Shown here piece by piece: positions 1 to 64,000 of a stretch of 64,000 bases of DNA (position 1 is its first letter; every line of letters begins with the position of its first letter). This DNA is from an uncultured Alphaproteobacteria bacterium. Lineage in GTDB: Bacteria; Pseudomonadota; Alphaproteobacteria; RF32; CAG-239. The notes beneath the pieces are model-generated. The model saw only the letters and a list, made by a program, of their open reading frames with translations. It ran no database searches and had not been told where the DNA came from. The stretch is taken from positions 1-64,000 of the forward strand of contig CALXPT010000007.1 in assembly GCA_944390355.1 (NCBI GenBank). The letters are read 5' to 3'. The translations under genes and the position numbers were made by a program.

Positions 1-945
1 TGGCGGGTAAAAGGCGGTGCCCACCCCGATCCATATATTGTGCTTGTATCTGAAATTATGCTTCAGCAAACAACCGTCAAAACCGTCATTCCCTATTTTG
101 AAAAGTTCATACAGAGATTTCCGAATGTTGAGAGCTTGGCGCAAGCAGAGCTTGAAGAAGTTTATCGCTATTGGCAGGGATTAGGATATTACACACGGGC
201 AAAATCACTGCACCAAACGGCACAGATTATTACGGAAAAATACAACGGCAAATTTCCATCAAACAAAGAGGAGATAAAGAAACTCAAAGGACTGGGGGCT
301 TACACGGTTGCAAGCTTTTTAGCCTTGGCATTTAACCAACCCGAAACCGCCATAGACGGCAACGTCACCCGCATCATCTGCCGCTTGTATCACTTAACAT
401 CGCCGGTTGACAGCATAAAAAAAGAGATAGAAGCAAGAGCCGCACGGCTCACCAGCCAAAAGGACGCGGCAGATTACACTTCGGCGATTATGGACTTGGG
501 CGCAACCATCTGCACCAAACAAAAACCCAACTGCCTGCTTTGCCCATGGAGCAAGGCCTGCCAGTCCAAAGGCCGAGCCGATGTTGAACAAATCCCCGTT
601 AAGAACAAGATTGAAAAGAAACAAAAGCAAGGCGCGGTTTATTTAATATATAATCAAAAAGGCGAAATTTTCATCACCAAGCGGAGCAAAGGTCTTTTGT
701 CGGGATTATACGAATTTCCATGGACGGATAACATTTTTCATCCCCTGTTGGCCCGAAGTCAAAACACTCAAAAAAGCGTCAACCACATTTTCACGCATAT
801 AAACTTGACCTTGCAAATACATAAGGCACAAACCGACACCCCCAAGTTAGAAGGCCAGTTTGTGCCTATAAAAGAGCTCAGCGCTTACCCGATGTCCACT
901 TTGATGAAAAAGGTCATCAAAGCCGAATTAAAAAATTTTAATTAA
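1..945 (+). CDS. mutY: A/G-specific adenine glycosylase MutY, 5' end outside the window
   Basis: MutY removes adenine mispaired with 8-oxoguanine in base excision repair. The reading frame is open to base 1 and already encodes W-R at the edge, which fits the LPWR region near the family N-terminus, so the true start lies upstream; the GTG at 40 is only an internal codon. Visible features are SEIMLQQTTV, the helix-hairpin-helix region around LKGLGAYTVASF, the catalytic-Asp segment AIDGNVTRI, and a four-cysteine iron-sulfur cluster in C-x6-C-x2-C-x5-C spacing (CTKQKPNC, LLC, SKAC). The C-terminal third is the NUDIX-like 8-oxoG recognition domain. The stop overlaps the convergent tspO gene by 8 bp. 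Confidence 0.96.
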   Translation, partial: WRVKGGAHPDPYIVLVSEIMLQQTTVKTVIPYFEKFIQRFPNVESLAQAELEEVYRYWQGLGYYTRAKSLHQTAQIITEKYNGKFPSNKEEIKKLKGLGAYTVASFLALAFNQPETAIDGNVTRIICRLYHLTSPVDSIKKEIEARAARLTSQKDAADYTSAIMDLGATICTKQKPNCLLCPWSKACQSKGRADVEQIPVKNKIEKKQKQGAVYLIYNQKGEIFITKRSKGLLSGLYEFPWTDNIFHPLLARSQNTQKSVNHIFTHINLTLQIHKAQTDTPKLEGQFVPIKELSAYPMSTLMKKVIKAELKNFN

Positions 946-1327
946 GCTGCCACAAAGCAAAGTTCAAATATCCGGCAAAGCTCACCCACAACACATACGG
1001 CAGGTTGAGGAATACGGCTGTTTTTGAATAGCGATAAAATTCATACAACATCCACACAATGGCGCATAAGAGCAAAACCAAAACCACTAAAGCTCCGCCG
1101 ATGTTTTGCCCGACAAAAAATATCGGCGACCACATCAGGTTCAAAATAATCTGCACCAAAAACGCCGCAGCGATTCGTCCGGCTTGTCCTTTAGGGGCGG
1201 CCTTAATAGCCAAATACAAACCGATTCCCATCAAAATATAGAGTATCGGCCACACAATTCGAAACACCACATCCGGCGGTGTACCATAAGGTTTCAAAAG
1301 CAATTCATACCAATCCATATTCGGCAT
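938..1327 (-). CDS. tspO: TspO/MBR family membrane protein
   Basis: This is a tryptophan-rich sensory protein / translocator-protein homologue of the inner membrane; the family binds porphyrins and related ligands. It has 129 residues and about five hydrophobic helices. Family signatures include KPYGTPP near the start, VWPILYILMGIG, QIILNLMWSPIFF and the C-terminal YLNFALWQLN. It is slightly shorter than usual (about 150 aa) because the N-terminus is trimmed. The start at 1327 has a clear GGAGGAG ribosome-binding site 5 nt upstream. It runs convergently into mutY. Regulation is not evident. Confidence 0.9.
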   Translation of the reverse strand: MPNMDWYELLLKPYGTPPDVVFRIVWPILYILMGIGLYLAIKAAPKGQAGRIAAAFLVQIILNLMWSPIFFVGQNIGGALVVLVLLLCAIVWMLYEFYRYSKTAVFLNLPYVLWVSFAGYLNFALWQLN

Positions 1328-1507
1328 ACTTTCTCCTCCATAAATAGCCCATAAACAAATATAATCACAAACAAAAACAAATTAAATATCACAAAAAAAT
1401 TTTACATACCAAAAATGAAAAAAATATGCAAAATTACAAAGATAATTCTTGGAATTAAGCAAAAAACATATTATAATGAATTTATTAATAGAGAGGGAGG
1501 TCTTAGC

Positions 1508-1696
1508 ATGGTATTAACCAAAAACAGCCTGGAGAACCTCAAAGTTCAACACGCATATCTGGATGCGTCAATTCGCCACGAAGAAACGCTTATCTGGAAA
1601 AATTTAGTAAAGATAGAAGAACTCAAAAAACAAAAATTAAAACAAAAAGATGCTTTATTACGGCAGATGATTCAAAATTGTTCATCTCGCCTCTGA
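1508..1696 (+). CDS. YdcH-like DUF465 small protein
   Basis: This 62-residue basic helical protein resembles the DUF465/YdcH family: LKVQHAYLDASIRHEE, then a lysine-rich helix ending KQKLKQKDALLRQM. The family forms small coiled-coil proteins of unknown biochemical role and is common in Proteobacteria. An upstream in-frame ATG at 1415 exists, but the start at 1508 is preferred: a GAGAGGGAGG ribosome-binding site sits just before it, and the family homology begins there. It stands alone between tspO and a terminator-like hairpin. Confidence 0.75.
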   Translation: MVLTKNSLENLKVQHAYLDASIRHEETLIWKNLVKIEELKKQKLKQKDALLRQMIQNCSSRL

Positions 1697-1718
1697 TAGG
1701 GTATCCGCATTTTCTTTC

Positions 1719-1752
1719 TCCAAGCCTCAGTCAAAAAACTGGGGCTTTTATG
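1719..1752 (+). terminator. Rho-independent terminator after the YdcH-like gene
   Basis: The hairpin AGCCTCAG / CTGGGGCT (one G-T pair) is followed by a T-rich stretch, 25 bp after the stop codon. Confidence 0.7.
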
Positions 1753-1810
1753 TTGCAAAATAGCCTAAAAAGATTATGATAAAAGAAAAGACAAATCATG
1801 GGAGAACAAT

Positions 1811-2167
1811 ATGAAACTGATGTTTGCGGTTATAACACTCTTCTCATTGGGTACTTTTGCCTCGGCACAAGCCGACGTCCGTTTTATTGTAGGAAAAGGC
1901 CAAAGCTACAACGGAGAAAGAACTCTAAATGTCAATTTCAACCAAACCTCAGGCGGTAGCTGCGAAGAATTGGGTTATATCTACACCGAATGTGAGGAAG
2001 GCTACTTTTTGGCCACCCCATGTCCGGACAATCCGCTTTTTTATTTAGAATGCTGCCCCGAGGAATATAACACTACAAGAGAAGATTGCTTAGCCGAACA
2101 AAAAACCCCAAGCAACTACAGCTGCGGGGGTTATTATGCATGCTATGGAGAAGACAGCGATTTATAA
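1811..2167 (+). CDS. Secreted cysteine-rich small protein, function unknown
   Basis: This 118-residue protein is not recognised. A clear Sec signal peptide spans residues 1-21, with a hydrophobic core and a cleavage site after ASA/AQA. The mature part contains eight cysteines, including one Cys-Cys pair and several Gly/Tyr-rich segments near the C-terminus, which suggests a disulfide-stabilised periplasmic or extracellular protein. A GGAGAAC ribosome-binding site precedes the ATG. It converges on galU with a 6-bp overlap of the 3' ends. No catalytic motif is visible. Confidence 0.65.
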   Translation: MKLMFAVITLFSLGTFASAQADVRFIVGKGQSYNGERTLNVNFNQTSGGSCEELGYIYTECEEGYFLATPCPDNPLFYLECCPEEYNTTREDCLAEQKTPSNYSCGGYYACYGEDSDL

Positions 2168-3055
2168 AACCATACTGTCAAGCAATTGCCGTGTATAAAC
2201 GCGCAAGCTCTCATCTTGCATAAGTGAATAGCGGATATTTGACTTTTCCAGTTCATATTTCGTGCCGCAATCAAAACGCACTGCATCACAAAGGACACCG
2301 TGTAAAGGGATACCTCGTTTAGCGGCCAAATCAATCGCATCGCTTAAATTAACCTCACCACCGACACCGGTACGTACTTCGGTTAAAATATCAAGCAAAA
2401 CATTCGGCAACAAATAAGGCCCCATACTGGCAAAATTAGAAGGCACATTTTCCAAAGCCGGTTTTTCAATCAACCCTTGAGCTTTAACGATACGCCCATC
2501 TTGAACGGCACCGACCAAAGCCCCGTAACGCACCATGTCCTCGCGCCGACATTCCATAATATTCTCGACGACGCCGCCGGTTTGTTGATAAACCTGAGCC
2601 AGCTGAGCCAAAACATTGGGCATACCATGCAAACTCAAATAAACATCATCGGGCCACATAACAATAAAATCACGTTTACCGATAATATCCTTAGCCATCA
2701 AAATAGCATGACCATTACCCTTAGGAGCATCTTGTTTTACAAAAGAAAACTTCATATTTTCGGGAACAATATCATGTAAAACTTTAAGCAAATCGTTTTT
2801 ACCATGCTCTTTTAAATAATGTTCCAAGATTTCGTTTGGAGCAAAATAACGCTCAAACAGCTCTTTACCGACCTCATCACTGTAAACAAAAACAATCTCT
2901 TTAACCCCGATTTCACGACAGGCATCCACGGCATACTGAATAATCGGCACACCGTGGAGAGTTAAAAAACCTTTGTGAATAACCTTTGTCGCAGGCAAAT
3001 TCCGTGTTGACAATCCGGCGACCGGCAACACACAAACTTCAGGAACCAAAAACAT
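2162..3055 (-). CDS. galU: UTP-glucose-1-phosphate uridylyltransferase-like nucleotidyltransferase
   Basis: The family makes UDP-glucose from UTP and glucose-1-phosphate for surface polysaccharide synthesis in the cytoplasm. The 297-residue length matches GalU. Recognisable parts are the N-terminal nucleotide loop GLSTRNLPATK (usual form GxGTRxLPxTK), the lysine in VIHKGFL, the acceptor segment PKGNGHAI, the metal-site region VMWPDDVY, LIEKP and the late RFDCGTKYELEKSN motif. The loop Gly to Ser change and the altered segment after VIHK make it a divergent member, so another sugar-phosphate nucleotidyltransferase is possible. Confidence 0.82.
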   Translation of the reverse strand: MFLVPEVCVLPVAGLSTRNLPATKVIHKGFLTLHGVPIIQYAVDACREIGVKEIVFVYSDEVGKELFERYFAPNEILEHYLKEHGKNDLLKVLHDIVPENMKFSFVKQDAPKGNGHAILMAKDIIGKRDFIVMWPDDVYLSLHGMPNVLAQLAQVYQQTGGVVENIMECRREDMVRYGALVGAVQDGRIVKAQGLIEKPALENVPSNFASMGPYLLPNVLLDILTEVRTGVGGEVNLSDAIDLAAKRGIPLHGVLCDAVRFDCGTKYELEKSNIRYSLMQDESLRVYTRQLLDSMVL

Positions 3056-3140
3056 CTCTCAACTCCTTAAATAGGCATTTATATTATATAATATATGCGC
3101 TCAAATTAAAGAGACAAGAGGAACAAAATTCAATCCCCAA

Positions 3141-6100
3141 CTAATCCTGAGAGATAGTCCCGCTCAAAGAAATATTATCACGACCGATTTCAGACAAAAG
3201 TCCGCTTTTTTCGCGTTGAGGAATATTTGAATTAGGAGCATCATCACGAGTAACCTTATTTTTTTGAGAAAAATCAAGTACTTTGACACGAGCATTTCGA
3301 ATATCATCCTCGGTTTTTTCAATCTGCGCAATATCTGGGACAATAGTTTTAACTTGCCCCGTAGCGTCAACTCCGATAGTACCTGTACCTTCTTTAACTT
3401 TGCGCTTTCTTTCCAAGGCTAATTGACGTTTAGCTTCAACAACCTCTTCTTGACGCACCAAATTTTCAGCCAAATCCAAAATCTGCTTAGTCAAAACATC
3501 AACCTGTTGTTGTTTATCCGCTAAAAACGAACCATGGTCTTTAAGCTGAGCAATAATCTGGTTAACTTCGGACATATTCTGAGAAGCTTTGGCCTGATTA
3601 TAAGCTTCAAGCATTGTGCTCTGAGCTTGTTCAATATCTTGGTTAATTTGATACATCTGAGACTTCAAACTTTTAATCTGCCCGTCATCATCCAAAATCA
3701 ACGAGCTTTTAGCCAACACCAACCTCGGAGTAAACTTGGCATAACTATCTTCAAAAACTTTTATTTTGGGAGAATAGAGTAGGAAAGCCTCTTGAATATT
3801 TTGCTGATATTTATCCAAACGCTCGCTAGCCTCTTGCTGTTCAAAATCTTTAAGTTTCTGAGCAAGGCTCAAAACCAAAGGCTCTGCATTCTCGTTTATC
3901 TGAGTAATTTTTTGAATCATATCATCACTAATCTGAGGAGAAACACCAAACGCCAAGCCCTCATCCAATTTTCCCTCTAAATTTTTCAATTGAGAAACAA
4001 CTTGCTGAACTTGCTTTACAACATCTTGATTTTCCATATTTTTCAAAATATTTTCGGCATAGGGAAAGACTTGCTGAGATAAAACCCCTTTAAGCTTTTG
4101 AGAAGTCTCGACCTGAGCCGTCATACGCTGTTTTAAATCCGCGGCAATTTTCTCTTCACGAGCCTTTTTCTCGGCTTCCAACTGAGCCTGTTTCTCCTCA
4201 AAAAAATCCGTAACGGCAGAAACATCAACACTCAACGCCGGATTCTCCATACCACCGCTAAAAGCATAACCAATGGGCCAAAGAGATTTATTTTTCCAAG
4301 CAACGCCAAAGTCAAACTTAGCCTCCCAGTTAATAATATTTCCGCTGGCCGAGAATTTAACATCCCCCTCTTTTCCGGCAAACAAACAATCTTTAAGTTC
4401 AAAAGCCCCTTGCTGAATATCAAGCTTACCGGCTAAATTATCAAAAGAAGAGCTTCCTTTTTGCAAATTTACCGAAACAAATTCCTGCACACCGCCAGCA
4501 TTTTGAATAGTAGCAAGTTCTTTGCCGATAGCCGAAAAATTCCACCCGTAAACACCGACATCTTTCACATCAAAATCGGCATGAGCAACCAAATTTGCGG
4601 CAAATTCCTTAAGCGAAACCAAAGGCCCCGAAAAATTTACTTTTGCAGAGAGCCCCCCTTTATCGATTCCATACTTTTTGCCGCCGAAACTATCCCTTTG
4701 TAACCGCACATTCTGGGTCTCAAGATTTCCCTTAATTTGAGGAGAAACGCTGTTATCCAAAGCCCCGTTAAATTTTATGCTGCCTTCTTGGTATGAGGCA
4801 TCAAAATTATCAACCTTAACACTTGAATTGAGTACCGAAAATTTTGTGCTTAAGTTGCTAAATTTCAAATTCTGATAAATAAGTTCGCCTATCTTAAGGT
4901 TAGCCGCAACATCAGCTTTGTTTAAGAATGAAAAATCAAACTTTTCGGCACTCAAAATCGGTTTCTGCAAAAAAGCAAAACCTTGAGATTGATTAACAAA
5001 ACTTTGCTGACCGTTCAGCTTAACATCCGGCAAGAATTTTTCAACCTCCAACCGATTAACCTCCCCGACAACATCCAAATTCAAACGCCCGCTTGTCTTA
5101 TCAAAATCAAGCTTACCCTTAAAGACATTAGCGCCCACTTGAGCCGTCATATCACTAAAACTGCATTTATCAACATTTCCTTTAACACTCGCTTTCACAT
5201 CCAATTGCCCCAACGCAAACGCTCTCGGCGTATAAGGAATATTGAGAATATTGAGAGCCTTAACAAAATCGGGAGCTTTAACATCGACCACTCCGTCCCA
5301 ATTTACCGGACGCGTAGCGATATCAATATTTCCGTCATAATTAAGAGCATATTTTTCAAACATACTCTGAGATTTGACAACCAACAAATCATCTTGCCAA
5401 GTCAAAACACCTTTAGAAGAAACTTGCTTAATATCCTTAAAATTAACATTAGGTTTTTGGATTTTCAGCTTATCAAGAAAATCCCCGAAATCTTTAGCCG
5501 CAATATCATATTGCAACACATTGATTTTCGGCTGTTTATCAAATTCGGACAAACTGCCTTGGAGCAAGATTGACGCCCCTGCCAGATTATCAAGTTTCAA
5601 ATCAACAACATCGACCTGCCCGCCTTTTGCCAGAATTTGCGTATCCAGATTCTCAAAAGAAACACCTTGCCAAATACCCAATCCCAGTTTCATGGTTAAA
5701 TCAAAATTAGCTTGAGACAAAAAAGACAACTGACTTAAAACATATCTGACGCGTTCATCAAAAGGCTTTGCCAATTCCGCCTCGGGAATTGCCGAAATAT
5801 AATTATCAAAGTTAATTGAATCGGCATCAACATTTGCCTTGATTTCAAAATTTTTACCAAGCCCCAACTCCATACGACCATTAAGCTTGGAGTTATCCAA
5901 AGTTAAAGCAAAAGAAGGAATTTTCAGAGATTGGGTATTACCGTCGAACCCGAAATTTCCGACGGCTTTCTGATAAGTAGCAGACACCGCTTGTTTTAAA
6001 GGACTTCCGACCAACCAAGCATAAAGTTTTGAAAATTCGGAAGTTTCAAAATTTGCATTTCCCTTATAGACCAACAAATTTTTATCAACGCCCAAATTTC

Positions 6101-7313
6101 CATTCACAGAAAATTTAGCATCGCTGAGAGCGCTACATCGAAGAGTTCGAACCAAAATTTGATTATTAACGACATCAAAACTCAATTCAAAATCGCGAAT
6201 ATTTTCACCCTTGTAAACAGTTTTAACGGCGCGAACATCACCAATCAAATCAAATTTCAAATCAAGAGGCTGATACTTTTTGTCAGCATAACCGCTGAGC
6301 AAATTTTTCACATATTGAGCCGGCACATCCAAATCCAAATCGGTCATATCAAAAGCCATTTCGATTTTCGGATGATACGCCCCCTGAGTCGGAAGAGGAA
6401 TCAACATATTACCTGCACCGACGGTTTTACCGTATTTCAGAGCCACGCTGGTTAAATCAATTTTTTTGGTATCGGTATTAATAGCCGCCGTTAAAGCCAG
6501 TTTTTGATTATAAGCCGGATTAACATTTTTAATATCCAACATCTCAGCCAAAAAATCGGCCGGTTGCTCAGATTCGAAAGCCACACTGCCCAATACCTTG
6601 CTATCACGAAAATACACGGTACCATCATAGCGAATAAAAGATTTTGTGGTCGGATAATTTATGGCCAAGTTAATGGAAGTGGAAATATTCTCCCCCAACT
6701 GCCCGAGAGAAATGGCAAATCCTTCGGGATTTTCACCTTTAGTATAGCTTCCTTCAATACGATACGGCCCGAAAACACTTTCGGCAATAATTTCGGCATT
6801 AAGGTTAGCAAGCTCGGTATCGAGCTTCATTTTGGGATAGATAAGTCTCAACTTGGCACTTTCAAGCGTAACGCTATCCAAACTGATATTCATGTTTTTA
6901 ATTTCATCTTCCTGACTTTGCTTAAAATCGGATTGCCAGTTAATCCGTCCGTCATCTGCAACTTCAAACACGATTTCGGGTTCTTGAAACGAAACGCGGC
7001 TCACATCAAAGTCACCGCCGAACAAAGAAGAGAACGTAACTTTGGCGGTCATTTTTTTGACGACGGCCAAAGGCTTTTGAGCATAATCGCCGGAAGGATT
7101 ATAGATTTTAACCTCTTGAGCGTTAATTGTCGGAGACGGCCATAAAGAAACCGAAATTGGGCCGGAAAAATCAACATTTTTACCGGTTAAATTTTTAACG
7201 GATTCGGCAATTCTCCCCTTATGCTGATTCCAGTCCAGCAAAGAAATATACGTTCCCAAACCGACAATAATGAGAAACAAAACGCCCGCCGCGATAAGTA
7301 CCAACTTTTTCAA
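3141..7313 (-). CDS. AsmA-family protein with C-terminal coiled coil
   Basis: This large (1390 aa) envelope protein begins with a single N-terminal membrane anchor (about residues 4-27), followed by the AsmA-type start (DWNQHKGRIAESVKNLTGK, then SLWPSPTINAQEV). A long stretch of repeated beta-rich segments follows, as expected for the repeating-beta-groove family that bridges the envelope and is implicated in lipid transport and outer-membrane assembly. From roughly residue 1050 the protein switches to long charged helices (LEAEKKAREEKIAADLKQ and onward) predicted to form a coiled coil, an unusual extension. It is transcribed divergently from the nucleoside operon. Confidence 0.85.
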   Translation of the reverse strand: MKKLVLIAAGVLFLIIVGLGTYISLLDWNQHKGRIAESVKNLTGKNVDFSGPISVSLWPSPTINAQEVKIYNPSGDYAQKPLAVVKKMTAKVTFSSLFGGDFDVSRVSFQEPEIVFEVADDGRINWQSDFKQSQEDEIKNMNISLDSVTLESAKLRLIYPKMKLDTELANLNAEIIAESVFGPYRIEGSYTKGENPEGFAISLGQLGENISTSINLAINYPTTKSFIRYDGTVYFRDSKVLGSVAFESEQPADFLAEMLDIKNVNPAYNQKLALTAAINTDTKKIDLTSVALKYGKTVGAGNMLIPLPTQGAYHPKIEMAFDMTDLDLDVPAQYVKNLLSGYADKKYQPLDLKFDLIGDVRAVKTVYKGENIRDFELSFDVVNNQILVRTLRCSALSDAKFSVNGNLGVDKNLLVYKGNANFETSEFSKLYAWLVGSPLKQAVSATYQKAVGNFGFDGNTQSLKIPSFALTLDNSKLNGRMELGLGKNFEIKANVDADSINFDNYISAIPEAELAKPFDERVRYVLSQLSFLSQANFDLTMKLGLGIWQGVSFENLDTQILAKGGQVDVVDLKLDNLAGASILLQGSLSEFDKQPKINVLQYDIAAKDFGDFLDKLKIQKPNVNFKDIKQVSSKGVLTWQDDLLVVKSQSMFEKYALNYDGNIDIATRPVNWDGVVDVKAPDFVKALNILNIPYTPRAFALGQLDVKASVKGNVDKCSFSDMTAQVGANVFKGKLDFDKTSGRLNLDVVGEVNRLEVEKFLPDVKLNGQQSFVNQSQGFAFLQKPILSAEKFDFSFLNKADVAANLKIGELIYQNLKFSNLSTKFSVLNSSVKVDNFDASYQEGSIKFNGALDNSVSPQIKGNLETQNVRLQRDSFGGKKYGIDKGGLSAKVNFSGPLVSLKEFAANLVAHADFDVKDVGVYGWNFSAIGKELATIQNAGGVQEFVSVNLQKGSSSFDNLAGKLDIQQGAFELKDCLFAGKEGDVKFSASGNIINWEAKFDFGVAWKNKSLWPIGYAFSGGMENPALSVDVSAVTDFFEEKQAQLEAEKKAREEKIAADLKQRMTAQVETSQKLKGVLSQQVFPYAENILKNMENQDVVKQVQQVVSQLKNLEGKLDEGLAFGVSPQISDDMIQKITQINENAEPLVLSLAQKLKDFEQQEASERLDKYQQNIQEAFLLYSPKIKVFEDSYAKFTPRLVLAKSSLILDDDGQIKSLKSQMYQINQDIEQAQSTMLEAYNQAKASQNMSEVNQIIAQLKDHGSFLADKQQQVDVLTKQILDLAENLVRQEEVVEAKRQLALERKRKVKEGTGTIGVDATGQVKTIVPDIAQIEKTEDDIRNARVKVLDFSQKNKVTRDDAPNSNIPQREKSGLLSEIGRDNISLSGTISQD

Positions 7314-7351
7314 AGTTATTCTCCTCTTTATCCGAATGCATGAAATATTCT

Positions 7352-7379
7352 TTGCTAAAAGATAAAAATATCATATACT
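7352..7379 (+). promoter_or_regulatory. Candidate sigma-70 promoter of the nucleoside-salvage operon
   Basis: TTGCTA (7352-7357) and TATACT (7374-7379) are separated by 16 bp, about 38 bp before the cdd start. The match is by eye only. No operator palindrome was recognised. Confidence 0.4.
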
Positions 7380-7416
7380 CGAAAGCATAAAGATTCAATT
7401 AACAAGGAATTATTAA

Positions 7417-7821
7417 ATGAGAGATAAAATAGCCGAGCTGTTAGCCGCCGCAAAGCAGGCTCACGGGAGAGCATACGCGCCCTACTCAGGGTTCAAAGTC
7501 GGAGCCGCCGTTCTGGGAGATGATGATAAAATCTACATGGGCTGCAATACGGAAAACATATCATATCCTTGCGGTTCATGTGCGGAACAAAATGCCGTTG
7601 GCGCATTTGTATGCGGCGGCGGACATAAGATTAAAGCCGTTTTAGTAATGGCCGACAGTATAAAGACCATTAGCCCGTGCGGAGCTTGCCTGCAACGAAT
7701 AAACGAATTCGCCGACAAAGAAACCACCATCTATCTGGCGGATTTAGAAAAGATTCGCCAAACATACAGCTTACGAGAGTTATTACCGAATGCTTTTAAC
7801 GATTTGGAGATTAATAAATGA
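7417..7821 (+). CDS. cdd: Cytidine deaminase
   Basis: It hydrolytically deaminates cytidine and deoxycytidine to uridine and deoxyuridine. At 134 residues it is the short, tetrameric type. The zinc and catalytic site is visible as CGSCAEQNAV (Cys-Ala-Glu) and SPCGACLQ; the substrate-binding segment GCNTENISYP is also present. It is the first gene of the salvage operon and its stop overlaps the next start by 4 bp (ATGA). An AAGGAA site precedes the start. Confidence 0.95.
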   Translation: MRDKIAELLAAAKQAHGRAYAPYSGFKVGAAVLGDDDKIYMGCNTENISYPCGSCAEQNAVGAFVCGGGHKIKAVLVMADSIKTISPCGACLQRINEFADKETTIYLADLEKIRQTYSLRELLPNAFNDLEINK

Positions 7822-8630
7822 TAATTGAAGACACCGCCCGCCAAATTCAAAGCAAAATAGCCACATTCAAACCCAAAACTGCAATTATCTTAGGAAGCGG
7901 CTTGGGAGAATTTGCCAACGCATTAAGCGACGCCATTTCGATTCCCTATGCCGAAATAAAAGATTTTCCGCAGTCAAACGTCAAAGGCCACGCCGGCAAA
8001 TTTATCATCGGCAAATTGCACGGAAAAGACATTTTGTGTATGCAAGGGCGATTCCATTTGTATGAAGGACATGCACCGGCAAGAATTAACGAAATAATTT
8101 TGACCCTTAAGTTATTGGGCATAGAAAAATTGATAGTAACCAACGCCGCCGGTTCATTGCATCCCGAAATGCCTGCCGGTTCATTAATGTTGATAAAAGA
8201 CCACATATCGTTAAACACGCCCAACCCCTTAATCGGCCCCGATGACGAAAAATACGGTCCGCGTTTTCCGGACATGAGCAATGCCTATACCGCCGAGATT
8301 CGCGAACAAATAAAAGCACTCGCCGCCCAATTGGATATCAAACTTTATGAAGGAACATACTATTACTCCGTCGGCCCCTGTTTTGAAACCAAAGCCGAAA
8401 TCAAAATGCTTCAAATGCTCGGAGGAGATGCGGTTGGTTCTTCAACCGTGCCGGAAGTCATAGCCGCCGTTCATGCCGGACTTAAAGTTTTAGGTATCTC
8501 GGTCATAACGAATTTAGGCACGGGCTTACAAGCAACCCCGCCCTCCCACCAAGAAACATTAACCAATGCCGCCTTAGGAGGCGAAAAACTGACCCGACTA
8601 ATCTCGACCTACATTAAGGAGGCAGCCTGA
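7818..8630 (+). CDS. Purine nucleoside phosphorylase (PNP/MTAP family)
   Basis: It cleaves purine (deoxy)nucleosides with phosphate to the free base and (deoxy)ribose-1-phosphate. The 270-residue length and motifs match trimeric PNPs: ILGSGLGEFA near the N-terminus, the phosphate-site segment QGRFHLYEGH, VTNAAGSLHPEM, GPCFETKAEI, and GSSTVPEVIAA followed by SVITNLGTG. The usual Met after VG before STVPE is replaced by Ser. It is coupled by ATGA to cdd upstream and by a one-base overlap (TGATG) to deoC downstream. Confidence 0.93.
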   Translation: MIIEDTARQIQSKIATFKPKTAIILGSGLGEFANALSDAISIPYAEIKDFPQSNVKGHAGKFIIGKLHGKDILCMQGRFHLYEGHAPARINEIILTLKLLGIEKLIVTNAAGSLHPEMPAGSLMLIKDHISLNTPNPLIGPDDEKYGPRFPDMSNAYTAEIREQIKALAAQLDIKLYEGTYYYSVGPCFETKAEIKMLQMLGGDAVGSSTVPEVIAAVHAGLKVLGISVITNLGTGLQATPPSHQETLTNAALGGEKLTRLISTYIKEAA

Positions 8631-9370
8631 TGGATAATGTAACTGCGGCCAAAGAGCTTATATCCCTGTTAGACCTGACATCTCTGCACGAAAACGACAA
8701 TGAAACCACAATTGCCAAACTCTGTGAGAGAGCGCACACGCCTTACGGCGAAGTAGCGGCGGTCTGTGTCTATCCCAAGTTTGTAAACTTTGCCAAAAAG
8801 CAGTTAAAAGACAGTACGGTTAAAGTAGCAACGGTAATCAACTTCCCCTCAGGGGGCAGCAACTTCGACCTCATGGCTCAAGAACTGGCTTTTTCCCTGC
8901 ATGAAGGAGCCGACGAAATCGACGCCGTTCTGCCCTACAAAGACTTTATGTCCGGACACAATGATGTGATAAAAGATTTTTTTGCCACATTATATGCCCA
9001 AATCAACCCCAAAAAAATTCCTTTGAAAATCATTATAGAAAGCGGCGAACTTCAGCACGCCTCCACCATAGCCCGAGCCGCCGATTTATGTATAAAACAA
9101 GGAGCAAGTTTCATCAAAACCTCAACGGGCAAGAGCAAAATTTCCGCCACGCCGGAAGCCGCCAACATCATCTTGGAAACCATAGCCTCCGGCCGCAGGA
9201 ACATTGGTTTCAAAGCATCCGGCGGAATAAAAACCACGGAGGATGCCAAACAATATTTGCTTTTAGCAAGTTCAATAATGGGCGGCAAATGGATAACAAA
9301 AAAGAACCTGCGCATCGGTGCATCATCATTGCTTGATGAGCTAATTCAAACCATTGAAAGAGGATACTAA
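8630..9370 (+). CDS. deoC: Deoxyribose-phosphate aldolase
   Basis: It splits 2-deoxyribose-5-phosphate into glyceraldehyde-3-phosphate and acetaldehyde, the last step of deoxynucleoside breakdown. The 246 residues include LLDLTSL at the start, [10 protein letters not shown], the aldolase segment [10 protein letters not shown], the Schiff-base lysine region FIKTSTGK, and [10 protein letters not shown] with the second conserved lysine. An AAGGAGG site precedes the start. It lies between the purine phosphorylase and deoA in one operon. Confidence 0.96.
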
Positions 9371-9374
9371 CCCT

Positions 9375-10691
9375 ATGCTTCCGCAAGAAATTATTCGCCG
9401 CAAACGCAATCATAAATGCCTAACGGATGAGGAAATAAAATTTTTTATAAACGGCGTAACAAACGAAACAATATCCGAAGGCCAAATCGCCGCGCTAACC
9501 ATGGCCATATTTCTAAACGGCTTTAATAATCGTGAAACCACCACCCTAACCCGAGCCATGCGTGATTCGGGAGATGTATTAAACTGGGCTGAACTGGAAG
9601 GACCGGTTGTAGACAAACATTCGACCGGCGGCGTCGGCGACAAAGTCAGCCTGATGCTGGCACCGCTATTGGCCTGTTGCGGAGCATATGTGCCTATGAT
9701 TTCTGGTCGAGGTCTCGGACACACAGGCGGCACATTGGATAAATTCGATTCCATCCAAGGATATAATACCTCCCCCTCAAATGAAGTTTTCAAAAAGACC
9801 GTCCGCGAGGTAGGATGCGCCATCATCGGGCAAACCGGCAATTTAGCTCCTGCCGATAAAAAAATTTATGCCATAAGAGATGTCTGCGGCACGGTTGAAT
9901 CGATTCCATTGATAACCGCCTCTATTTTATCCAAAAAACTTGCTGCCGGATTAGATTGTCTGGTCATGGACTTAAAATGCGGCAACGGCGCATTCATGGA
10001 CAACCGCAAAGACGCGGTTGCATTAGCCGAGTTAATTGTTAAAGTAGCCGACGCGGCCGGAACCCAAACCACTGCGGTTTTAACCGACATGAATCAGGTT
10101 TTGGGCTATAATGTCGGCAACGCACTTGAGGTTAAAGAAGCCGTAGATTACCTAAAAGGCAAACACATTGACCCGCGCTTGCATGAGATAACATTTGCAC
10201 TTTGCGCCGAACTTTTGGTTAATGCCAAACTTGCCGCCACCCTCAATGAAGCCCAAAAAAAACTCACCCAAGTACTTAAGAGCGGACAGGCTCTTGAAAA
10301 ATTCCAACAAATGGTTAGTGCCTTAGGCGGTCCGCATGATTTTTGCGAAAAAGCAGATTCTTATTTGCCGCAGTCAAAAATCATCCGGCCGGTTTTCGCC
10401 ACCCAAGAGGGCTATGTTTCCGCTCAACAAACCCGTAACATAGGTCTGGCCTTAATCGGATTAAAAGGCGGACGCACTCTGCCGACCCAAAAGCTCGATT
10501 TTGCCACGGGCTTTAGTGAGTTTTGCCACATCGGTGATTATTTATCCGAGGCCAAACCGATTGCCTATATACACGCCCAAACGGAAGAAGACTTTGCGCG
10601 CGCTGCAACCGAACTCAAAGCCGCCATAAAGATTACGGACAATCAACCGAATAACGCCGGCAAAACCATAATCAAAAAAATCAGCCGTTAA
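9375..10691 (+). CDS. deoA: Thymidine phosphorylase
   Basis: It phosphorolyses thymidine and deoxyuridine to base plus deoxyribose-1-phosphate. The start at 9375 is preferred over the in-frame ATG at 9354 because family homology begins at [10 protein letters not shown], and an AGAGGA site lies about 11 nt upstream, inside the end of deoC. The 438-residue length is typical. The signature [14 protein letters not shown] is intact, followed by [15 protein letters not shown], which carries the phosphate and pyrimidine contacts. The C-terminal alpha/beta domain is complete. Confidence 0.96.
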
Positions 10692-10704
10692 AGGAGATAA
10701 AAAA

Positions 10705-11898
10705 ATGTCAAGAGCCATAATTTTAATGATGGATTCGTTTGGCATAGGCGGAGCCAAAGATGCCGCCCGTTTCAACAACCAAGGAGCCAATACCTTAGGA
10801 CACATAGCGCAATATAACGGCGGGCTGAAGCTTCCCAACCTGCATCACTTAGGACTGTCGGATGCCGCCTTCGGAGCGAGCGGCCAATACCCCGCAATCG
10901 GAGCTCAAAGAGAAAGTATATTGCAGTTCGGCCACAAATACGGACACATGTCCGAAATCAGCCAAGACAAAGACACGGTATCGGGGCACTGGGAAATGGC
11001 CGGCCTTCCTAATTTAAGCGGCTGGGGACACTTTCCGCCGAACTATCCGTCATTTCCGGAAGATTTAATCACCAAAATATGCCGCAACGGCAAAATTGAA
11101 GGTATCTTAGGCAACAAAGCCGCCTCGGGTACCGTCATCATCCAAGAGCTGGGAGAAGAACACTTAGCCACCCAAAAGCCTATATTTTACACCTCCGCCG
11201 ACAGCAACATGCAAATAGCCGCCCATGAAGAACATTTCGGTTTAGAGCGACTTTATGATCTTTGCCGAATTGCTTACGAATATGTCAAACCCTACAACAT
11301 CGGCCGTATCATAGCCCGCCCGTTCATCGGCGAAAAAAGTGGAGAATTCACAAGAACGAAGAACCATCGCGATTTCACGGCACAACCCTTTGGCGACACC
11401 TTGCTTGACCTCATGAAAGCCTCGGGCAAAAATGTAATTGCCATAGGAGCTATCAATGACATCTACGCCCACCGCGGCATCACCAAAGAGGTTCACGGTT
11501 CGGGATTAAAAGAACTTTGGGATTTAACCTATACCGAAATAAAGAATGCACCGGAAGATTCTCTGATTTTCACCAATTTTGAAGATTTTGACATGCTTTG
11601 GGGACACCGCCGCGACATAAAGGGCTATGCCCAAGGATTAGAATACTTCGATTCTCGTTTATCGGAAATTGCGTTTTGGCTGCGTCCGGATGATTTGGTT
11701 TTCATCACCGCCGACCACGGCAATGACCCTTCCTATGAAGGAACCGACCACACCAGAGAACAAGTACCGGCCATAATGTTTGGCAAAAAAGTCAAAACCG
11801 AAAACATTGCCCAACGCGAAACCTTCGCCGACCTAGGCCAAACCATTGCCGAATATATGCACCTTCCCCCCTTAAAATACGGAAAGAGTTTTTTGTAA
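10705..11898 (+). CDS. deoB: Phosphopentomutase
   Basis: It converts (deoxy)ribose-1-phosphate to the 5-phosphate, linking the phosphorylases to deoC. The 397-residue alkaline-phosphatase-superfamily protein has the N-terminal metal-site aspartate in MMDSFGIGG, the phosphorylated-residue region KDTVSGHWEM, and the C-terminal metal motifs ADHGNDPSYEGTDHTRE. An AAGGAG site lies upstream and deoA ends 13 bp before it. Together cdd, PNP, deoC, deoA and deoB form a complete nucleoside-to-central-carbon route. Confidence 0.96.
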   Translation: MSRAIILMMDSFGIGGAKDAARFNNQGANTLGHIAQYNGGLKLPNLHHLGLSDAAFGASGQYPAIGAQRESILQFGHKYGHMSEISQDKDTVSGHWEMAGLPNLSGWGHFPPNYPSFPEDLITKICRNGKIEGILGNKAASGTVIIQELGEEHLATQKPIFYTSADSNMQIAAHEEHFGLERLYDLCRIAYEYVKPYNIGRIIARPFIGEKSGEFTRTKNHRDFTAQPFGDTLLDLMKASGKNVIAIGAINDIYAHRGITKEVHGSGLKELWDLTYTEIKNAPEDSLIFTNFEDFDMLWGHRRDIKGYAQGLEYFDSRLSEIAFWLRPDDLVFITADHGNDPSYEGTDHTREQVPAIMFGKKVKTENIAQRETFADLGQTIAEYMHLPPLKYGKSFL

Positions 11899-11899
11899 C

Positions 11900-12661
11900 A
11901 TGACTTACTTTGCCCCTAATTTAAATAAGAACAAACATTGCTTTTTCGGTCGACAAGGAGGCGTTTCGACCGGCAAATACGCCGGCTTAAACATCAATGT
12001 CAACTCCGGAGACGCCCCGCAAAACATCCGCCGAAATTATGAAATAATTTGCCAAAAATTTAGCTTAACCCCGCAAAATCTCTTTCGTTTGAACCAAGGC
12101 GTTTCTGCGGATGCCGTTTTCATAACCGAACCGAGCTTTCAACAAATCACGGCCGACGGCGTCGTAACGGATAAAGAAAACATAATATTGTCTCTGTCAA
12201 CGGCAGATTGCGCACCGGTACTTTTGTGCGATGAGAAGGCGCATATCATCGGCGCGGCTCATGCCGGATGGCGGGGTGCCTATAAAGGCATAATCGAAAA
12301 CACCGTTAAGTTGATGATTTCTAAAGGAGCAAAAGCGCACAACATCAAAGCGGCAATAGGCCCCTGCATATTGCAACCCTCACTTGAAATGGGAGCAGAA
12401 GTTTATGAAATGTTTATGGAGCAGTCGCAAGAAAATCAAAAATACTTCGCCCCCTCAAACAATAAAGACCACTACTTGCTGGATTTGGAAACCTACGTTT
12501 ACGACAAATTGATAAAACAAGGCTTGGAAAATATCTCGGCCTCGCATCAAGATACTTATACCCGCAAAGAAGAATATTTCAGCTTCCGCCGCGAAACACA
12601 TGAAGGCACCATCAACCGCCCCAAAGACTTTGCCACCGAATTATCGACCATCGTTTTATAA
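11900..12661 (+). CDS. YfiH/LACC1-family purine nucleoside enzyme
   Basis: The 253-residue protein belongs to the DUF152/YfiH/LACC1 family, long annotated as polyphenol oxidase. Members characterised more recently act on purine nucleosides (phosphorylase, deaminase and related activities). The metal-site motifs are visible: TADCAPVLL, AAHAGWRGA and IGPCILQPSLEMG. It starts one base after the deoB stop, so it is part of the nucleoside-salvage operon, context that favours nucleoside chemistry over phenol oxidation. Confidence 0.9.
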   Translation: MTYFAPNLNKNKHCFFGRQGGVSTGKYAGLNINVNSGDAPQNIRRNYEIICQKFSLTPQNLFRLNQGVSADAVFITEPSFQQITADGVVTDKENIILSLSTADCAPVLLCDEKAHIIGAAHAGWRGAYKGIIENTVKLMISKGAKAHNIKAAIGPCILQPSLEMGAEVYEMFMEQSQENQKYFAPSNNKDHYLLDLETYVYDKLIKQGLENISASHQDTYTRKEEYFSFRRETHEGTINRPKDFATELSTIVL

Positions 12662-12718
12662 GACTTTATTAAATAATTTCAACTAGAATGGCAAAAACAA
12701 ATAAAAGGTTAAAGTATA

Positions 12719-13891
12719 ATGTTTCCAATCGGCAAATTCACCTTATCAATTCTGGGCTTGCGCTTTTTCGGCGCAATGGGCTTTTTCTGGGGCATGTTCA
12801 TCGGACACTTGCTGGTTGACCGCACGATTCTGCGCAAAATCATCAAACAATACATCAGCACGATTGACGACAACATCCGCATCATGTTGCCTTATAGTTT
12901 CTATAAATATTATACCCGTATCGAAAACAACATCTTCGGTATTTTAATCGGTTCGATTCTCGGAGCATTGACATTCGGCTTTCCGGGGTTTATCGTATTT
13001 TTTCTTTTGGGGCACATAATGTTTGATATGCCCGACAACATTTACGTCGGCCGCTTTCGCTCTGTATTTGAAACATTTTGGAACAAACATTGGGGCAAAA
13101 TATTTGGTGTTTTGATAGGCTTAAGCCTCAAGAACAACTTAATTGTGGTAATTGGCGTCATCTTAGGTTTTATAGTCGATTCTTATCGCCTAAACGGCAA
13201 AACCCCGAAAATAAACTTAAACTTCATCACCCATTTTTGGTCAAGAGTAAACTTGCTCAAACTCTACCTCCACTCGGCGCAAGCGCGAGAATTTGCGCTC
13301 ATCCAAGCGATGTCCGGTTTATCGGCCAAAATAGCCAAAGCCGACGGCAAAGTAAGCGAAAATGAAATCCGTATATTCAAGAAAATGTTTGAACTGGATT
13401 ACAATGAAAATTCCAAGATAGCCGACATATTCAATCGCGCCAAAAGCACAACATCGGGCTACGAAAAATTTGCCAAACAACTATCACTCATAGCCAAAGA
13501 CAACTTGGAATTAAAAGAAAACATAATAGAAAACTTATTCAAAATAGCCTCAGCCGACGGCTACCCGACCCACGAACAATTAAACATCTTAAAAAACACG
13601 GCTTACATAATAGACCTTCCCAACGGGAACTATGAGATTATAGAAGAAGAATACACGCCGCGTCCGACCACATCCAGCTCCCCTTTACAAACATACTACG
13701 ATATTTTGGGCGTATCGCCGACAGCCGGCGACACGGAAATAAAGGCTCGCTGGAAAGTTTTGATAATGCAGTATCATCCGGATCACGCGGCAGCCTTGGG
13801 AGCGCAAAAAGAAGAAATTGAAATGCTGACCACGCGCATGGCAGAAATAAACGACGCCTACCAGCGCATTATGAAGAGTCGCAAAATATAA
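12719..13891 (+). CDS. DjlA-like membrane co-chaperone (TerB + J domain)
   Basis: The 390-residue protein has hydrophobic, glycine-rich N-terminal membrane segments (about residues 1-25 and 75-155), a TerB-like all-helical domain (about 195-295, with the acidic AKADGKVSENEI loop and a second IASADG loop), and a C-terminal J domain whose HPD motif appears in MQYHPDHAAAL. This is the DjlA architecture: a membrane-anchored J protein that stimulates DnaK at the inner membrane. The N-terminal membrane region is longer than in the usual DjlA, so the name is approximate. Confidence 0.82.
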   Translation: MFPIGKFTLSILGLRFFGAMGFFWGMFIGHLLVDRTILRKIIKQYISTIDDNIRIMLPYSFYKYYTRIENNIFGILIGSILGALTFGFPGFIVFFLLGHIMFDMPDNIYVGRFRSVFETFWNKHWGKIFGVLIGLSLKNNLIVVIGVILGFIVDSYRLNGKTPKINLNFITHFWSRVNLLKLYLHSAQAREFALIQAMSGLSAKIAKADGKVSENEIRIFKKMFELDYNENSKIADIFNRAKSTTSGYEKFAKQLSLIAKDNLELKENIIENLFKIASADGYPTHEQLNILKNTAYIIDLPNGNYEIIEEEYTPRPTTSSSPLQTYYDILGVSPTAGDTEIKARWKVLIMQYHPDHAAALGAQKEEIEMLTTRMAEINDAYQRIMKSRKI

Positions 13892-13893
13892 TA

Positions 13894-13917
13894 AAGGATA
13901 AGGATAAGGATAAGGAG
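13894..13917 (+). repeat. Hexamer tandem repeat forming the amidase ribosome-binding site
   Basis: Four tandem copies of AAGGAT (the last is AAGGAG) fill the space between the DjlA-like gene and the amidase start. The last copy is the Shine-Dalgarno sequence, 7 nt before the ATG at 13925. Confidence 0.8.
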
Positions 13918-13924
13918 AAACAAA

Positions 13925-14695
13925 ATGAAGATTCGCGAACAGTTTTTGCCCGATTTCAAAGCCCGAACAACCCCTGCCAACATGCTTATTTTCCATTGCA
14001 ATGCCTATGATTTGGATACATTTTGCGGTTACATGAAAGAATACCAAACCTCCGCACATTATTATATAGACGAGCAAGGAGAAATCACACGTTTGGTTGA
14101 AGAAGATAACGTCGCCTACCACGCCGGAAAGAGCTATTGGCGGGGGCAATCTTCCCTCAACCAAAATTCCGTTGGCATAGAACTTCAAAGCAAATCATTG
14201 GGACAAACGCCTTACTCGGAAAAACAAATCAATGCATTAATAGAACTTTCGCAAGACATCATCACGCGACACAAAATTACCCCGCAAAACATCCTCGGAC
14301 ACTCAGACGCGGCACCGGATAGAAAACCCGACCCTGGGCTATGCTTTCCATGGAAATTTTTATCCCAAAACAACATAGGCCTCTACCCACAAGAAATTAA
14401 ATCTCCGAATAATGAGGACATTGCCGCTTTATTGTCCGAAATAGGCTATCAAACTGAAACCCAAGAACAAATACAAGCATCAGCCTATGCGTTTTGTCGC
14501 CGCTTTGTTCCCAAGTTTGTAAAAATAGATACGGACGTCATGCATCTGGTAGACAATGTTTTGCCGCAAGACTTTAGCTTTATGAACGACTTCGGCTTCA
14601 AATGCGTATTAAACTCGGTTGCGGATGTTTACAAAAAAAATGCAAATTCGGCTTCACACCAAAAATGCATTTTTCCACAATCACATCAACGCTAA
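13925..14695 (+). CDS. N-acetylmuramoyl-L-alanine amidase (amidase_2, AmpD/AmiD type)
   Basis: It is predicted to cleave the lactyl-amide bond between N-acetylmuramic acid and the stem peptide. The amidase_2 zinc ligands are visible as IFHCNA near residue 21 and GHSDAAPDRKPDPG near residue 123. The AYHAGKSYWRG and NSVGIEL segments are typical. A C-terminal helical region (about 160-230) looks like a peptidoglycan-binding domain. No signal peptide or lipobox is seen, so a cytoplasmic recycling role (AmpD-like) or non-classical export are both possible. The 3' end overlaps a convergent small gene by 15 bp. Confidence 0.88.
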   Translation: MKIREQFLPDFKARTTPANMLIFHCNAYDLDTFCGYMKEYQTSAHYYIDEQGEITRLVEEDNVAYHAGKSYWRGQSSLNQNSVGIELQSKSLGQTPYSEKQINALIELSQDIITRHKITPQNILGHSDAAPDRKPDPGLCFPWKFLSQNNIGLYPQEIKSPNNEDIAALLSEIGYQTETQEQIQASAYAFCRRFVPKFVKIDTDVMHLVDNVLPQDFSFMNDFGFKCVLNSVADVYKKNANSASHQKCIFPQSHQR

Positions 14696-14938
14696 AAAGG
14701 GCTCGACTTCTTTAAGAAGGGTTTTGCCGTCCAAACGTTTACGATAGATTTTTGTTTCCCTGAGAGAGAGTGTCCGTAACCACGCCCGATAGCAAGTTGG
14801 TTTAATCACCCGATAATTTCTGCGAATTTGACATCCGAGCAAAAAACGATGGTGTTTAACAATTTGCGCCAAGATTTCGGGTAAAGCAATAAAACACATA
14901 ACCGCCAAGGCAAACAAAAGGATTTTTAAGGTTTCCAT
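14681..14938 (-). CDS. Small membrane-anchored hypothetical protein
   Basis: This 85-residue protein is not recognised. The first 25 residues form one hydrophobic membrane helix, followed by a very basic tail rich in Arg, Tyr and Lys. It converges on the amidase with a 15-bp overlap, and its upstream region faces the ruvX promoter. The overlap with a real gene and the lack of a recognisable family mean it could be spurious, but the TM-plus-basic-tail composition is that of a genuine small membrane protein. Confidence 0.45.
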   Translation of the reverse strand: METLKILLFALAVMCFIALPEILAQIVKHHRFLLGCQIRRNYRVIKPTCYRAWLRTLSLRETKIYRKRLDGKTLLKEVEPFLALM

Positions 14939-15011
14939 AATTATAGAATTTTATAATTGTAATTTAACAACGGGGATAGTAATATATTGCACGAATTAGT
15001 CAAGATAAATT

Positions 15012-15485
15012 GTGAGAAAAATATTGAATATCAAAGAATTCAAACAAAACATACAAGAGCACAAACCGCTGATAGGCTTTGACTACGGGAGCAAACGTCT
15101 GGGCATAGCCTTATCCGACTTAATGTGGATGGTAGCAACGGCGCATAAAATTCTCTATCGCACCACCATTGAATCCGACCTTGATGAGATAGAAAAAATC
15201 ATCACAGAAAGAGAGATAACGGGTATCGTCATAGGCCTTCCGCTGCAAATGAACGGTCAAGAGGGAGAAACGGCACAAGAAGCGCGGGCTTTTGCCCAAC
15301 AGCTTGAAAACCGCTTTCACCTCCCGATATTATTTTGGGATGAAAGACTATCTTCATCTGCGGTTGAAAATTTTTTAATCAAAGACTTTGACCTCTCACG
15401 AGCCAAGCGCAAAAAAGTCCTTGACGCCTCAGCTGCGGCTTATATTTTGCAAGGTGCCTTGGATGCATTGAAATATTGCCGATAA
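15012..15485 (+). CDS. ruvX: Putative pre-16S rRNA nuclease RuvX/YqgF
   Basis: YqgF-family RNase H-fold proteins process the 5' end of 16S rRNA; older annotations call them Holliday junction resolvases. The 157-residue protein has the first acidic strand GFDYGSKRLGIALSD, the middle VIGLPLQMNGQEG motif and WDERLSS, then DASAAAYILQ with the last catalytic Asp. The start is a GTG at 15012. It is monocistronic, 60 bp ahead of tolB. Confidence 0.9.
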   Translation: MRKILNIKEFKQNIQEHKPLIGFDYGSKRLGIALSDLMWMVATAHKILYRTTIESDLDEIEKIITEREITGIVIGLPLQMNGQEGETAQEARAFAQQLENRFHLPILFWDERLSSSAVENFLIKDFDLSRAKRKKVLDASAAAYILQGALDALKYCR

Positions 15486-15545
15486 TTTATTATTAACCAA
15501 ATTTATGTACAATCATTTTCAAAAAAAAACAATACAGGTGATAAC

Positions 15546-16865
15546 ATGAAAAAAAGATATTTTTTGGTTGTTTTGTTAGGCATGCTGTTTGCCGCACCGG
15601 CAGCAAGAGCCGAACTTCAAATAGATGTTTCAGGCGGTGTGAGCAATCCCTTACCGATAGCTTTTCCGGAGATGATATCCTCAAGCCCGATAGCCAAGGA
15701 CTTTGGAGAGAGGATTCGCGAAGTAGTGATTGCCGACCTGGAACGCTCGGGTCTTTTCCGCCTGATACCGGAAAACAGCTACATCCAGCAAATAAAATCG
15801 ATTAATGAAGTACCGGCATTTAATGACTGGAAGGCCATTAACGCCAATGCACTGGTGCAAACGGCAATACAAGAAAGCGGCACCGACAGCCTCAAAGTAG
15901 AAATGCGCCTGTGGGACGTCTACGCGGAAAATCAAATGAAAGGACAGTCGTTCTCAACCCCAAAATCAAACTGGCGGCGCATAGCACATGTAATAGCCGA
16001 CACCATTTACGAACGCCTCACGGGCGAGAAAGGTTACTTTGACACCCGCATTGTGTATATATCGGAAACCGGACCTGCCACTCGCCGCATCAAACGCTTG
16101 GCCATCATGGACCAAGACGGCGAGAACCACAAATTTTTAACCTCGGGTTCATCACTGGTTTTAACCCCGCGTTTTTCGCCCAACATGCAAAAAATAACCT
16201 ATCTGTCCTATTCGGGTACGGTTCCGAAGGTTTATATTTTAGATATAGAAACGGGACGCCAAACCTTAGTCGGGAACTTCCCCGGCATGACGTTTGCACC
16301 GGTCTTTTCGCCCGACAGCAACAAGCTTCTGATGAGCTATGCCAACAACGGCAAAACCAACATATATGAAATGGACTTAAGAACCAAACAAACCAAACGC
16401 ATCACCCAGCCGATTTCCATTGACACCTCACCGAGCTACTCGCCGGACGGCAAACAAATTGTCTTCAACTCTGACCGCGGAGGGGACCAACAGCTCTATG
16501 TCATGAATGCCGACGGCTCAGACATTCACCGTATCAGTTTTGGCTCGGGACGATATGCCACACCGGTATGGTCGCCACGCGGAGACTATATAGCCTTCAC
16601 CAAAATGGCAAACGGTGAATTTTATATCGGCGTAATGTATCCGGACGGTACGGGAGAAAGATTACTGGCCAGCGGCTATTTGGTTGAAGCACCGGTATGG
16701 GCACCGAACGGACGTGTATTGATGTACTTCCGACAAGACAAAGGCACATCAAGGAGCAACGCACCGGTCAGATTATACACCATAGACTTAACCGGCTATA
16801 ACGAACGCATGGTCATCACCCCGACCGATGCCTCCGATCCGGCGTGGTCGCCCTTGCTGCCGTAA
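15546..16865 (+). CDS. tolB: Tol-Pal system periplasmic protein TolB
   Basis: TolB links Pal and the inner-membrane Tol complex to keep the outer membrane attached during division. Its 439 residues begin with a clean signal peptide (cleaved after AARA, about residue 22), then the N-terminal alpha/beta domain and a six-blade beta-propeller shown by repeats such as [46 protein letters not shown] and [14 protein letters not shown]. The other tol and pal genes are not in the window, so this copy is separated from tolQRA. Confidence 0.96.
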
Positions 16866-16893
16866 TAAAAAAACAAAAGCATAAATAAACACA

Positions 16894-16929
16894 AAAAAAC
16901 GCGCTGTTCAAAAGAACAACGCGTTTTTA
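16894..16929. terminator. Bidirectional terminator between tolB and the broken gene
   Basis: An AAAAACGCG-c-TGTTC stem pairs with GAACA-a-CGCGTTTTT around an AAAA loop. It has A and T runs on both sides, so it can serve both converging transcripts. Confidence 0.75.
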
Positions 16930-16932
16930 TAA

Positions 16933-17797
16933 TCAGAGCGAGTGCCAGTCTTTTACAATATCTCCCCATCTGAAACACAAAACAAAGATGCTGAAAATCA
17001 TAAAAATTGCACAAAAGATATGTATACTGGTAACCTCTGCGAATGAAGTAAGCAAATAACCAAGATTACAAGCAATGACAAGTACTCCGGAAATAACAAG
17101 CGCCTTTTTCAACATCAAAAAAATGGTACAGATAAGCAAAAAAAACCGCTATCACACCCGTTAAAAAGACAATTCCATACCATCTTCGTTCAAATGTTAC
17201 AAAATTTTCTTCTTGCTCCTCCAATTCACGTTGAGCTTTCACCAAAAGGATTTTTTGTTTATCGACTTCTTCATCATTTTGGGCAAGCTGGGCACTGAGT
17301 ATCTCTTTTTTCAATCGCTTGACACTTTGCCGCTAATTCGCTGTGTTTTTTTGCCTCTTTGGCAACAAACCTCTCATAACTCTGTTCATAGCTCAAATAT
17401 TTCCAAAGATTAAAGGAATTGCTTTTCTTGGCAGGATTTGAAGTTTTTTCAACTTTTTCTGAGGGGGCTCATTTTGTATCTTAGTCATCGCCGGAACGGG
17501 AGGATTTTCAACCGCCTTGTCTTTAACAATTTTTTCACCAAAAAAACAGCAGAGTCCGCCTAAAACAATAAAAATAATCAAGACATACTTCCACCATCTT
17601 ATTTTCAAATACCATTCATCATAACGCTTGACCTTTTTGGCCGCCTCAATCTCCGCAGCATACTCAACCTTATCAACCTTCTCATAATTAGCCCGCAGCT
17701 TTTTTACTATTCTGTCGCTGAGTAACAAAACCGAAAGGATTAACACCGCACATACAATAATCGTTTCCATAAAAATATCTTTTTTTAAGTTAAACAA
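16933..17797 (-). pseudogene. Membrane protein gene broken by three homopolymer frameshifts
   Basis: Three successive reading frames join into one about 288-residue membrane protein if single-base changes are corrected. From the 5' end, an N-terminal frame (from 17797; possible start 17770) has one TM helix, a charged stretch and a second TM helix. It shifts at a G5 run (17463-17467), where one extra base restores the next frame. The middle frame (SNPAKKSNSFNLWKYL onward) shifts at a T6 run (17306-17311). The next coiled-coil and TM frame shifts at an A8 run (17138-17145) into the last frame with two TM helices, ending at 16933. The family is not recognised. It may be true decay, or homopolymer errors in the assembly. 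Confidence 0.6.
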
Positions 17798-18568
17798 TAA
17801 TAAAATTTCACGCGCCTAACTTAACACCTTTCTTGGTTTTGTCAACAATTTTGTTTATACGCACAAAATCTATCACACCTCCAAAAAACAAAGAATAAAA
17901 TAAGAAGAAAAAAGCCGTTATACAAACTTTTCAAAAAGTTCGATATGTGAGTCGAATAATAAGATTTAAGGAAGAAAAAAGCGCAGTGTACACAGAAGTA
18001 CATGAGCATTTTTTCTATCCGCAAAATCTGTATTAGTCGACCACAGAGCGAACTTTTCCAAAAGTTTGGAGAACGCGGCAAATAATAAGAAATAAGAAAA
18101 ATTGTGAAGAAGTGCTAAGCAAAAACAACCGTTGCTCCGGTTGTTTTTGTCTGCAAACTCTTTGGAACATCTTGTTGAGCTAGGCTGCGAAAGCTGCCGC
18201 GGCGAAACTAGATGCCTAAGGTACATAATAGTACATGACTGAGCAATTTATTCGCAATTTCTGTATTAGTTGCCCGTTATACAAACTTTTCCTTGCAATC
18301 TGAACAATTGCCGTTTATACTCCCTCTGTCGGTTAGAGGTAACCGACGGTGCCTCAAAAACACCTTCAAAGCAAAAAATTCCGTCAGAAAAGGCGGAGTG
18401 CCGGTAATATATTGAATAACGGCGACTGCGCTTTGACAGTTTTTGAGCTCCGCCTGCCTAATTTTAAGGCAGGTGTTTTTATAAAAAACTAGATGCCTAA
18501 GGTACATAATAGTACGTGATCGAGCAAAATATCCGACAATTCTGTATTAGTCGACCATTATACACAAT
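17798..18568. repeat. Non-coding mosaic of repeats and hairpins
   Basis: No convincing gene lies here. A unit beginning AACTAGATGCCTAAGGTACA and running through CTGTATTAGT to a TTATACA tail occurs at about 18205-18282 and 18486-18563; a partial copy lies at 17998-18046. The tail GTTATACAAACTTTT occurs at 17917 and 18277. Palindromes AACTTTTCAAAAAGTT (from 17925) and AACTTTTCCAAAAGTT (from 18051) are each followed by an AATAATAAGA segment. Hairpins sit at 18121-18149, at 18329-18348 (GTCGGTTA/TAACCGAC) and at 18452-18472 (CCTGCCT/AGGCAGG, then T-rich). Confidence 0.65.
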
Positions 18569-19006
18569 TTAAATAGATTTGACCATACGGGCAAACGTAA
18601 TCCCTCCTTCGTCAAAGAGTTCACCCTCTTGCACAAAACCAAGCTCCTCATAAAAACCGACAACGGAAAGCATGGCATGCATAACCACGCGCGTATAACC
18701 GACTTCTTTGGCACGTTTGAGAGCATATTGAACCATTTCATGTCCGACGCCTTTGTGCTGGAAATCTTCATCAACCACAACTTGCATAAGACGAATTTCC
18801 TCATTATCAACCGGCGCAAGGATTAAACCGCCGAGCAACTTATCATCAAGTTGCTCAATACAGGCAATATGCAAATAAGAGGCTTCTTTGGGACGATAAT
18901 AGTCCAAAAACTTTAACCCGAGAGGCTCCAACAAAATTTTATAACGCAAATTGACTAACTCGTCATAACGAGAAGAACCAAAATCAATATCAACCATTTT
19001 ACGCAT
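18569..19006 (-). CDS. GNAT-family N-acetyltransferase
   Basis: This is a GCN5-related acyl-CoA N-acetyltransferase of unknown substrate. The acetyl-CoA loop is seen as VVDEDFQHKGVGHEMVQYA, preceded by the strand EIRLMQVVV and followed by the late strand and FYEELGFVQEGE. The start at 19006 is chosen because GGGGAGG, read as codons in the longer frame from 19021, sits 6 nt upstream and is an obvious ribosome-binding site. It is monocistronic and divergent from lepA. Confidence 0.85.
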   Translation of the reverse strand: MRKMVDIDFGSSRYDELVNLRYKILLEPLGLKFLDYYRPKEASYLHIACIEQLDDKLLGGLILAPVDNEEIRLMQVVVDEDFQHKGVGHEMVQYALKRAKEVGYTRVVMHAMLSVVGFYEELGFVQEGELFDEGGITFARMVKSI

Positions 19007-19164
19007 AACCAGCCTCCCCATAAAAATAAACAGCTCCCATAGAGGTATTTATAGCACAAAAAAACATATCAAACAACCCTAATTTACATATTTAGTATTG
19101 ATAAAAAAATAAATATCATTTATTTATAATCACAAAATGAGGAAAAAATAAGGTAATAAAAAGC

Positions 19165-20970
19165 ATGGGTACAGACATAAGCTTAATCAGGAACTTTGCG
19201 ATTATCGCCCACATAGACCACGGCAAATCAACATTGGCGGATAGAATAATTGAACGCTGCGGCGGGCTGGAAAAACGCGAGATGCAGGAACAAGTACTGG
19301 ATTCGATGGACATTGAGCGAGAAAGAGGCATAACGATAAAGGCGCAGACTGTCCGGCTTAATTATCCGGCCAAAGACGGTAAGACTTATCAACTCAACTT
19401 GATAGACACCCCCGGACACGTTGACTTTACATACGAAGTATCGCGCTCGCTGGCCTCATGCGAAGGCTCGGTTCTGGTTGTCGACGCGACCCAAGGGGTT
19501 GAGGCGCAAACACTGGCAAACGTGTATCTGGCCATAAACAACAACCATGAGATTATACCGGTATTAAATAAAGTAGACCTACCTTCGGCCGACCCCGAAA
19601 GAGTAAAACAGCAGATTGAAGACGTGATTGGACTTGATGCCCAAAACGCGATTGAAACATCCGGCAAAACCGGACAAGGGGTTGATGAATTGCTTGAAGC
19701 AATCGTGAACAAACTTCCCGCCCCGAAAGGAGAAGAAAAAGCCCCGTTAAAAGCACTTTTGATAGACAGTTGGTACGACAGCTATCTCGGCGTTATTGTT
19801 CTGGTTCGAATGTATGACGGCGTTATCAGAAAAAAACAGCAAATCCGCATGATATCAAATAATGCGGTATACACGATTGACCGCGTCGGAATTTTCACCC
19901 CGAAGATGCAGGATGTCGACGAGTTAACCCCCGGAGAAGTAGGTTTCATCACCGCGAGCATAAAGAGTGTCGGAGATTGCCGCGTGGGAGATACGATAAC
20001 TGACAACAAATCCCCGTGTGAAGAAGCTTTGCAAGGTTTCAAACCATCGATTCCGGTTGTTTTCTGCTCCATATTTCCGGTTGACAGCAGCGACTACGGG
20101 CTTTTAAAAGATGCACTGGCAAAACTCAAACTAAACGACGCGAGTATTGACTATCAAAACGAAAATTCGGCGGCATTGGGTTTAGGGTTTCGCTGCGGAT
20201 TTTTGGGACTTCTGCATATGGAAATCATCCAAGAACGCCTAAGCCGCGAGTTTGACCTTGATTTAATCACGACGGCACCTTCAGTAGCCTACCACCTAAA
20301 CATGACGGACGGCAGCCAAATAACTCTGCACAATCCGGCAGACATGCCTGATGTAACCAAAATTTCGAGCATTGAAGAACCGATGGTCAGAGCCACGATT
20401 TTGGTTCCCGATGATTATCTCGGTTCGGTACTCAAATTGTGCAACGACCGCCGCGGCGAACAGGAAGATTTAACCTACGCCGGCAACCGCGCCATGGTAG
20501 TGTATAAAATTCCCCTAAACGAAATCGTGTTTGATTTTTATGACCGCCTCAAGTCCATTTCAAGCGGCTACGCAAGTTTTGACTACGAGCTAATCGGCTA
20601 TGAGGCCTCCGAACTTGTAAAAGTACAAATATTGATTAACGAAGAACCGGTTGATGCCTTAGCATTTCTCTGCCACAAAGAAGAGGCAGAATCAAGAGGG
20701 CGCCAAATCTGTGAACGCCTAAAAGACCTAATCCCGAGGCACTTGTTCAAAATCCCGCTTCAAGCCGCAATCGGCAGCAAGATTATTGCCCGAGAAACAA
20801 TTTCAGCCTTACGCAAAGATGTAACGGCCAAATGCTACGGCGGCGACGTAACCAGAAAGCGGAAACTCCTCGACAAACAAAAGAAAGGCAAACAGCGCAT
20901 GCGCCAGTTCGGCAAAGTTGAAGTCCCGCAATCAGCCTTTATCGAAGCATTGAGAATTGGTGATGATTAA
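19165..20970 (+). CDS. lepA: Elongation factor 4 (LepA)
   Basis: LepA is a ribosome-associated GTPase implicated in back-translocation and 30S biogenesis. The 601-residue length is standard. G motifs are clear: [14 protein letters not shown] (P loop), DTPGHVDF and NKVDLPSA. Domain II, the [16 protein letters not shown] segment and the LepA-specific C-terminal domain ending [16 protein letters not shown] are intact. It is monocistronic and ends at a strong bidirectional terminator. Confidence 0.98.
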
Positions 20971-21004
20971 AAAAAAGCACCGACTTAGATGTTAGTTTTG
21001 TGTT

Positions 21005-21037
21005 AAAAAAATTGCCTCGATTGAGGCAATTTTTTTT
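21005..21037. terminator. Bidirectional terminator between lepA and the cold-shock-like gene
   Basis: ATTGCCTC-gatt-GAGGCAAT is flanked by A and T runs on both sides, between convergent genes. Confidence 0.85.
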
Positions 21038-21263
21038 AATCATCATATTTGTGTTTATCAAAAATTTTTTCAACACTGCATGCCATTTTTTTGCCGCAAT
21101 CATTGCACAAACCGAAACTCACACGCTCCCCCGCATGCAAGTTGCGATATTTCGTTCGGTCAAAAGCAGAACCGAACACAAAAATATCATCATTAAATTT
21201 ATCGCGTGTGATATAACCAAAACCAAGCTTAACATCAAAAGTTTTAACTGTTCCTTTATACAT
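21036..21263 (-). CDS. Cold-shock-domain-like small protein
   Basis: The 75-residue protein begins GTVKTFDVKLGFGYITRD, the cold-shock-domain start with the RNP1-like GFGYI, and continues DIFVFGSAFDR (RNP2-like position) and GERVSFGL. These are the landmarks of CspA-type OB folds that bind single-stranded RNA or DNA. A C-terminal CNDCGKKMACS stretch with three cysteines is not typical of CspA and could bind metal. An AAGGAG site lies 7 nt before the ATG. It converges on lepA. Confidence 0.78.
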   Translation of the reverse strand: MYKGTVKTFDVKLGFGYITRDKFNDDIFVFGSAFDRTKYRNLHAGERVSFGLCNDCGKKMACSVEKIFDKHKYDD

Positions 21264-21389
21264 ATGTATACTCCTTAATAAGATAAAGCAAAGAGTAGTC
21301 CGTAAATTAAATACGTCTAATATATATAAATTCTAATTAAAAATTCACCCTATACTTTAGGATAATATTCCGATTCGTCATGAAAAAAA

Positions 21390-21617
21390 TCAATTAACAC
21401 TTTGCGGCAAAAGGTTGTTTTGCTTAGCCACCAAAAAAGCATAATCACGGCTTTCGGTTGTAGCAAGCTTAGTCCCGTCGGAAGCATAAATCAACCAAAC
21501 CGACTTTCCATCCTGAATATCTTGTTTAATAAAAGCAACATCCCGATCATTCCACGACAGCAAAGCCTCTTCCATCTCGGGTCGTATCTTGGCATATTCA
21601 TCAAAATTTTTTTGCAT
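21390..21617 (-). CDS. DUF1150-family small protein
   Basis: This 75-residue protein has the core VWLIYASDGTKLATTESRDYAFLVAKQNNLLPQSV in pieces, matching DUF1150, a small family found mainly in Alphaproteobacteria and of unknown function. It supports the lineage assignment. It is monocistronic and divergent from the histidine kinase gene. Confidence 0.75.
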   Translation of the reverse strand: MQKNFDEYAKIRPEMEEALLSWNDRDVAFIKQDIQDGKSVWLIYASDGTKLATTESRDYAFLVAKQNNLLPQSVN

Positions 21618-21705
21618 AAACCATCACCAATATTAAAAATTTACAATATCTTTAACATATCAAAATATTATTAAATAAAAGCTAATACCAAAGAAAGAGG
21701 CGCAA

Positions 21706-23355
21706 ATGTTTTTTAGCTTAAACAAAAAAATATTCTATATCATCTCAATATTCTTCATTATAGCAAGTATAATTTTCATATTATCGTTCTACATCGTTTA
21801 TGGAGGAAAGATTCAAGAAGACCAACGAGCAGTATTTCGACGCAACCAACAATACTTGCAACTACTATCCGAAAATATCTATCTGCGCAAACAAAACTTC
21901 CGTCTCAGTCAACTCGAAAATGCTCAAATAGAAAAACGTGAACACGAACTCAACCTTGAAAAACGTTTAGCCAAAGAAAATCAATACAGTTATAATCAAC
22001 GTTACGAAACAATTTCAAACGGCATAAAAATCATCGCACTAAGCGGCATTTCGTTTATTTTTCTCTTAATATTAATCAGCCTATGGAGCCGAAAACATAT
22101 TCTGAAACCGATAAATAAAATATCAGAAATCGCACGCTACATTTCATCAGGCGATTTAAGCCTGCGCATCCCAACCAAAATCAATCCCCGAACAAAAGAT
22201 GAACTTGATTATCTTGCCGATTCTTTCAACCTAATGATTGATAATATCGAAAAAAACATCGAAACCATCAAAGAACGCGACGAATTTTTACAATCGCTAG
22301 TCAACGGCATTCCTGATGGCATATGCGTCATAGATAAAAGCGGCAAAATTTTGATAGCAAATGACGAATATTATAAACAATGCAACAAAAAAAGAAGTCT
22401 CTTAAAAGAAAAGCACAAATATTGCTACTACCTAAACTACCAATCAGAAATTCCATGTCCTAATAAAGAAAATTGCCCAATAACAGCAATATTTAACCGC
22501 AATGAAAAAAGCTTCAAATCTGTGCATGAATTTAACCAAACCACCGGCAAACAACTTTTCATAAACGCAGCTCCGTTAAAAATAAAAACAAATAATGAAA
22601 ACAAAGAATACATAATCATGTCAATCCGAGATTTAAGTGAAGATATTAAATTTTCACACCAACAAAAAATCTCATCATTACTATTCATATCAACATCAAT
22701 CGCCCATGAAATAAAAAACAATCTCGGCTCCACTCGCATGATTTTAGAACACTTGCTGAAAAAATTTTATGAAAATAAATCAAAAGATAATGAAGAAAAA
22801 AAATACCTATCAATGATTTTAAAACAAATTGTTGAATGTAGTAATGTACCGGAAAGGCTGCTCAAATTGACAAAGAACACCTCAGATAGTAACGAAACTT
22901 TCACTATACAAGAAAGCGTCAACGAAATAATCCGCTTACTCGATTACGAAGCAACGCATGCCGGCATAGAAATAAAAGTCAACATACCACAACACCCAAT
23001 AGCAATTCAAGGCAATGAAACCGATTTTAAAATGGCACTTCTAAATCTCATTCAAAACGCATTTCACGCTTTAGAAAAAACACAACACCCCGAAGTAATC
23101 ATTAATGTTAAAAGCGACAAAAATAAAATAAAAATAAATATTGAAGATAACGGCAGTGGAATTTCCCCACAAGACATGCCCCATATCTTTGAACCTTTTT
23201 TCACACACAACGGCTCAACACCGACCAAAGGCAGCGGTTTAGGCTTACCAATAGTAAAATCCATAATTACCAGTTTTAAAGGAAAAATTGAAGCAAAAAG
23301 CATCCCCAATAAAAAAACAACTTTCACACTCACATTTCCATACCATAATGAATAA
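21706..23355 (+). CDS. Membrane sensor histidine kinase with HAMP and Cys-rich PAS domains
   Basis: Layout over 549 residues: TM helix (about 8-30), a short charged and helical external segment, a second TM (about 107-130), HAMP (about 130-185), a PAS domain (about 190-310) with a cysteine cluster including IPCPNKENCPITA, then the HisKA dimerisation helix with the phospho-acceptor H334 in IAHEIKNNLGS. The ATPase domain has the N box NLIQNAFHAL, G1 EDNGSGI and G2 GSGLGLPIV. No response-regulator gene is adjacent, so it is an orphan; its partner and signal are unknown. A/T-rich codon use is stronger than in neighbouring genes. Confidence 0.93.
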   Translation: MFFSLNKKIFYIISIFFIIASIIFILSFYIVYGGKIQEDQRAVFRRNQQYLQLLSENIYLRKQNFRLSQLENAQIEKREHELNLEKRLAKENQYSYNQRYETISNGIKIIALSGISFIFLLILISLWSRKHILKPINKISEIARYISSGDLSLRIPTKINPRTKDELDYLADSFNLMIDNIEKNIETIKERDEFLQSLVNGIPDGICVIDKSGKILIANDEYYKQCNKKRSLLKEKHKYCYYLNYQSEIPCPNKENCPITAIFNRNEKSFKSVHEFNQTTGKQLFINAAPLKIKTNNENKEYIIMSIRDLSEDIKFSHQQKISSLLFISTSIAHEIKNNLGSTRMILEHLLKKFYENKSKDNEEKKYLSMILKQIVECSNVPERLLKLTKNTSDSNETFTIQESVNEIIRLLDYEATHAGIEIKVNIPQHPIAIQGNETDFKMALLNLIQNAFHALEKTQHPEVIINVKSDKNKIKINIEDNGSGISPQDMPHIFEPFFTHNGSTPTKGSGLGLPIVKSIITSFKGKIEAKSIPNKKTTFTLTFPYHNE

Positions 23356-23429
23356 CTTTTTAATTGCATAAAAAAAAATAATGGTTTATATAATAGAAAA
23401 AAAATTACCAAAATGACAAAGGATTATTT

Positions 23430-23651
23430 ATGAGTAAAGAAGAATTATTGGAATTAACCGGTGAGGTTATTGAAAAATTGCCAAATGCAATGTTTCGCGT
23501 CCGCTTGGAAAACGGGGTTGAAATTTTAGCCCACACGGCCGGCAAAATGCGCAAATTCAGAATTCGTGTTATGGTCGGAGATAAAGTTGATATCGAAATG
23601 ACCCCTTATGATTTAACCAAAGGTCGCATTACCTTCCGTCACAAGGACTAA
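23430..23651 (+). CDS. infA: Translation initiation factor IF-1
   Basis: IF-1 occupies the ribosomal A site during initiation. The 73-residue OB-fold protein is full length: [55 protein letters not shown]. An AAAGGA site lies upstream. It is monocistronic and followed by a terminator. Confidence 0.98.
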
Positions 23652-23671
23652 GAGCGGAAAACAAAAATTAC

Positions 23672-23707
23672 CCCGAAGATTGCTAAACCTTCGGGATATT
23701 TTTTTAT
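23672..23707 (+). terminator. Rho-independent terminator of infA
   Basis: CCCGAAG pairs with CTTCGGG around a 10-nt loop, followed by ATATTTTTTT. Confidence 0.8.
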
Positions 23708-23721
23708 TCAAACCGTAATTT

Positions 23722-24339
23722 TTAATTCATATATTTTATGCTGTAAAAACCGCCGATTAGCAGGATAAGAAACAACACGGAAAGCTTCCCCAAATTTTTC
23801 TCAATAAAATCCTTCATCGGCTCGCCATATTTTTTGAGTAACCATGCAACAAGGAAAAAGCGCATACCGCGAGCCAAAACGGAAGCCAAAGAAAACACCC
23901 ATAAATTCAAATCCACCACACCGCTGGCAATGGTAATAACTTTGTAAGGAAACGGCGTAATACCGGCACCGAACACAATCCAAGCCCCCCACTCATGATA
24001 ATAACTCTGAAAAACATCGAACTGATGCATGTAACCATAAAACTCCAAAATCGGTTTGGCAATAAGCTCATAACCAAACACACCGATTCCATAACCGAAA
24101 CACCCGCCCAAAACACTAGCAACAGTAGCAATCGAGGCAATTTTCCAAGCCTTATCGGGCATGGCCAACACCATGGGAATGAGCATAATATCCGGAGGTA
24201 TCGGAAAAAAAGAACTTTCAATAAAGGCCACCATCGCTAAAAAATACATGGCATACGGGCTCTCCGCCATTCGTAGCATCCAATCATAAACCGATTGAAC
24301 CATCCCTCTGAAATAATCACAAATTCTCGTAAGCAACAT
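23722..24339 (-). CDS. DedA/YqaA-like VTT-domain membrane protein
   Basis: This 205-residue integral membrane protein of the DedA/SNARE-associated (VTT) superfamily has members linked to lipid scrambling and membrane homeostasis. Landmarks are AFIESSFFPIPPDIMLIP (the re-entrant-loop motif with Glu and PxPPD) and GAGITPFPYKVITIASG with the conserved Pro and Lys, then a final TM helix. It is the last gene of a six-gene minus-strand operon, 2 bp after the folD stop. Confidence 0.88.
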   Translation of the reverse strand: MLLTRICDYFRGMVQSVYDWMLRMAESPYAMYFLAMVAFIESSFFPIPPDIMLIPMVLAMPDKAWKIASIATVASVLGGCFGYGIGVFGYELIAKPILEFYGYMHQFDVFQSYYHEWGAWIVFGAGITPFPYKVITIASGVVDLNLWVFSLASVLARGMRFFLVAWLLKKYGEPMKDFIEKNLGKLSVLFLILLIGGFYSIKYMN

Positions 24340-24341
24340 CT

Positions 24342-25184
24342 CTAACCTTTCCTGCGTTGTAAATTAAAAGCTTCAAACGTATTTTCAAGCAACATGGCCA
24401 CGGTCATTGGTCCCACCCCCCTAGGAACGGGAGAAATAAAAGAGCAAACCTCGGCAGCATTTTCAAAATCGACATCGCCGCAAAGACGCCCACCAACACG
24501 ACTAATACCAACATCAATCACCACAGCCCCTTTTTTAAGCCAGTCTTTTTTCACCAACTTAGGCTGCCCGCATGCCGCGACCACGATATCGGCCGTTCGC
24601 ACCAAATCGGCAAGATTGCGCGTTTTGGTATGAGCCACCGTAACCGTACAATCATGATTAAGAAGCAAAGCTGCCAACGGCCGCCCGACAATTTTAGAAC
24701 GACCGATAATAACCGCATGCTTTCCGGCTAACGCAACACCTGTAGAAACAAGCATATTAAGAACAGCCTTAGGCGTTGCCGCAATAATACCACCGCCAAG
24801 ATTCTGCACCAACTTTCCGATATTTGAAATTCCAAACCCGTCGACATCCTTTTCAGGAGCAATTTTTTCAACCACTTCATCAATGCTGAGTCCTTCGGGC
24901 AAAGGCTGTTGAACCACAATACCATGAACGGCATTATCGTGGTTAAGCTCCACAATCTTATCTCCCAACACTTGTTGAGAAACATCGGCCGGCAAACAAA
25001 CAACCTCCGCAACAATACCGACTTTTTCGGCCGCTTTCAACTTATTCCGTACATAAATTTGACTGGCCTCATTATCTCCGACCAAAACAATGACCAAATG
25101 AGGTTTCACATTTTCTTGAGCAATTTTATCTTGAAGGGCAAGCAACACCTCTGCCGCCAACTTTTTCCCGTCAATAAGTTCCAA
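24342..25184 (-). CDS. folD: Bifunctional methylene-THF dehydrogenase / cyclohydrolase
   Basis: It interconverts 5,10-methylene-, methenyl- and 10-formyl-tetrahydrofolate with NADP. The 280-residue protein has the catalytic Tyr and Lys in YVRNKLKAAEKVGI, VQQPLPEG, the dinucleotide-binding GRSKIVGRPLA, and the late PVPRGVGPMTVAMLL motif. It lies 3 bp after the DUF167 gene and 2 bp before the DedA-like gene. Confidence 0.97.
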   Translation of the reverse strand: MELIDGKKLAAEVLLALQDKIAQENVKPHLVIVLVGDNEASQIYVRNKLKAAEKVGIVAEVVCLPADVSQQVLGDKIVELNHDNAVHGIVVQQPLPEGLSIDEVVEKIAPEKDVDGFGISNIGKLVQNLGGGIIAATPKAVLNMLVSTGVALAGKHAVIIGRSKIVGRPLAALLLNHDCTVTVAHTKTRNLADLVRTADIVVAACGQPKLVKKDWLKKGAVVIDVGISRVGGRLCGDVDFENAAEVCSFISPVPRGVGPMTVAMLLENTFEAFNLQRRKG

Positions 25185-25187
25185 AAT

Positions 25188-25502
25188 TCAAGCTCCCAAA
25201 CGATTTAACAAAGCTTCCAAACCATCGGACAATTCCACCGCCACTTCAATTTTTTTATAACGGTCGGTTTCGCCGCTGATAATAGTAAAGGCAAATTTAG
25301 GCAATTTCAATAGACACGACAACAATGTGAATAATTCTTTATTGGCTTTGCCTTTTTCGGGGACGGCAACGACCGCAATTTTCAGGAATGATATACCGTC
25401 GGCATCAACAAACACACCGCCGACACGTTGAGCCGCCGCATTAGGCTGCAACCTGATATTCAAAAAAATCTTATTATTTTTAACGCCCCAAAACATCCGC
25501 AA
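25188..25502 (-). CDS. DUF167/YggU-family protein
   Basis: The 104-residue protein has the family pattern IRLQPNAAAQRVGG, AVVAVPEKGKANKELFTLLS and TIISGETDRYKKIEV. YggU-like proteins are small alpha/beta proteins of unproven role, often next to yggT, as here (6 bp apart). The start at 25502 fits the family beginning. Confidence 0.85.
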   Translation of the reverse strand: MRMFWGVKNNKIFLNIRLQPNAAAQRVGGVFVDADGISFLKIAVVAVPEKGKANKELFTLLSCLLKLPKFAFTIISGETDRYKKIEVAVELSDGLEALLNRLGA

Positions 25503-25508
25503 ACCAAA

Positions 25509-25808
25509 CTAAAACAACAACCACATAATCCGATTAAGCAGCCGCCCGAGCAATAAGAGGAATAAAGCTAAAATAAACGGCGAAAAATCAATACCGTTCA
25601 AAGGCGGAATTTTGGTTCTGATTTTTGCATAAACGGGCTGTGTCAAAGCCTCCAGCGCATCCATAACCTTAGCCACGACCCGATTATTAACTTTCAAAAC
25701 TCCGAAATAAATCAGCCAATTCAAAACAACTTCCAACACCACCACATTGAGATAAATATCAATCACAAGTGATATAATATAAACAAAAGGTTCAAGAATA
25801 ATTCCCAT
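25509..25808 (-). CDS. YggT-family membrane protein
   Basis: The 99-residue protein has two hydrophobic blocks, at about residues 8-35 and 75-97, separated by the conserved LEALTQPVYAKIRTKIPPLNGIDFSP segment in pieces. The family is implicated in cell-envelope and division-related membrane functions, but mechanism is unknown. It is in an operon with DUF167 and folD. Confidence 0.88.
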   Translation of the reverse strand: MGIILEPFVYIISLVIDIYLNVVVLEVVLNWLIYFGVLKVNNRVVAKVMDALEALTQPVYAKIRTKIPPLNGIDFSPFILALFLLLLGRLLNRIMWLLF

Positions 25809-25832
25809 TAATTTAACCTCACCGACATTTCA

Positions 25833-26867
25833 TTAATAATTCGAACGATTTTCATAAATTTGTTTCAAACGCAAATAACGATTTGCATCAACATTTTGCG
25901 GACGAGAAATCTGAGTTTCCGAATAAGAAGATTTTTGTTCGACAATTCGACCGGATAAAATAGCCATTTTCCGAATAACGTCTTCCTGCGTATCCTGAGT
26001 ATTCAAAAAAGTTTTTCGCACCACCAACTCTTCGGCCATACCGGTTTGAAAATCTTGATAACCGGAAAACCGATTCTGCCAAGCATGTTGCAAGAAATCC
26101 GGCCGCACATGAGCTTCGTGATAGATATTGAGTTCCCGTTTTTTATCATCGCTCAAAACTGCCTCACCGGTACTGACTTCCTGAGCCAACTGCCCCAAAG
26201 CGTGAACATAAACAATTCCTCTGGCTCTAAGCGAGGCACTAGTCATACCTTGTCGAAAACGAGCAATTTGCTCTTGCCTTTCATCGGAATAATCTTTAGT
26301 ACCGTTTTGAATAGCACTTCTAATTTCGCGAAGCTTTAGCAATTTTTGCTTAATATCGACATATTTTTTGCGTACGCGGGGATTTTCCAAATTACATTTT
26401 TCATAAAGCGACATACAAGTCAAGATGTCGATTTCCCGTTGTTCAAACTCTTCCAAAAGAGAATTTCTGTCATCCAGCTCGGCATTTGTAACATAACCGT
26501 CGGTCATATTGGAAATAATTTTTTGCCCATGTTCAATCCAACCGAAATACTCTGCCTCAGGAGAAACACCGTCTTCGGTACCGGAAGCGTTAATTTGTTC
26601 AATACTATCGGCAATAGATTCGCTTAAAGTGTCAATTTCCAACTCCTCATTACCGATTCGCACTTTTGAACCGCGAGGCTTAAGCATCAAATCACGAACG
26701 ATTAACTCTCTCTGCTCAGGAGATTTATCGGCATAAACCCGATCAACAGCCTCATGAATAACTTTCTCGGGAGACCTGGCTTTTTTCACATCATCGCGCA
26801 TTAATTCAATTCTCCAATCATGCCTTTTTTGTTTTTCAACATCCAAATTTAAATCACGCATAATCAA
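25833..26867 (-). CDS. Hypothetical helical protein downstream of a TerB-like gene
   Basis: This 344-residue soluble protein is not recognised. It is strongly charged and predicted mostly helical, with no signal peptide, TM helix or catalytic motif seen by eye. It starts 3 bp after the TerB-like gene, so the two are very likely co-translated and may work together. The C-terminal 60 residues are rich in Ser, Gln and Asn and look disordered. A full-length protein and clean operon position argue that it is real. Confidence 0.7.
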   Translation of the reverse strand: MIMRDLNLDVEKQKRHDWRIELMRDDVKKARSPEKVIHEAVDRVYADKSPEQRELIVRDLMLKPRGSKVRIGNEELEIDTLSESIADSIEQINASGTEDGVSPEAEYFGWIEHGQKIISNMTDGYVTNAELDDRNSLLEEFEQREIDILTCMSLYEKCNLENPRVRKKYVDIKQKLLKLREIRSAIQNGTKDYSDERQEQIARFRQGMTSASLRARGIVYVHALGQLAQEVSTGEAVLSDDKKRELNIYHEAHVRPDFLQHAWQNRFSGYQDFQTGMAEELVVRKTFLNTQDTQEDVIRKMAILSGRIVEQKSSYSETQISRPQNVDANRYLRLKQIYENRSNY

Positions 26868-26870
26868 TCC

Positions 26871-27341
26871 TTATTTAGGAGAAACCTCTTCAAAAATCAA
26901 CCGTCCTCTTTCAAGCCAGATTAAACGCTCAATAACCCAGTTGCTGATATCCTGGACTTTTTGTGGAGAAACACCCATCGCCTCACCGATTCGCCCGATT
27001 AAAAACACCTCTTCATCGGAAAGCTCGTCATCGGCATGAGCCAACATACACATTTCCTTAACAAGCAGCAAAGCAGCTCTGCGATTATTAATTTTTTCGG
27101 CCTCTTTAGCCAACTCGTCAACACTCGTCTCTTGCCAAATTTCAGCCATACGGGAAGAAGGAATGCCGTAACGTATCGCCAAATCGGAAACAAAATCTTT
27201 TTCAATTTCATCAATATGCCCATCCACGGCCGTCAACTTAGCCAATATTTTAATAAAAGTAAGTCTCTGCGTTTCATCAAGCGTCGCCAAAATTTCCATA
27301 TCCGTCCTCGTCAAACAATCGTTCATAACCAAATCTTTCAA
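26871..27341 (-). CDS. TerB-like domain protein
   Basis: The 156-residue all-helical protein has two acidic loops, AVDGHIDEIEKDF and AHADDELSDEEVF, typical of the TerB / tellurite-resistance superfamily; some members bind metal through such loops. No other ter genes are nearby. It is the first gene of the operon TerB-like, unknown, yggT, DUF167, folD, DedA-like. Confidence 0.78.
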   Translation of the reverse strand: MKDLVMNDCLTRTDMEILATLDETQRLTFIKILAKLTAVDGHIDEIEKDFVSDLAIRYGIPSSRMAEIWQETSVDELAKEAEKINNRRAALLLVKEMCMLAHADDELSDEEVFLIGRIGEAMGVSPQKVQDISNWVIERLIWLERGRLIFEEVSPK

Positions 27342-27517
27342 AATTCTAATTCAGACACTTGGATGATAACAGAAAAAAGCCTAATTTTCCATAAAAAAAT
27401 ATAAGAGCCCCAAACATAATTTTATTCAAGACACAAATAACATTTGAAAAAAAAACGAATATGTCATACAATTTTAAAAATGAGCAAAACACATAATTGA
27501 TGTAAAAAGTTAGGAAT

Positions 27518-28849
27518 ATGAAGTATTATATAAAAACATTCGGTTGTCAGATGAATGTCTACGATTCTTCAAGGATTGCCGAAATATTAAAGAGCCTCGG
27601 CCACCGAGAAACAACAGATATACGAGAGGCAGATATCGTCATATTTAACACCTGCCACATAAGAGAAAAAGCTGCCGAAAAAGTTTTTTCGGATTTAGGC
27701 CGCTTAAATCAAATTCGCGAAGAGCGGTTAGAACAAGGAAAAGAAACCATCATAGGCGTAACCGGCTGCGTCGTACAGGCCGAAGATGAACAAATCTGGA
27801 AACGAGCACCGTTTGTAGACTTTGCCACCGGTCCGTTGACCTATCACCGCCTGCCGGAAATTTTAGCCAAGATAAGCCGCAACAAACACAATTTCATCAT
27901 AGACACCGAATTTCCCGCAGAAGATAAGTTCGACTTTCTGCCAAAAAACCATGCCTCCGGAGGATGTTCGTATTTGGCCATACAAGAAGGCTGCAACAAT
28001 TTTTGCACTTACTGCGTTGTTCCATACACGCGCGGTGCGGAATATTCCCGCCCTGTAGAAGCTGTTTTAACTGAAGCCCAACGTCTGGTTGAAGAAGGTG
28101 CGGTTGAACTCAACCTCTTAGGACAAAACGTCAATTCCTATCATGGTGAAGACCGCATGGGACACGAACGTTCCCTAGCCTATCTCATCCGCAAATTAGC
28201 CGAACTTGACGGCTTAAAGCGTATTCGCTACACCACCTCTTATCCGGCCGACATGACGGATGACTTAATCGACTGCTATCGTGATGTAGACAAGCTCATG
28301 CCCTACCTGCACTTGCCGATTCAATCGGGCTCGGACAAGATTCTCAAAGCAATGAACCGCCGCCACACCTCGGGAGACTATCTGAGGATAATAGATAAAT
28401 TGAAAGACGCCAAACCCGAAATAGGCATGTCCTCAGACTTCATCGTCGGTTTTCCCGCAGAAGATGACAACGATTTTCAAGCCACCTTGGATATTGTAAA
28501 TAAAGTCAAATTCATACAGGCTTTTTCGTTCAAATACAGCCCGCGCCCCGGAACACCTGCGGCCCTAATGAAAAACCAAATACCCGAAAAAGTAAAAAAA
28601 GAACGTTTGGAAATTTTACAAACCCTTCTTTTTGACTATCAAAATAAATTCAACCAAGCAAGCATCGGCCAAACCATGTCGGTATTGTTTGAAAGCAAAG
28701 GCAGACATGCAGGCCAACTCATAGGCAGAACACCCTACATGCAAAATCTGCACGCAAAAGTACCCGAAGACAAGCTTAACCAAATTGTCATGGTCAAAGT
28801 AACGTCTGCGACCACCAATTCATTAACCGGAAGTGTTGTAGGAGAATAA
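27518..28849 (+). CDS. miaB: tRNA-2-methylthio-N6-dimethylallyladenosine synthase MiaB
   Basis: This radical-SAM methylthiotransferase acts on i6A37 of tRNAs. The 443-residue layout is an N-terminal UPF0004 domain with Cys ligands (FGCQMN, NTCHIRE, VTGCVVQ), the radical-SAM motif CNNFCTYC, then the TRAM domain in the last 65 residues. It is 2 bp ahead of phoH and heads the chain miaB-phoH-ybeY-lnt, a conserved proteobacterial order. Confidence 0.98.
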   Translation: MKYYIKTFGCQMNVYDSSRIAEILKSLGHRETTDIREADIVIFNTCHIREKAAEKVFSDLGRLNQIREERLEQGKETIIGVTGCVVQAEDEQIWKRAPFVDFATGPLTYHRLPEILAKISRNKHNFIIDTEFPAEDKFDFLPKNHASGGCSYLAIQEGCNNFCTYCVVPYTRGAEYSRPVEAVLTEAQRLVEEGAVELNLLGQNVNSYHGEDRMGHERSLAYLIRKLAELDGLKRIRYTTSYPADMTDDLIDCYRDVDKLMPYLHLPIQSGSDKILKAMNRRHTSGDYLRIIDKLKDAKPEIGMSSDFIVGFPAEDDNDFQATLDIVNKVKFIQAFSFKYSPRPGTPAALMKNQIPEKVKKERLEILQTLLFDYQNKFNQASIGQTMSVLFESKGRHAGQLIGRTPYMQNLHAKVPEDKLNQIVMVKVTSATTNSLTGSVVGE

Positions 28850-28851
28850 CC

Positions 28852-29838
28852 ATGGAAACAACATTTGAATTATTTAACAACCAGCTTATACAAGAACTCG
28901 TCGGCGCACAAGATTGCAACTTGCGCACGATAGAAATGTTGCTTGGGGTAGAAATCAGCTCTTTTGGCAACCAAATAGTCATCAACGGCCCCGAAGATGC
29001 CGTCAAACAAGCTTACTCGGCACTGAATATCATGCAGCACAAGTTAATGAAAGGGCAGACTTTAGGTGAGCAAGAAGTAAAAGCGGCCGTCCGCCTAAGC
29101 AATGCCCCGACGGATACCGATAATGAAGAGGAAAACACCTCAGCATTAGCTGATATTGTATTAAAGACCAAGAAACGCCATATTTATCCGCGTTCGGCCA
29201 CACAGGCAAAATACATCCAAACCATGATGAAAAATGAAATGGTTTTTGGCTTAGGTCCTGCCGGTACGGGAAAAACCTATCTGGCCGTGGCACTGGCTGT
29301 ATCAATGATGTTGGAAGGAAAAATAGATAAAATAATTTTATCGCGTCCGGCGGTTGAGGCCGGAGAAAATCTGGGTTTTCTCCCCGGAGACCTTAAGGAC
29401 AAAGTCGATCCCTACCTGCGCCCGCTGTACGACGCCTTATACGAAATGCTGCCGGCCGAACAAGTTGATAAAAAATTAGCTATCGGCGAAATCGAAATTG
29501 CCCCGCTGGCATTCATGCGCGGTCGAACCTTATCCAACGCATTTGTTATTTTGGATGAAGCCCAAAACACCACCCCGATGCAAATGAAAATGTTTTTAAC
29601 GCGTTTGGGAGAAAATTCACGCATGGTCATCAACGGCGACTTATCGCAGGTAGACTTGCCCCACGGCATCGTCTCGGGTCTTCAGGACGCACTGGATACT
29701 TTGAGCAAAGTCCAAGGCATCGGCTCGGTAACATTCACGGCCTCGGATGTTGTCCGCCACGGCTTAGTGGCCAAAATCGTCAAAGCCTATGAAGAACGCA
29801 ACCAAAAGAAACAAACCAAAAGGCAAAACCATGAATAA
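28852..29838 (+). CDS. phoH: PhoH-like ATPase
   Basis: The 328-residue protein has an N-terminal KH-like region and the PhoH ATPase core: P loop GPAGTGKTYLAVALA, the segment SRPAVEAGENLGFLPGD, and Walker B VILDEAQNTT. The family is tied to RNA metabolism with YbeY. Its last 8 bases overlap the chosen ybeY start. Confidence 0.95.
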   Translation: METTFELFNNQLIQELVGAQDCNLRTIEMLLGVEISSFGNQIVINGPEDAVKQAYSALNIMQHKLMKGQTLGEQEVKAAVRLSNAPTDTDNEEENTSALADIVLKTKKRHIYPRSATQAKYIQTMMKNEMVFGLGPAGTGKTYLAVALAVSMMLEGKIDKIILSRPAVEAGENLGFLPGDLKDKVDPYLRPLYDALYEMLPAEQVDKKLAIGEIEIAPLAFMRGRTLSNAFVILDEAQNTTPMQMKMFLTRLGENSRMVINGDLSQVDLPHGIVSGLQDALDTLSKVQGIGSVTFTASDVVRHGLVAKIVKAYEERNQKKQTKRQNHE

Positions 29839-30349
29839 TCCGACGCTGTGCATTAATCACGAACTTTCCGAGTGGAAAGAACAAATCCCCGATATTGATA
29901 AACAATCGTTGCAAATTGCCGATATGGTATTCAAATATCTGGATAGCCGCAAAAGGCTGGATTTTCTGCCGCAAGGAAAACCCGTAAACATCGGCCTGAC
30001 TTTAACGGGAGACAGAGAAATTCACCACCTCAATCAAGAATTCCGCGGCATAGATAAACCCACAAATGTATTATCGTTTGCCGCACTTGATGATGAGGAT
30101 TTTGCCCAAGATGCGCAAATTTATGACGAAGTTGAGCTCGGAGATATCATCATCGCCTATGAAACCACGGAAAAAGAGGCAAAAGAAAAAAACATTTCCC
30201 TGCACGACCATTATTGCCACTTGCTGATTCATGGTTTATTGCATTTATCGGGCTTTGACCACCAAAGTGATGAAGAAGCCGATGAAATGGAGGGAATAGA
30301 GATTGAAATTCTCCACCAACTAAACATTGCTAATCCATACACCGAATAG
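29831..30349 (+). CDS. ybeY: Endoribonuclease YbeY
   Basis: YbeY is a zinc-dependent RNase involved in 16S 3' maturation and ribosome quality control. The zinc triad is intact in HGLLHLSGFDH (H-x3-H-x5-H), and NEEFRG-type and TNVLSFA motifs precede it. The start at 29831 is chosen over 29789 because AAAAGG sits 7 nt upstream and the extra residues are low-complexity Lys/Asn. It is translationally coupled to phoH. Confidence 0.94.
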   Translation: MNNPTLCINHELSEWKEQIPDIDKQSLQIADMVFKYLDSRKRLDFLPQGKPVNIGLTLTGDREIHHLNQEFRGIDKPTNVLSFAALDDEDFAQDAQIYDEVELGDIIIAYETTEKEAKEKNISLHDHYCHLLIHGLLHLSGFDHQSDEEADEMEGIEIEILHQLNIANPYTE

Positions 30350-30358
30350 AAGTAGAAT

Positions 30359-31906
30359 ATGTTTTTGCCCCGCACCCGTGCAGCAATAAAGAATAATATT
30401 TTAACCCATCCCAAAACAACCGCCGCCCTGCTTGGGCTACTGAGCGTTTTGGTACTGCCGCCTTACTATATATGGCCGCTGCTGTTCATAACAATGAGCG
30501 GCATGGTTCTTTTACTAAGCCGAACGCCGACATTCAAAAAAACTTTTACGCAGGGATATTGGTTTGGCTTTACTTTTTACGGAGCAGGTTTCAGTTGGAT
30601 ATGCAACGCACTTTTGATTGAGGCCGACAAACTGGGCTGGCTCATTTTGCCTGCATTAATTGCCGGCGGCGCATTCTTTGGTTTATTCACGGCAATTGCG
30701 GCAACATTCACCTGTTTATACAAGAGCCCGCAAGGAAAAGTCTTGTCATTTTCTGCCGCATGGACACTGTTGGAATGGATAAGGAGTTTTATTTTAACCG
30801 GTTTTCCGTGGAATTTACTCGGAACAAGCTTGGCTTTTTCGGACAAACTCATTCAAGGAGCCTCCCTATTTGGCACTTACGGCTTGTCGCTGCTGGTTGC
30901 TTTAAGCACATCTGCCCCTGCAATATTTTTGCTATGCAAAACGCGTCGTGCTTTTTGGCAAAGCCTACTGCTAAGTTTGCTTCCGATTTTGTTTCTGTAC
31001 GGATATGGTTTCATTCGCTTGCACAATGCCGATTTTAGAGAAGACACAATCAGGATTCGGATTGTCCAACCCTCAATACCGCAAAGCCTCAAATGGAACA
31101 AATCCACCCTCGAAAACAACTTCAAAGAATATCTCCGCCTGAGCCAAACCCAAGGAATAGAAAACATTTCAATAATCGTTTGGGGCGAAACGGCAAGCCC
31201 ATATCCGTTAGAATACGCCCACGAATACCGCAATCAAATCGCCCGAATATTACCGCCACAAACATTGCTAATGACCGGAGCTCTGAGTTATAAACTGCAC
31301 CGCGGCCGCTTATCCCCACAAAACGCCATGTTAACAATCGACCGCAAAGGAGAGATTGTTGCAACATACGCCAAATCGCATTTAGTCCCTTTTGGAGAAT
31401 ATATTCCTCTGCGCGAATTTCTTCCGCAAGCCATAAAACCGATAACCAACGTAATAAGCGATTTTGTTCAAGGCCAAGGCCCGCAAAGCATAGAGCTGCC
31501 GAACGGCCTTAAAATAGGAACGGCAATTTGCTACGAGATAATATTCCCGCACCAAATCATCGACGCGGATAATAAACCTGAGGTTGTATTTAATTTAACA
31601 AACGACGGTTGGTACGGAGACAGTTCCGGCCCGAGACAACATCTGGTAAACACGCAAATGCGCGCGGTAGAAGAAGGAGTTAGCATCATTCGCGCAGCCA
31701 ATTCAGGCATAAGCGCGCTCATATCCCCCTACGGTACAATAATTCAAAAACTAGACTTAAATAATAAAGGTATCATAGACGTTAATTTGCCCAAAACCAA
31801 AAGTATACCAACGCTATATACGCAATATGGCGACCTAATACCTTTGTTGATGATAGTATTGATATTTATAATAGGAAAACAAGAAGATAGCTATAATAAA
31901 GACTAA
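30359..31906 (+). CDS. lnt: Apolipoprotein N-acyltransferase
   Basis: Lnt adds the third acyl chain to lipoproteins at the inner membrane. The 515-residue protein has about six N-terminal TM helices, a periplasmic nitrilase domain and a C-terminal TM helix. The Glu-Lys-Cys catalytic set is visible as WGETASPYPLE, YAKSHLVPFGEY and GTAICYEIIFP. It starts 9 bp after ybeY. Confidence 0.96.
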   Translation: MFLPRTRAAIKNNILTHPKTTAALLGLLSVLVLPPYYIWPLLFITMSGMVLLLSRTPTFKKTFTQGYWFGFTFYGAGFSWICNALLIEADKLGWLILPALIAGGAFFGLFTAIAATFTCLYKSPQGKVLSFSAAWTLLEWIRSFILTGFPWNLLGTSLAFSDKLIQGASLFGTYGLSLLVALSTSAPAIFLLCKTRRAFWQSLLLSLLPILFLYGYGFIRLHNADFREDTIRIRIVQPSIPQSLKWNKSTLENNFKEYLRLSQTQGIENISIIVWGETASPYPLEYAHEYRNQIARILPPQTLLMTGALSYKLHRGRLSPQNAMLTIDRKGEIVATYAKSHLVPFGEYIPLREFLPQAIKPITNVISDFVQGQGPQSIELPNGLKIGTAICYEIIFPHQIIDADNKPEVVFNLTNDGWYGDSSGPRQHLVNTQMRAVEEGVSIIRAANSGISALISPYGTIIQKLDLNNKGIIDVNLPKTKSIPTLYTQYGDLIPLLMIVLIFIIGKQEDSYNKD

Positions 31907-31979
31907 TAACAAAACGTATAAAACAACCAAGATTTTAATAAAATAAAGCACGATAATCCCAAATTTTCAAAAATAATGG

Positions 31980-32008
31980 TTGACGAAATAAGTATAAAAT
32001 CCTATCCT
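31980..32008 (+). promoter_or_regulatory. Sigma-70-type promoter of the XRE regulator
   Basis: TTGACG and TATCCT are separated by 17 bp, ending 35 bp before the start codon. A GAGAGGGA ribosome-binding site follows. Confidence 0.6.
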
Positions 32009-32043
32009 TAGAGTAGAACTAAGAACTAGAGAGGGAATTAAAA

Positions 32044-32541
32044 ATGACAACTGCAAAAACAAGAAAAGCAAGCAGAGGCAGAACACCGACTGGACAACCC
32101 AACCCGATTGATGTCCATGTCGGCAACCGTATCCGCCTCAGAAGAACCTTGCTGGGATTAAGCCAAGAGAAATTAGCCTCATTACTCGGATTGACATTTC
32201 AGCAAGTTCAAAAATACGAGCGCGGAATGAACCGTGTCGGAGCCAGTCGTTTATGGGATATAGGAAAAGTATTAAATGTACCGATAGAATTTTTCTACGA
32301 AGACATGGATATTGATGTAGCCAAACAAAGCCCGAGAATGTTTAGTATTCCCAACAACGAGGCAGAGTTTTTGGAAGAAGAACAAAACAAATTTAATGAT
32401 GACCCGATGAAACGTAAAGAAACAATCGAATTGGTAAAAGCTTATTATAAAATTCCGAACCGCACCGCGGCCAAACATTTGTTTGATTTAATAATAGCCA
32501 TGTCCAAAACATACGACAAATCAAATGAAGAAAATGAATAA
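32044..32541 (+). CDS. XRE-family transcriptional regulator
   Basis: This 165-residue DNA-binding protein has a Cro/CI helix-turn-helix at about residues 25-80: NRIRLRRTLLGLSQEKLA, then LGLTFQQVQKYERG. The C-terminal 70 residues are acidic and helical and probably mediate dimerisation. Genes of this type sit near lnt in many Alphaproteobacteria, so it is likely a core regulator rather than a prophage repressor. It has its own promoter and terminator. Confidence 0.88.
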   Translation: MTTAKTRKASRGRTPTGQPNPIDVHVGNRIRLRRTLLGLSQEKLASLLGLTFQQVQKYERGMNRVGASRLWDIGKVLNVPIEFFYEDMDIDVAKQSPRMFSIPNNEAEFLEEEQNKFNDDPMKRKETIELVKAYYKIPNRTAAKHLFDLIIAMSKTYDKSNEENE

Positions 32542-32563
32542 AAAAGAAATTTGTAGTTATGAG

Positions 32564-32592
32564 AGCTGATGTTATAAACATCAGCTTTTTTT
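32564..32592 (+). terminator. Rho-independent terminator of the XRE gene
   Basis: A perfect 10-bp stem AGCTGATGTT / AACATCAGCT with a 3-nt loop is followed by seven T. Confidence 0.9.
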
Positions 32593-32663
32593 AATTAAAA
32601 AGTTGACTTTTAGGAATAAAATGAATAGAACTAAAAAAAATTTTTACAGAAAGAAATAAAGAC

Positions 32664-33401
32664 ATGGAAGCAAACATCCCCGCACAAAACCCCCCAAAAT
32701 TTTTCGGACGCCGCAAAGGCCGCATCATACATAAAGCCAAAAGTGTTTTATTGGAAAAATTTCTTCCGCAGTTAAAAATAACGGAAAGCACCGATTTAAC
32801 ACCTAATAAACTGTTTAATTTTGCGGTAGAAAAAATGTATCTGGAAATCGGCTTTGGCAACGGCGAACATTTAGCGGGCCAAGCACAATCTCATCCGGAA
32901 ATAGGATTTATTGGAGCGGAGGTTTTTCAAAACGGCATAGCAAATTTATTGTCCCTTATTACGGGAATAAAAGAAGGCTCGCAAATAAGCGAAAACATTG
33001 AGCTAAAAAATACATTAAACGACAACATCCGAATTTTCGATGATGATATAAGATTATTGTTCAAAAGGATTCCGGATAAATATTTTGACCGAGTATTTTT
33101 GCTGTTTCCAGACCCATGGCCAAAAAAGAGACACGCCGCCCGCCGTTTTATAAATCCCGAGAATTTACAAGAACTGGCACGAATAATCAAACCGCAAGGC
33201 TTGCTGAGAATAGCCACCGACCACCCTGTATACAAGAGCTGGGTACTGCATCAAATGCATAACAGTCCTGATTTTTATTGGACGGCAACCTGCGGCAAGG
33301 ATTGGAAAACCCCTCCCGCAGATTGGATTGAAACCAAATACCAGCGCAAAGCACTTCGCGAAGGCCGCCGTCCGGTATTTTTTGATTACGCCCGCAAATA
33401 A
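32664..33401 (+). CDS. trmB: tRNA (guanine-N7-)-methyltransferase
   Basis: It methylates G46 in the tRNA variable loop. The 245-residue protein shows the SAM site LEIGFGNGEH, GAEVFQNGIANL, and the family signature LFPDPWPKKRHAARRF. The N-terminus starts with the FFGRRKGR segment common in alphaproteobacterial TrmB. The 3' end overlaps a convergent gene by 16 bp. Confidence 0.95.
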   Translation: MEANIPAQNPPKFFGRRKGRIIHKAKSVLLEKFLPQLKITESTDLTPNKLFNFAVEKMYLEIGFGNGEHLAGQAQSHPEIGFIGAEVFQNGIANLLSLITGIKEGSQISENIELKNTLNDNIRIFDDDIRLLFKRIPDKYFDRVFLLFPDPWPKKRHAARRFINPENLQELARIIKPQGLLRIATDHPVYKSWVLHQMHNSPDFYWTATCGKDWKTPPADWIETKYQRKALREGRRPVFFDYARK

Positions 33402-34117
33402 GCCTGATCTTTAACATTCATAAAGAGCGGCATATGATCGCTGACCTGAGACCAAGGGCGAAACTTACCGATTTGGAAAGCATCAACATCACGCACCTTA
33501 TCTTTATTGATAAACATGTAATCAATATGATGAGGCTTGCTTTTATGCCGAAATTGAAACTGAGTAGCCTGAGATTCAAGCCCTTGTGTCTCATTATGAA
33601 GTTCATGATACAAACTGCAAAAATTATCATTTTCAAGTTTTTGCACCAACTCGGCATGACGGACACGCCGTCCGAACTTTCCGTCCCACACAGCATTACT
33701 GTTAAAATCCCCCAAAATGATTGTATCATCATCAAAATACTTTTCATAAGAGCACAAAGCCAAATAAGCCTGAGCGACATAGCTTTTAAGAACTTGTCCC
33801 ACAAAGCGAGTCCACACGGCCACCAGCAAAAAGCGACGATTATCATGATAAATAAAGACAGGCAAAACAAGTTGAAACTCGTGGTTATAAAAAGGAGCAA
33901 TTTCGGCTTTTAATCCATTAAAGGTATAAACGCCCACACCCTTTGAGGTACAAGTTCCGTCCCACACGCAGCTGTCATAAAACGGGGTAGAAATTTCTTT
34001 AGAAATTAATTCAGGAGATTCGCATTCCTGAATAACGGCCACATCCGGCTGAAAAGGTTTAAGCAAACGATGCTTATGCCGAAACGCGCCATTGCAATTC
34101 CAACTGACGATATTCAT
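33386..34117 (-). CDS. Endonuclease/exonuclease/phosphatase-fold protein
   Basis: This EEP (DNase I/ExoIII-like) superfamily protein shows IVSWNCNGAF at the N-terminus, VIQECESP with the catalytic Glu, ILGDFNSNAVW and the closing SDHMPLF with the catalytic His. Such enzymes hydrolyse phosphodiester bonds in nucleic acids, inositides or nucleotides; the substrate cannot be told. The start at 34117 is preferred over 34126 because family homology begins at MNIVSWN. No signal peptide is present. Confidence 0.88.
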   Translation of the reverse strand: MNIVSWNCNGAFRHKHRLLKPFQPDVAVIQECESPELISKEISTPFYDSCVWDGTCTSKGVGVYTFNGLKAEIAPFYNHEFQLVLPVFIYHDNRRFLLVAVWTRFVGQVLKSYVAQAYLALCSYEKYFDDDTIILGDFNSNAVWDGKFGRRVRHAELVQKLENDNFCSLYHELHNETQGLESQATQFQFRHKSKPHHIDYMFINKDKVRDVDAFQIGKFRPWSQVSDHMPLFMNVKDQAYLRA

Positions 34118-34287
34118 AACACACACTCACAAATAATAGTTACACACACATAACATTATACCAAACTCAAAGCACAAAAAAAACCTATACTTTAGTTTTA
34201 ATAACCCAACAAATCATCAACAATACCAAGCAAAAATATTGCAAAGAGAAAAAAAACAACTACAATAAGAGGTTAAGGAAAATAAAA

Positions 34288-34851
34288 ATGCTTAAATTAC
34301 AAAAAGAAATAGACCGCGGGGCCACCAGAATATGTTACGAACATCCCGACACCCCCAATCTTTGCGTTAAAGTTTACATTGACGCAAATAAAAAACTGAA
34401 TGAAATACAACAAGAAATAAATATATATAAGGCTCTAAAAGAACAGCTGGCAGCCTATTTATGTTTTTACAAAAATGAGCTTGTAGAAACCGATAAAGGA
34501 GTTGGTCTGGTTTGCGAGTTATTGCGAGATGATAACGGACAAATTTCCAAACCGTTAATAAGCTTCAAACGCCCGCTCACGCCTGAAATCATCGCGCAAA
34601 TACATAATTTTACGGATACCTTAATCAAAGAAAAAATATATTTTTATGATTTTAATATCAAAAACTTTGCCATCCAAATAAAAAACGGCAAACCGCAGCT
34701 AAAATACATTGATTTAAAGAGCTACAACAAATATAAACCATGGACTTACCTGCATCTGGAAAAAATAATCCCCTATCTGGCACAACGCGCCCTCCGGCAG
34801 CGCATAAAAAAATTTTACACTTTGCTGAAAAAATATAAATACATTGAATAG
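34288..34851 (+). CDS. YrbL-family kinase-like protein
   Basis: The 187-residue protein resembles YrbL, a protein-kinase-fold family regulated by PhoPQ in enterics. Landmarks are the start with ATRICYEHPDTPNLCVKVY (the ATP-site lysine region), LVCELLRDDNGQISKPL, and the catalytic-loop-like YFYDFNIKNF followed by YIDLKSYN. Substrate and role are unknown. It is monocistronic. Confidence 0.8.
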   Translation: MLKLQKEIDRGATRICYEHPDTPNLCVKVYIDANKKLNEIQQEINIYKALKEQLAAYLCFYKNELVETDKGVGLVCELLRDDNGQISKPLISFKRPLTPEIIAQIHNFTDTLIKEKIYFYDFNIKNFAIQIKNGKPQLKYIDLKSYNKYKPWTYLHLEKIIPYLAQRALRQRIKKFYTLLKKYKYIE

Positions 34852-34935
34852 TTGGGATTAAAACACAAGAAAAGTTTGCATTAAATAAAAATAAAGATTA
34901 AAGTACAAACAGTACAAAAAAGAAAGGACAAACAC

Positions 34936-35388
34936 ATGAATAAAAATTATATCATCGGAGGCATCATAGCCATTGTTGCATTTGTCATCGGCTTAACAAT
35001 CAGCAAATGCACAACTCCTGAAATCGGTATCATCGACTTGAAGAAAATCGGTAGCGAAGCCGAAATGTTCAAACAATACAAACAAGAACAAGATGCACAA
35101 GAAGAACAATTGGCCCAATGGGTAAGTAAAGTTCAAAAAGAAATAGCCAACGCCAAAACCGATAAAAGAAGAAAAGAATTAATTGAAAAATACAGCAAGG
35201 AAGAAATCCAAAAACGAGAAGAAATTCAAAATGTTTTAGGCCCGAAAATCAAAGAAAATGATGAAAAGATTCGTGCTTTGATTAAAGAAGAAGCCGAGAG
35301 CAAAGGCTTAAGTGCCGTTGTATTGAAAGATGTTGTTATGTTCGGCGGCGTTGACATCACGGAAGATGTTATCAAACAAGCCAAATAA
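34936..35388 (+). CDS. OmpH/Skp-like membrane-anchored periplasmic protein
   Basis: The 150-residue protein starts with one uncleaved-looking TM helix (about residues 5-25), then EIGIIDLKKIGSEAE, a long charged coiled coil, and the C-terminal strand pair VVLKDVVMFGGVDITEDVIK that marks OmpH/Skp proteins. Skp chaperones outer-membrane proteins in the periplasm as a trimer with coiled-coil arms. A retained N-terminal anchor would tether it to the inner membrane; a Cys follows the TM, but no clean lipobox is seen. Confidence 0.75.
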   Translation: MNKNYIIGGIIAIVAFVIGLTISKCTTPEIGIIDLKKIGSEAEMFKQYKQEQDAQEEQLAQWVSKVQKEIANAKTDKRRKELIEKYSKEEIQKREEIQNVLGPKIKENDEKIRALIKEEAESKGLSAVVLKDVVMFGGVDITEDVIKQAK

Positions 35389-35407
35389 AATACAAATCAG
35401 CAACACA

Positions 35408-35437
35408 AGCCCCGAAAAAAATCGGGGCTTTAATTTT
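35408..35437 (+). terminator. Rho-independent terminator of the OmpH-like gene
   Basis: AGCCCCGA / TCGGGGCT with an A6 loop is followed by TTAATTTTATTT. Confidence 0.85.
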
Positions 35438-35564
35438 ATTTCAACTAAAAACCATAATCCCTCAAGCAGACATCACCGACTCTGGAAATTTTTTGAAAAA
35501 TAAAAACACGAAAAAAAGGAGCACCGAAGTGCCCCTTTCAAAAAAATTAATCAAACGGAGAAGG

Positions 35565-36755
35565 TTACAATTTTGCCAGAATTTCCTTTTCGGAATACGG
35601 ATTTTCGCCAAAGACGACAATGGTCGGCTTTCTGTAGAAAATGCTCTTTGCAATTTCTTGAACATTTCTGGCTGATGTCAGGAATATCGAACTGATTCTG
35701 GCATCCACATCATACATATCCCCACGACCAAGTACCTGCCATGCGGCTTCCACAGCGGCATCTTGCGGCTCAGAGAACTTAGCCAATTTTTCAGTAGCAG
35801 CGCGCTGACGAGATGTTTCCATACGGCGGTCTGATGCAAGCGTTGTTGTAACACGCTTGATATTCTTGGAAATGATATCAATAAAGTCATTGATATCTTT
35901 GCCAGCCGGAGCCACAATAGAAATACGCAAAGTCCGCATACCGTAATATCCGGCAATTTTAACCTCGCGTATAGCACCCGTACCGGCAACATCACGTTCC
36001 AAGCGACCGGATAACATCGACATCAGCACATTTGCGCCTGCCTTATCCGCTTCTAACTCTTCTTCTTCAGTTACATTAGCTAAGAAAGAAAGATCCCAAC
36101 CAATGGCTATGGATTGAACATCCCCAACAGCAGGTCTGGCTGTATAACCACCGGTATATTCGAGCTTTTCGAATTTTTGCTTCTTACCGACAGGAATTGA
36201 GCCGAAGTATTTTTCCATCAGCTCTTTGAGCTCAGCCAACGGCAAATTGCAGGCCACACCAATCACGATGTTTTTCCCTGTGTAGTAAGTGTCAACCAAT
36301 GCTTCCAAATCTTCTGTTTTAAGGGACTTGACGGATTCAATATATGCATCCAAATCCCACACTAACTTGCTTGTTCCGAATGCCGTGTGCTTGTAGCACA
36401 ATTTCCACTGACGTTCGGGAAGAGGTGCCAAATCACGCGTGTGCTGAGCCACATCTTCCGCTGCCGCATCAACTAATTCTTGTGACAAATCCGGATTTTT
36501 CAGCACAGCAGCCACTTTCTTTAACAAATTTTCAAACTCTTCAGCCGGACATCCGGTTAAATAAGAAGTAATTGTACCTCCTTGGATAGCCAGAGCGTTA
36601 TTCAGTTGCGGTGCCAAAACCTTTTCACACACAGCTGCAAGCCCAAGCTTTGGTTCATTCAAATGACCAATGCCTACCGTAATTGACAGTGAATAAACTT
36701 TTGAATTGTTTGTTTTTACCACTCTCAAACCGTTTGATAAAACTATCTTCTTCAT
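35565..36755 (-). CDS. M16-family peptidase homologue lacking the zinc motif
   Basis: The 396-residue protein has the two-domain M16 (pitrilysin / processing-peptidase) fold signatures: SNGLRVV, SLSITVGIGHLNEP, the middle GKNIVIGVACNLP, and the C-terminal GYYGMRTLRIS. The zinc-binding HxxEH is absent: the position reads AAVCEKVL, with no histidines. Catalytically silent M16 subunits normally pair with an active partner, but none is adjacent, so the partner must be elsewhere or this is a structural protein. It is monocistronic. Confidence 0.82.
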   Translation of the reverse strand: MKKIVLSNGLRVVKTNNSKVYSLSITVGIGHLNEPKLGLAAVCEKVLAPQLNNALAIQGGTITSYLTGCPAEEFENLLKKVAAVLKNPDLSQELVDAAAEDVAQHTRDLAPLPERQWKLCYKHTAFGTSKLVWDLDAYIESVKSLKTEDLEALVDTYYTGKNIVIGVACNLPLAELKELMEKYFGSIPVGKKQKFEKLEYTGGYTARPAVGDVQSIAIGWDLSFLANVTEEEELEADKAGANVLMSMLSGRLERDVAGTGAIREVKIAGYYGMRTLRISIVAPAGKDINDFIDIISKNIKRVTTTLASDRRMETSRQRAATEKLAKFSEPQDAAVEAAWQVLGRGDMYDVDARISSIFLTSARNVQEIAKSIFYRKPTIVVFGENPYSEKEILAKL

Positions 36756-36852
36756 AATAAAAAGTATAAAAATTAAACATAAAAATTAACTATCACGCAA
36801 CAACAAATACAACTTTACAAAAATTTTGTCAACACATTTTTAACCTATCATG

Positions 36853-36884
36853 CAAAAAAAAGGCCATAAATATTTATGACCTTA
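36853..36884 (-). terminator. Rho-independent terminator of the DUF805 gene
   Basis: On the minus strand, AAGG-t-CATAAATATTTATG-g-CCTT is followed by a T run. It lies about 45 bp after the DUF805 stop. Confidence 0.75.
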
Positions 36885-36926
36885 ACAAAAATACCCAAAA
36901 ACTATTGATTATAAACAATTTTTTCA

Positions 36927-37556
36927 TCAATAAAAAAAGATACGACAGCAAATACGCCAAGCCGCAAACACCGTATAAGGCAAAACAGCATACCCCAAAA
37001 TACCTATAAGCAAATTTCTCCTTGATGTTTTCTGAACCAAATCAGGAGCTGCGCCATACTGATTCGCCCCATTGTCGCTTTGTTTGGTAAGCCAATGCAT
37101 CCACAACCCAACTCCCCAAATAGCAACCACAAAAAACAAAACAGCCCAAATAATTTGTACGGTATCATTGGTCAGCAGAGGTGTAATTGCCACCATTTCC
37201 ATTAACAAAATCAAAATGCCATAAGGAAAAAACACCCACGCACCGCATTTGTTGATATCATGCAAGCGGCGCACCAACACAGCCGTAGCCGGCACCAAAC
37301 GCACCATAAGATAGATAAAGCCGCCAAGATTGTTGAACCAACTCAAAAATAGAAGCAACAATAAAACATCGAACAGCGTAAACGACCAAAACTCTAACCG
37401 ACCGGAGCGTCCGGAAAATTGAGCATATTTGCGCCAAACATTTATATAAGCCCGCCCGATATCGCAAAGCTTAAAAGAAGCATCATTTGAATTTTCACGA
37501 CAACTAGGATCAGTTTTCTTTACCGATTCTGCCATATCAACCTCCGCCAGCAACAA
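36927..37556 (-). CDS. DUF805 membrane protein
   Basis: The 209-residue inner-membrane protein has YINVWRKYAQFSGRSGRLEFW near the N-terminus, the DUF805 hallmark, then about four TM helices with VRRLHDINKCGAW between them. The family function is unknown. It is the last core gene before the tRNA-Gly-integrated element; its promoter side faces the left attachment site. Confidence 0.85.
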   Translation of the reverse strand: MLLAEVDMAESVKKTDPSCRENSNDASFKLCDIGRAYINVWRKYAQFSGRSGRLEFWSFTLFDVLLLLLFLSWFNNLGGFIYLMVRLVPATAVLVRRLHDINKCGAWVFFPYGILILLMEMVAITPLLTNDTVQIIWAVLFFVVAIWGVGLWMHWLTKQSDNGANQYGAAPDLVQKTSRRNLLIGILGYAVLPYTVFAAWRICCRIFFY

Positions 37557-37645
37557 AACATAAAGTTAGGATAACGACAAACACAAAAAAAACAATCAAA
37601 TTTTGTTATAAAGGCAAAAAAATTTCGAATATCCGCGATTTAAAA

Positions 37646-37697
37646 CAAAAAAAGCCTTGCTAAAGCAAGACTAATGAAATGGAGCGGGCAATGGGAT
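37646..37697. repeat. Left attachment-site copy (52-bp direct repeat)
   Basis: These 52 bases are identical to 59800-59851. The segment holds the 3' end of tRNA-Gly (T-stem 3' strand, acceptor 3' strand, CCA) and the tRNA's terminator, all on the minus strand. Only the 3' part of the tRNA is present here, so this is the att half-site left by integration. The sequences diverge at 37698. Confidence 0.9.
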
Positions 37698-37899
37698 CCA
37701 CTCCATTTTTTATAAAAGCATTGATTTTACTTGCTTTTGCATTTTGCTTGGAGCTTGGTTTCAACCAAATGCATCACAAATTGCATCACACTTAAGCCTT
37801 TAAACATATTATAAGGCGAATTTTGCAAAATGTACACGTTTTTATTGAGAAACTGTGTGAAAAACCTCCAAAATACTACATTTTTACAGGTTTTACTCC

Positions 37900-37978
37900 A
37901 ATCGTAACATTTTGGGCGTTGAATCGTAACATTTTAAACTATGAATCGTAACATTTTTGTTACGATTGCTTATACACA
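37900..37978. repeat. Iteron cluster with DnaA box: candidate replication origin
   Basis: AATCGTAACATTTT occurs at 37900, 37922 and 37944, exactly 22 bp apart. The third copy forms a perfect 10-bp hairpin with an inverted copy at 37958-37967 (4-T loop). A DnaA box TTATACACA (consensus TTATNCACA) lies at 37970-37978. Two-turn spacing of direct repeats beside a DnaA box is the arrangement of iteron-controlled plasmid origins. Confidence 0.55.
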
Positions 37979-37981
37979 GAA

Positions 37982-38320
37982 TTAGTAATTCTCCTTAAGT
38001 TTGTATGTTCCTTGCTCATCTTCAACTTTTTCAAGCAGATATTTGCCATTATGAGCCATCGCAAACAATTTATTCATTATTTGTATGTTCGACTTAGGTT
38101 TTGCACCTTTTTCTTTAACCCAATAACGCTGATAGGCAGCCGTTATTTGATTTACATTCAATATTTCAATTCCCGCATCACGCGCTTTGATAAAAAGTTC
38201 AAAAAGCTGTTGACCAAAAAGGTCTTGTTTACCTCTGCCAATCTTTACTTCTTCTTCAATATCGGTAATATCTTCAACGTCGAACAACTTTTTTATTTGT
38301 TCAATTTTTTGTTCATTCAT
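37982..38320 (-). CDS. Small protein with winged-helix-like C-terminus
   Basis: The family of this 112-residue protein is not recognised. The N-terminal half is acidic and helical; residues about 50-110 (VNQITAAYQRYWVKEKG, then SNIQIMNKLFAMAHNGKYL and GTYKL) have the helix-helix-helix-wing pattern of winged-helix DNA-binding domains. It ends 3 bp from the iteron/DnaA-box cluster, so it is a candidate iteron-binding or copy-control protein, although it is much shorter than usual RepA/Pi initiators. A TTTTCATAA-rich upstream region precedes it. Confidence 0.6.
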   Translation of the reverse strand: MNEQKIEQIKKLFDVEDITDIEEEVKIGRGKQDLFGQQLFELFIKARDAGIEILNVNQITAAYQRYWVKEKGAKPKSNIQIMNKLFAMAHNGKYLLEKVEDEQGTYKLKENY

Positions 38321-38687
38321 CGTTTTTGCCTTTTCTATTTTAGACTACATCTGAGTTTTCATAATATTATCAAGTATTTTTTTATTTGTAAATTATTTTT
38401 TTTATTTTTTGTTTGACAAATGGGAAAAAATAATTTATAAAAGAGTAAATTATTGAGTATGTTTTAATAAAAAATAACCGATAATTTAGTTATAAAACAT
38501 TGTGAATATGTATTAAAAACAACAGGTTAGGCTTGCTCTTCCGATTCGTTTTAACTTTTGAGGATAAAGGAGGTGATGTTTATGCAGTAAAGATATCAAG
38601 ATTGAAAATCTTGATACCTCTTTTTGTACTGCCCTGGCCTCATAAATTGGGCTCAGGAATGTTAATTTTAAAAAAAAGAGAAATTAT
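38321..38687 (+). promoter_or_regulatory. Promoter and structured leader with two-codon minigene
   Basis: A consensus promoter, TTGACA (38413-38418), 17 bp, TATAAA (38436-38441), faces the methyltransferase genes. About 125 nt into the leader, AAAGGAGGTGAT (38566-38577) is a full-length match to the anti-Shine-Dalgarno sequence. It stands 8 nt (from GGAGG) before ATG CAG TAA (38582-38590), a Met-Gln-stop ORF. A perfect 10-bp hairpin with a GAA loop (38594-38616) and a T5 run follows, terminator-like. The next gene starts at 38688. Confidence 0.6.
38594..38625 (+). terminator. Terminator/attenuator hairpin in the leader
   Basis: TATCAAGATT / AATCTTGATA with a GAA loop is followed by CCTCTTTTTG. 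It lies between the promoter and the methyltransferase gene, so termination would be partial or regulated. Confidence 0.6.
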
Positions 38688-40031
38688 ATGGAAAAATATA
38701 ATACCAAAATCGCGGAAACGCGTGAAGTCATAGAAAATGAATTCATTGACGTGACTTCTAAAATCAGTGAAGAATCAATCTTAACCGGAGTTGAGACACA
38801 TGATGTTTCTACTTCAAATGCTAACGACAACGATAAAAATGGTGGGGTTCCGACTCCACCGCTTTCTTCTGATATTGTTACAATTGAAGGTGAAGCTATT
38901 GTTGTCAGCTCGACACCTATTGTTGATGAAGAACAAATTATGGCAGAATGCGCTGATTTGACCAGTGAGGTTACATTGGCGGCGAACAGTTGCCAGAGAA
39001 GTAAATTTTCAGCAGATTTAACAAAAATTCCTGAAGATTTACATTCTTTGGTAATACCGGATGATCCTAACGATTTATCGGTGTTTGTAGTAGCTAGTGA
39101 ACGTGCTATTCAGGCTGCAAAAGAATCTTCAAGAATTAAAAGAAAAACGACTACTCAAGAGTATCATGTTCGTCACGAACATGCACGCGAGTTTGGCTTC
39201 ATTGCCTTGGATACAGCTTTAAAGCTGAGTCTAAGACTTAATGAGGTTGCATGTCATGGAGGCGGTCGTTCTGACCTTCATCCTGAAAAGTATGAAGGAG
39301 ACAACCGTTTTCAGTACCAGATTTTTGAAGAAGATTTTGGCTTACATGATAAGGTTGCCAGAAGAATTATGAAACTCACTGTAGAAGCTGTTGATAAAGA
39401 GAAGAAATTCGCTAATGACAACAACGAAATTCCGACTTTGACACATGCTTTGCGCTATGTGAAAGCTAAGGAAAAAGAGTTGAATAAAGCAAAAGAAGCC
39501 GCAAATAATATCGCAAGCAACGATAATGGTGATTCAAAAACAAGTGAATTACCTATCGGTAAGTACGACATTATTTACGCTGACTTCAATAAGTTTGAAG
39601 AAGACTTTGATTTGTCTGAAGCTGCAAATGACAATTGTTTGCTCTATCTTTGGAGTGATAAAAGTCAAATTGCTAATGCGATTGATTTTATGCGTAACAA
39701 CGGCTTTGAATATGCTGATACTGCGGTATTTGTGAGAAATAAATTCCGCCATGGCGGTCAATATTTTAAGGATTATCATTCTCAAGTTCTGGTTGGCTTA
39801 AAAGGTAATTTTGAAAAACCTGAATTTCGTGGTGAAAAATCTGTTGCTTATGAAAGTGAAATTGGCGAAGGAAGTGGGTATACATATTACAGAAGTGTAA
39901 TTAAGTTGCTTTATCCAGATGCTGAATTGCTTGATTTGGTAACGGAAGCAGAAGTGCTCACGGAAACAATTGAGGATATTGAGGGTGTAGACGATACAGC
40001 CTCTACTTCTCGGGAGGTGTCCGATGACTGA
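38688..40031 (+). CDS. MT-A70-family methyltransferase homologue without DPPW
   Basis: The 447-residue protein has a long acidic, Ser/Thr-rich N-terminus (1-100), a helical middle (about 115-265: RHEHAREFGFIALDTALKL and on) resembling phage and plasmid DNA-binding regions, and a C-terminal domain of MT-A70 type. In that domain YDIIYADFNKF (about 292-302) replaces the DPPW catalytic motif; LLYLWSDKSQIANAIDFM, NGFEYADTAVFVRNKF and HSQVLVGLKGNF match the following strands. Without DPPW, N6-adenine methylation is doubtful. It overlaps the next start by 8 bp, so the two are coupled. Confidence 0.65.
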   Translation: MEKYNTKIAETREVIENEFIDVTSKISEESILTGVETHDVSTSNANDNDKNGGVPTPPLSSDIVTIEGEAIVVSSTPIVDEEQIMAECADLTSEVTLAANSCQRSKFSADLTKIPEDLHSLVIPDDPNDLSVFVVASERAIQAAKESSRIKRKTTTQEYHVRHEHAREFGFIALDTALKLSLRLNEVACHGGGRSDLHPEKYEGDNRFQYQIFEEDFGLHDKVARRIMKLTVEAVDKEKKFANDNNEIPTLTHALRYVKAKEKELNKAKEAANNIASNDNGDSKTSELPIGKYDIIYADFNKFEEDFDLSEAANDNCLLYLWSDKSQIANAIDFMRNNGFEYADTAVFVRNKFRHGGQYFKDYHSQVLVGLKGNFEKPEFRGEKSVAYESEIGEGSGYTYYRSVIKLLYPDAELLDLVTEAEVLTETIEDIEGVDDTASTSREVSDD

Positions 40032-41079
40032 TGACATCAGTAGAATGATACCAATATTTTGCGCCTTTCAAAGTGCATCTATTGGTTTTGAATGGATAAA
40101 GCAGTTGGGATTTAAAATCGTTCTCGGCAACGAATTAAATCCAATCCGATACCTTTGGAGCTGTGATAAATATCCTGATGCTGAAATTATAAAGGGGTCT
40201 TTCACGGACCCCAAAATCTTTGCTCAACTGGTTTGTAAATTCGTTGAAAAAGGTTGTAAAATCGGGACATTTTCTCCTTGTTGTCAACCATTTTCAAAAG
40301 CGGGAAAATCTCACTTGCATTCAACCGAAGCCTTTTATTTTTTGTATATATTAAAATTTATACAATTAACAATGATGGAATCCGGTTGGATTGAAGAAGC
40401 AGAAGAATTTCAGAATGCTATTTTAGATGACGATGGCAGAATGGTTGGGCAACGTATTCGGGATGCGTTGGAGCCATTAGGTTATCACGTGGAAATATTA
40501 GTACAGGATGCTGCTGGATTTGGCTGTCCACAACACCGTCGCCGTACGATTATCTTATTTTCTCGTGTTGGCATATGGAAACATCCTCAAGAATGCGATG
40601 AAAGTCAATATACTACTCCTGAATCTGTCATTGGTTTATTACCTAAAGTCGCAGCAGGTCAACGAAGCGGAATACCTTTGCATAATGGTCCAAGCATGCC
40701 TAAATGCCAAGTAAACATGTTACATGGTGTTAAGGAAGGCGAATCCCCAAGGCAATTTGTAAATGCTGATGGTTCTTTACCGAAGAAGCCTAAACCTGAT
40801 TTTGTTGGTAGACGCAACTTCAGGAATAAACCTTGGGGAACAATTGTGCAAAAAAGTGCAAGCATTTCCGGTTATAATACGGTTCATTACGAACAGGATC
40901 GTACATTAACAACCTTGGAAACAATTTTGTTAACGGGATTACCTCAAGATTGGTTCATTCCATTATGGGCCAGAAACGATGAACAGTTAATCCGTGATGT
41001 AATCGGCGAGTGTTTCGCGCCACATCATGTAAAAGCTTTGTTGCAGTCTTATATAGATTGTATCGTTAAAAAGCCATAA
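40024..41079 (+). CDS. Divergent C5-cytosine methyltransferase homologue
   Basis: The 351-residue protein has C5-MTase landmarks: a changed motif I (CAFQSASIGFEWIKQLGF; FxGxG lost), motif IV as SPCCQPFSKAG (Cys before Gln at residue 87), motif VIII GCPQHRRRTI (about 167-176), and a late motif IX/X region with GECFAPHHV instead of GNAVPP. No ENV motif VI is seen; an acidic IEEAEEF lies at the expected distance. It may be a weak, altered or inactive enzyme. GGGAGG before the ATG and the 8-bp overlap show coupling to the MT-A70 homologue. A strong terminator follows. Confidence 0.72.
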   Translation: MTDDISRMIPIFCAFQSASIGFEWIKQLGFKIVLGNELNPIRYLWSCDKYPDAEIIKGSFTDPKIFAQLVCKFVEKGCKIGTFSPCCQPFSKAGKSHLHSTEAFYFLYILKFIQLTMMESGWIEEAEEFQNAILDDDGRMVGQRIRDALEPLGYHVEILVQDAAGFGCPQHRRRTIILFSRVGIWKHPQECDESQYTTPESVIGLLPKVAAGQRSGIPLHNGPSMPKCQVNMLHGVKEGESPRQFVNADGSLPKKPKPDFVGRRNFRNKPWGTIVQKSASISGYNTVHYEQDRTLTTLETILLTGLPQDWFIPLWARNDEQLIRDVIGECFAPHHVKALLQSYIDCIVKKP

Positions 41080-41084
41080 TGTGT

Positions 41085-41120
41085 AAAAAAGAGGAGTTTA
41101 GTTTTAGACTCCTCTTTTTT
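41085..41120 (+). terminator. Strong terminator after the methyltransferase pair
   Basis: AAAAAAGAGGAGT (41085-41097) pairs with ACTCCTCTTTTTT (41108-41120), a 13-bp stem with a 10-nt loop. Confidence 0.9.
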
Positions 41121-41487
41121 GATTTTAAACCTATTGCCAACAGGAAATAGGTTATCTTGCTTAAATTATGGTCCATTATAGCGGCCCGGGGCATGCGTGT
41201 TTATTATATTTTTTTATATAAACATAATGCGGTGGTGTGTCCGGCTGACTCGTGATTTTCTAAAAAAGGCTAATTTTGGAGCTTTTTACGTGTGGAAATA
41301 AAATTAGCCTTAGTCCTTTCCAGTAGAAGATTATTAGCTATTTCGTTCATACAGCTTATTACGCATTTTATCTTCAGATGTTCAAGTAAATTCGTAGCAA
41401 CTTGAAACAAAATGCCATCAGTCAAATAGTTTTTTTAGCGGCAATCTCCAATCAATAAACAATTCTATTATACATAGGAGATTAACC
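41121..41487. other. Gene-free stretch with palindromes
   Basis: Holds the hairpin AACCTATTGC/GGAAATAGGTT at 41128-41153, which recurs near 43.7 kb, a short GC-rich island GCGGCCCGGGGCATGC around 41180, and an inverted repeat AAGGCTAATTTT / AAAATTAGCCTT (41266-41277 and 41300-41311) with a 22-bp loop. No ORF of note. A GGAGAT site lies before the next gene. Confidence 0.65.
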
Positions 41488-42357
41488 ATGCGAAAAAAAC
41501 AGAAAATAAATAGGAAAAAGAAAAGTCAAAGAGCTTACGGAGACTTTATTCATATAGTAAAATGCTGGAAAGATTATTTTATTTTCACATCACATATTAG
41601 TAATATATATGATAAAGATATTAGAAAAAATGAAATAGAAGTATATAGATTACCAATATGGAGAGATATAACAGAAATACAAAGGTTAGCATATTTCCTT
41701 TGTTTTATGGCAGAAACAAGAGAATTTATTAATGTTAAACCTTTTACTTTAGATTTTAGTAAAGAGTTTAGAGATAGATATAAAAATTTATCATATAAAG
41801 AATTAAAAGCAGTTATTATCAAAAGAATGTATGGTAATTTAGACTATCAACTACAATCTATAAAAAAACCTATGATGTCATTTATATTAGAGAATAAACC
41901 TACATATAGACGTAAAGATATAAATGATAAAGAAACTCACATACATGGAATAAGAGAAGTATTTGATAAAGATATAGAAGATAAAATAAAATTATCATTA
42001 AAGACTTCTGTATGTAATGGAAATAAAGAATATAAAAGACCTGAATATCGTAATATGCTACAAACAAAAGACAAATATAATAATGATGATAAAAATGGTG
42101 CTAAAGGTTGGATGAAGTATCTTAATAAAGGTACGTGTTCAAATAATGGTTTATATATATCTGATTCATTGTTAGAAAAAATACGTAATGACTATAGTCA
42201 ACTTTATAAAGAATATACTTATTATATAAAAGAGTTAAAAGATAAAGGTTATAAGGTAAAGTATAAAAAAGTAGACATTGGAAATCTATATAGCAAAATG
42301 CTTTCTTATTGCTTCATAAACAACCCAGAAACAAGAGAATTTGAATTTTATATATAA
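41488..42357 (+). CDS. Possible HUH-type replication protein
   Basis: The family of this 289-residue, strongly basic and AT-rich-coded protein is not certain. Three features recall rolling-circle (HUH) Rep proteins: a strand with acidic residue (MMSFILENKP), a nearby ETHIHGIREV (H-x-H, HUH-like motif II), and GWMKYLNKGTCSNNG (Y-x-x-K, motif III-like with the catalytic Tyr). Spacing is plausible for small Rep or inovirus Gp2-like proteins. A 12-bp inverted repeat with a 22-bp loop lies about 180 bp upstream and could be its origin. If wrong, it is an unknown island protein. Confidence 0.4.
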   Translation: MRKKQKINRKKKSQRAYGDFIHIVKCWKDYFIFTSHISNIYDKDIRKNEIEVYRLPIWRDITEIQRLAYFLCFMAETREFINVKPFTLDFSKEFRDRYKNLSYKELKAVIIKRMYGNLDYQLQSIKKPMMSFILENKPTYRRKDINDKETHIHGIREVFDKDIEDKIKLSLKTSVCNGNKEYKRPEYRNMLQTKDKYNNDDKNGAKGWMKYLNKGTCSNNGLYISDSLLEKIRNDYSQLYKEYTYYIKELKDKGYKVKYKKVDIGNLYSKMLSYCFINNPETREFEFYI

Positions 42358-42522
42358 ACCCTATTCTAAAATAAAAGATTGAGTCATATGGTCAAAAAAA
42401 TGGGTCTTCTTGGTTAATGATCCAAAATGTCTTATCATCAAAAAATCGTTAGTTAATCATATTTTATTGTTGATTTATTCATAATTTAATCATAAAATAA
42501 TCATAAATTATAGGAGTAAATC

Positions 42523-43611
42523 ATGACTTTTTTACCAAAATATACCATTACCAAAGATATTTTAGCTGATTTAACTAAGATTGAAGCTGTTAAAAATTCG
42601 TTTGATGATAAACTTTTGTCACCTGTTTTATTATCTTCGCTGCATAAAACTGCCAAAATAGCACAAAGTCACTACTCTACGCAAATTGAAGGTAATCATT
42701 TATCATTAAAACAAGTAGAAACGACGCTTTATTCTGCCAACAATAGAACAAAAGAATATCAAGGTCATGACGAAAAAGAAGTCAAAGCTTATTATGAAGC
42801 TATCAATTATATGGAAAAAGTTCTTGAAAATGGCGGAGAATTTGATGAAAAGCTGGTGCAAAAAATCCATTCACTAATTGAAGGCAGTAAAAAAATTATT
42901 CCATATCGTAATGAACAAAATGCAATATATGACACATCTGACGGCTCACTTGTTTATCTTCCACCGGAAACTAAAGATGTTCCGATTATGATGAAAGATT
43001 TGGTTGCTTGGGTAAATGAGAATATTGATAAATTGCCAACACCTATTGTAGCCGGACTGTTTCATTATCAATTTGTAACCATTCACCCATATTTTGATGG
43101 TAATGGTCGAACAGCACGCTTGATGACAAGTTATATTATGCGTAAATTCGGTTATGGCTTAAAAGGTATTTATTCTTTGGAAGAGTATTATGCTAAAAAT
43201 CTTAAAGATTATTATCAAGCATTAGCAACACATCCGCATCATAACTATTATTTTGGCAGACATGAAGCAGATTTAACTCCTTGGCTTGAATACTTTATTA
43301 AAGGTGTGGCAACGGCATTTGAAAATATCAATATTAAAGCGCAAGAACAGCAGAACACAGGTATTAAAACGGATATATCACCTATGTTGCGCAAACTTGA
43401 TATTAAACAACGCAAAATTTTAGAATTATTTGTAGAGTTTGATCAAATAACATCAAATCAAGCAGGTGAATATTTGAATTTATCATCACAATCAGCCAGA
43501 CTTTTATTAAATAGATGGGTAGAAGAAGGATTTTTAATAATAGCAAATAAAGCGCGTAAAAACAGGACTTATTGCTTATCCAAAGAATATGAACAGCTAC
43601 TCATGAAATAA
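42523..43611 (+). CDS. Fic-family protein, class II (self-inhibited)
   Basis: Fic proteins transfer AMP or other groups to target proteins. The 362-residue protein has the canonical active site HPYFDGNGRTAR (about residues 188-199). The class II inhibitory helix motif STQIEGN (S52, E56, G57) precedes the Fic core. The flap segment IYDTSDGSLVYLPPE is present, and a C-terminal winged-helix domain (about 295-360, ITSNQAGEYLNLSSQSARLLLNRW) is also seen, as in many Fic proteins with an auto-regulatory DNA-binding tail. No separate antitoxin is adjacent. A TAGGAGT site precedes the start. Confidence 0.93.
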   Translation: MTFLPKYTITKDILADLTKIEAVKNSFDDKLLSPVLLSSLHKTAKIAQSHYSTQIEGNHLSLKQVETTLYSANNRTKEYQGHDEKEVKAYYEAINYMEKVLENGGEFDEKLVQKIHSLIEGSKKIIPYRNEQNAIYDTSDGSLVYLPPETKDVPIMMKDLVAWVNENIDKLPTPIVAGLFHYQFVTIHPYFDGNGRTARLMTSYIMRKFGYGLKGIYSLEEYYAKNLKDYYQALATHPHHNYYFGRHEADLTPWLEYFIKGVATAFENINIKAQEQQNTGIKTDISPMLRKLDIKQRKILELFVEFDQITSNQAGEYLNLSSQSARLLLNRWVEEGFLIIANKARKNRTYCLSKEYEQLLMK

Positions 43612-43730
43612 AGTAATTCATATTGTGTTATAAGCGACCATCAGACTAGCGGATTTAATCTTTATATATAAACCTATACCAAAATAAAATGCCAAGTCAT
43701 AAGATTAAAAAATGAGTCTTAGTGATTTTC

Positions 43731-43756
43731 AACCTATTTCCAACAAGAAATAGGTT
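43731..43756. repeat. Second copy of the 26-bp hairpin repeat
   Basis: AACCTATTTC-caacaa-GAAATAGGTT is a perfect 10-bp hairpin. It matches 24 of 26 bases of the copy at 41128-41153. Confidence 0.8.
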
Positions 43757-43794
43757 TGTAAAAAACATAAAGATGAATAAATCATAATTAATAC

Positions 43795-46656
43795 TTATTT
43801 AGTCTTTAGATACTTTGAAAGCTTTTCTGTTTCCACATCTACTTGCCAGCCTTCACAATTTGCAAGATATTTATCAATGAAGGCATCTTTATCTGATTTT
43901 AATTTAGGATCATCTGTAAAATCATTTTCAAAGATATACTTAACTAATTCTTCAATAAATGATTTGTTTGAAATAAATAAGCGCTGTTTTGATGAAATTA
44001 TTAATTTTGATATGATATCAAAAATTTTTCTCGGAAATTTCGGTAAATCTCTTAGTAAGTTATCCTCAATCATAAATAATTGAATAGGAACATTATGGCT
44101 AACAACCAAATTATGAAGGTTATCTATTACCCACTGTTCATCAAATTGATTACATTGATACCATCTTTCAAATTGCGATAATACTTCTGTATATTTGATT
44201 TCTTTTCCTTTTATTTCTTGTAACAGCCATTCCCAGAGTTTAACAAATCTATTGATAACTTCTTGCGCTATAATCTGGTCTGGGTTGTCTCTATTCCACA
44301 TAGAAAAACCTATATAATTTATAAATTCCACCTGTTTCTGATAGTTGTTGTGGTCGTTAAATAACAATTTAATTATTTCAGAATCCAAATCAAACAGACC
44401 TCTACCATAACATATAGCTAGAAATTTACTTACCTGAGAATCTTCTGTTTTAGTTTGTTCATTATTAGAATATATTTGATTTTCAAGTACATATGTAAAT
44501 TTACTTTTAAGCAAATGAAACGTATCATTATATACTTGTGAATAATCTACAAAAGTTGCAAAAGTAGCTTCAAATAAATGGCGTTTTTCTGAATCTTCCG
44601 GAAATAAGTTATCAATATTATTTTCCGTTATGGTTGGCAATGCATAATGTATCCAAGGAAGCATATGTGCAAAAATAGCATATGTTTCTAGGTACTTAGG
44701 ATTTTTAAATAATTCATCTATAACCGTAGCAATATCTTCTAATGGCTTATTGTTATTTTTACTCCAAATAAGATAAAGGACTAATCCTTCCACTGACTTT
44801 CCGTGTAATGAATTGATTGCAGATGTTAAATAATCTCCTAGATTGTTAACAGTTTTCTCTTCTTTTACTTTCTTTTCTAAATATTTATCTTCTGCAAAAC
44901 ATAATTTTTTTAATATATTAAAAGCCTTATCAAGATATTTCTCATCAAAATCTTCTAAATTTTCTTTGTATCTAAACGCCTTAGACAGCAAATCGGCGAC
45001 CACCGCTTTAGCATTTTGCCAATCGCTATCACCATCATGAAATTTACTACGATTTTCAAATACACTATTCTGTTCAACTATCCATTGGCTAAATTCAATT
45101 ATATTTTGCCATTGTGCATTTGTTATTGTTTTCGCATCACGTAACCCAGATAATATGTAGTGTATATAAGTTGGATCTTCAATTGCTTTTAATTTTTCCA
45201 AACAATTTAAATACTTATTTGGATTTGATATAGAGTCATTTCTAAGATCTTCTGCTAAACCAATTTTATGAGAAACCATATCATCGGATTTCCAAGAATT
45301 AATAAACTCTACTATTTCTTCAACCGTTTTTTCTGACAATTCGTCTGTATTTAGTGGTGAAGATATAAATCCACTTTCCATCCAAAAAAGCATGTCAGGA
45401 TGATTACTGTATTCTACTTCTTCACCTTTATCATTGTACAATATTGTGTGATATTTATCTAACATATCTTGAGATAAATATTTTTTAATAGGAGTTAATT
45501 TATGTAAACGCCATATGTTTTTTTTCTTTTCAGATGATATTTGATCATCTGTTTCATAATCTTTCCTATTTGGTCCTTCATCTATATAATCTAATATAAT
45601 ATTTTGATTTTCTGTAGAAAGTAAATTAAATTTTTCTTGTATTAGTAAATAATATTCATGGTGGTATGTACTATTATCAAAAATATCTCTATTTGTAAGA
45701 TATTTAACTAATAAATCATTATTACATCTATCACTTACTCTTAATAAGTATAATATGATTCTCGTCATTGTTGGACAATTTGAACTTTCTAAAAGATCAA
45801 AAATATTTTGATTACTATTTGCATCTCCATTTTGAATTAATTCAAAGGATCTATCCCTAATTTCAGATACCAAGATATATAGTGGTTCACTTTTTTTATA
45901 GATATCCTGAACGTGTTTTTCGATAGCGGAACGATGAATATAATCAGTATAGTAATAGCCATCAATTTCATCTTTAGATAAACCATCAATCATATCTTTA
46001 GTTATTATGGAAACATATAAATCCAATAATTCTTCTGAAAAATCTGAAAATATAGTATTTACTATTTTAATGATTTGCTCATAGCCATAACCGGAATTGG
46101 CAATTTTAATGTATGGACTAAAAGAAGCTCCTATACTATACTTATCTTTTGTTAATTTGATAGATAATAAGTTTCTACATATATCTAATGCTAAAGGTTT
46201 ATTTATAGTCTTTAATTTCGTTAATACTTGTTTCAAGATATCATCATCTTGCCATCCAAATCTATCTATTTTTTTTAGGCTTTCATTATATACATTCATA
46301 ATTTCTATAAAATCTCTATCAGGTAATTTTATTGATAGAGAAATGCTTTGCTGAATAAGCCACCAGTCAGGATTCTGATTTTCTTTTATTTTTTGCAATA
46401 TTGGTTGTATGAATTGCATAATTTGATTTGGAATTTCAGATGCTATTTTAAGTAAATAAGGAAAAGCAACCCATTCTTTATATTCTTGACCATAATCATT
46501 CGTATTTGTAGAGTACTCTAAAAGATTTTGCTCCTTTAGTATTTCAAACCACTCAGGATTCTCTAATTTAGCAAAAAATTGCTCTTTTAAATTACCTTTC
46601 AGATTAGCTAATACAAATTTAATTTGTTCTTGTGTTGGTTTCTTCCAGGATGACAT
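43795..46656 (-). CDS. Large helical-repeat protein of unknown function
   Basis: This 953-residue protein is not recognised. It has no TM helix, signal peptide, P loop or nuclease motif visible by eye, and looks all-helical throughout, compatible with HEAT/TPR-like arrays. The N-terminal segment KEQFFAKLENPEWFEILKEQ, then WVAFPYLLKIASEIP, recalls the helical-repeat parts seen in large defence-type proteins, but this is only an impression. It is the second gene of a pair: its start overlaps the end of the 230-aa gene by 38 bp, so the two are coupled. Codon use is very AT-rich. Confidence 0.75.
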   Translation of the reverse strand: MSSWKKPTQEQIKFVLANLKGNLKEQFFAKLENPEWFEILKEQNLLEYSTNTNDYGQEYKEWVAFPYLLKIASEIPNQIMQFIQPILQKIKENQNPDWWLIQQSISLSIKLPDRDFIEIMNVYNESLKKIDRFGWQDDDILKQVLTKLKTINKPLALDICRNLLSIKLTKDKYSIGASFSPYIKIANSGYGYEQIIKIVNTIFSDFSEELLDLYVSIITKDMIDGLSKDEIDGYYYTDYIHRSAIEKHVQDIYKKSEPLYILVSEIRDRSFELIQNGDANSNQNIFDLLESSNCPTMTRIILYLLRVSDRCNNDLLVKYLTNRDIFDNSTYHHEYYLLIQEKFNLLSTENQNIILDYIDEGPNRKDYETDDQISSEKKKNIWRLHKLTPIKKYLSQDMLDKYHTILYNDKGEEVEYSNHPDMLFWMESGFISSPLNTDELSEKTVEEIVEFINSWKSDDMVSHKIGLAEDLRNDSISNPNKYLNCLEKLKAIEDPTYIHYILSGLRDAKTITNAQWQNIIEFSQWIVEQNSVFENRSKFHDGDSDWQNAKAVVADLLSKAFRYKENLEDFDEKYLDKAFNILKKLCFAEDKYLEKKVKEEKTVNNLGDYLTSAINSLHGKSVEGLVLYLIWSKNNNKPLEDIATVIDELFKNPKYLETYAIFAHMLPWIHYALPTITENNIDNLFPEDSEKRHLFEATFATFVDYSQVYNDTFHLLKSKFTYVLENQIYSNNEQTKTEDSQVSKFLAICYGRGLFDLDSEIIKLLFNDHNNYQKQVEFINYIGFSMWNRDNPDQIIAQEVINRFVKLWEWLLQEIKGKEIKYTEVLSQFERWYQCNQFDEQWVIDNLHNLVVSHNVPIQLFMIEDNLLRDLPKFPRKIFDIISKLIISSKQRLFISNKSFIEELVKYIFENDFTDDPKLKSDKDAFIDKYLANCEGWQVDVETEKLSKYLKTK

Positions 46657-47311
46657 CTAAAGCCTCTTTTATTTCTATATATTGCGGTGGTTCTAATTGT
46701 TTTATAAAATCTTCTAACATTTTAATATAATTCATAAATTGTTCATCAGATATTACATGAAATGTTGTATCAAAATGACGTAGTTTATCAATATTACCTT
46801 TAGCTGCTTGAACATTATCAAGAAGAGTTTCAATATACTCTGTGATTTTATCCTTCTCAGTGCTATTATTCTCTATTTTCAATGCAAGTAGGGGATTTCT
46901 ATCTAATAAGGATTCATACAATTTAGACCTTTCATTTTGTAGTGATTTGAGTTCTGTCCATATTTTATTGAAGACGTTTTGTAATTTACTTTCACTACAT
47001 TGTCCATGTTTAACAAAATCAATAGCTCTTATTGCTTCTATAGCTTGTGATTTTATCAATGTTTCCTCACTTCTAATGATAACATTTATTAATTCTCTGA
47101 AGCAATGTGCAACAACAGATTGTTTTGCTGGGAAATCTTTTATTTGCAGTAGATATATCCCAGCTAAATATATTTTCTCGGCATTTTCATTAATACCTCT
47201 TAGTATTTTTCTAATATTTTGTCTTTCCGGATCTAAATTCTTTGAAAAATACTCCTCTATTGATGAGGGGATGTAATCTTCTACAAATTTAGAATATTTA
47301 TCATCGGTCAT
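46619..47311 (-). CDS. Helical protein partner of the 953-aa gene
   Basis: This 230-residue soluble protein is not recognised. It is mostly helical and acidic, with a likely coiled coil at about residues 105-190 and no catalytic motif. The middle segment QSVVAHCFRELINVIIRSEE suggests a helical adaptor or sensor domain. It is first in the pair with the 953-aa gene (38-bp overlap). An ORF and promoter-like AT-rich region precede it. It may be the regulator or sensor for the large partner. Confidence 0.72.
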   Translation of the reverse strand: MTDDKYSKFVEDYIPSSIEEYFSKNLDPERQNIRKILRGINENAEKIYLAGIYLLQIKDFPAKQSVVAHCFRELINVIIRSEETLIKSQAIEAIRAIDFVKHGQCSESKLQNVFNKIWTELKSLQNERSKLYESLLDRNPLLALKIENNSTEKDKITEYIETLLDNVQAAKGNIDKLRHFDTTFHVISDEQFMNYIKMLEDFIKQLEPPQYIEIKEALDVILEETNTRTN

Positions 47312-47452
47312 ATCTTACTCTACAAAATTAATCTTTTTAGGCATTTTATGTTATTACACATTTATCTCAAAAATCAAGATATTGTTCAGCTTTTATACAT
47401 CACAATCTAAAATTTGAAATATTAATAGTATTTCATAAAATGGCCTTATAAA

Positions 47453-47525
47453 TAACCCCATAACAAGCGATTTTGAATTTTGTAATAAAATATATACCGG
47501 ACTTCAAATCGTTGTTATGGGGTTA
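47453..47525. repeat. Large imperfect inverted repeat
   Basis: AACCCCATAACAAgCGATTTTGAA (in two pieces) and its near-complement TTCAAATCG / TTGTTATGGGGTT are 25 bp apart. It lies between the 230-aa gene and the 88-aa gene on the minus strand. It could be a terminator, but the T run is weak. Confidence 0.6.
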
Positions 47526-47555
47526 AAAAATAAGCTTCTGTATTTATGAATATTC

Positions 47556-47822
47556 TTAATTAGCACTCTCAACATCTAATTCAGCTAAAAATTCCTTAAA
47601 CCGGCAAAGAGCGTTCCATACAGAATAATGAGACGTCTTGGCATAGCTTGATTTTCTACCGATTTTATCATATTGCGGTATAATTTCCGAAAGGTGTTCT
47701 GCCAGGTACTCATAAGATATTTTCTCTCTTGCGCACAGACGTCTCAAACGATCCGGGTAGTCAACAGCCGTCGTCGGTTTATAATTATTATCTAAAAGCC
47801 AAGCTTCAAACAGCATTTGCAT
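47556..47822 (-). CDS. Small protein with integrase-SAM-like fold pattern
   Basis: This 88-residue protein is not named. The pattern FEAWLLDNNYKPTTAVDY, RRLCAREKISYEYL and SHYSVWNALCRFKEFL resembles the core-binding (SAM-like) domain of tyrosine recombinases, without any catalytic domain. It could be an excision or control factor of the element. Its codon use is less AT-rich than the cargo and closer to the integrase. An AAAGGA site precedes the ATG. Confidence 0.55.
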   Translation of the reverse strand: MQMLFEAWLLDNNYKPTTAVDYPDRLRRLCAREKISYEYLAEHLSEIIPQYDKIGRKSSYAKTSHYSVWNALCRFKEFLAELDVESAN

Positions 47823-47845
47823 GATATTTTCCTTTCATCTTAAAA

Positions 47846-47983
47846 TTAATTTTGATCGACATGAACAATTTCGGTTATGATAGCGATAAATCTTTCTTTT
47901 TCAGCTTCACACGCTCTCATTGCTTCCTGAAATGACCAGTAAATTGTCGGCATCAAGATACCGTTTACTTTGATTTGATACAT
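47846..47983 (-). CDS. 45-aa small protein
   Basis: A short ORF of 45 codons, beginning MYQIKVNGILMPTIYW and ending VHVDQN. It has a GGGAG ribosome-binding site 9 nt upstream and lies 23 bp before the 88-aa gene in the same orientation. It is soluble, with an acidic helix in the middle (EAMRACEAEKERF). The pair looks like a small operon of element-control genes. It is not recognised. Confidence 0.5.
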   Translation of the reverse strand: MYQIKVNGILMPTIYWSFQEAMRACEAEKERFIAIITEIVHVDQN

Positions 47984-48160
47984 GCTTTTTCTCCCAAAAT
48001 GTGTTATTAACTATTTACATTACATAGTATAACGCTTTTCAAGGATTCCGCGAGCCCCCTAAATTACCAAAATGAGCATTTTTTTGCTATTTTTTGCATA
48101 TAGGGAATCAAATCCTTGTATTTAAAAGAAAAAATATCCTGATACATATTTATGGATTTT

Positions 48161-50248
48161 TTATTCAATCATATACTCTTTAAGTTTATCCATTATTTTA
48201 ACAATTTCTTTTATTTGATATGAGCTCAATTGAAGATATTTGCCATTGCAGTAATTGACAGCGGCTAAAAGTTGTTTTTCTTCATTATAGTTCAATACGC
48301 CTTGAGATTTTCCTCTTTCAATAATTGACGTCCAATACTTACTTCCTTTTTCATATACAGAAATCTCATCACTGATACCATTGGTAAATCTTTGTTCTTT
48401 TTTAGCAATTACTTTTTCTATCTTTTGTTCAGAAGGAGTAATGAACCTTTCCACAATCGCTTCAGACAAATCGTATGTTTTTTTGCTTATTATTTGCCAA
48501 CATTCTTCTTTTTTGCAATATGTCTCAATATTAGCTGTAGATCTATTTTCATCGTATATTGTATCAAAAACTAATTTTCCTATTCTAGAAATTTCTGATT
48601 TAAATACATCTGAAACACTTTGGTGGTTCCATATTTCGATATAATTGATATCTTTCTTCATTTCTCGAGCTTCATAAACAAGTTTAGCAAATGTATACGC
48701 TACAATTTGAGGCCTATAAGCTCTCCTTTCTTGATACCATGGTTGGTCTGAAATAATATTTTCAATAAATGAAAATAGAATTTTTTTACCAATGAGTTCT
48801 TTGTAAAACAATTCATTACAGAAAGAGTTGTCTTTAGTCCACATTTTTTCCATATTACTATGGAATTTTGCTGAGTTCACTTCACCACCCCAAGATACAA
48901 AATGAGGCAACATCTCCGAACAATTTATATATTTTGCCAAATCTGGTAATGTAAATTTTTTCTTTTTTGGATTCACTAATTTATAATCATTTTGCTGTGA
49001 CTTTGTCATTTGCATCATAGGTTGTTCATATTGTCCTCGTGCTCGTTCAAAGAACCATTTCTCTTGAACAATATTACCACTTGCAAGAGGTGCATAGACT
49101 TTTCTTGAAAAATCTTCAATTCTCACATAAAAAGGATGACTTGAATTTAAATCTGCAGTTTTTACTTTATTTTGACTATTTGCATATCTTGCAATATTTC
49201 TGATTAATTCAGGATCACTATCTTTTAATATTGTTAATTTCATTTGTACAAAGATGCCTGATAAATCTGCATTATTTTTAATATTTGTCGCCGCGAGAGT
49301 AGCTGTCGTTTGGCCACCATTAATGATTTGCAAATCAGTAAATGAAGTTATTAATAAACCTGTATCATTTTTTATTGTATTTATACTTTTGGCAGTTGTA
49401 GAAATACCATTATTATAGGTGAAAAATCTAGATTTTTCATTTAGAATTGTTCCTCTAATTCCTTTATTAACTGCACCATTAAATTTTAAGAAAGAACGAA
49501 CATTAGCTTCTAAAAGAGACGCATTGTGTTTTTTATAGATATCTGCTAAAAAACTACCTGGTACGATTGCTAAATACGATTCATATTGATCTGTTTCTAT
49601 ATCTGCTTTTATACAAGGAATCCCTGTTATTCCAAAATCGCTACAATTGATAATGATATCATCTTTTTGAAAATTAGCTAGTTTGGAATTATAAATTTTC
49701 TCAATATCCAGAACATCTAAATCAACCTTAAAAATTTTATTGTTATATACAAAATCAGGAAGCTCTAGTGTCTTCACTACTTTACTAAGTTTATTTGTAC
49801 TAGCAATGAACAAATGTATCTTATATATGTATTCAATGTTTAATTTTATATCTTTAGCCAGTTGTACGGCTGGATCCGATTGCTCGGCTTGAGCAAAATA
49901 TCCTTTGAGACTATTTTCGAAATAATTGAGAAGTAATTGGGACTTATTGTAAATAAATTCATTCGTAATATTTTTCATTTCATCTTTATTGAAATCCACA
50001 TATAGCAAATTAACCGTATTTGATACTAAATCCAAATAAGCAGCATCAATTCTCATACTTTTATAAGCTTTTGTACCTTTTATGAATTCGTAAAAACACT
50101 GAGACATGTCTGTGATTAATGAATAATCATTTTTCAATATATCCGTAGCAATATCTATAAACACTTCTTCTTCATATCTGTGATTATTAACCGATTCAGC
50201 ACAAATATCTTCATTTATAAAATTTTCTCTAAATTCTTCTAGGTTCAT
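48161..50248 (-). CDS. AIPR-family protein (abortive-infection related)
   Basis: The 695-residue protein carries the AIPR domain: ANVRSFLKFNGAVNKGIRGT, then FFTYNNGISTTAKS and LQIINGGQTTATLAATN (about residues 270-345). The family is named for abortive-infection phage resistance and occurs in restriction-like operons. The start at 50248 (ATG) is preferred over the TTG at 50275 because AAGGAG sits 10 nt upstream. It is the last gene of a six-gene operon with the C5 methyltransferase, GHKL ATPase, Z1 and PD-(D/E)XK genes. Confidence 0.88.
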   Translation of the reverse strand: MNLEEFRENFINEDICAESVNNHRYEEEVFIDIATDILKNDYSLITDMSQCFYEFIKGTKAYKSMRIDAAYLDLVSNTVNLLYVDFNKDEMKNITNEFIYNKSQLLLNYFENSLKGYFAQAEQSDPAVQLAKDIKLNIEYIYKIHLFIASTNKLSKVVKTLELPDFVYNNKIFKVDLDVLDIEKIYNSKLANFQKDDIIINCSDFGITGIPCIKADIETDQYESYLAIVPGSFLADIYKKHNASLLEANVRSFLKFNGAVNKGIRGTILNEKSRFFTYNNGISTTAKSINTIKNDTGLLITSFTDLQIINGGQTTATLAATNIKNNADLSGIFVQMKLTILKDSDPELIRNIARYANSQNKVKTADLNSSHPFYVRIEDFSRKVYAPLASGNIVQEKWFFERARGQYEQPMMQMTKSQQNDYKLVNPKKKKFTLPDLAKYINCSEMLPHFVSWGGEVNSAKFHSNMEKMWTKDNSFCNELFYKELIGKKILFSFIENIISDQPWYQERRAYRPQIVAYTFAKLVYEAREMKKDINYIEIWNHQSVSDVFKSEISRIGKLVFDTIYDENRSTANIETYCKKEECWQIISKKTYDLSEAIVERFITPSEQKIEKVIAKKEQRFTNGISDEISVYEKGSKYWTSIIERGKSQGVLNYNEEKQLLAAVNYCNGKYLQLSSYQIKEIVKIMDKLKEYMIE

Positions 50249-50255
50249 AATTGTA

Positions 50256-51185
50256 TTACTCCTTATACTGTTCAAGAGAATTCACCAGCAAAGCATATTT
50301 AACCTCGCTAATTTCTGGATACGAGATATCTTTTTCTGTAAGACGTGGAAATTTATTGTTAACCAAATATATATTCATAGATTTAACGTCATAATTTCTA
50401 CTAATATACTCATCCTGTAAACAAAAATTAGAAATCTTACTTAAAAATAATTCTTCATATTTTTCATCATGCAATTGTTCTATGATTTGTGTTAATAGCA
50501 CAGATATATTTGAGTTATCATTATTAAATTCATCAGACATTTCTTCAAGTTTAATAATAACTAATCTACCATCTATGGATGAAGATAATTGAGTTAAAGA
50601 TGAAATATGGACGTTTTGAACATTGTTACCAATCGTTTTAATTTCAAACCAATTATCACTTAGAGAAAAATCTTTACTAGTCGAATTTGGACCACTCCAA
50701 CTACATATGGCTGTCTTAACATCATACTTCTTAAGCATATAATTCTTTAGAAAATATAATTCCCCATATAATCCTTGTAGAACTTCTCTAGATAGTTGAG
50801 TATTATTTGCTTTAACAAACATAGACTTCCATGTTACATATCTCTTTTTGATAGATGTCAAAGCAATCATTTCTTCTTTGATGTCAGTAATGCTTCTAAT
50901 CATGTCTTCACAAAAGGTAAAAAACACCACCTTTGCATCTTCTTGGATTAAATCAAATGATGTCCAATACACATCTTGTTCTTCTTGTCCCTGCGTAATT
51001 TTTAATAATTTTGTAGAATCTAATTTTGGAGCAGGAATAGATGACATAAATGATAAACGGATATACCCTTCTGTGGAAATGCCCAAATATACCCCTAAAC
51101 AAGAAGTTATTGGTATTTTTTTCTGATTACCTTTTGAACTTTCAACTAATGTTTGATATAGCTGTTCTAATCTAGTCATCATCAT
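50256..51185 (-). CDS. PD-(D/E)XK nuclease-motif protein (DUF4420 type)
   Basis: The 309-residue protein is a likely restriction nuclease subunit. The PD-(D/E)XK elements are visible: GLYGELYFLKNYML with the helix Glu, then SKDFSLSDNWFEIKTIG, where Asp and E-I-K form the catalytic set, and GRLVIIKLEE as the next strand. DUF4420-type proteins are known neighbours of Z1 and MORC-like genes. The start overlaps the Z1 gene by 14 bp. Three ATGs follow each other at the start, so the exact first codon is uncertain. Confidence 0.85.
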   Translation of the reverse strand: MMMTRLEQLYQTLVESSKGNQKKIPITSCLGVYLGISTEGYIRLSFMSSIPAPKLDSTKLLKITQGQEEQDVYWTSFDLIQEDAKVVFFTFCEDMIRSITDIKEEMIALTSIKKRYVTWKSMFVKANNTQLSREVLQGLYGELYFLKNYMLKKYDVKTAICSWSGPNSTSKDFSLSDNWFEIKTIGNNVQNVHISSLTQLSSSIDGRLVIIKLEEMSDEFNNDNSNISVLLTQIIEQLHDEKYEELFLSKISNFCLQDEYISRNYDVKSMNIYLVNNKFPRLTEKDISYPEISEVKYALLVNSLEQYKE

Positions 51186-53967
51186 CGCTTATACCCTCAT
51201 CTTCATCATCTATTTCTAAATTACTAATTAGTTCATCTAGTTTTCTTCTATTTGCTTTATATTTCACTATACATTTTGACTCTTTTCTAGGAAATGCAAT
51301 AGCAAATGCTAATAATAAATCATTTCCAAGATTGTCTTTTGTTTTTTGTTTCAAATCCCTCTGTTTACCATTATCTTCACCAAATAATTTTAGTTCATCA
51401 TCTATTTTAAGATCTATTGGATATATGATAAATATTGGTTTTTCTCTTATTTCCAGATAATCCTTGGCTGTAATAGATTTTGATTTTGGAAGACGAGAAA
51501 TATCTTCATCAGATAATCCTGAATTTAATATTCCAGGATCAAGTACACGGTTATTAGTGGATCCTATTCTTATCCAATCATCGAGATTTTCAGTATGAAA
51601 ACTACGAGTTGTAGCCTTAATTTCCCCATCAACAAAATTTACACTTTTATTAGAATCACCTGATGCTATCACGACATCCCATTCATAAAACATCTCACTA
51701 TGCTCTATGTATTCTGATAATGATTCCGTGTCGAATTTTTTATTTACATACGGGATTTTTAAGTTTTTGATAAGTTCTGCAACTCTGTGCTTAGAAACAT
51801 TTTGAGCCATATATCTGTTTTTTATAAAAGAAAAAGGTATTTCTTTATAAAATTTCTTAAATTCTTCTATATTATGTAAATTTACTTTTGGATCCTTTGA
51901 TAATTTTGAAGTATCTGCATATACACCACCATAATTTAAGTGATATGTAATTGTTTCTGAATTTCTCATTTTGTTTCTACTAGTAACCAATAGAGTAGTT
52001 TCCAAAGTATCAGGGGATTCTCTAACCATTAAACCAAATTCTTTAGGTGTTTTATCCTGATTTTTCATTTCCACAAATTGTTCTTTAAGATCAGATACAG
52101 CCTCTCTTACAGCATCAAATCGATCTATATTAATTTGAGATAAATATACTCTACACAAATCATCATAACGAGGCCGATACCCAAACCATCTACACATTTG
52201 TAGCAATGTATCATATGCCCCCGCATTTCTGCTATAATAACTAACCATTAATCCTTCCAAGGTCAATCCACGTGATAATACGAGACCGCCTATGGCAATT
52301 ACCCGGGCTCCGGTAGCTTCAAATTCTTCGTAATCAAATCGTTGCTTGGTTCCGTTTGAGTTTAATGTAGACATCTTACCATTGCGAGAATTAACAACAA
52401 CTATTTGTATTTGTTTAACTTCTTCATAGAGTCCTTTTTGAATATCTTTCCATGTTATCAATGGATAACCATTATCTTCTTCTACTAGTATTGTTTTGTA
52501 AAAAGTACTATTAAATAAGCGATATATCTTATTCATTTCATCATTTTTACAAAAATCTTTTTCATCCTTACAATCATCTTGTTCTATTATATTTTTTAAG
52601 GTTTCTATATATTCGGATACTCTTTCCCATATTATATCTTGAACGTCATTATATCTAGATATATTAATCATCATTGAACGATGTTTGTTTTTTTGACCGC
52701 GTATTGTTCTAATCACACAACCAATCAAAAAGCTATGAATCGCTTCTTTTAAACTTTCTGCTAATTGAGGATAAAAAACATCTTTTTTATGAATAACAGG
52801 AAGAAAATTATCCTCTTGCTCATCAAGTACTCTAATAGAGCGAGATAACACATCACCTTCAGGGAAAAATTTATCGCATCCACAATAAGTTGGAGGGGAC
52901 TTAAGTAATGAGATAAAGTCAGCAGGAAATAAATTAAGATTATCTTCATTTTCATCAATTGGATTAATAAAAATATTTGCGAATGGCGTTGCAGTAAAGC
53001 CGACATAACTTGCTATTGGAAATTTATTAAATATTCCTCGAATACATCTATTAATTGTAGTTGGATCCTCATCATCTTTCTTTGTATTTATTGAAGAATT
53101 ATCTGCTTCATCATCAATTATTAAAATATTTTTTACATTGTGACCTTTTAATGTCGATTGCAATCGTTCCATGACACTTTCTAAGATTGCTTTTTGTTTT
53201 TTTACGACGAGAACAACCGGCTTATTCATATCAGAAAAAGTTATATTATAATTGCGTTGTATAAACTTTTTGAAATCATTTGCTCTATTTGTTAATGGAA
53301 CAACATAATGCTCACCATTAATTTTTCCGACTCCACAATATTCTATACTATTTCCTATACTATCACTAATTGCGCCAATCACGCCATAATCTGTCCTTTT
53401 TTGAGTTTGTAATCGTAAAGAATCTGTTGTTCCTGCAAGTAAGATAACAATTTTATATCCGTAATCGTAAGCCATGTTTATCAAACCGAGATAATTTGCT
53501 GTTTTTCCAGATTGCACATCTCCAACAACTAGCCCTCTTTTCTGATCCTTAACTTCTGACCTTGGATTTGCACAATGCGATAAAACATCCTCACACGACT
53601 TTTCTATGTTAGCTATTGCTTTCATTTCAAAACCTTCATTTCGTAGATACATTTTATATCTATCAAAATAAGAATGTAGAGTTTTATCCTTTACATCATA
53701 TAACCAAGAATGCGAGTTTTTATCTTTTACAATTGTAACCGGCTCGTATGTCTTTATTCCAACCTCAAATTCAAACTTATCAATAACAGCATTTAATATA
53801 TTTTTATATTCCGGTAAATTTGCAGCTTGTGGTAAAATTATTTCAAGCAATTTTGCAGCACGTTCCAAAACTTCAGAATGAGTTTTTTTCTCACCTCCGA
53901 ATGATAAATATAACATATCTGCAGCTTTTCTTATCTCTATATCAAATTCCATTAAACTATCAATCAT
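51172..53967 (-). CDS. Z1-domain ATPase/helicase-like protein
   Basis: The 931-residue protein has the Z1 signature GLVVGDVQSGKTANYLGLI (Walker A, about residues 145-163) and a DEAD-like Walker B, ILIIDDEADNSS, then the Z1 core with VGFTATPFANIFINP and ARVIAIGGLVLSRGLTLEGL and QMCRWFGYRPRYDDL (helicase motif V/VI region). Z1 proteins are superfamily II-related ATPases found in predicted MORC-linked restriction systems. It overlaps both neighbours (8 bp with the GHKL ATPase, 14 bp with the nuclease), implying one translational unit. Confidence 0.9.
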   Translation of the reverse strand: MIDSLMEFDIEIRKAADMLYLSFGGEKKTHSEVLERAAKLLEIILPQAANLPEYKNILNAVIDKFEFEVGIKTYEPVTIVKDKNSHSWLYDVKDKTLHSYFDRYKMYLRNEGFEMKAIANIEKSCEDVLSHCANPRSEVKDQKRGLVVGDVQSGKTANYLGLINMAYDYGYKIVILLAGTTDSLRLQTQKRTDYGVIGAISDSIGNSIEYCGVGKINGEHYVVPLTNRANDFKKFIQRNYNITFSDMNKPVVLVVKKQKAILESVMERLQSTLKGHNVKNILIIDDEADNSSINTKKDDEDPTTINRCIRGIFNKFPIASYVGFTATPFANIFINPIDENEDNLNLFPADFISLLKSPPTYCGCDKFFPEGDVLSRSIRVLDEQEDNFLPVIHKKDVFYPQLAESLKEAIHSFLIGCVIRTIRGQKNKHRSMMINISRYNDVQDIIWERVSEYIETLKNIIEQDDCKDEKDFCKNDEMNKIYRLFNSTFYKTILVEEDNGYPLITWKDIQKGLYEEVKQIQIVVVNSRNGKMSTLNSNGTKQRFDYEEFEATGARVIAIGGLVLSRGLTLEGLMVSYYSRNAGAYDTLLQMCRWFGYRPRYDDLCRVYLSQINIDRFDAVREAVSDLKEQFVEMKNQDKTPKEFGLMVRESPDTLETTLLVTSRNKMRNSETITYHLNYGGVYADTSKLSKDPKVNLHNIEEFKKFYKEIPFSFIKNRYMAQNVSKHRVAELIKNLKIPYVNKKFDTESLSEYIEHSEMFYEWDVVIASGDSNKSVNFVDGEIKATTRSFHTENLDDWIRIGSTNNRVLDPGILNSGLSDEDISRLPKSKSITAKDYLEIREKPIFIIYPIDLKIDDELKLFGEDNGKQRDLKQKTKDNLGNDLLLAFAIAFPRKESKCIVKYKANRRKLDELISNLEIDDEDEGISDDDD

Positions 53968-55423
53968 TGCCGAAAACCTTTTTTCTTATTTGTTCTTTAT
54001 ACTTTGCTATTTTTTGATATCCTTCCGTTATGAATATGTGATCAAATTGCTCCAACTTTTTATCTTCATCAAACATTGATAGAATTTCTATTACTTCTTC
54101 AATAAGATGTTCTTCTTCAGAATCATCACCAGAATTTGTAATTGTTAAAGCGTCCATATTATCATTAGAAATAGAATACTTTGGTAAATAACATTCAATT
54201 TGAGATAAAGCCATATTTAATAAATTTTGTTCATGAGTGCCCAAAACATCATATAAAGCTCTTATTGCTGGAATATCTCTATTAATGAGGTATTTAATCT
54301 TACCCTCATGCTCATTAATTCTATTCCAAACTTTACATTCTACTGATTGCTCTTTGACACCAGGAAATCTCGTAGTTCTTTTACTTCTTACAATAGAATC
54401 TTCAATAGCAACTTTTATTTGTTCTTTTACTTTATCTGGAATATTTGCAGAAGATTTTTTAACATCAAGTGTCCATACAGCATCTAACTGGGAAGGTATA
54501 TCTATTTGTATTCTTGCTAATTTATTTAGTTCACTTCTGATCCCCATTCTCATCCAGCTTCCCCACAATATAAGCCGTCTATTTCTATAAATATACAATC
54601 CTTGTTCATCAAAAATACTTTTAGGATTACCCAACAAAGCTTTCTCATCCTGTGTTAATGTATTTGCGAATGGTAATGTATATGGAATAACTACTATTTT
54701 AGCTCCATCAACATTTATTTCTTTAGTGCGTCCTGTTTGCTGTCTTCCGTGAGATCGAAGAAGGAAAGGATCTCTTTCTTCTATTCTTTTTTGATTATAT
54801 TTAATGATTATATTATCATAAAACCTATGAAAAACTAATTCTACATGTTTTTTAGAGTCAGCAACCAACGCTCTGAAAGTATCTTCAAACTTTTTGGCAG
54901 ATCCTTCTATTTTATCAAATTTTTGCCATATAACAAGAGTTCCTGTTTCATATTCTATTAGATCATCTATATGTGGTAATTTTTTAATCTCTGTATTATC
55001 AAGTAGTTGTAAAAGAAGTTTATTATTTTGTTCCACAATATCTAAATCAAAACACATTGCATGAATTCTGCCAAACTTCTTGCTTGCGACTATAAATTTT
55101 CTGCATTGTGATAAAGAGGCTGATTTTAATCCTAATCCAAATCTTCCTAATTCAATTTCATTGTCTTGTTTTTGCTCACGGTTTGATCCAAACAACATAG
55201 CATTATCTAATTCATCCGAATTCATGCCACATCCATTATCTAATATACAAAAATAAGGAGTATCAGATAAAGGATCTGAAAATATATCAATTTGAGAAGC
55301 ATTTGCAGAAATGCTATTATCTATAATATCAGCAACGGCTGTTGAAAAGTTATATCCAATGGATCTCAGGCCCTTTAATAGAGTATTTGCTGGAAAAGAT
55401 TTTTCAACTAGTTCAGACATCAA
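53960..55423 (-). CDS. GHKL (MORC/MutL-type) ATPase
   Basis: The 487-residue protein has a GHKL ATPase domain: N box STAVADIIDNSISA (about 27-40), G1 ILDNGCGM (about 60-67), and G2 LGRFGLGLKSASLSQCRKF (about 91-109), followed by an S5-fold transducer region (about 200-300) and a C-terminal domain without a kinase helix. This is the prokaryotic MORC/MutL type that acts as a clamp or motor on DNA. It overlaps the upstream gene by ATGA. Confidence 0.9.
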   Translation of the reverse strand: MMSELVEKSFPANTLLKGLRSIGYNFSTAVADIIDNSISANASQIDIFSDPLSDTPYFCILDNGCGMNSDELDNAMLFGSNREQKQDNEIELGRFGLGLKSASLSQCRKFIVASKKFGRIHAMCFDLDIVEQNNKLLLQLLDNTEIKKLPHIDDLIEYETGTLVIWQKFDKIEGSAKKFEDTFRALVADSKKHVELVFHRFYDNIIIKYNQKRIEERDPFLLRSHGRQQTGRTKEINVDGAKIVVIPYTLPFANTLTQDEKALLGNPKSIFDEQGLYIYRNRRLILWGSWMRMGIRSELNKLARIQIDIPSQLDAVWTLDVKKSSANIPDKVKEQIKVAIEDSIVRSKRTTRFPGVKEQSVECKVWNRINEHEGKIKYLINRDIPAIRALYDVLGTHEQNLLNMALSQIECYLPKYSISNDNMDALTITNSGDDSEEEHLIEEVIEILSMFDEDKKLEQFDHIFITEGYQKIAKYKEQIRKKVFGND

Positions 55424-56454
55424 TCTTCCTCCATATTTCTATAACACACAGAGTTAATATTTTTTGCGAAATTATTCAGTTCTTCTAATGTATATAATTG
55501 ATATTTTGGATTATTATTAATATCAGTAACAAGCAGAACTTTTGTGTTCTCATAAAAATCATTAATAAATCGTATTTTTTGCATGGACAAGTTAAAATAA
55601 GGAATTTTTGTAGATGTATAACGTACTATTATAAAATATTTTTTTCCACTAACTTCATATTCATAGTCATATAAAGCATATGGATAATAATCTGTCAATA
55701 ATCGTATATTTACACCATTCTGTGAAGAAATATACTGTAATGCATATTGATTTGCTATAAGGCGATTTTCTTCCATAATTTCAAAAAAATTATCTGGGGA
55801 AACCTTATCATATCCTAAACTTTCTCTTAAAGCGATAATTTCAGCATCATAACTATCTGAAATATCATTGAAAATGTATGAGAATTTGTTTCCAACCCCT
55901 TTTTTATTAACAAAAACTTTTGAATATGGAATTAAGTTTGATCCAACGATTGTTGCTTTGAAATTTAGTGTACGACTATTAGTATCATATTCAAAACCCT
56001 CAACAACAAAAGCGTAATTATGCAATATTTCAGATATTGTTTTCAATACTACATTATTGTTAATCTCTATTTCATTATCTGTATATTTAAATGAAGTTGG
56101 ATAATGCAATTTCTGCCTTCCGTTATGAACATAGCCTTCTGCTATTTCTTCTCTTATATACATACAAAAAGCTGGGATATTGATTAAAAGTTCTCCATTA
56201 ACAGCTATCTTATCAAAAACAAATACTTTATTGATTTTAACTTCAGATCGAGATTTAGATAAAATCTTATCAATAATACTTTCTTTACAGATGGTATCTA
56301 TATTTTCAGGTATTTTTAGTATATCTAATAAATCGTTATTCCAAGAATTATATTGCTTTAGTGGAGTAGCAACCGTAGCAGTATGTCCAGAAGCATTATC
56401 ATTTTTTATATTAAAATATAAGGATTTTGTATCAATAAACAATCTTAAAAGCAT
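55420..56454 (-). CDS. Unknown operon protein with possible degenerate nuclease domain
   Basis: The family of this 344-residue protein is not certain. The C-terminal 120 residues resemble a DUF3883/PD-(D/E)XK-like pattern: NRLIANQYALQYISSQ, then DYEYEVSGKKYFIIVRYTS, where the expected E-V-K reads I-V-R, and FENTKVLLVTDI. The N-terminal part is unassigned. If nuclease-derived, it appears catalytically altered. Its place between the methyltransferase (4-bp gap) and the ATPase (ATGA overlap) shows it is an operon component, perhaps target recognition. Confidence 0.7.
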   Translation of the reverse strand: MLLRLFIDTKSLYFNIKNDNASGHTATVATPLKQYNSWNNDLLDILKIPENIDTICKESIIDKILSKSRSEVKINKVFVFDKIAVNGELLINIPAFCMYIREEIAEGYVHNGRQKLHYPTSFKYTDNEIEINNNVVLKTISEILHNYAFVVEGFEYDTNSRTLNFKATIVGSNLIPYSKVFVNKKGVGNKFSYIFNDISDSYDAEIIALRESLGYDKVSPDNFFEIMEENRLIANQYALQYISSQNGVNIRLLTDYYPYALYDYEYEVSGKKYFIIVRYTSTKIPYFNLSMQKIRFINDFYENTKVLLVTDINNNPKYQLYTLEELNNFAKNINSVCYRNMEED

Positions 56455-56458
56455 AATA

Positions 56459-57595
56459 TTATCCTTTTAAGCTATATTTATTCACAAACATTTCTCTAAA
56501 AATTTCCTCAAGCACATTTACAACTATAGAATTACCTATAAGTTTATTCATTTTTCTATAGCTATATCCTAATTTTAACGTTTTTTCATAATCTTTTTCA
56601 GAAAAGCCCATTAGTAGAAAAGCTTCTCTAATTGTAGGTCGTCGATATGAAACCCCTTTTTCGCCAGTATAAGGAAACAGAGCTGCACAATGTGTTCTAT
56701 CCATATTACAAGTTATTGTTCTTACTATCGTATGCTCATCTAAACTTCGTCCATTTATTTTCCACATTTGTTCCCTGGATGGAGTTTTGTTCAATTGAGC
56801 TGTATCCGCTTCAGCTTTCAATACCGGATTAGAGTAATCATTTCTGAAAAACTCTTTAAATTTATATATTCTCTCTTTTTTCTTGATTTTAGAATTAAGA
56901 TTTAGTTTACTTCCTAAGTGACTAACTATAAAAGCCCTTTCTCGGTCTTGAGGTACACCAAAATCAAGTGCATTTAAAATCATACAATCATCATTATAAT
57001 AGCCAATAGATGATAGAAATTCAAGCCATTCATCCAAGTCTTTTTTATTAGAAGCTGCTTGAATAGTTTTTACATTTTCTAATAAAAGATACTCTGGTAA
57101 TCTTTTTTGCTGTTTAAGACCATTCAAAATTCGTTCAATCTGCCACAACAACCCAGATCTTGTACCAGATCCTTTTTTCATTCCTTGACATAATCCGCCT
57201 GTTGACAGATCTTGACAAGGAAAGCTGTAAACAAGTAAATCAATGTTTGGTAAATCCTGAGCTTGAATATCTAAAATTGATCCATAATTATTACATTTTT
57301 TATTTGCAATATATAGTTTTTTTAATTCTTCATCATTCAATCTGCTTATGTCATAAGGTCTGACAGAATCCATACTAAATGTATATTTAGAAAGGTAAGA
57401 AAGTAAATCTTCTCTATCCTTAGGTGCTTTTACTTGCTTTGTCGTACAATGAATCTCTGAATAACACTCTATTGCATCAATAAACCAATCACTTATGCCT
57501 ACAATTTCATAGTCAATACCTAAACGCTTTAGAGCACTTGCTTGCGCTCCAATACCAGCAAATGCCTCAAAAACTCGAAGCTTACTTTTTTGCAT
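56459..57595 (-). CDS. DNA (cytosine-5-)-methyltransferase
   Basis: The 378-residue protein has the full C5-MTase set: motif I VFEAFAGIGAQASALKRLG, motif IV SFPCQDLS with Cys at about 127, motif VI LLENV at about 172-175, motif VIII FGVPQDRERAFI, and motif IX/X KLIGNSIVVNVLEE. All catalytic residues are kept, unlike the other C5 homologue at 40 kb. It is the first gene of the six-gene operon and would modify the cognate sites to protect the host. Confidence 0.95.
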   Translation of the reverse strand: MQKSKLRVFEAFAGIGAQASALKRLGIDYEIVGISDWFIDAIECYSEIHCTTKQVKAPKDREDLLSYLSKYTFSMDSVRPYDISRLNDEELKKLYIANKKCNNYGSILDIQAQDLPNIDLLVYSFPCQDLSTGGLCQGMKKGSGTRSGLLWQIERILNGLKQQKRLPEYLLLENVKTIQAASNKKDLDEWLEFLSSIGYYNDDCMILNALDFGVPQDRERAFIVSHLGSKLNLNSKIKKKERIYKFKEFFRNDYSNPVLKAEADTAQLNKTPSREQMWKINGRSLDEHTIVRTITCNMDRTHCAALFPYTGEKGVSYRRPTIREAFLLMGFSEKDYEKTLKLGYSYRKMNKLIGNSIVVNVLEEIFREMFVNKYSLKG

Positions 57596-57827
57596 TTTTA
57601 TGGTCCTCTCTACTTATATTAAACATCATACTATATCAAAATAACTAAAAAACAACTAATTATAAAAAAATTAAGATGTTTTTTACTGTTTGCGTATGTA
57701 TACTCATTGTCATATATAAAAACAACCTGTAATAATTAGTCAATATTTTGCGACCAAAGAGGAAATATCACCAAAATCTCAAAAAAATACAATTCTATAT
57801 AATATAACTTATATAGGACCTAAAAAT

Positions 57828-58178
57828 ATGTATAACCCGATAACAGAAACCATAAATACGCGGGAGGCTGTTTTGTTTTCCTGCGGTGGTGTGAATGAAG
57901 TTGCTAGACAGTTCGCCGAGATGCTTCAATATTGTAAAAGAAAGAATTTGCACGTTGTTGACATCTTTTTTGAAACTTCCGGCATAAAATCTTATGAAAA
58001 AGACTGTATGAACAAGCTTCTTGACTACCTTAAACGCAATAAAACCAAACAATCGGTGGTATTTTATTCAAGAAAAACTTATCTCAAATACGTAGATATC
58101 AGTAAATTACTGCCTTTTATGCAATCCGGACAAATTGAACTCCGATTTGCTAAAGATAATGTTATCATAGGTCATTAA
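57828..58178 (+). CDS. Small protein with resolvase-like fold pattern
   Basis: This 116-residue protein is not firmly recognised. The order of strand, helix (ARQFAEMLQYCKRKNLHVV), strand with FFETSG and helix (CMNKLLDYLKRNKTKQ), then VVFYSRKTYL, recalls the N-terminal domain of serine recombinases, but the catalytic serine context and Arg residues are not convincing. It may be a recombination accessory or excision-control protein. It is divergent from the operon and convergent with the integrase (17-bp gap). Confidence 0.5.
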   Translation: MYNPITETINTREAVLFSCGGVNEVARQFAEMLQYCKRKNLHVVDIFFETSGIKSYEKDCMNKLLDYLKRNKTKQSVVFYSRKTYLKYVDISKLLPFMQSGQIELRFAKDNVIIGH

Positions 58179-58194
58179 GATGAAAAAAAGTTCT

Positions 58195-59709
58195 TTACTT
58201 CGCTTTTTTCATAATCTCTTTCCATTTTGCAAAGTGACCGGACAGGAAATTGTAGTTAAATTTTGACATCTCTGTCTTTATCTGATGCAAAGTATGGTTA
58301 GAATATGATTGTTCCATGGTCGTTTTACCTTCCCAACCGATAATATCATTGATAAAAGTTGCAATAATACCGGCATTTTGCATAGCTATACTGGCATTTT
58401 TCCGGAAAGAGTGAAAATCATAGCTGTCTTTAGTGCCTGATTTTACGCCGATTTTCTGCAAAAAGTTAAGAACCATCCGCACCGTGTATCTACTGTTATA
58501 TGTTCCGCTTTTGGTTTGACACTTCGGAAAGATAAAATCCGTTCCTTTAGCATTAAGTGCTGTTTGACGACGCTTAACATAATCCACAAAGCCTAAATCC
58601 AAAAGTTGCGGATGTATCGGTACAATTCGTTCGGAAGCCTCATTTTTCAAGTGCTTAATCGGATGGTTTTCAATAAACTGAATGCACCAGATACCATCTT
58701 TTTCAAATACATCATCATATTGTAACGTAATCGCACTGTTGGCTCTTGCACCGGTAAACAAAGCAATCATGCATACCCAAAAAGCATCCGGATGTTCTTT
58801 AAAATAAGTGTGTTTCGGATTAAACATCTCAAGCAACTGCTCATTACTATATGGTTGATGCGGTTTTTTCTCCGATTTTTTGGTTTTCTCAATGTTTGGA
58901 AGGTTGTTAATCACGCTGATTTTATAAAAATCCGAATCGATATTGCTTCCGCAAGTCGCTAACTCTTTAATATAACGAAGTTGTTTTCTTTTATAATCAC
59001 CTTTGGCATCAGCCTGATCAACCACAACTTTGGAAATTGCACTGACTGTGTCGGCATTGTGAAACTTTGCATAATCATCATCAAGCGATATGCCGACAGC
59101 TTGCAAAAGCTTGGTAATGGTATTTTTCTTCCGCCGTTTTTCATCATCACAGTTGTTGGCCTTCAACAGCATCATGTCCAAAACTTCTGAAATTTTACGC
59201 GATGGAATCGATGTAGGCTTTGAAGATGTCGGTTGATTAGCTAAAAATGCCTCAATCATCGGGCGCATCTCAACAAATTGCTTTATTAACAACCGGTCTT
59301 CTTGGCTTAAATTCATCTGATTGGATTGCATAGCTATACTTCCCAACAGATTTAATTTTTCAATATTTTCACGCTTGTTTCGTTTGGATAACCTTTTTTG
59401 CATTTGAAACCGTGACAACATACCGACATTACCAGTACCCACACCTTGCCCGGAGGTCTGTTCAAAAATTAAGTCATTGAAAAGGCGACGTAATTCATCA
59501 AAAGGCCAATTTTTATCTGTTGTCATTGCGCGTAATTTCTCTCTTGCTTCAAAAAAATTGTCTGTGTGTAACGATATACGCTTATATCGGCGTTTGCCAC
59601 CCACACGTTCGAGTTCGACTCTATAATAAAAAATATTATTGCGCAACCACAAATGGGGTAGTTTTGCATCACAGTTTGCATCACACTTTTCAAACATTTC
59701 AGCCTCCAT
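58195..59709 (-). CDS. Tyrosine-type site-specific integrase
   Basis: The 504-residue phage-type integrase catalyses element excision and integration at tRNA-Gly. The N-terminal arm-binding region reads PHLWLRNNIFYYRVELERVGG; a core-binding domain lies in the middle. The C-terminal catalytic domain has Arg I in TGARANSAITLQYDD, HxxR as DFHSFRKNASIAMQNAG, and the nucleophile region GKTTMEQSYSNHTL with Tyr. Its stop faces the 116-aa gene; its start lies about 90 bp from the right att repeat. Confidence 0.95.
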   Translation of the reverse strand: MEAEMFEKCDANCDAKLPHLWLRNNIFYYRVELERVGGKRRYKRISLHTDNFFEAREKLRAMTTDKNWPFDELRRLFNDLIFEQTSGQGVGTGNVGMLSRFQMQKRLSKRNKRENIEKLNLLGSIAMQSNQMNLSQEDRLLIKQFVEMRPMIEAFLANQPTSSKPTSIPSRKISEVLDMMLLKANNCDDEKRRKKNTITKLLQAVGISLDDDYAKFHNADTVSAISKVVVDQADAKGDYKRKQLRYIKELATCGSNIDSDFYKISVINNLPNIEKTKKSEKKPHQPYSNEQLLEMFNPKHTYFKEHPDAFWVCMIALFTGARANSAITLQYDDVFEKDGIWCIQFIENHPIKHLKNEASERIVPIHPQLLDLGFVDYVKRRQTALNAKGTDFIFPKCQTKSGTYNSRYTVRMVLNFLQKIGVKSGTKDSYDFHSFRKNASIAMQNAGIIATFINDIIGWEGKTTMEQSYSNHTLHQIKTEMSKFNYNFLSGHFAKWKEIMKKAK

Positions 59710-59799
59710 ACGTTATTTTGACGATGGTTTAAGTGTAAATGCTTGATTTGTAATGCTTTTGATTTTTTGGAGCGGACTAAATTTTTCAGTCTTTAAAAG

Positions 59800-59851
59800 C
59801 AAAAAAAGCCTTGCTAAAGCAAGACTAATGAAATGGAGCGGGCAATGGGAT
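59800..59851. repeat. Right attachment-site copy (52-bp direct repeat)
   Basis: Identical to 37646-37697. It lies at the 3' end of the intact tRNA-Gly gene and covers its acceptor and T-stem 3' strands, CCA and terminator. Confidence 0.9.
59807..59833 (-). terminator. Terminator of tRNA-Gly
   Basis: On the minus strand, AGTCTTGCTTTAGCAAGGCT forms a stem (CTTGC/GCAAG plus flanks) followed by TTTTTTT. It is carried within the att repeat. Confidence 0.75.
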
Positions 59852-59908
59852 TCGGACCCACGACATCAACCTTGGCAAGGTTGCGCTCTACCCCTGAGCT
59901 ATACCCGC
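59834..59908 (-). tRNA. tRNA-Gly (anticodon GCC)
   Basis: This 75-nt gene folds as a cloverleaf: acceptor GCGGGTA / TGCCCGC, discriminator T and encoded CCA, D arm GCTC-AGGGGTA-GAGC, anticodon arm CAACC-TTGCCAA-GGTTG with GCC, and T arm GTGGG-TCCGAAT-CCCAT. The T loop reads T-C-C rather than the usual T-T-C, so position 55 is C. It is the integration target of the 22-kb element and remains complete after insertion. Confidence 0.95.
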
Positions 59909-59987
59909 ATTAAGTAGAACAGAAAGATATATATCATATAAAAAAATAAATGCAAGCAAAAAAATCAAAATATTTTATTTTTTTATA

Positions 59988-60022
59988 AAAAAAGAAAAGA
60001 CCTGTGTAAAACAGGCCTTTTC
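59988..60022 (-). terminator. Rho-independent terminator after groEL
   Basis: On the minus strand, GGCCTGT-tttac-ACAGGTC is followed by TTTTCTTTTTTT. Confidence 0.7.
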
Positions 60023-60041
60023 GTAAAACAAAAACGGATGA

Positions 60042-61694
<1,653 letters not shown>

Positions 61695-61730
61695 TTACAA
61701 TCCTTAACTAAAAAAAACAAAAGTGAAAAA

Positions 61731-62021
61731 CTAGTCCCCGATAACGGCCAAGATATCAGATTCTTTAACAATCAATCTGTCTTCACCGTTAACCTTAACT
61801 TCAGTACCTGACCATTTGGCAAACAAAACCTTATCGCCGACTTTAACGCTCATCGGAATAATTTTTCCGTCTTCTGCGCGAAAACCGTTTCCGACAGCCT
61901 CAATAATACCCTCACTGGGTTTTTCTTTAGCCGTATCGGGAATAATAATTCCGCCGGCAGTTTTTGTATCAGCCTCAATACGTTTAATAAGTACACGGTC
62001 ATGTAATGGTTTAATATTCAT
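61731..62021 (-). CDS. groS: Co-chaperonin GroES
   Basis: The 96-residue lid of the chaperonin has [15 protein letters not shown], then the mobile loop [37 protein letters not shown] and ESDILAVI. The start at 62021 (ATG) is preferred over the TTG at 62030 because AAGGAG lies 9 nt upstream. It is first in the groESL operon. Confidence 0.97.
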
Positions 62022-62068
62022 TGTCTCCAACTCCTTAAAGTGATTTTAATATTTCCATCTAAGAGCAT

Positions 62069-62097
62069 ACTTAGGTAACTTGAAAAGCAAAATCAAG
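62069..62097 (-). promoter_or_regulatory. Candidate RpoH heat-shock promoter of groESL
   Basis: On the minus strand, CTTG (62097-62094), 18 bp, CCTAAGT (62075-62069) matches the alphaproteobacterial RpoH pattern CTTG-N17/18-CYTATNT in six of seven -10 positions. No CIRCE inverted repeat is seen. Confidence 0.45.
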
Positions 62098-62116
62098 AGC
62101 TGAAGCAAAAAAAACA

Positions 62117-62153
62117 CAAAAAAAATCCGCCGATAAAAACATCAGCGGATAAT
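62117..62153 (-). terminator. Rho-independent terminator of the ion-channel gene
   Basis: On the minus strand, ATCCGCtGAT / ATCgGCGGAT surrounds a GTTTTT loop and is followed by a T run. Confidence 0.8.
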
Positions 62154-62160
62154 AAGGAGC

Positions 62161-62913
62161 TTAAAACTTAATTTTCGGGAAAACGCCGGTTGACTTGCGA
62201 ATAACTTCTGCCACGGCACTGATAACAAAACTGAGCACCATAAGAAAAGAGATAAACAGAAACCCGACAAAGAAGAACCAAGCTGAAGGATAAAGCACCA
62301 TGACCGGCTGCACGATTCCCTCTGCCCAACCATCCAAAGTAAAGACTTGAAGCAATGTAAACAAAGCTCTACCCAAAGAAGAAAATTCCTCAAAATGAGC
62401 TCCGTAAAGACTAACCGCCACGATGGCAAAAACATAAAAAAACACGGCAAAAATCAATAGCATGGCAGCAAAACTCGGCAACAACCCAACAAATATGCTT
62501 AAAATTTGTTTCAAACGAGAAAAACGGTTAATATAGCGCAGTAAAAGGAACAAACGAAAAGTTCTGAAAACAATAAAGAAACTTGAAAGAGAAACGGAAG
62601 AAAGCACCACAATCACCAAATCAAACACATTCCAACCGGACTTGAAAAAACTTTTGCCGAAGGCGTAAATCTTCATCAACATTTCAACAATAAAAATCGC
62701 CATACACAATCTGTCAAGCAAGAACAACAGATTAGAATAAACATCCAACGATTCGCTGGTTAACAAACCTAAGATAACGGCATTAAACAAAATGAGCGAC
62801 ATAATAAAGCGATCAAAATAGACGCCGCCAACCAGTTTTTTTAGTTTACGTTTATCCTGATAGGTAATTTTTTTCAACATATCCAAGCATTTCATAACGA
62901 AAATCCTCATCAA
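62161..62913 (-). CDS. One-domain voltage-gated cation channel homologue
   Basis: The 250-residue membrane protein of the ion_trans family has six hydrophobic helices: S1-S3 (about 32-105), S4 with Arg residues in FRTFRLFLLLRYINRFSRLKQ (about 108-135), S5, a pore loop and S6. The selectivity-filter region TLDGWAEGI resembles the TLESWA filter of bacterial sodium channels. It is therefore probably a prokaryotic Nav/Cav-like tetramer subunit; ion selectivity cannot be told. It overlaps the prepilin peptidase stop by ATGA. Confidence 0.85.
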   Translation of the reverse strand: MMRIFVMKCLDMLKKITYQDKRKLKKLVGGVYFDRFIMSLILFNAVILGLLTSESLDVYSNLLFLLDRLCMAIFIVEMLMKIYAFGKSFFKSGWNVFDLVIVVLSSVSLSSFFIVFRTFRLFLLLRYINRFSRLKQILSIFVGLLPSFAAMLLIFAVFFYVFAIVAVSLYGAHFEEFSSLGRALFTLLQVFTLDGWAEGIVQPVMVLYPSAWFFFVGFLFISFLMVLSFVISAVAEVIRKSTGVFPKIKF

Positions 62914-63575
62914 AATAACAACATCACGATTGCCGCGGCGGCAAGAGCCGGTCCATAAGCTCCAAACTTGTTTTTAGATATTAAAGCATAAATCAAGAAC
63001 AAGACACAAGACAAAATAATCACATAGAGCAAATCGGAGACGCCGCACCAAGCCCCGATGACCGCCAAAAACTTAACATCCCCTCCGCCGAGGGCATCGG
63101 GCTTTTTCAAAGCAAAAGGCAAACTGGCCGCGAGCGGCAAAAAATAGCCGACCAAAGCTCCGAAAAAACTTTCTTCGGGCATCAAGACATGAGTAGAAAC
63201 GGCAAACCCGAACCCCAAAATCAAAAGCGGAAAAGTAATAACATCGGGCAAAACCTTATAGCGGCAATCGACCTCAGCCAAAAGCAAAGACAAAAGAATA
63301 AAAGCCAAATACCATCCCATATGCTGAGAACCGGATTGCCATAAGGCCAAATCGACCAAACCGCAAGCCGCAAGAGCATACAAGACGCCGCGCCAACGAT
63401 ATTTGCGCCGAAGAACGACAAATTTTTCACAAGCAGAAGGATTTTTAAGTTTTTTGCGCGGATAAAACAAATAGAGAACCGACGCCGCGGGCGAAGCGGG
63501 CATAAACTTAGCAAACCGTCTGGCCCAATGCGGAATAAAAAAACCCAAAACCAATGCAATTAAAGCAAAAACCAT
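62910..63575 (-). CDS. A24-family prepilin peptidase-like protein
   Basis: This 221-residue polytopic membrane aspartic protease belongs to the type IV prepilin peptidase family. The two catalytic aspartates are visible in LLAEVDCRYKVLPDVIT and the GGGDVKFLAVIG signature. The N-terminal cysteine-containing methylase domain of PilD is missing, so it resembles the short TadV/CpaA type. No pilus genes are in the window. It is co-transcribed with the channel gene. Confidence 0.85.
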   Translation of the reverse strand: MVFALIALVLGFFIPHWARRFAKFMPASPAASVLYLFYPRKKLKNPSACEKFVVLRRKYRWRGVLYALAACGLVDLALWQSGSQHMGWYLAFILLSLLLAEVDCRYKVLPDVITFPLLILGFGFAVSTHVLMPEESFFGALVGYFLPLAASLPFALKKPDALGGGDVKFLAVIGAWCGVSDLLYVIILSCVLFLIYALISKNKFGAYGPALAAAAIVMLLF

Positions 63576-63787
63576 AATACCCTCACTGAAAAGCGAGACA
63601 AGAATAACACTAAAGGCTTAAACAAATGCTAATTTAGCGAGAAAAATTTTAGCCTACATTGTAGAAGGTGAGGATGGCGAAGACCTGCTAAAGGAGTGTT
63701 GTTCAGTCCCCATTGGGTAGAGTTATTATTTTCCTGCCCAAATGTTCGAGTCTGATTTTCACTTTCCAACCCATAACTTCAGATAGA

Positions 63788-63979
63788 TTATAGATAGATG
63801 AAAAACCACAAAAGCAATAAAATTATTGCAATAACTAAAATACAACAATGTATAAAAATACGCTTCCAAGACAGATTTTTATTAAAATCTAAAATCAATT
63901 TTATAGTTGGTATAGCCAATAAAACAAAATACACGCCAAGCAATATGAGTTTTAGCTGCAACAAAATTTGCTTATCCAT
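63788..63979 (-). CDS. Small membrane protein at the window edge
   Basis: About 63 residues from an ATG at 63979, with two hydrophobic helices (about 5-25 and 38-60) and a basic connecting loop (NKNLSWKR). It is not recognised. The reading frame remains open to base 63997, so a longer N-terminus or a start outside the window cannot be excluded. The 210 bp between it and the prepilin peptidase hold no recognisable gene. Confidence 0.5.
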   Translation of the reverse strand: MDKQILLQLKLILLGVYFVLLAIPTIKLILDFNKNLSWKRIFIHCCILVIAIILLLLWFFIYL

Positions 63980-64000
63980 AAATTCAGAATACATCAAATA

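What the first reader, a model, noticed from the sequence alone, without database searches (positions are those of the whole stretch)
48161..57595. Six-gene MORC/Z1/AIPR restriction-like operon
C5 methyltransferase, unknown, GHKL ATPase, Z1 ATPase, PD-(D/E)XK and AIPR genes overlap or abut by 1-20 bp. MORC-like and Z1 genes with methylases and nucleases were predicted as restriction systems from gene neighbourhoods; biochemical detail is sparse. This copy looks complete, with all catalytic motifs of the methylase, ATPase and nuclease present.
Basis: partly seen in the sequence, partly recalled or inferred. Interest (0 to 1): 0.72.

Follow-up and report, generated by a model that had tools for sequence, protein, structure and literature searches.

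The report
MORC–Z1 phage-restriction operon with dead endonuclease
A six-gene bacterial defence operon of an already known kind (DNA methylase plus MORC-type and Z1 ATPases, a nuclease and an AIPR protein), carried on a mobile island, in which the unnamed second gene turns out to be a former restriction enzyme that has lost its cutting site and probably now only recognises the target DNA for the others.

Summary
The six genes exist, are intact, and form one leftward operon. Five belong to the known MORC–Z1–DUF4420–AIPR plus C5-methylase kind: predicted by Iyer 2008, related to the validated anti-phage system MZA, and listed as a putative "type II" system by Miller 2022. The operon is cargo of a 22-kb integrative island in tRNA-Gly (perfect 52-bp repeats; empty site in a same-genus genome). 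A related genome of another genus shares exactly these six genes (75.9% DNA identity, nothing beyond); all six are under purifying selection.

The new part is the "unknown" gene. It occurs in six MZA-type loci, always between methylase and MORC. Its C-terminal half has a PD-(D/E)XK fold, but the catalytic E-x-K is lost in all six. A 31%-identical relative in the same bacterial family has E-x-K intact and forms a two-gene unit with a C5 methylase, without MORC/Z1. It is best read as an inactivated type II restriction enzyme, probably now the target-recognition subunit (inferred). Other branches carry different nuclease-less restriction-enzyme domains beside the methylase, suggesting the ATPase/nuclease core is plugged into captured recognition modules. 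Known kind of system, new variant; function untested.

The parts
56459..57595 (-). gene 1: C5-cytosine DNA methyltransferase, 378 aa; nearest solved structure M.MpeI (CG-specific); the base-contact residues of M.MpeI are not conserved, so specificity is unknown
   Evidence: Pfam PF00145 9e-51; 4dkj 7e-45; motifs
55420..56454 (-). gene 2 (labelled G5 in calls): inactivated type II restriction endonuclease; N-terminal domain possibly B3-like, C-terminal PD-(D/E)XK/NOV_C fold with E-x-K lost (I276, R278)
   Evidence: six homologs in the same slot; fold matches 221-344 to Hjc/RecU/EcoRV/SPARDA; active two-gene relative L168
53960..55420 (-). gene 3: MORC-family GHKL ATPase (MzaB-like), with the MORC-defining motif GLYIYRNRRLI at 275-285 (numbered from the TTG at 55423)
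   Evidence: PF13589 2e-30; MzaB NF041932 5e-75, below cut-off; motif; MORC2 5e-9 in PDB
51172..53967 (-). gene 4: SF2/Z1 ATPase (MzaC-like), motif DTLLQMCRWFG at 586
   Evidence: PF10593 9e-70, PF04851; MzaC 2e-123, below cut-off
50256..51185 (-). gene 5 of the operon: DUF4420 PD-(D/E)XK nuclease (MzaD-like), E142-D172-E181xK183 intact
   Evidence: PF14390 5e-47; family conservation of 124 sequences
48161..50248 (-). gene 6: AIPR protein (MzaE-like); likely ATG start 50248, longer ORF to 50275
   Evidence: PF10592 4e-83, PF22879 5e-14; MzaE 1e-78, below cut-off
58195..59709 (-). tyrosine integrase of the island
   Evidence: PF00589 2e-14
59800..59851 (.). attachment repeat at the 3' end of tRNA-Gly (tRNA 59834-59908, minus strand)
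   Evidence: perfect 52-bp direct repeat, tRNA
37646..37697 (.). other attachment repeat; island = 37646-59851
   Evidence: single-copy empty site in same-genus genome G468 = L157
57596..57827 (-). upstream intergenic region, the likely place of a shared promoter; the next gene upstream (57828-58178) is divergent
   Evidence: promoter scan uninformative in this AT-rich DNA (77 found, 69.9 expected)

Best explanation
The operon is a mobile, ATP-dependent restriction-modification-type anti-phage system of the MORC-Z1-DUF4420-AIPR kind. Proposed working: (1) the C5 methylase marks the host's copies of a target sequence; (2) the second protein, descended from a type II restriction endonuclease that was partner of a C5 methylase and has lost its E-x-K, binds the unmodified target in foreign DNA but cannot cut; (3) it hands the site to the Z1/SF2 ATPase, which hydrolyses ATP and moves on or remodels DNA as proposed for the Z1 protein of CglI, while the MORC-type ATPase clamps or loops the DNA; (4) the DUF4420 PD-(D/E)XK protein cuts; (5) AIPR is an accessory effector. 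Shown here: gene content, intact catalytic residues, co-inheritance as a six-gene unit, loss of the nuclease motif in all six copies of gene 2, an apparently active two-gene relative, mobility. Inferred: steps 2-5 and the defence function.
For: Family assignments and intact motifs. A C5 methylase within reach of all 73 long-flank loci that have B, C, D and E. The gene-2 loci are one fully supported clade in a Z1-protein tree (support 1.0 for the five with a full-length Z1 protein) and all keep the order methylase-gene2-B-C-D-E as far as the contigs run. L126 aligns over exactly 48162-57595. dN/dS 0.07-0.16 in all six genes. Gene 2: C-terminal domain aligns mainly with PD-(D/E)XK nucleases (SPARDA Z 9.0, Hjc 8.8, I-Ssp6803I 8.5, RecU 7.2, EcoRV 6.1); residues at the E-x-K positions are I/I/I/I/M/L and R/R/K/R/F/F, but E and K in the stand-alone relative L168, which aligns full length at 1e-48, scores NOV_C 5e-14, overlaps a C5 methylase gene and lies in a genome without a Z1 gene (G403). 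The loop 8-34 is the best conserved part of gene 2 (0.81 mean identity against 0.42 for the dead nuclease half), as expected if recognition is kept and cutting is not. Other loci of the family carry nuclease-less recognition parts of other restriction enzymes next to the methylase: L043 an NgoFVII B3 domain (PF20731 6e-26; PADLOC REase_II model positions 187-350 of 350), L037 an AspBHI_N half, L014/L052 a protein like the first 173 residues of a McrB-like restriction protein, with the nuclease/AAA halves not found in these loci. CglI, a methylase-R-Z1 system, is biochemically an ATP-dependent restriction system whose R protein carries the B3 recognition domain (PMC4267653).
Against: No experiment on this operon or on any member with gene 2. 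The B3-like assignment of the N-terminal half is weak: best Z 3.5, no Foldseek match of note, no profile match to two restriction recognition domains. Only one catalytically intact relative was found, so 'a type II enzyme lost its site' rests on one outgroup. The DUF4420 or the Z1 protein could recognise the target instead. Similarity to the validated MZA proteins is low (all four scores far below the NCBIfam equivalog cut-offs).
Confidence: 0.6

Rival explanations
1. Gene 2 is a regulator or inhibitor: the inactive endonuclease binds target or operator DNA and keeps the operon's expression or nuclease activity in check (as C proteins do in type II systems), and recognition is done by the Z1/DUF4420/methylase proteins.
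For: Most relatives of the core lack gene 2 and must recognise DNA by other means (53 of 71 long-flank loci without gene 2 carry Vsr); the catalytic site is dead.
Against: Gene 2 is inside the operon between methylase and ATPases and co-inherited with the core, not at the edge or divergent; unrelated recognition domains sit beside the methylase in other branches.
Confidence: 0.2
2. Gene 2 is still a nuclease, with its active site formed by other residues, and acts as the operon's second cutter or nickase in place of Vsr.
For: Vsr, an endonuclease, is present in most relatives (in some in the same slot) and in none of the six gene-2 loci; D263 and several acidic residues (E102, E103, E225) are invariant in the six.
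Against: The E-x-K glutamate is replaced by I/M/L in all six and the lysine by R or F in five; the C-terminal half is the least conserved part.
Confidence: 0.15
3. The operon is an MZA-like abortive-infection system in which the methylase and gene 2 are not for self/non-self discrimination; AIPR or the ATPases sense phage and stop the cell.
For: AIPR was named from abortive-infection phage resistance; MZA is described as a validated anti-phage system with a sigma-like MzaA (PMC9523054) and its mechanism is not known to me.
Against: Near-universal C5 methylase neighbour and co-inheritance of methylase and gene 2 with the core.
Confidence: 0.2

Closest known systems
Putative 'type II' defence system of Miller et al. 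2022 (PMC9523054): Z1 + DUF4420 + cytosine methylase + AIPR, with MORC
   Same: Five of the six components, wide spread across bacteria, low similarity to MZA
   Different: Gene 2 is not among the domains named in the text read; that paper mentions a putative transcriptional regulator instead. No experiment there either
MZA (mzaABCDE), experimentally validated anti-phage system
   Same: Same four core families B-C-D-E in the same order
   Different: Far below NCBIfam equivalog cut-offs (E 265/1050, D 71/420, C 413/1500, B 253/850 bits); sigma-like MzaA absent; has C5 methylase and gene 2
Iyer-Abhiman-Aravind 2008 third type of MORC operon (PMC2292703)
   Same: MORC motif, SF2 ATPase with DThhQXuRhFG motif, RE-fold protein with E-D-ExK, cytosine methylase
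   Different: Their frequent Vsr partner is absent here; gene 2 not described. They do report VP1/RAV (B3) domain proteins, but in their second operon type
CglI / NgoAVII restriction systems (PMC4267653)
   Same: C5 methylase, a restriction protein of similar length, and a Z1 ATPase, encoded in that order in relatives L162 and L164; ATP-dependent cutting of unmodified sites
   Different: CglI's R protein is an active PLD nuclease with a B3 domain; here the slot holds a dead PD-(D/E)XK protein and cutting is assigned to DUF4420; no MORC or AIPR in CglI

Membership tests
MORC ATPase family | GHKL domain plus S5-fold motif GhXhhpXXRhl | tested here: met
   HATPase_c_3 2e-30; single match GLYIYRNRRLI at 275
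MORC ATPase family | GHKL general-base glutamate | tested here: not met
   Asp32 in the window and in at least 90% of 114 relatives; a family-wide conservative substitution, not damage to this copy. The family-specific S5 motif is met, so the protein is called MORC-like
Iyer 2008 type-3 MORC RM operon | SF2 helicase with DThhQXuRhFG motif | tested here: met
   DTLLQMCRWFG at 586; the tiny position is Cys here, Gly in 82%
Iyer 2008 type-3 MORC RM operon | adjacent RE-fold protein with E-D-ExK | tested here: met
   DUF4420 E142, D172, E181, K183
Miller 2022 putative type II system | Z1, DUF4420, cytosine methylase, AIPR and MORC in one operon | tested here: met
MZA (validated system) | MzaB-E equivalogs over NCBIfam cut-offs | tested here: not met
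   all four below cut-off, so related to MZA but not filed as MZA
MZA (validated system) | sigma-like MzaA upstream of MzaB | tested here: not met
   gene 2 in that place; no sigma-factor match in the operon
Type II restriction endonuclease (gene 2) | PD-(D/E)XK fold | tested here: met
   model pLDDT mostly 75-94 in 211-330; best-ranked matches are PD-(D/E)XK nucleases; NOV_C in the relative
Type II restriction endonuclease (gene 2) | intact catalytic E-x-K | tested here: not met
   I276/R278; E lost in six of six
B3 / EcoRII-N DNA-binding fold (gene 2, residues 1-175) | fold match | tested here: inconclusive
   7 of 16 listed entries are B3-type domains, but Z is at most 3.5; Foldseek has no significant match
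Restriction-modification system | 5mC modification and restriction of unmodified DNA | not testable with these tools
   needs methylation sequencing and plating

The most novel reading that the evidence does not exclude
The MORC-Z1-DUF4420-AIPR core is a sequence-blind ATP-dependent effector that is repeatedly plugged into recognition modules captured from ordinary restriction systems: a methylase together with its partner restriction enzyme stripped of its nuclease, by point mutation (gene 2 here) or by loss of the nuclease half (NgoFVII B3 in L043, LlaJI.R1-like N-domain in L014/L052, AspBHI_N in L037). A type II enzyme would thereby be converted into the specificity subunit of a multi-subunit restriction machine.
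Probability: 0.4. Interest if true: 0.72.

Novelty: new variant of a known kind. Interest (0 to 1): 0.52.

Why it matters
Prokaryotic MORC/Z1 systems are widespread, related to eukaryotic MORC proteins, and lack a worked-out mechanism; a central unknown is how they find foreign DNA. A dead restriction enzyme locked between the methylase and the ATPases gives a concrete, testable answer, and the recurrence of other nuclease-less recognition domains in the family would explain how these systems change specificity.

Tried and rejected
Methylase specificity by analogy with the CG-specific M.MpeI: rejected, as the contact loops of M.MpeI (Glu305, Ala323, Ser325; PMC10899764) are not conserved. Sequence evidence for a B3 domain in gene 2: none (Pfam, hhalign). 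Gene 2 on plasmids or phages: none by tblastn, nor its active relative; one IMG/VR contig, in an MZA-type operon. Wider search for more stand-alone relatives in 398 phylum, 134 order and 372 class genomes: only G403. Promoter/terminator scan: no more promoters than shuffles give. Literature on MZA: names collide with journal codes and place names; little beyond PMC9523054, PMC2292703 and island surveys such as PMC12629846. Idea that Vsr and recognition genes exclude each other: rejected, L043 has both.
Full report
Observation. Six minus-strand ORFs fill 48161-57595. In order of transcription they are a C5 methylase (PF00145, 9e-51), a 344-aa protein without any family match (gene 2, labelled G5 in the calls), a GHKL ATPase (PF13589, 2e-30), an SF2/Z1 ATPase (PF10593, 9e-70), a DUF4420 nuclease (PF14390, 5e-47) and an AIPR protein (PF10592, 4e-83). 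The junctions, with the starts favoured by ribosome-binding sites in the sequence, are +4, -1, -8, -14 (or less) and +7 nt. The gene upstream is divergent (57828-58178), so the methylase is the first gene. Catalytic residues of methylase, Z1 ATPase and DUF4420 are intact and agree with family columns conserved at 90% or more. The GHKL protein carries the MORC-defining motif of Iyer et al. and the Z1 protein their DThhQXuRhFG motif (PMC2292703).

Mobility. A perfect 52-bp direct repeat lies at 37646-37697 and 59800-59851; the second copy covers the 3' end of tRNA-Gly, next to a tyrosine integrase. In a genome of the same genus (G468, locus L157) the two flanks are contiguous, with a single copy of the repeat at the tRNA: a clean empty site. 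The island is thus about 22.15 kb; from 41 to 58 kb G+C is mostly 27-32%, against 37-49% in the kilobases after the tRNA. Besides the operon it carries a Fic protein (SoFic 8e-51), a second C5 methylase with a 447-aa neighbour, and an unassigned 953-aa/230-aa pair.

Unit of inheritance. In G475, another genus of the same family, the DNA match runs over exactly 48162-57595 at 75.9% identity and stops at both ends of the operon (locus L126). All six genes are under purifying selection between the two (dN/dS 0.07-0.16; dS 1.3-2.0 is near saturation, so these are approximate). The six-gene order recurs in uncultured bacteria of distant groups (L008; L009 Eubacteriaceae; L010 Bacilli) and, as far as its contig runs (through the start of the Z1 gene), in one IMG/VR contig (L119). 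The five of these with a full-length Z1 protein form one clade with support 1.0 in a Z1-protein tree.

Family context. Among loci fetched by similarity to the Z1 protein (not a census), all 73 with long flanks and B, C, D and E have a C5 methylase near; 53 of the 71 without gene 2 also have a Vsr-type endonuclease, in some between methylase and MORC; none of the six gene-2 loci has Vsr, though some of those contigs are short. This is the MORC/SF2/RE-fold/methylase/Vsr operon predicted in 2008, and the putative 'type II' system of Miller et al. 2022, who describe it as reminiscent of the validated mzaABCDE with about 20% identity. Here too the scores to MZA models lie far below the equivalog cut-offs. 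So it is a relative of MZA and a member of the broader kind, not MZA itself.

The unknown gene. An AlphaFold model from six homologs has a confident C-terminal domain that matches PD-(D/E)XK enzymes: SPARDA Z 9.0, Hjc 8.8, I-Ssp6803I 8.5, RecU 7.2, EcoRV 6.1 (Foldseek best E 0.009). A Z of 8-9 alone could be a common arrangement, but the listed rows are dominated by this one fold, and one member hits NOV_C at 0.003; that NOV_C is a PD-(D/E)XK-type domain is my own knowledge. A profile search then found a divergent relative in G403 (E 2e-60), in a genome without a Z1 gene. It overlaps a C5 methylase gene, aligns with the window protein over nearly its full length (31%, 1e-48), scores NOV_C at 5e-14, and has D...E-V-K intact. 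In the six operon copies the E is I/I/I/I/M/L and the K is R/R/K/R/F/F. So the operon protein looks like a type II restriction enzyme that lost its active site and has since been kept under selection, with the nuclease half the least conserved (0.42) and the N-terminal loop 8-34 the most conserved (0.81). The N-terminal half has no secure fold assignment; 7 of the 16 entries that a second-look aligner lists are B3-type DNA-binding domains, four of these seven from restriction enzymes, but at Z 3.5 or less and without sequence support. I treat B3 as a lead.

A wider pattern. Three other branches carry nuclease-less pieces of other restriction enzymes beside the methylase: L043 an NgoFVII-type B3 domain alone (PF20731 6e-26; positions 187-350 of a 350-position type II enzyme model), L037 an AspBHI N-terminal half alone, L014/L052 a 200-aa protein like the first 173 residues of the McrB-like AAA protein of L015, whose locus has two methylases and two further proteins ('LlaJI-like' is my reading), with paired methylases in L014/L052 as well. 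The missing halves are not found in those loci, while the control finds one in L008. They lie apart from the gene-2 clade in the tree. One case could be decay; four different ones suggest that the core is repeatedly coupled to captured recognition modules.

Mechanism. CglI, where a Z1 ATPase works with a B3-bearing R protein and a C5 methylase, hydrolyses ATP and cuts at unmodified sites (PMC4267653). By analogy I propose: methylase marks self, gene 2 recognises non-self sites, Z1 and MORC ATPases move or loop DNA, DUF4420 cuts, AIPR assists. The steps beyond anatomy are inference.

Verdict. Known kind of system, new variant; the surprising part is the converted restriction enzyme.

Noticed in passing
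43795-47311 (minus strand): Two overlapping genes (953 aa and 230 aa) in the same island, without Pfam or PADLOC family; the larger has only weak matches to haloarchaeal plasmid ATPases. A candidate undescribed two-gene defence system.
   Followed up: partly
38688-41079 (plus strand): A 447-aa protein overlapping a second C5 methylase by 8 bp: probably a second RM system on the island.
   Followed up: partly
42523-43611 (plus strand): Fic-domain protein matching SoFic (8e-51), another defence gene on the island.
   Followed up: partly
L168:7629-9795 (genome G403): Two-gene RM unit: C5 methylase plus a NOV_C-type endonuclease whose N-terminal domain has no named family or solved relative by sequence.
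   Followed up: yes
L005, L007, L008, L010, L109: AspBHI-type restriction enzymes (AspBHI_N plus Mrr_cat where scanned) sit beside methylase-bearing MZA-type operons, an odd pairing because such enzymes are expected to attack methylated DNA.
   Followed up: partly
53960-55420 and its 114 relatives: The MORC-type ATPases of this family have Asp instead of Glu at the GHKL general-base position, family-wide, which may mean slow ATP turnover.
   Followed up: partly
57828-58178 (plus strand): 116-aa protein with a weak match to the resolvase N-terminal domain (4e-4, under cut-off), divergent from the operon and next to the integrase; possibly a remnant or regulator.
   Followed up: no
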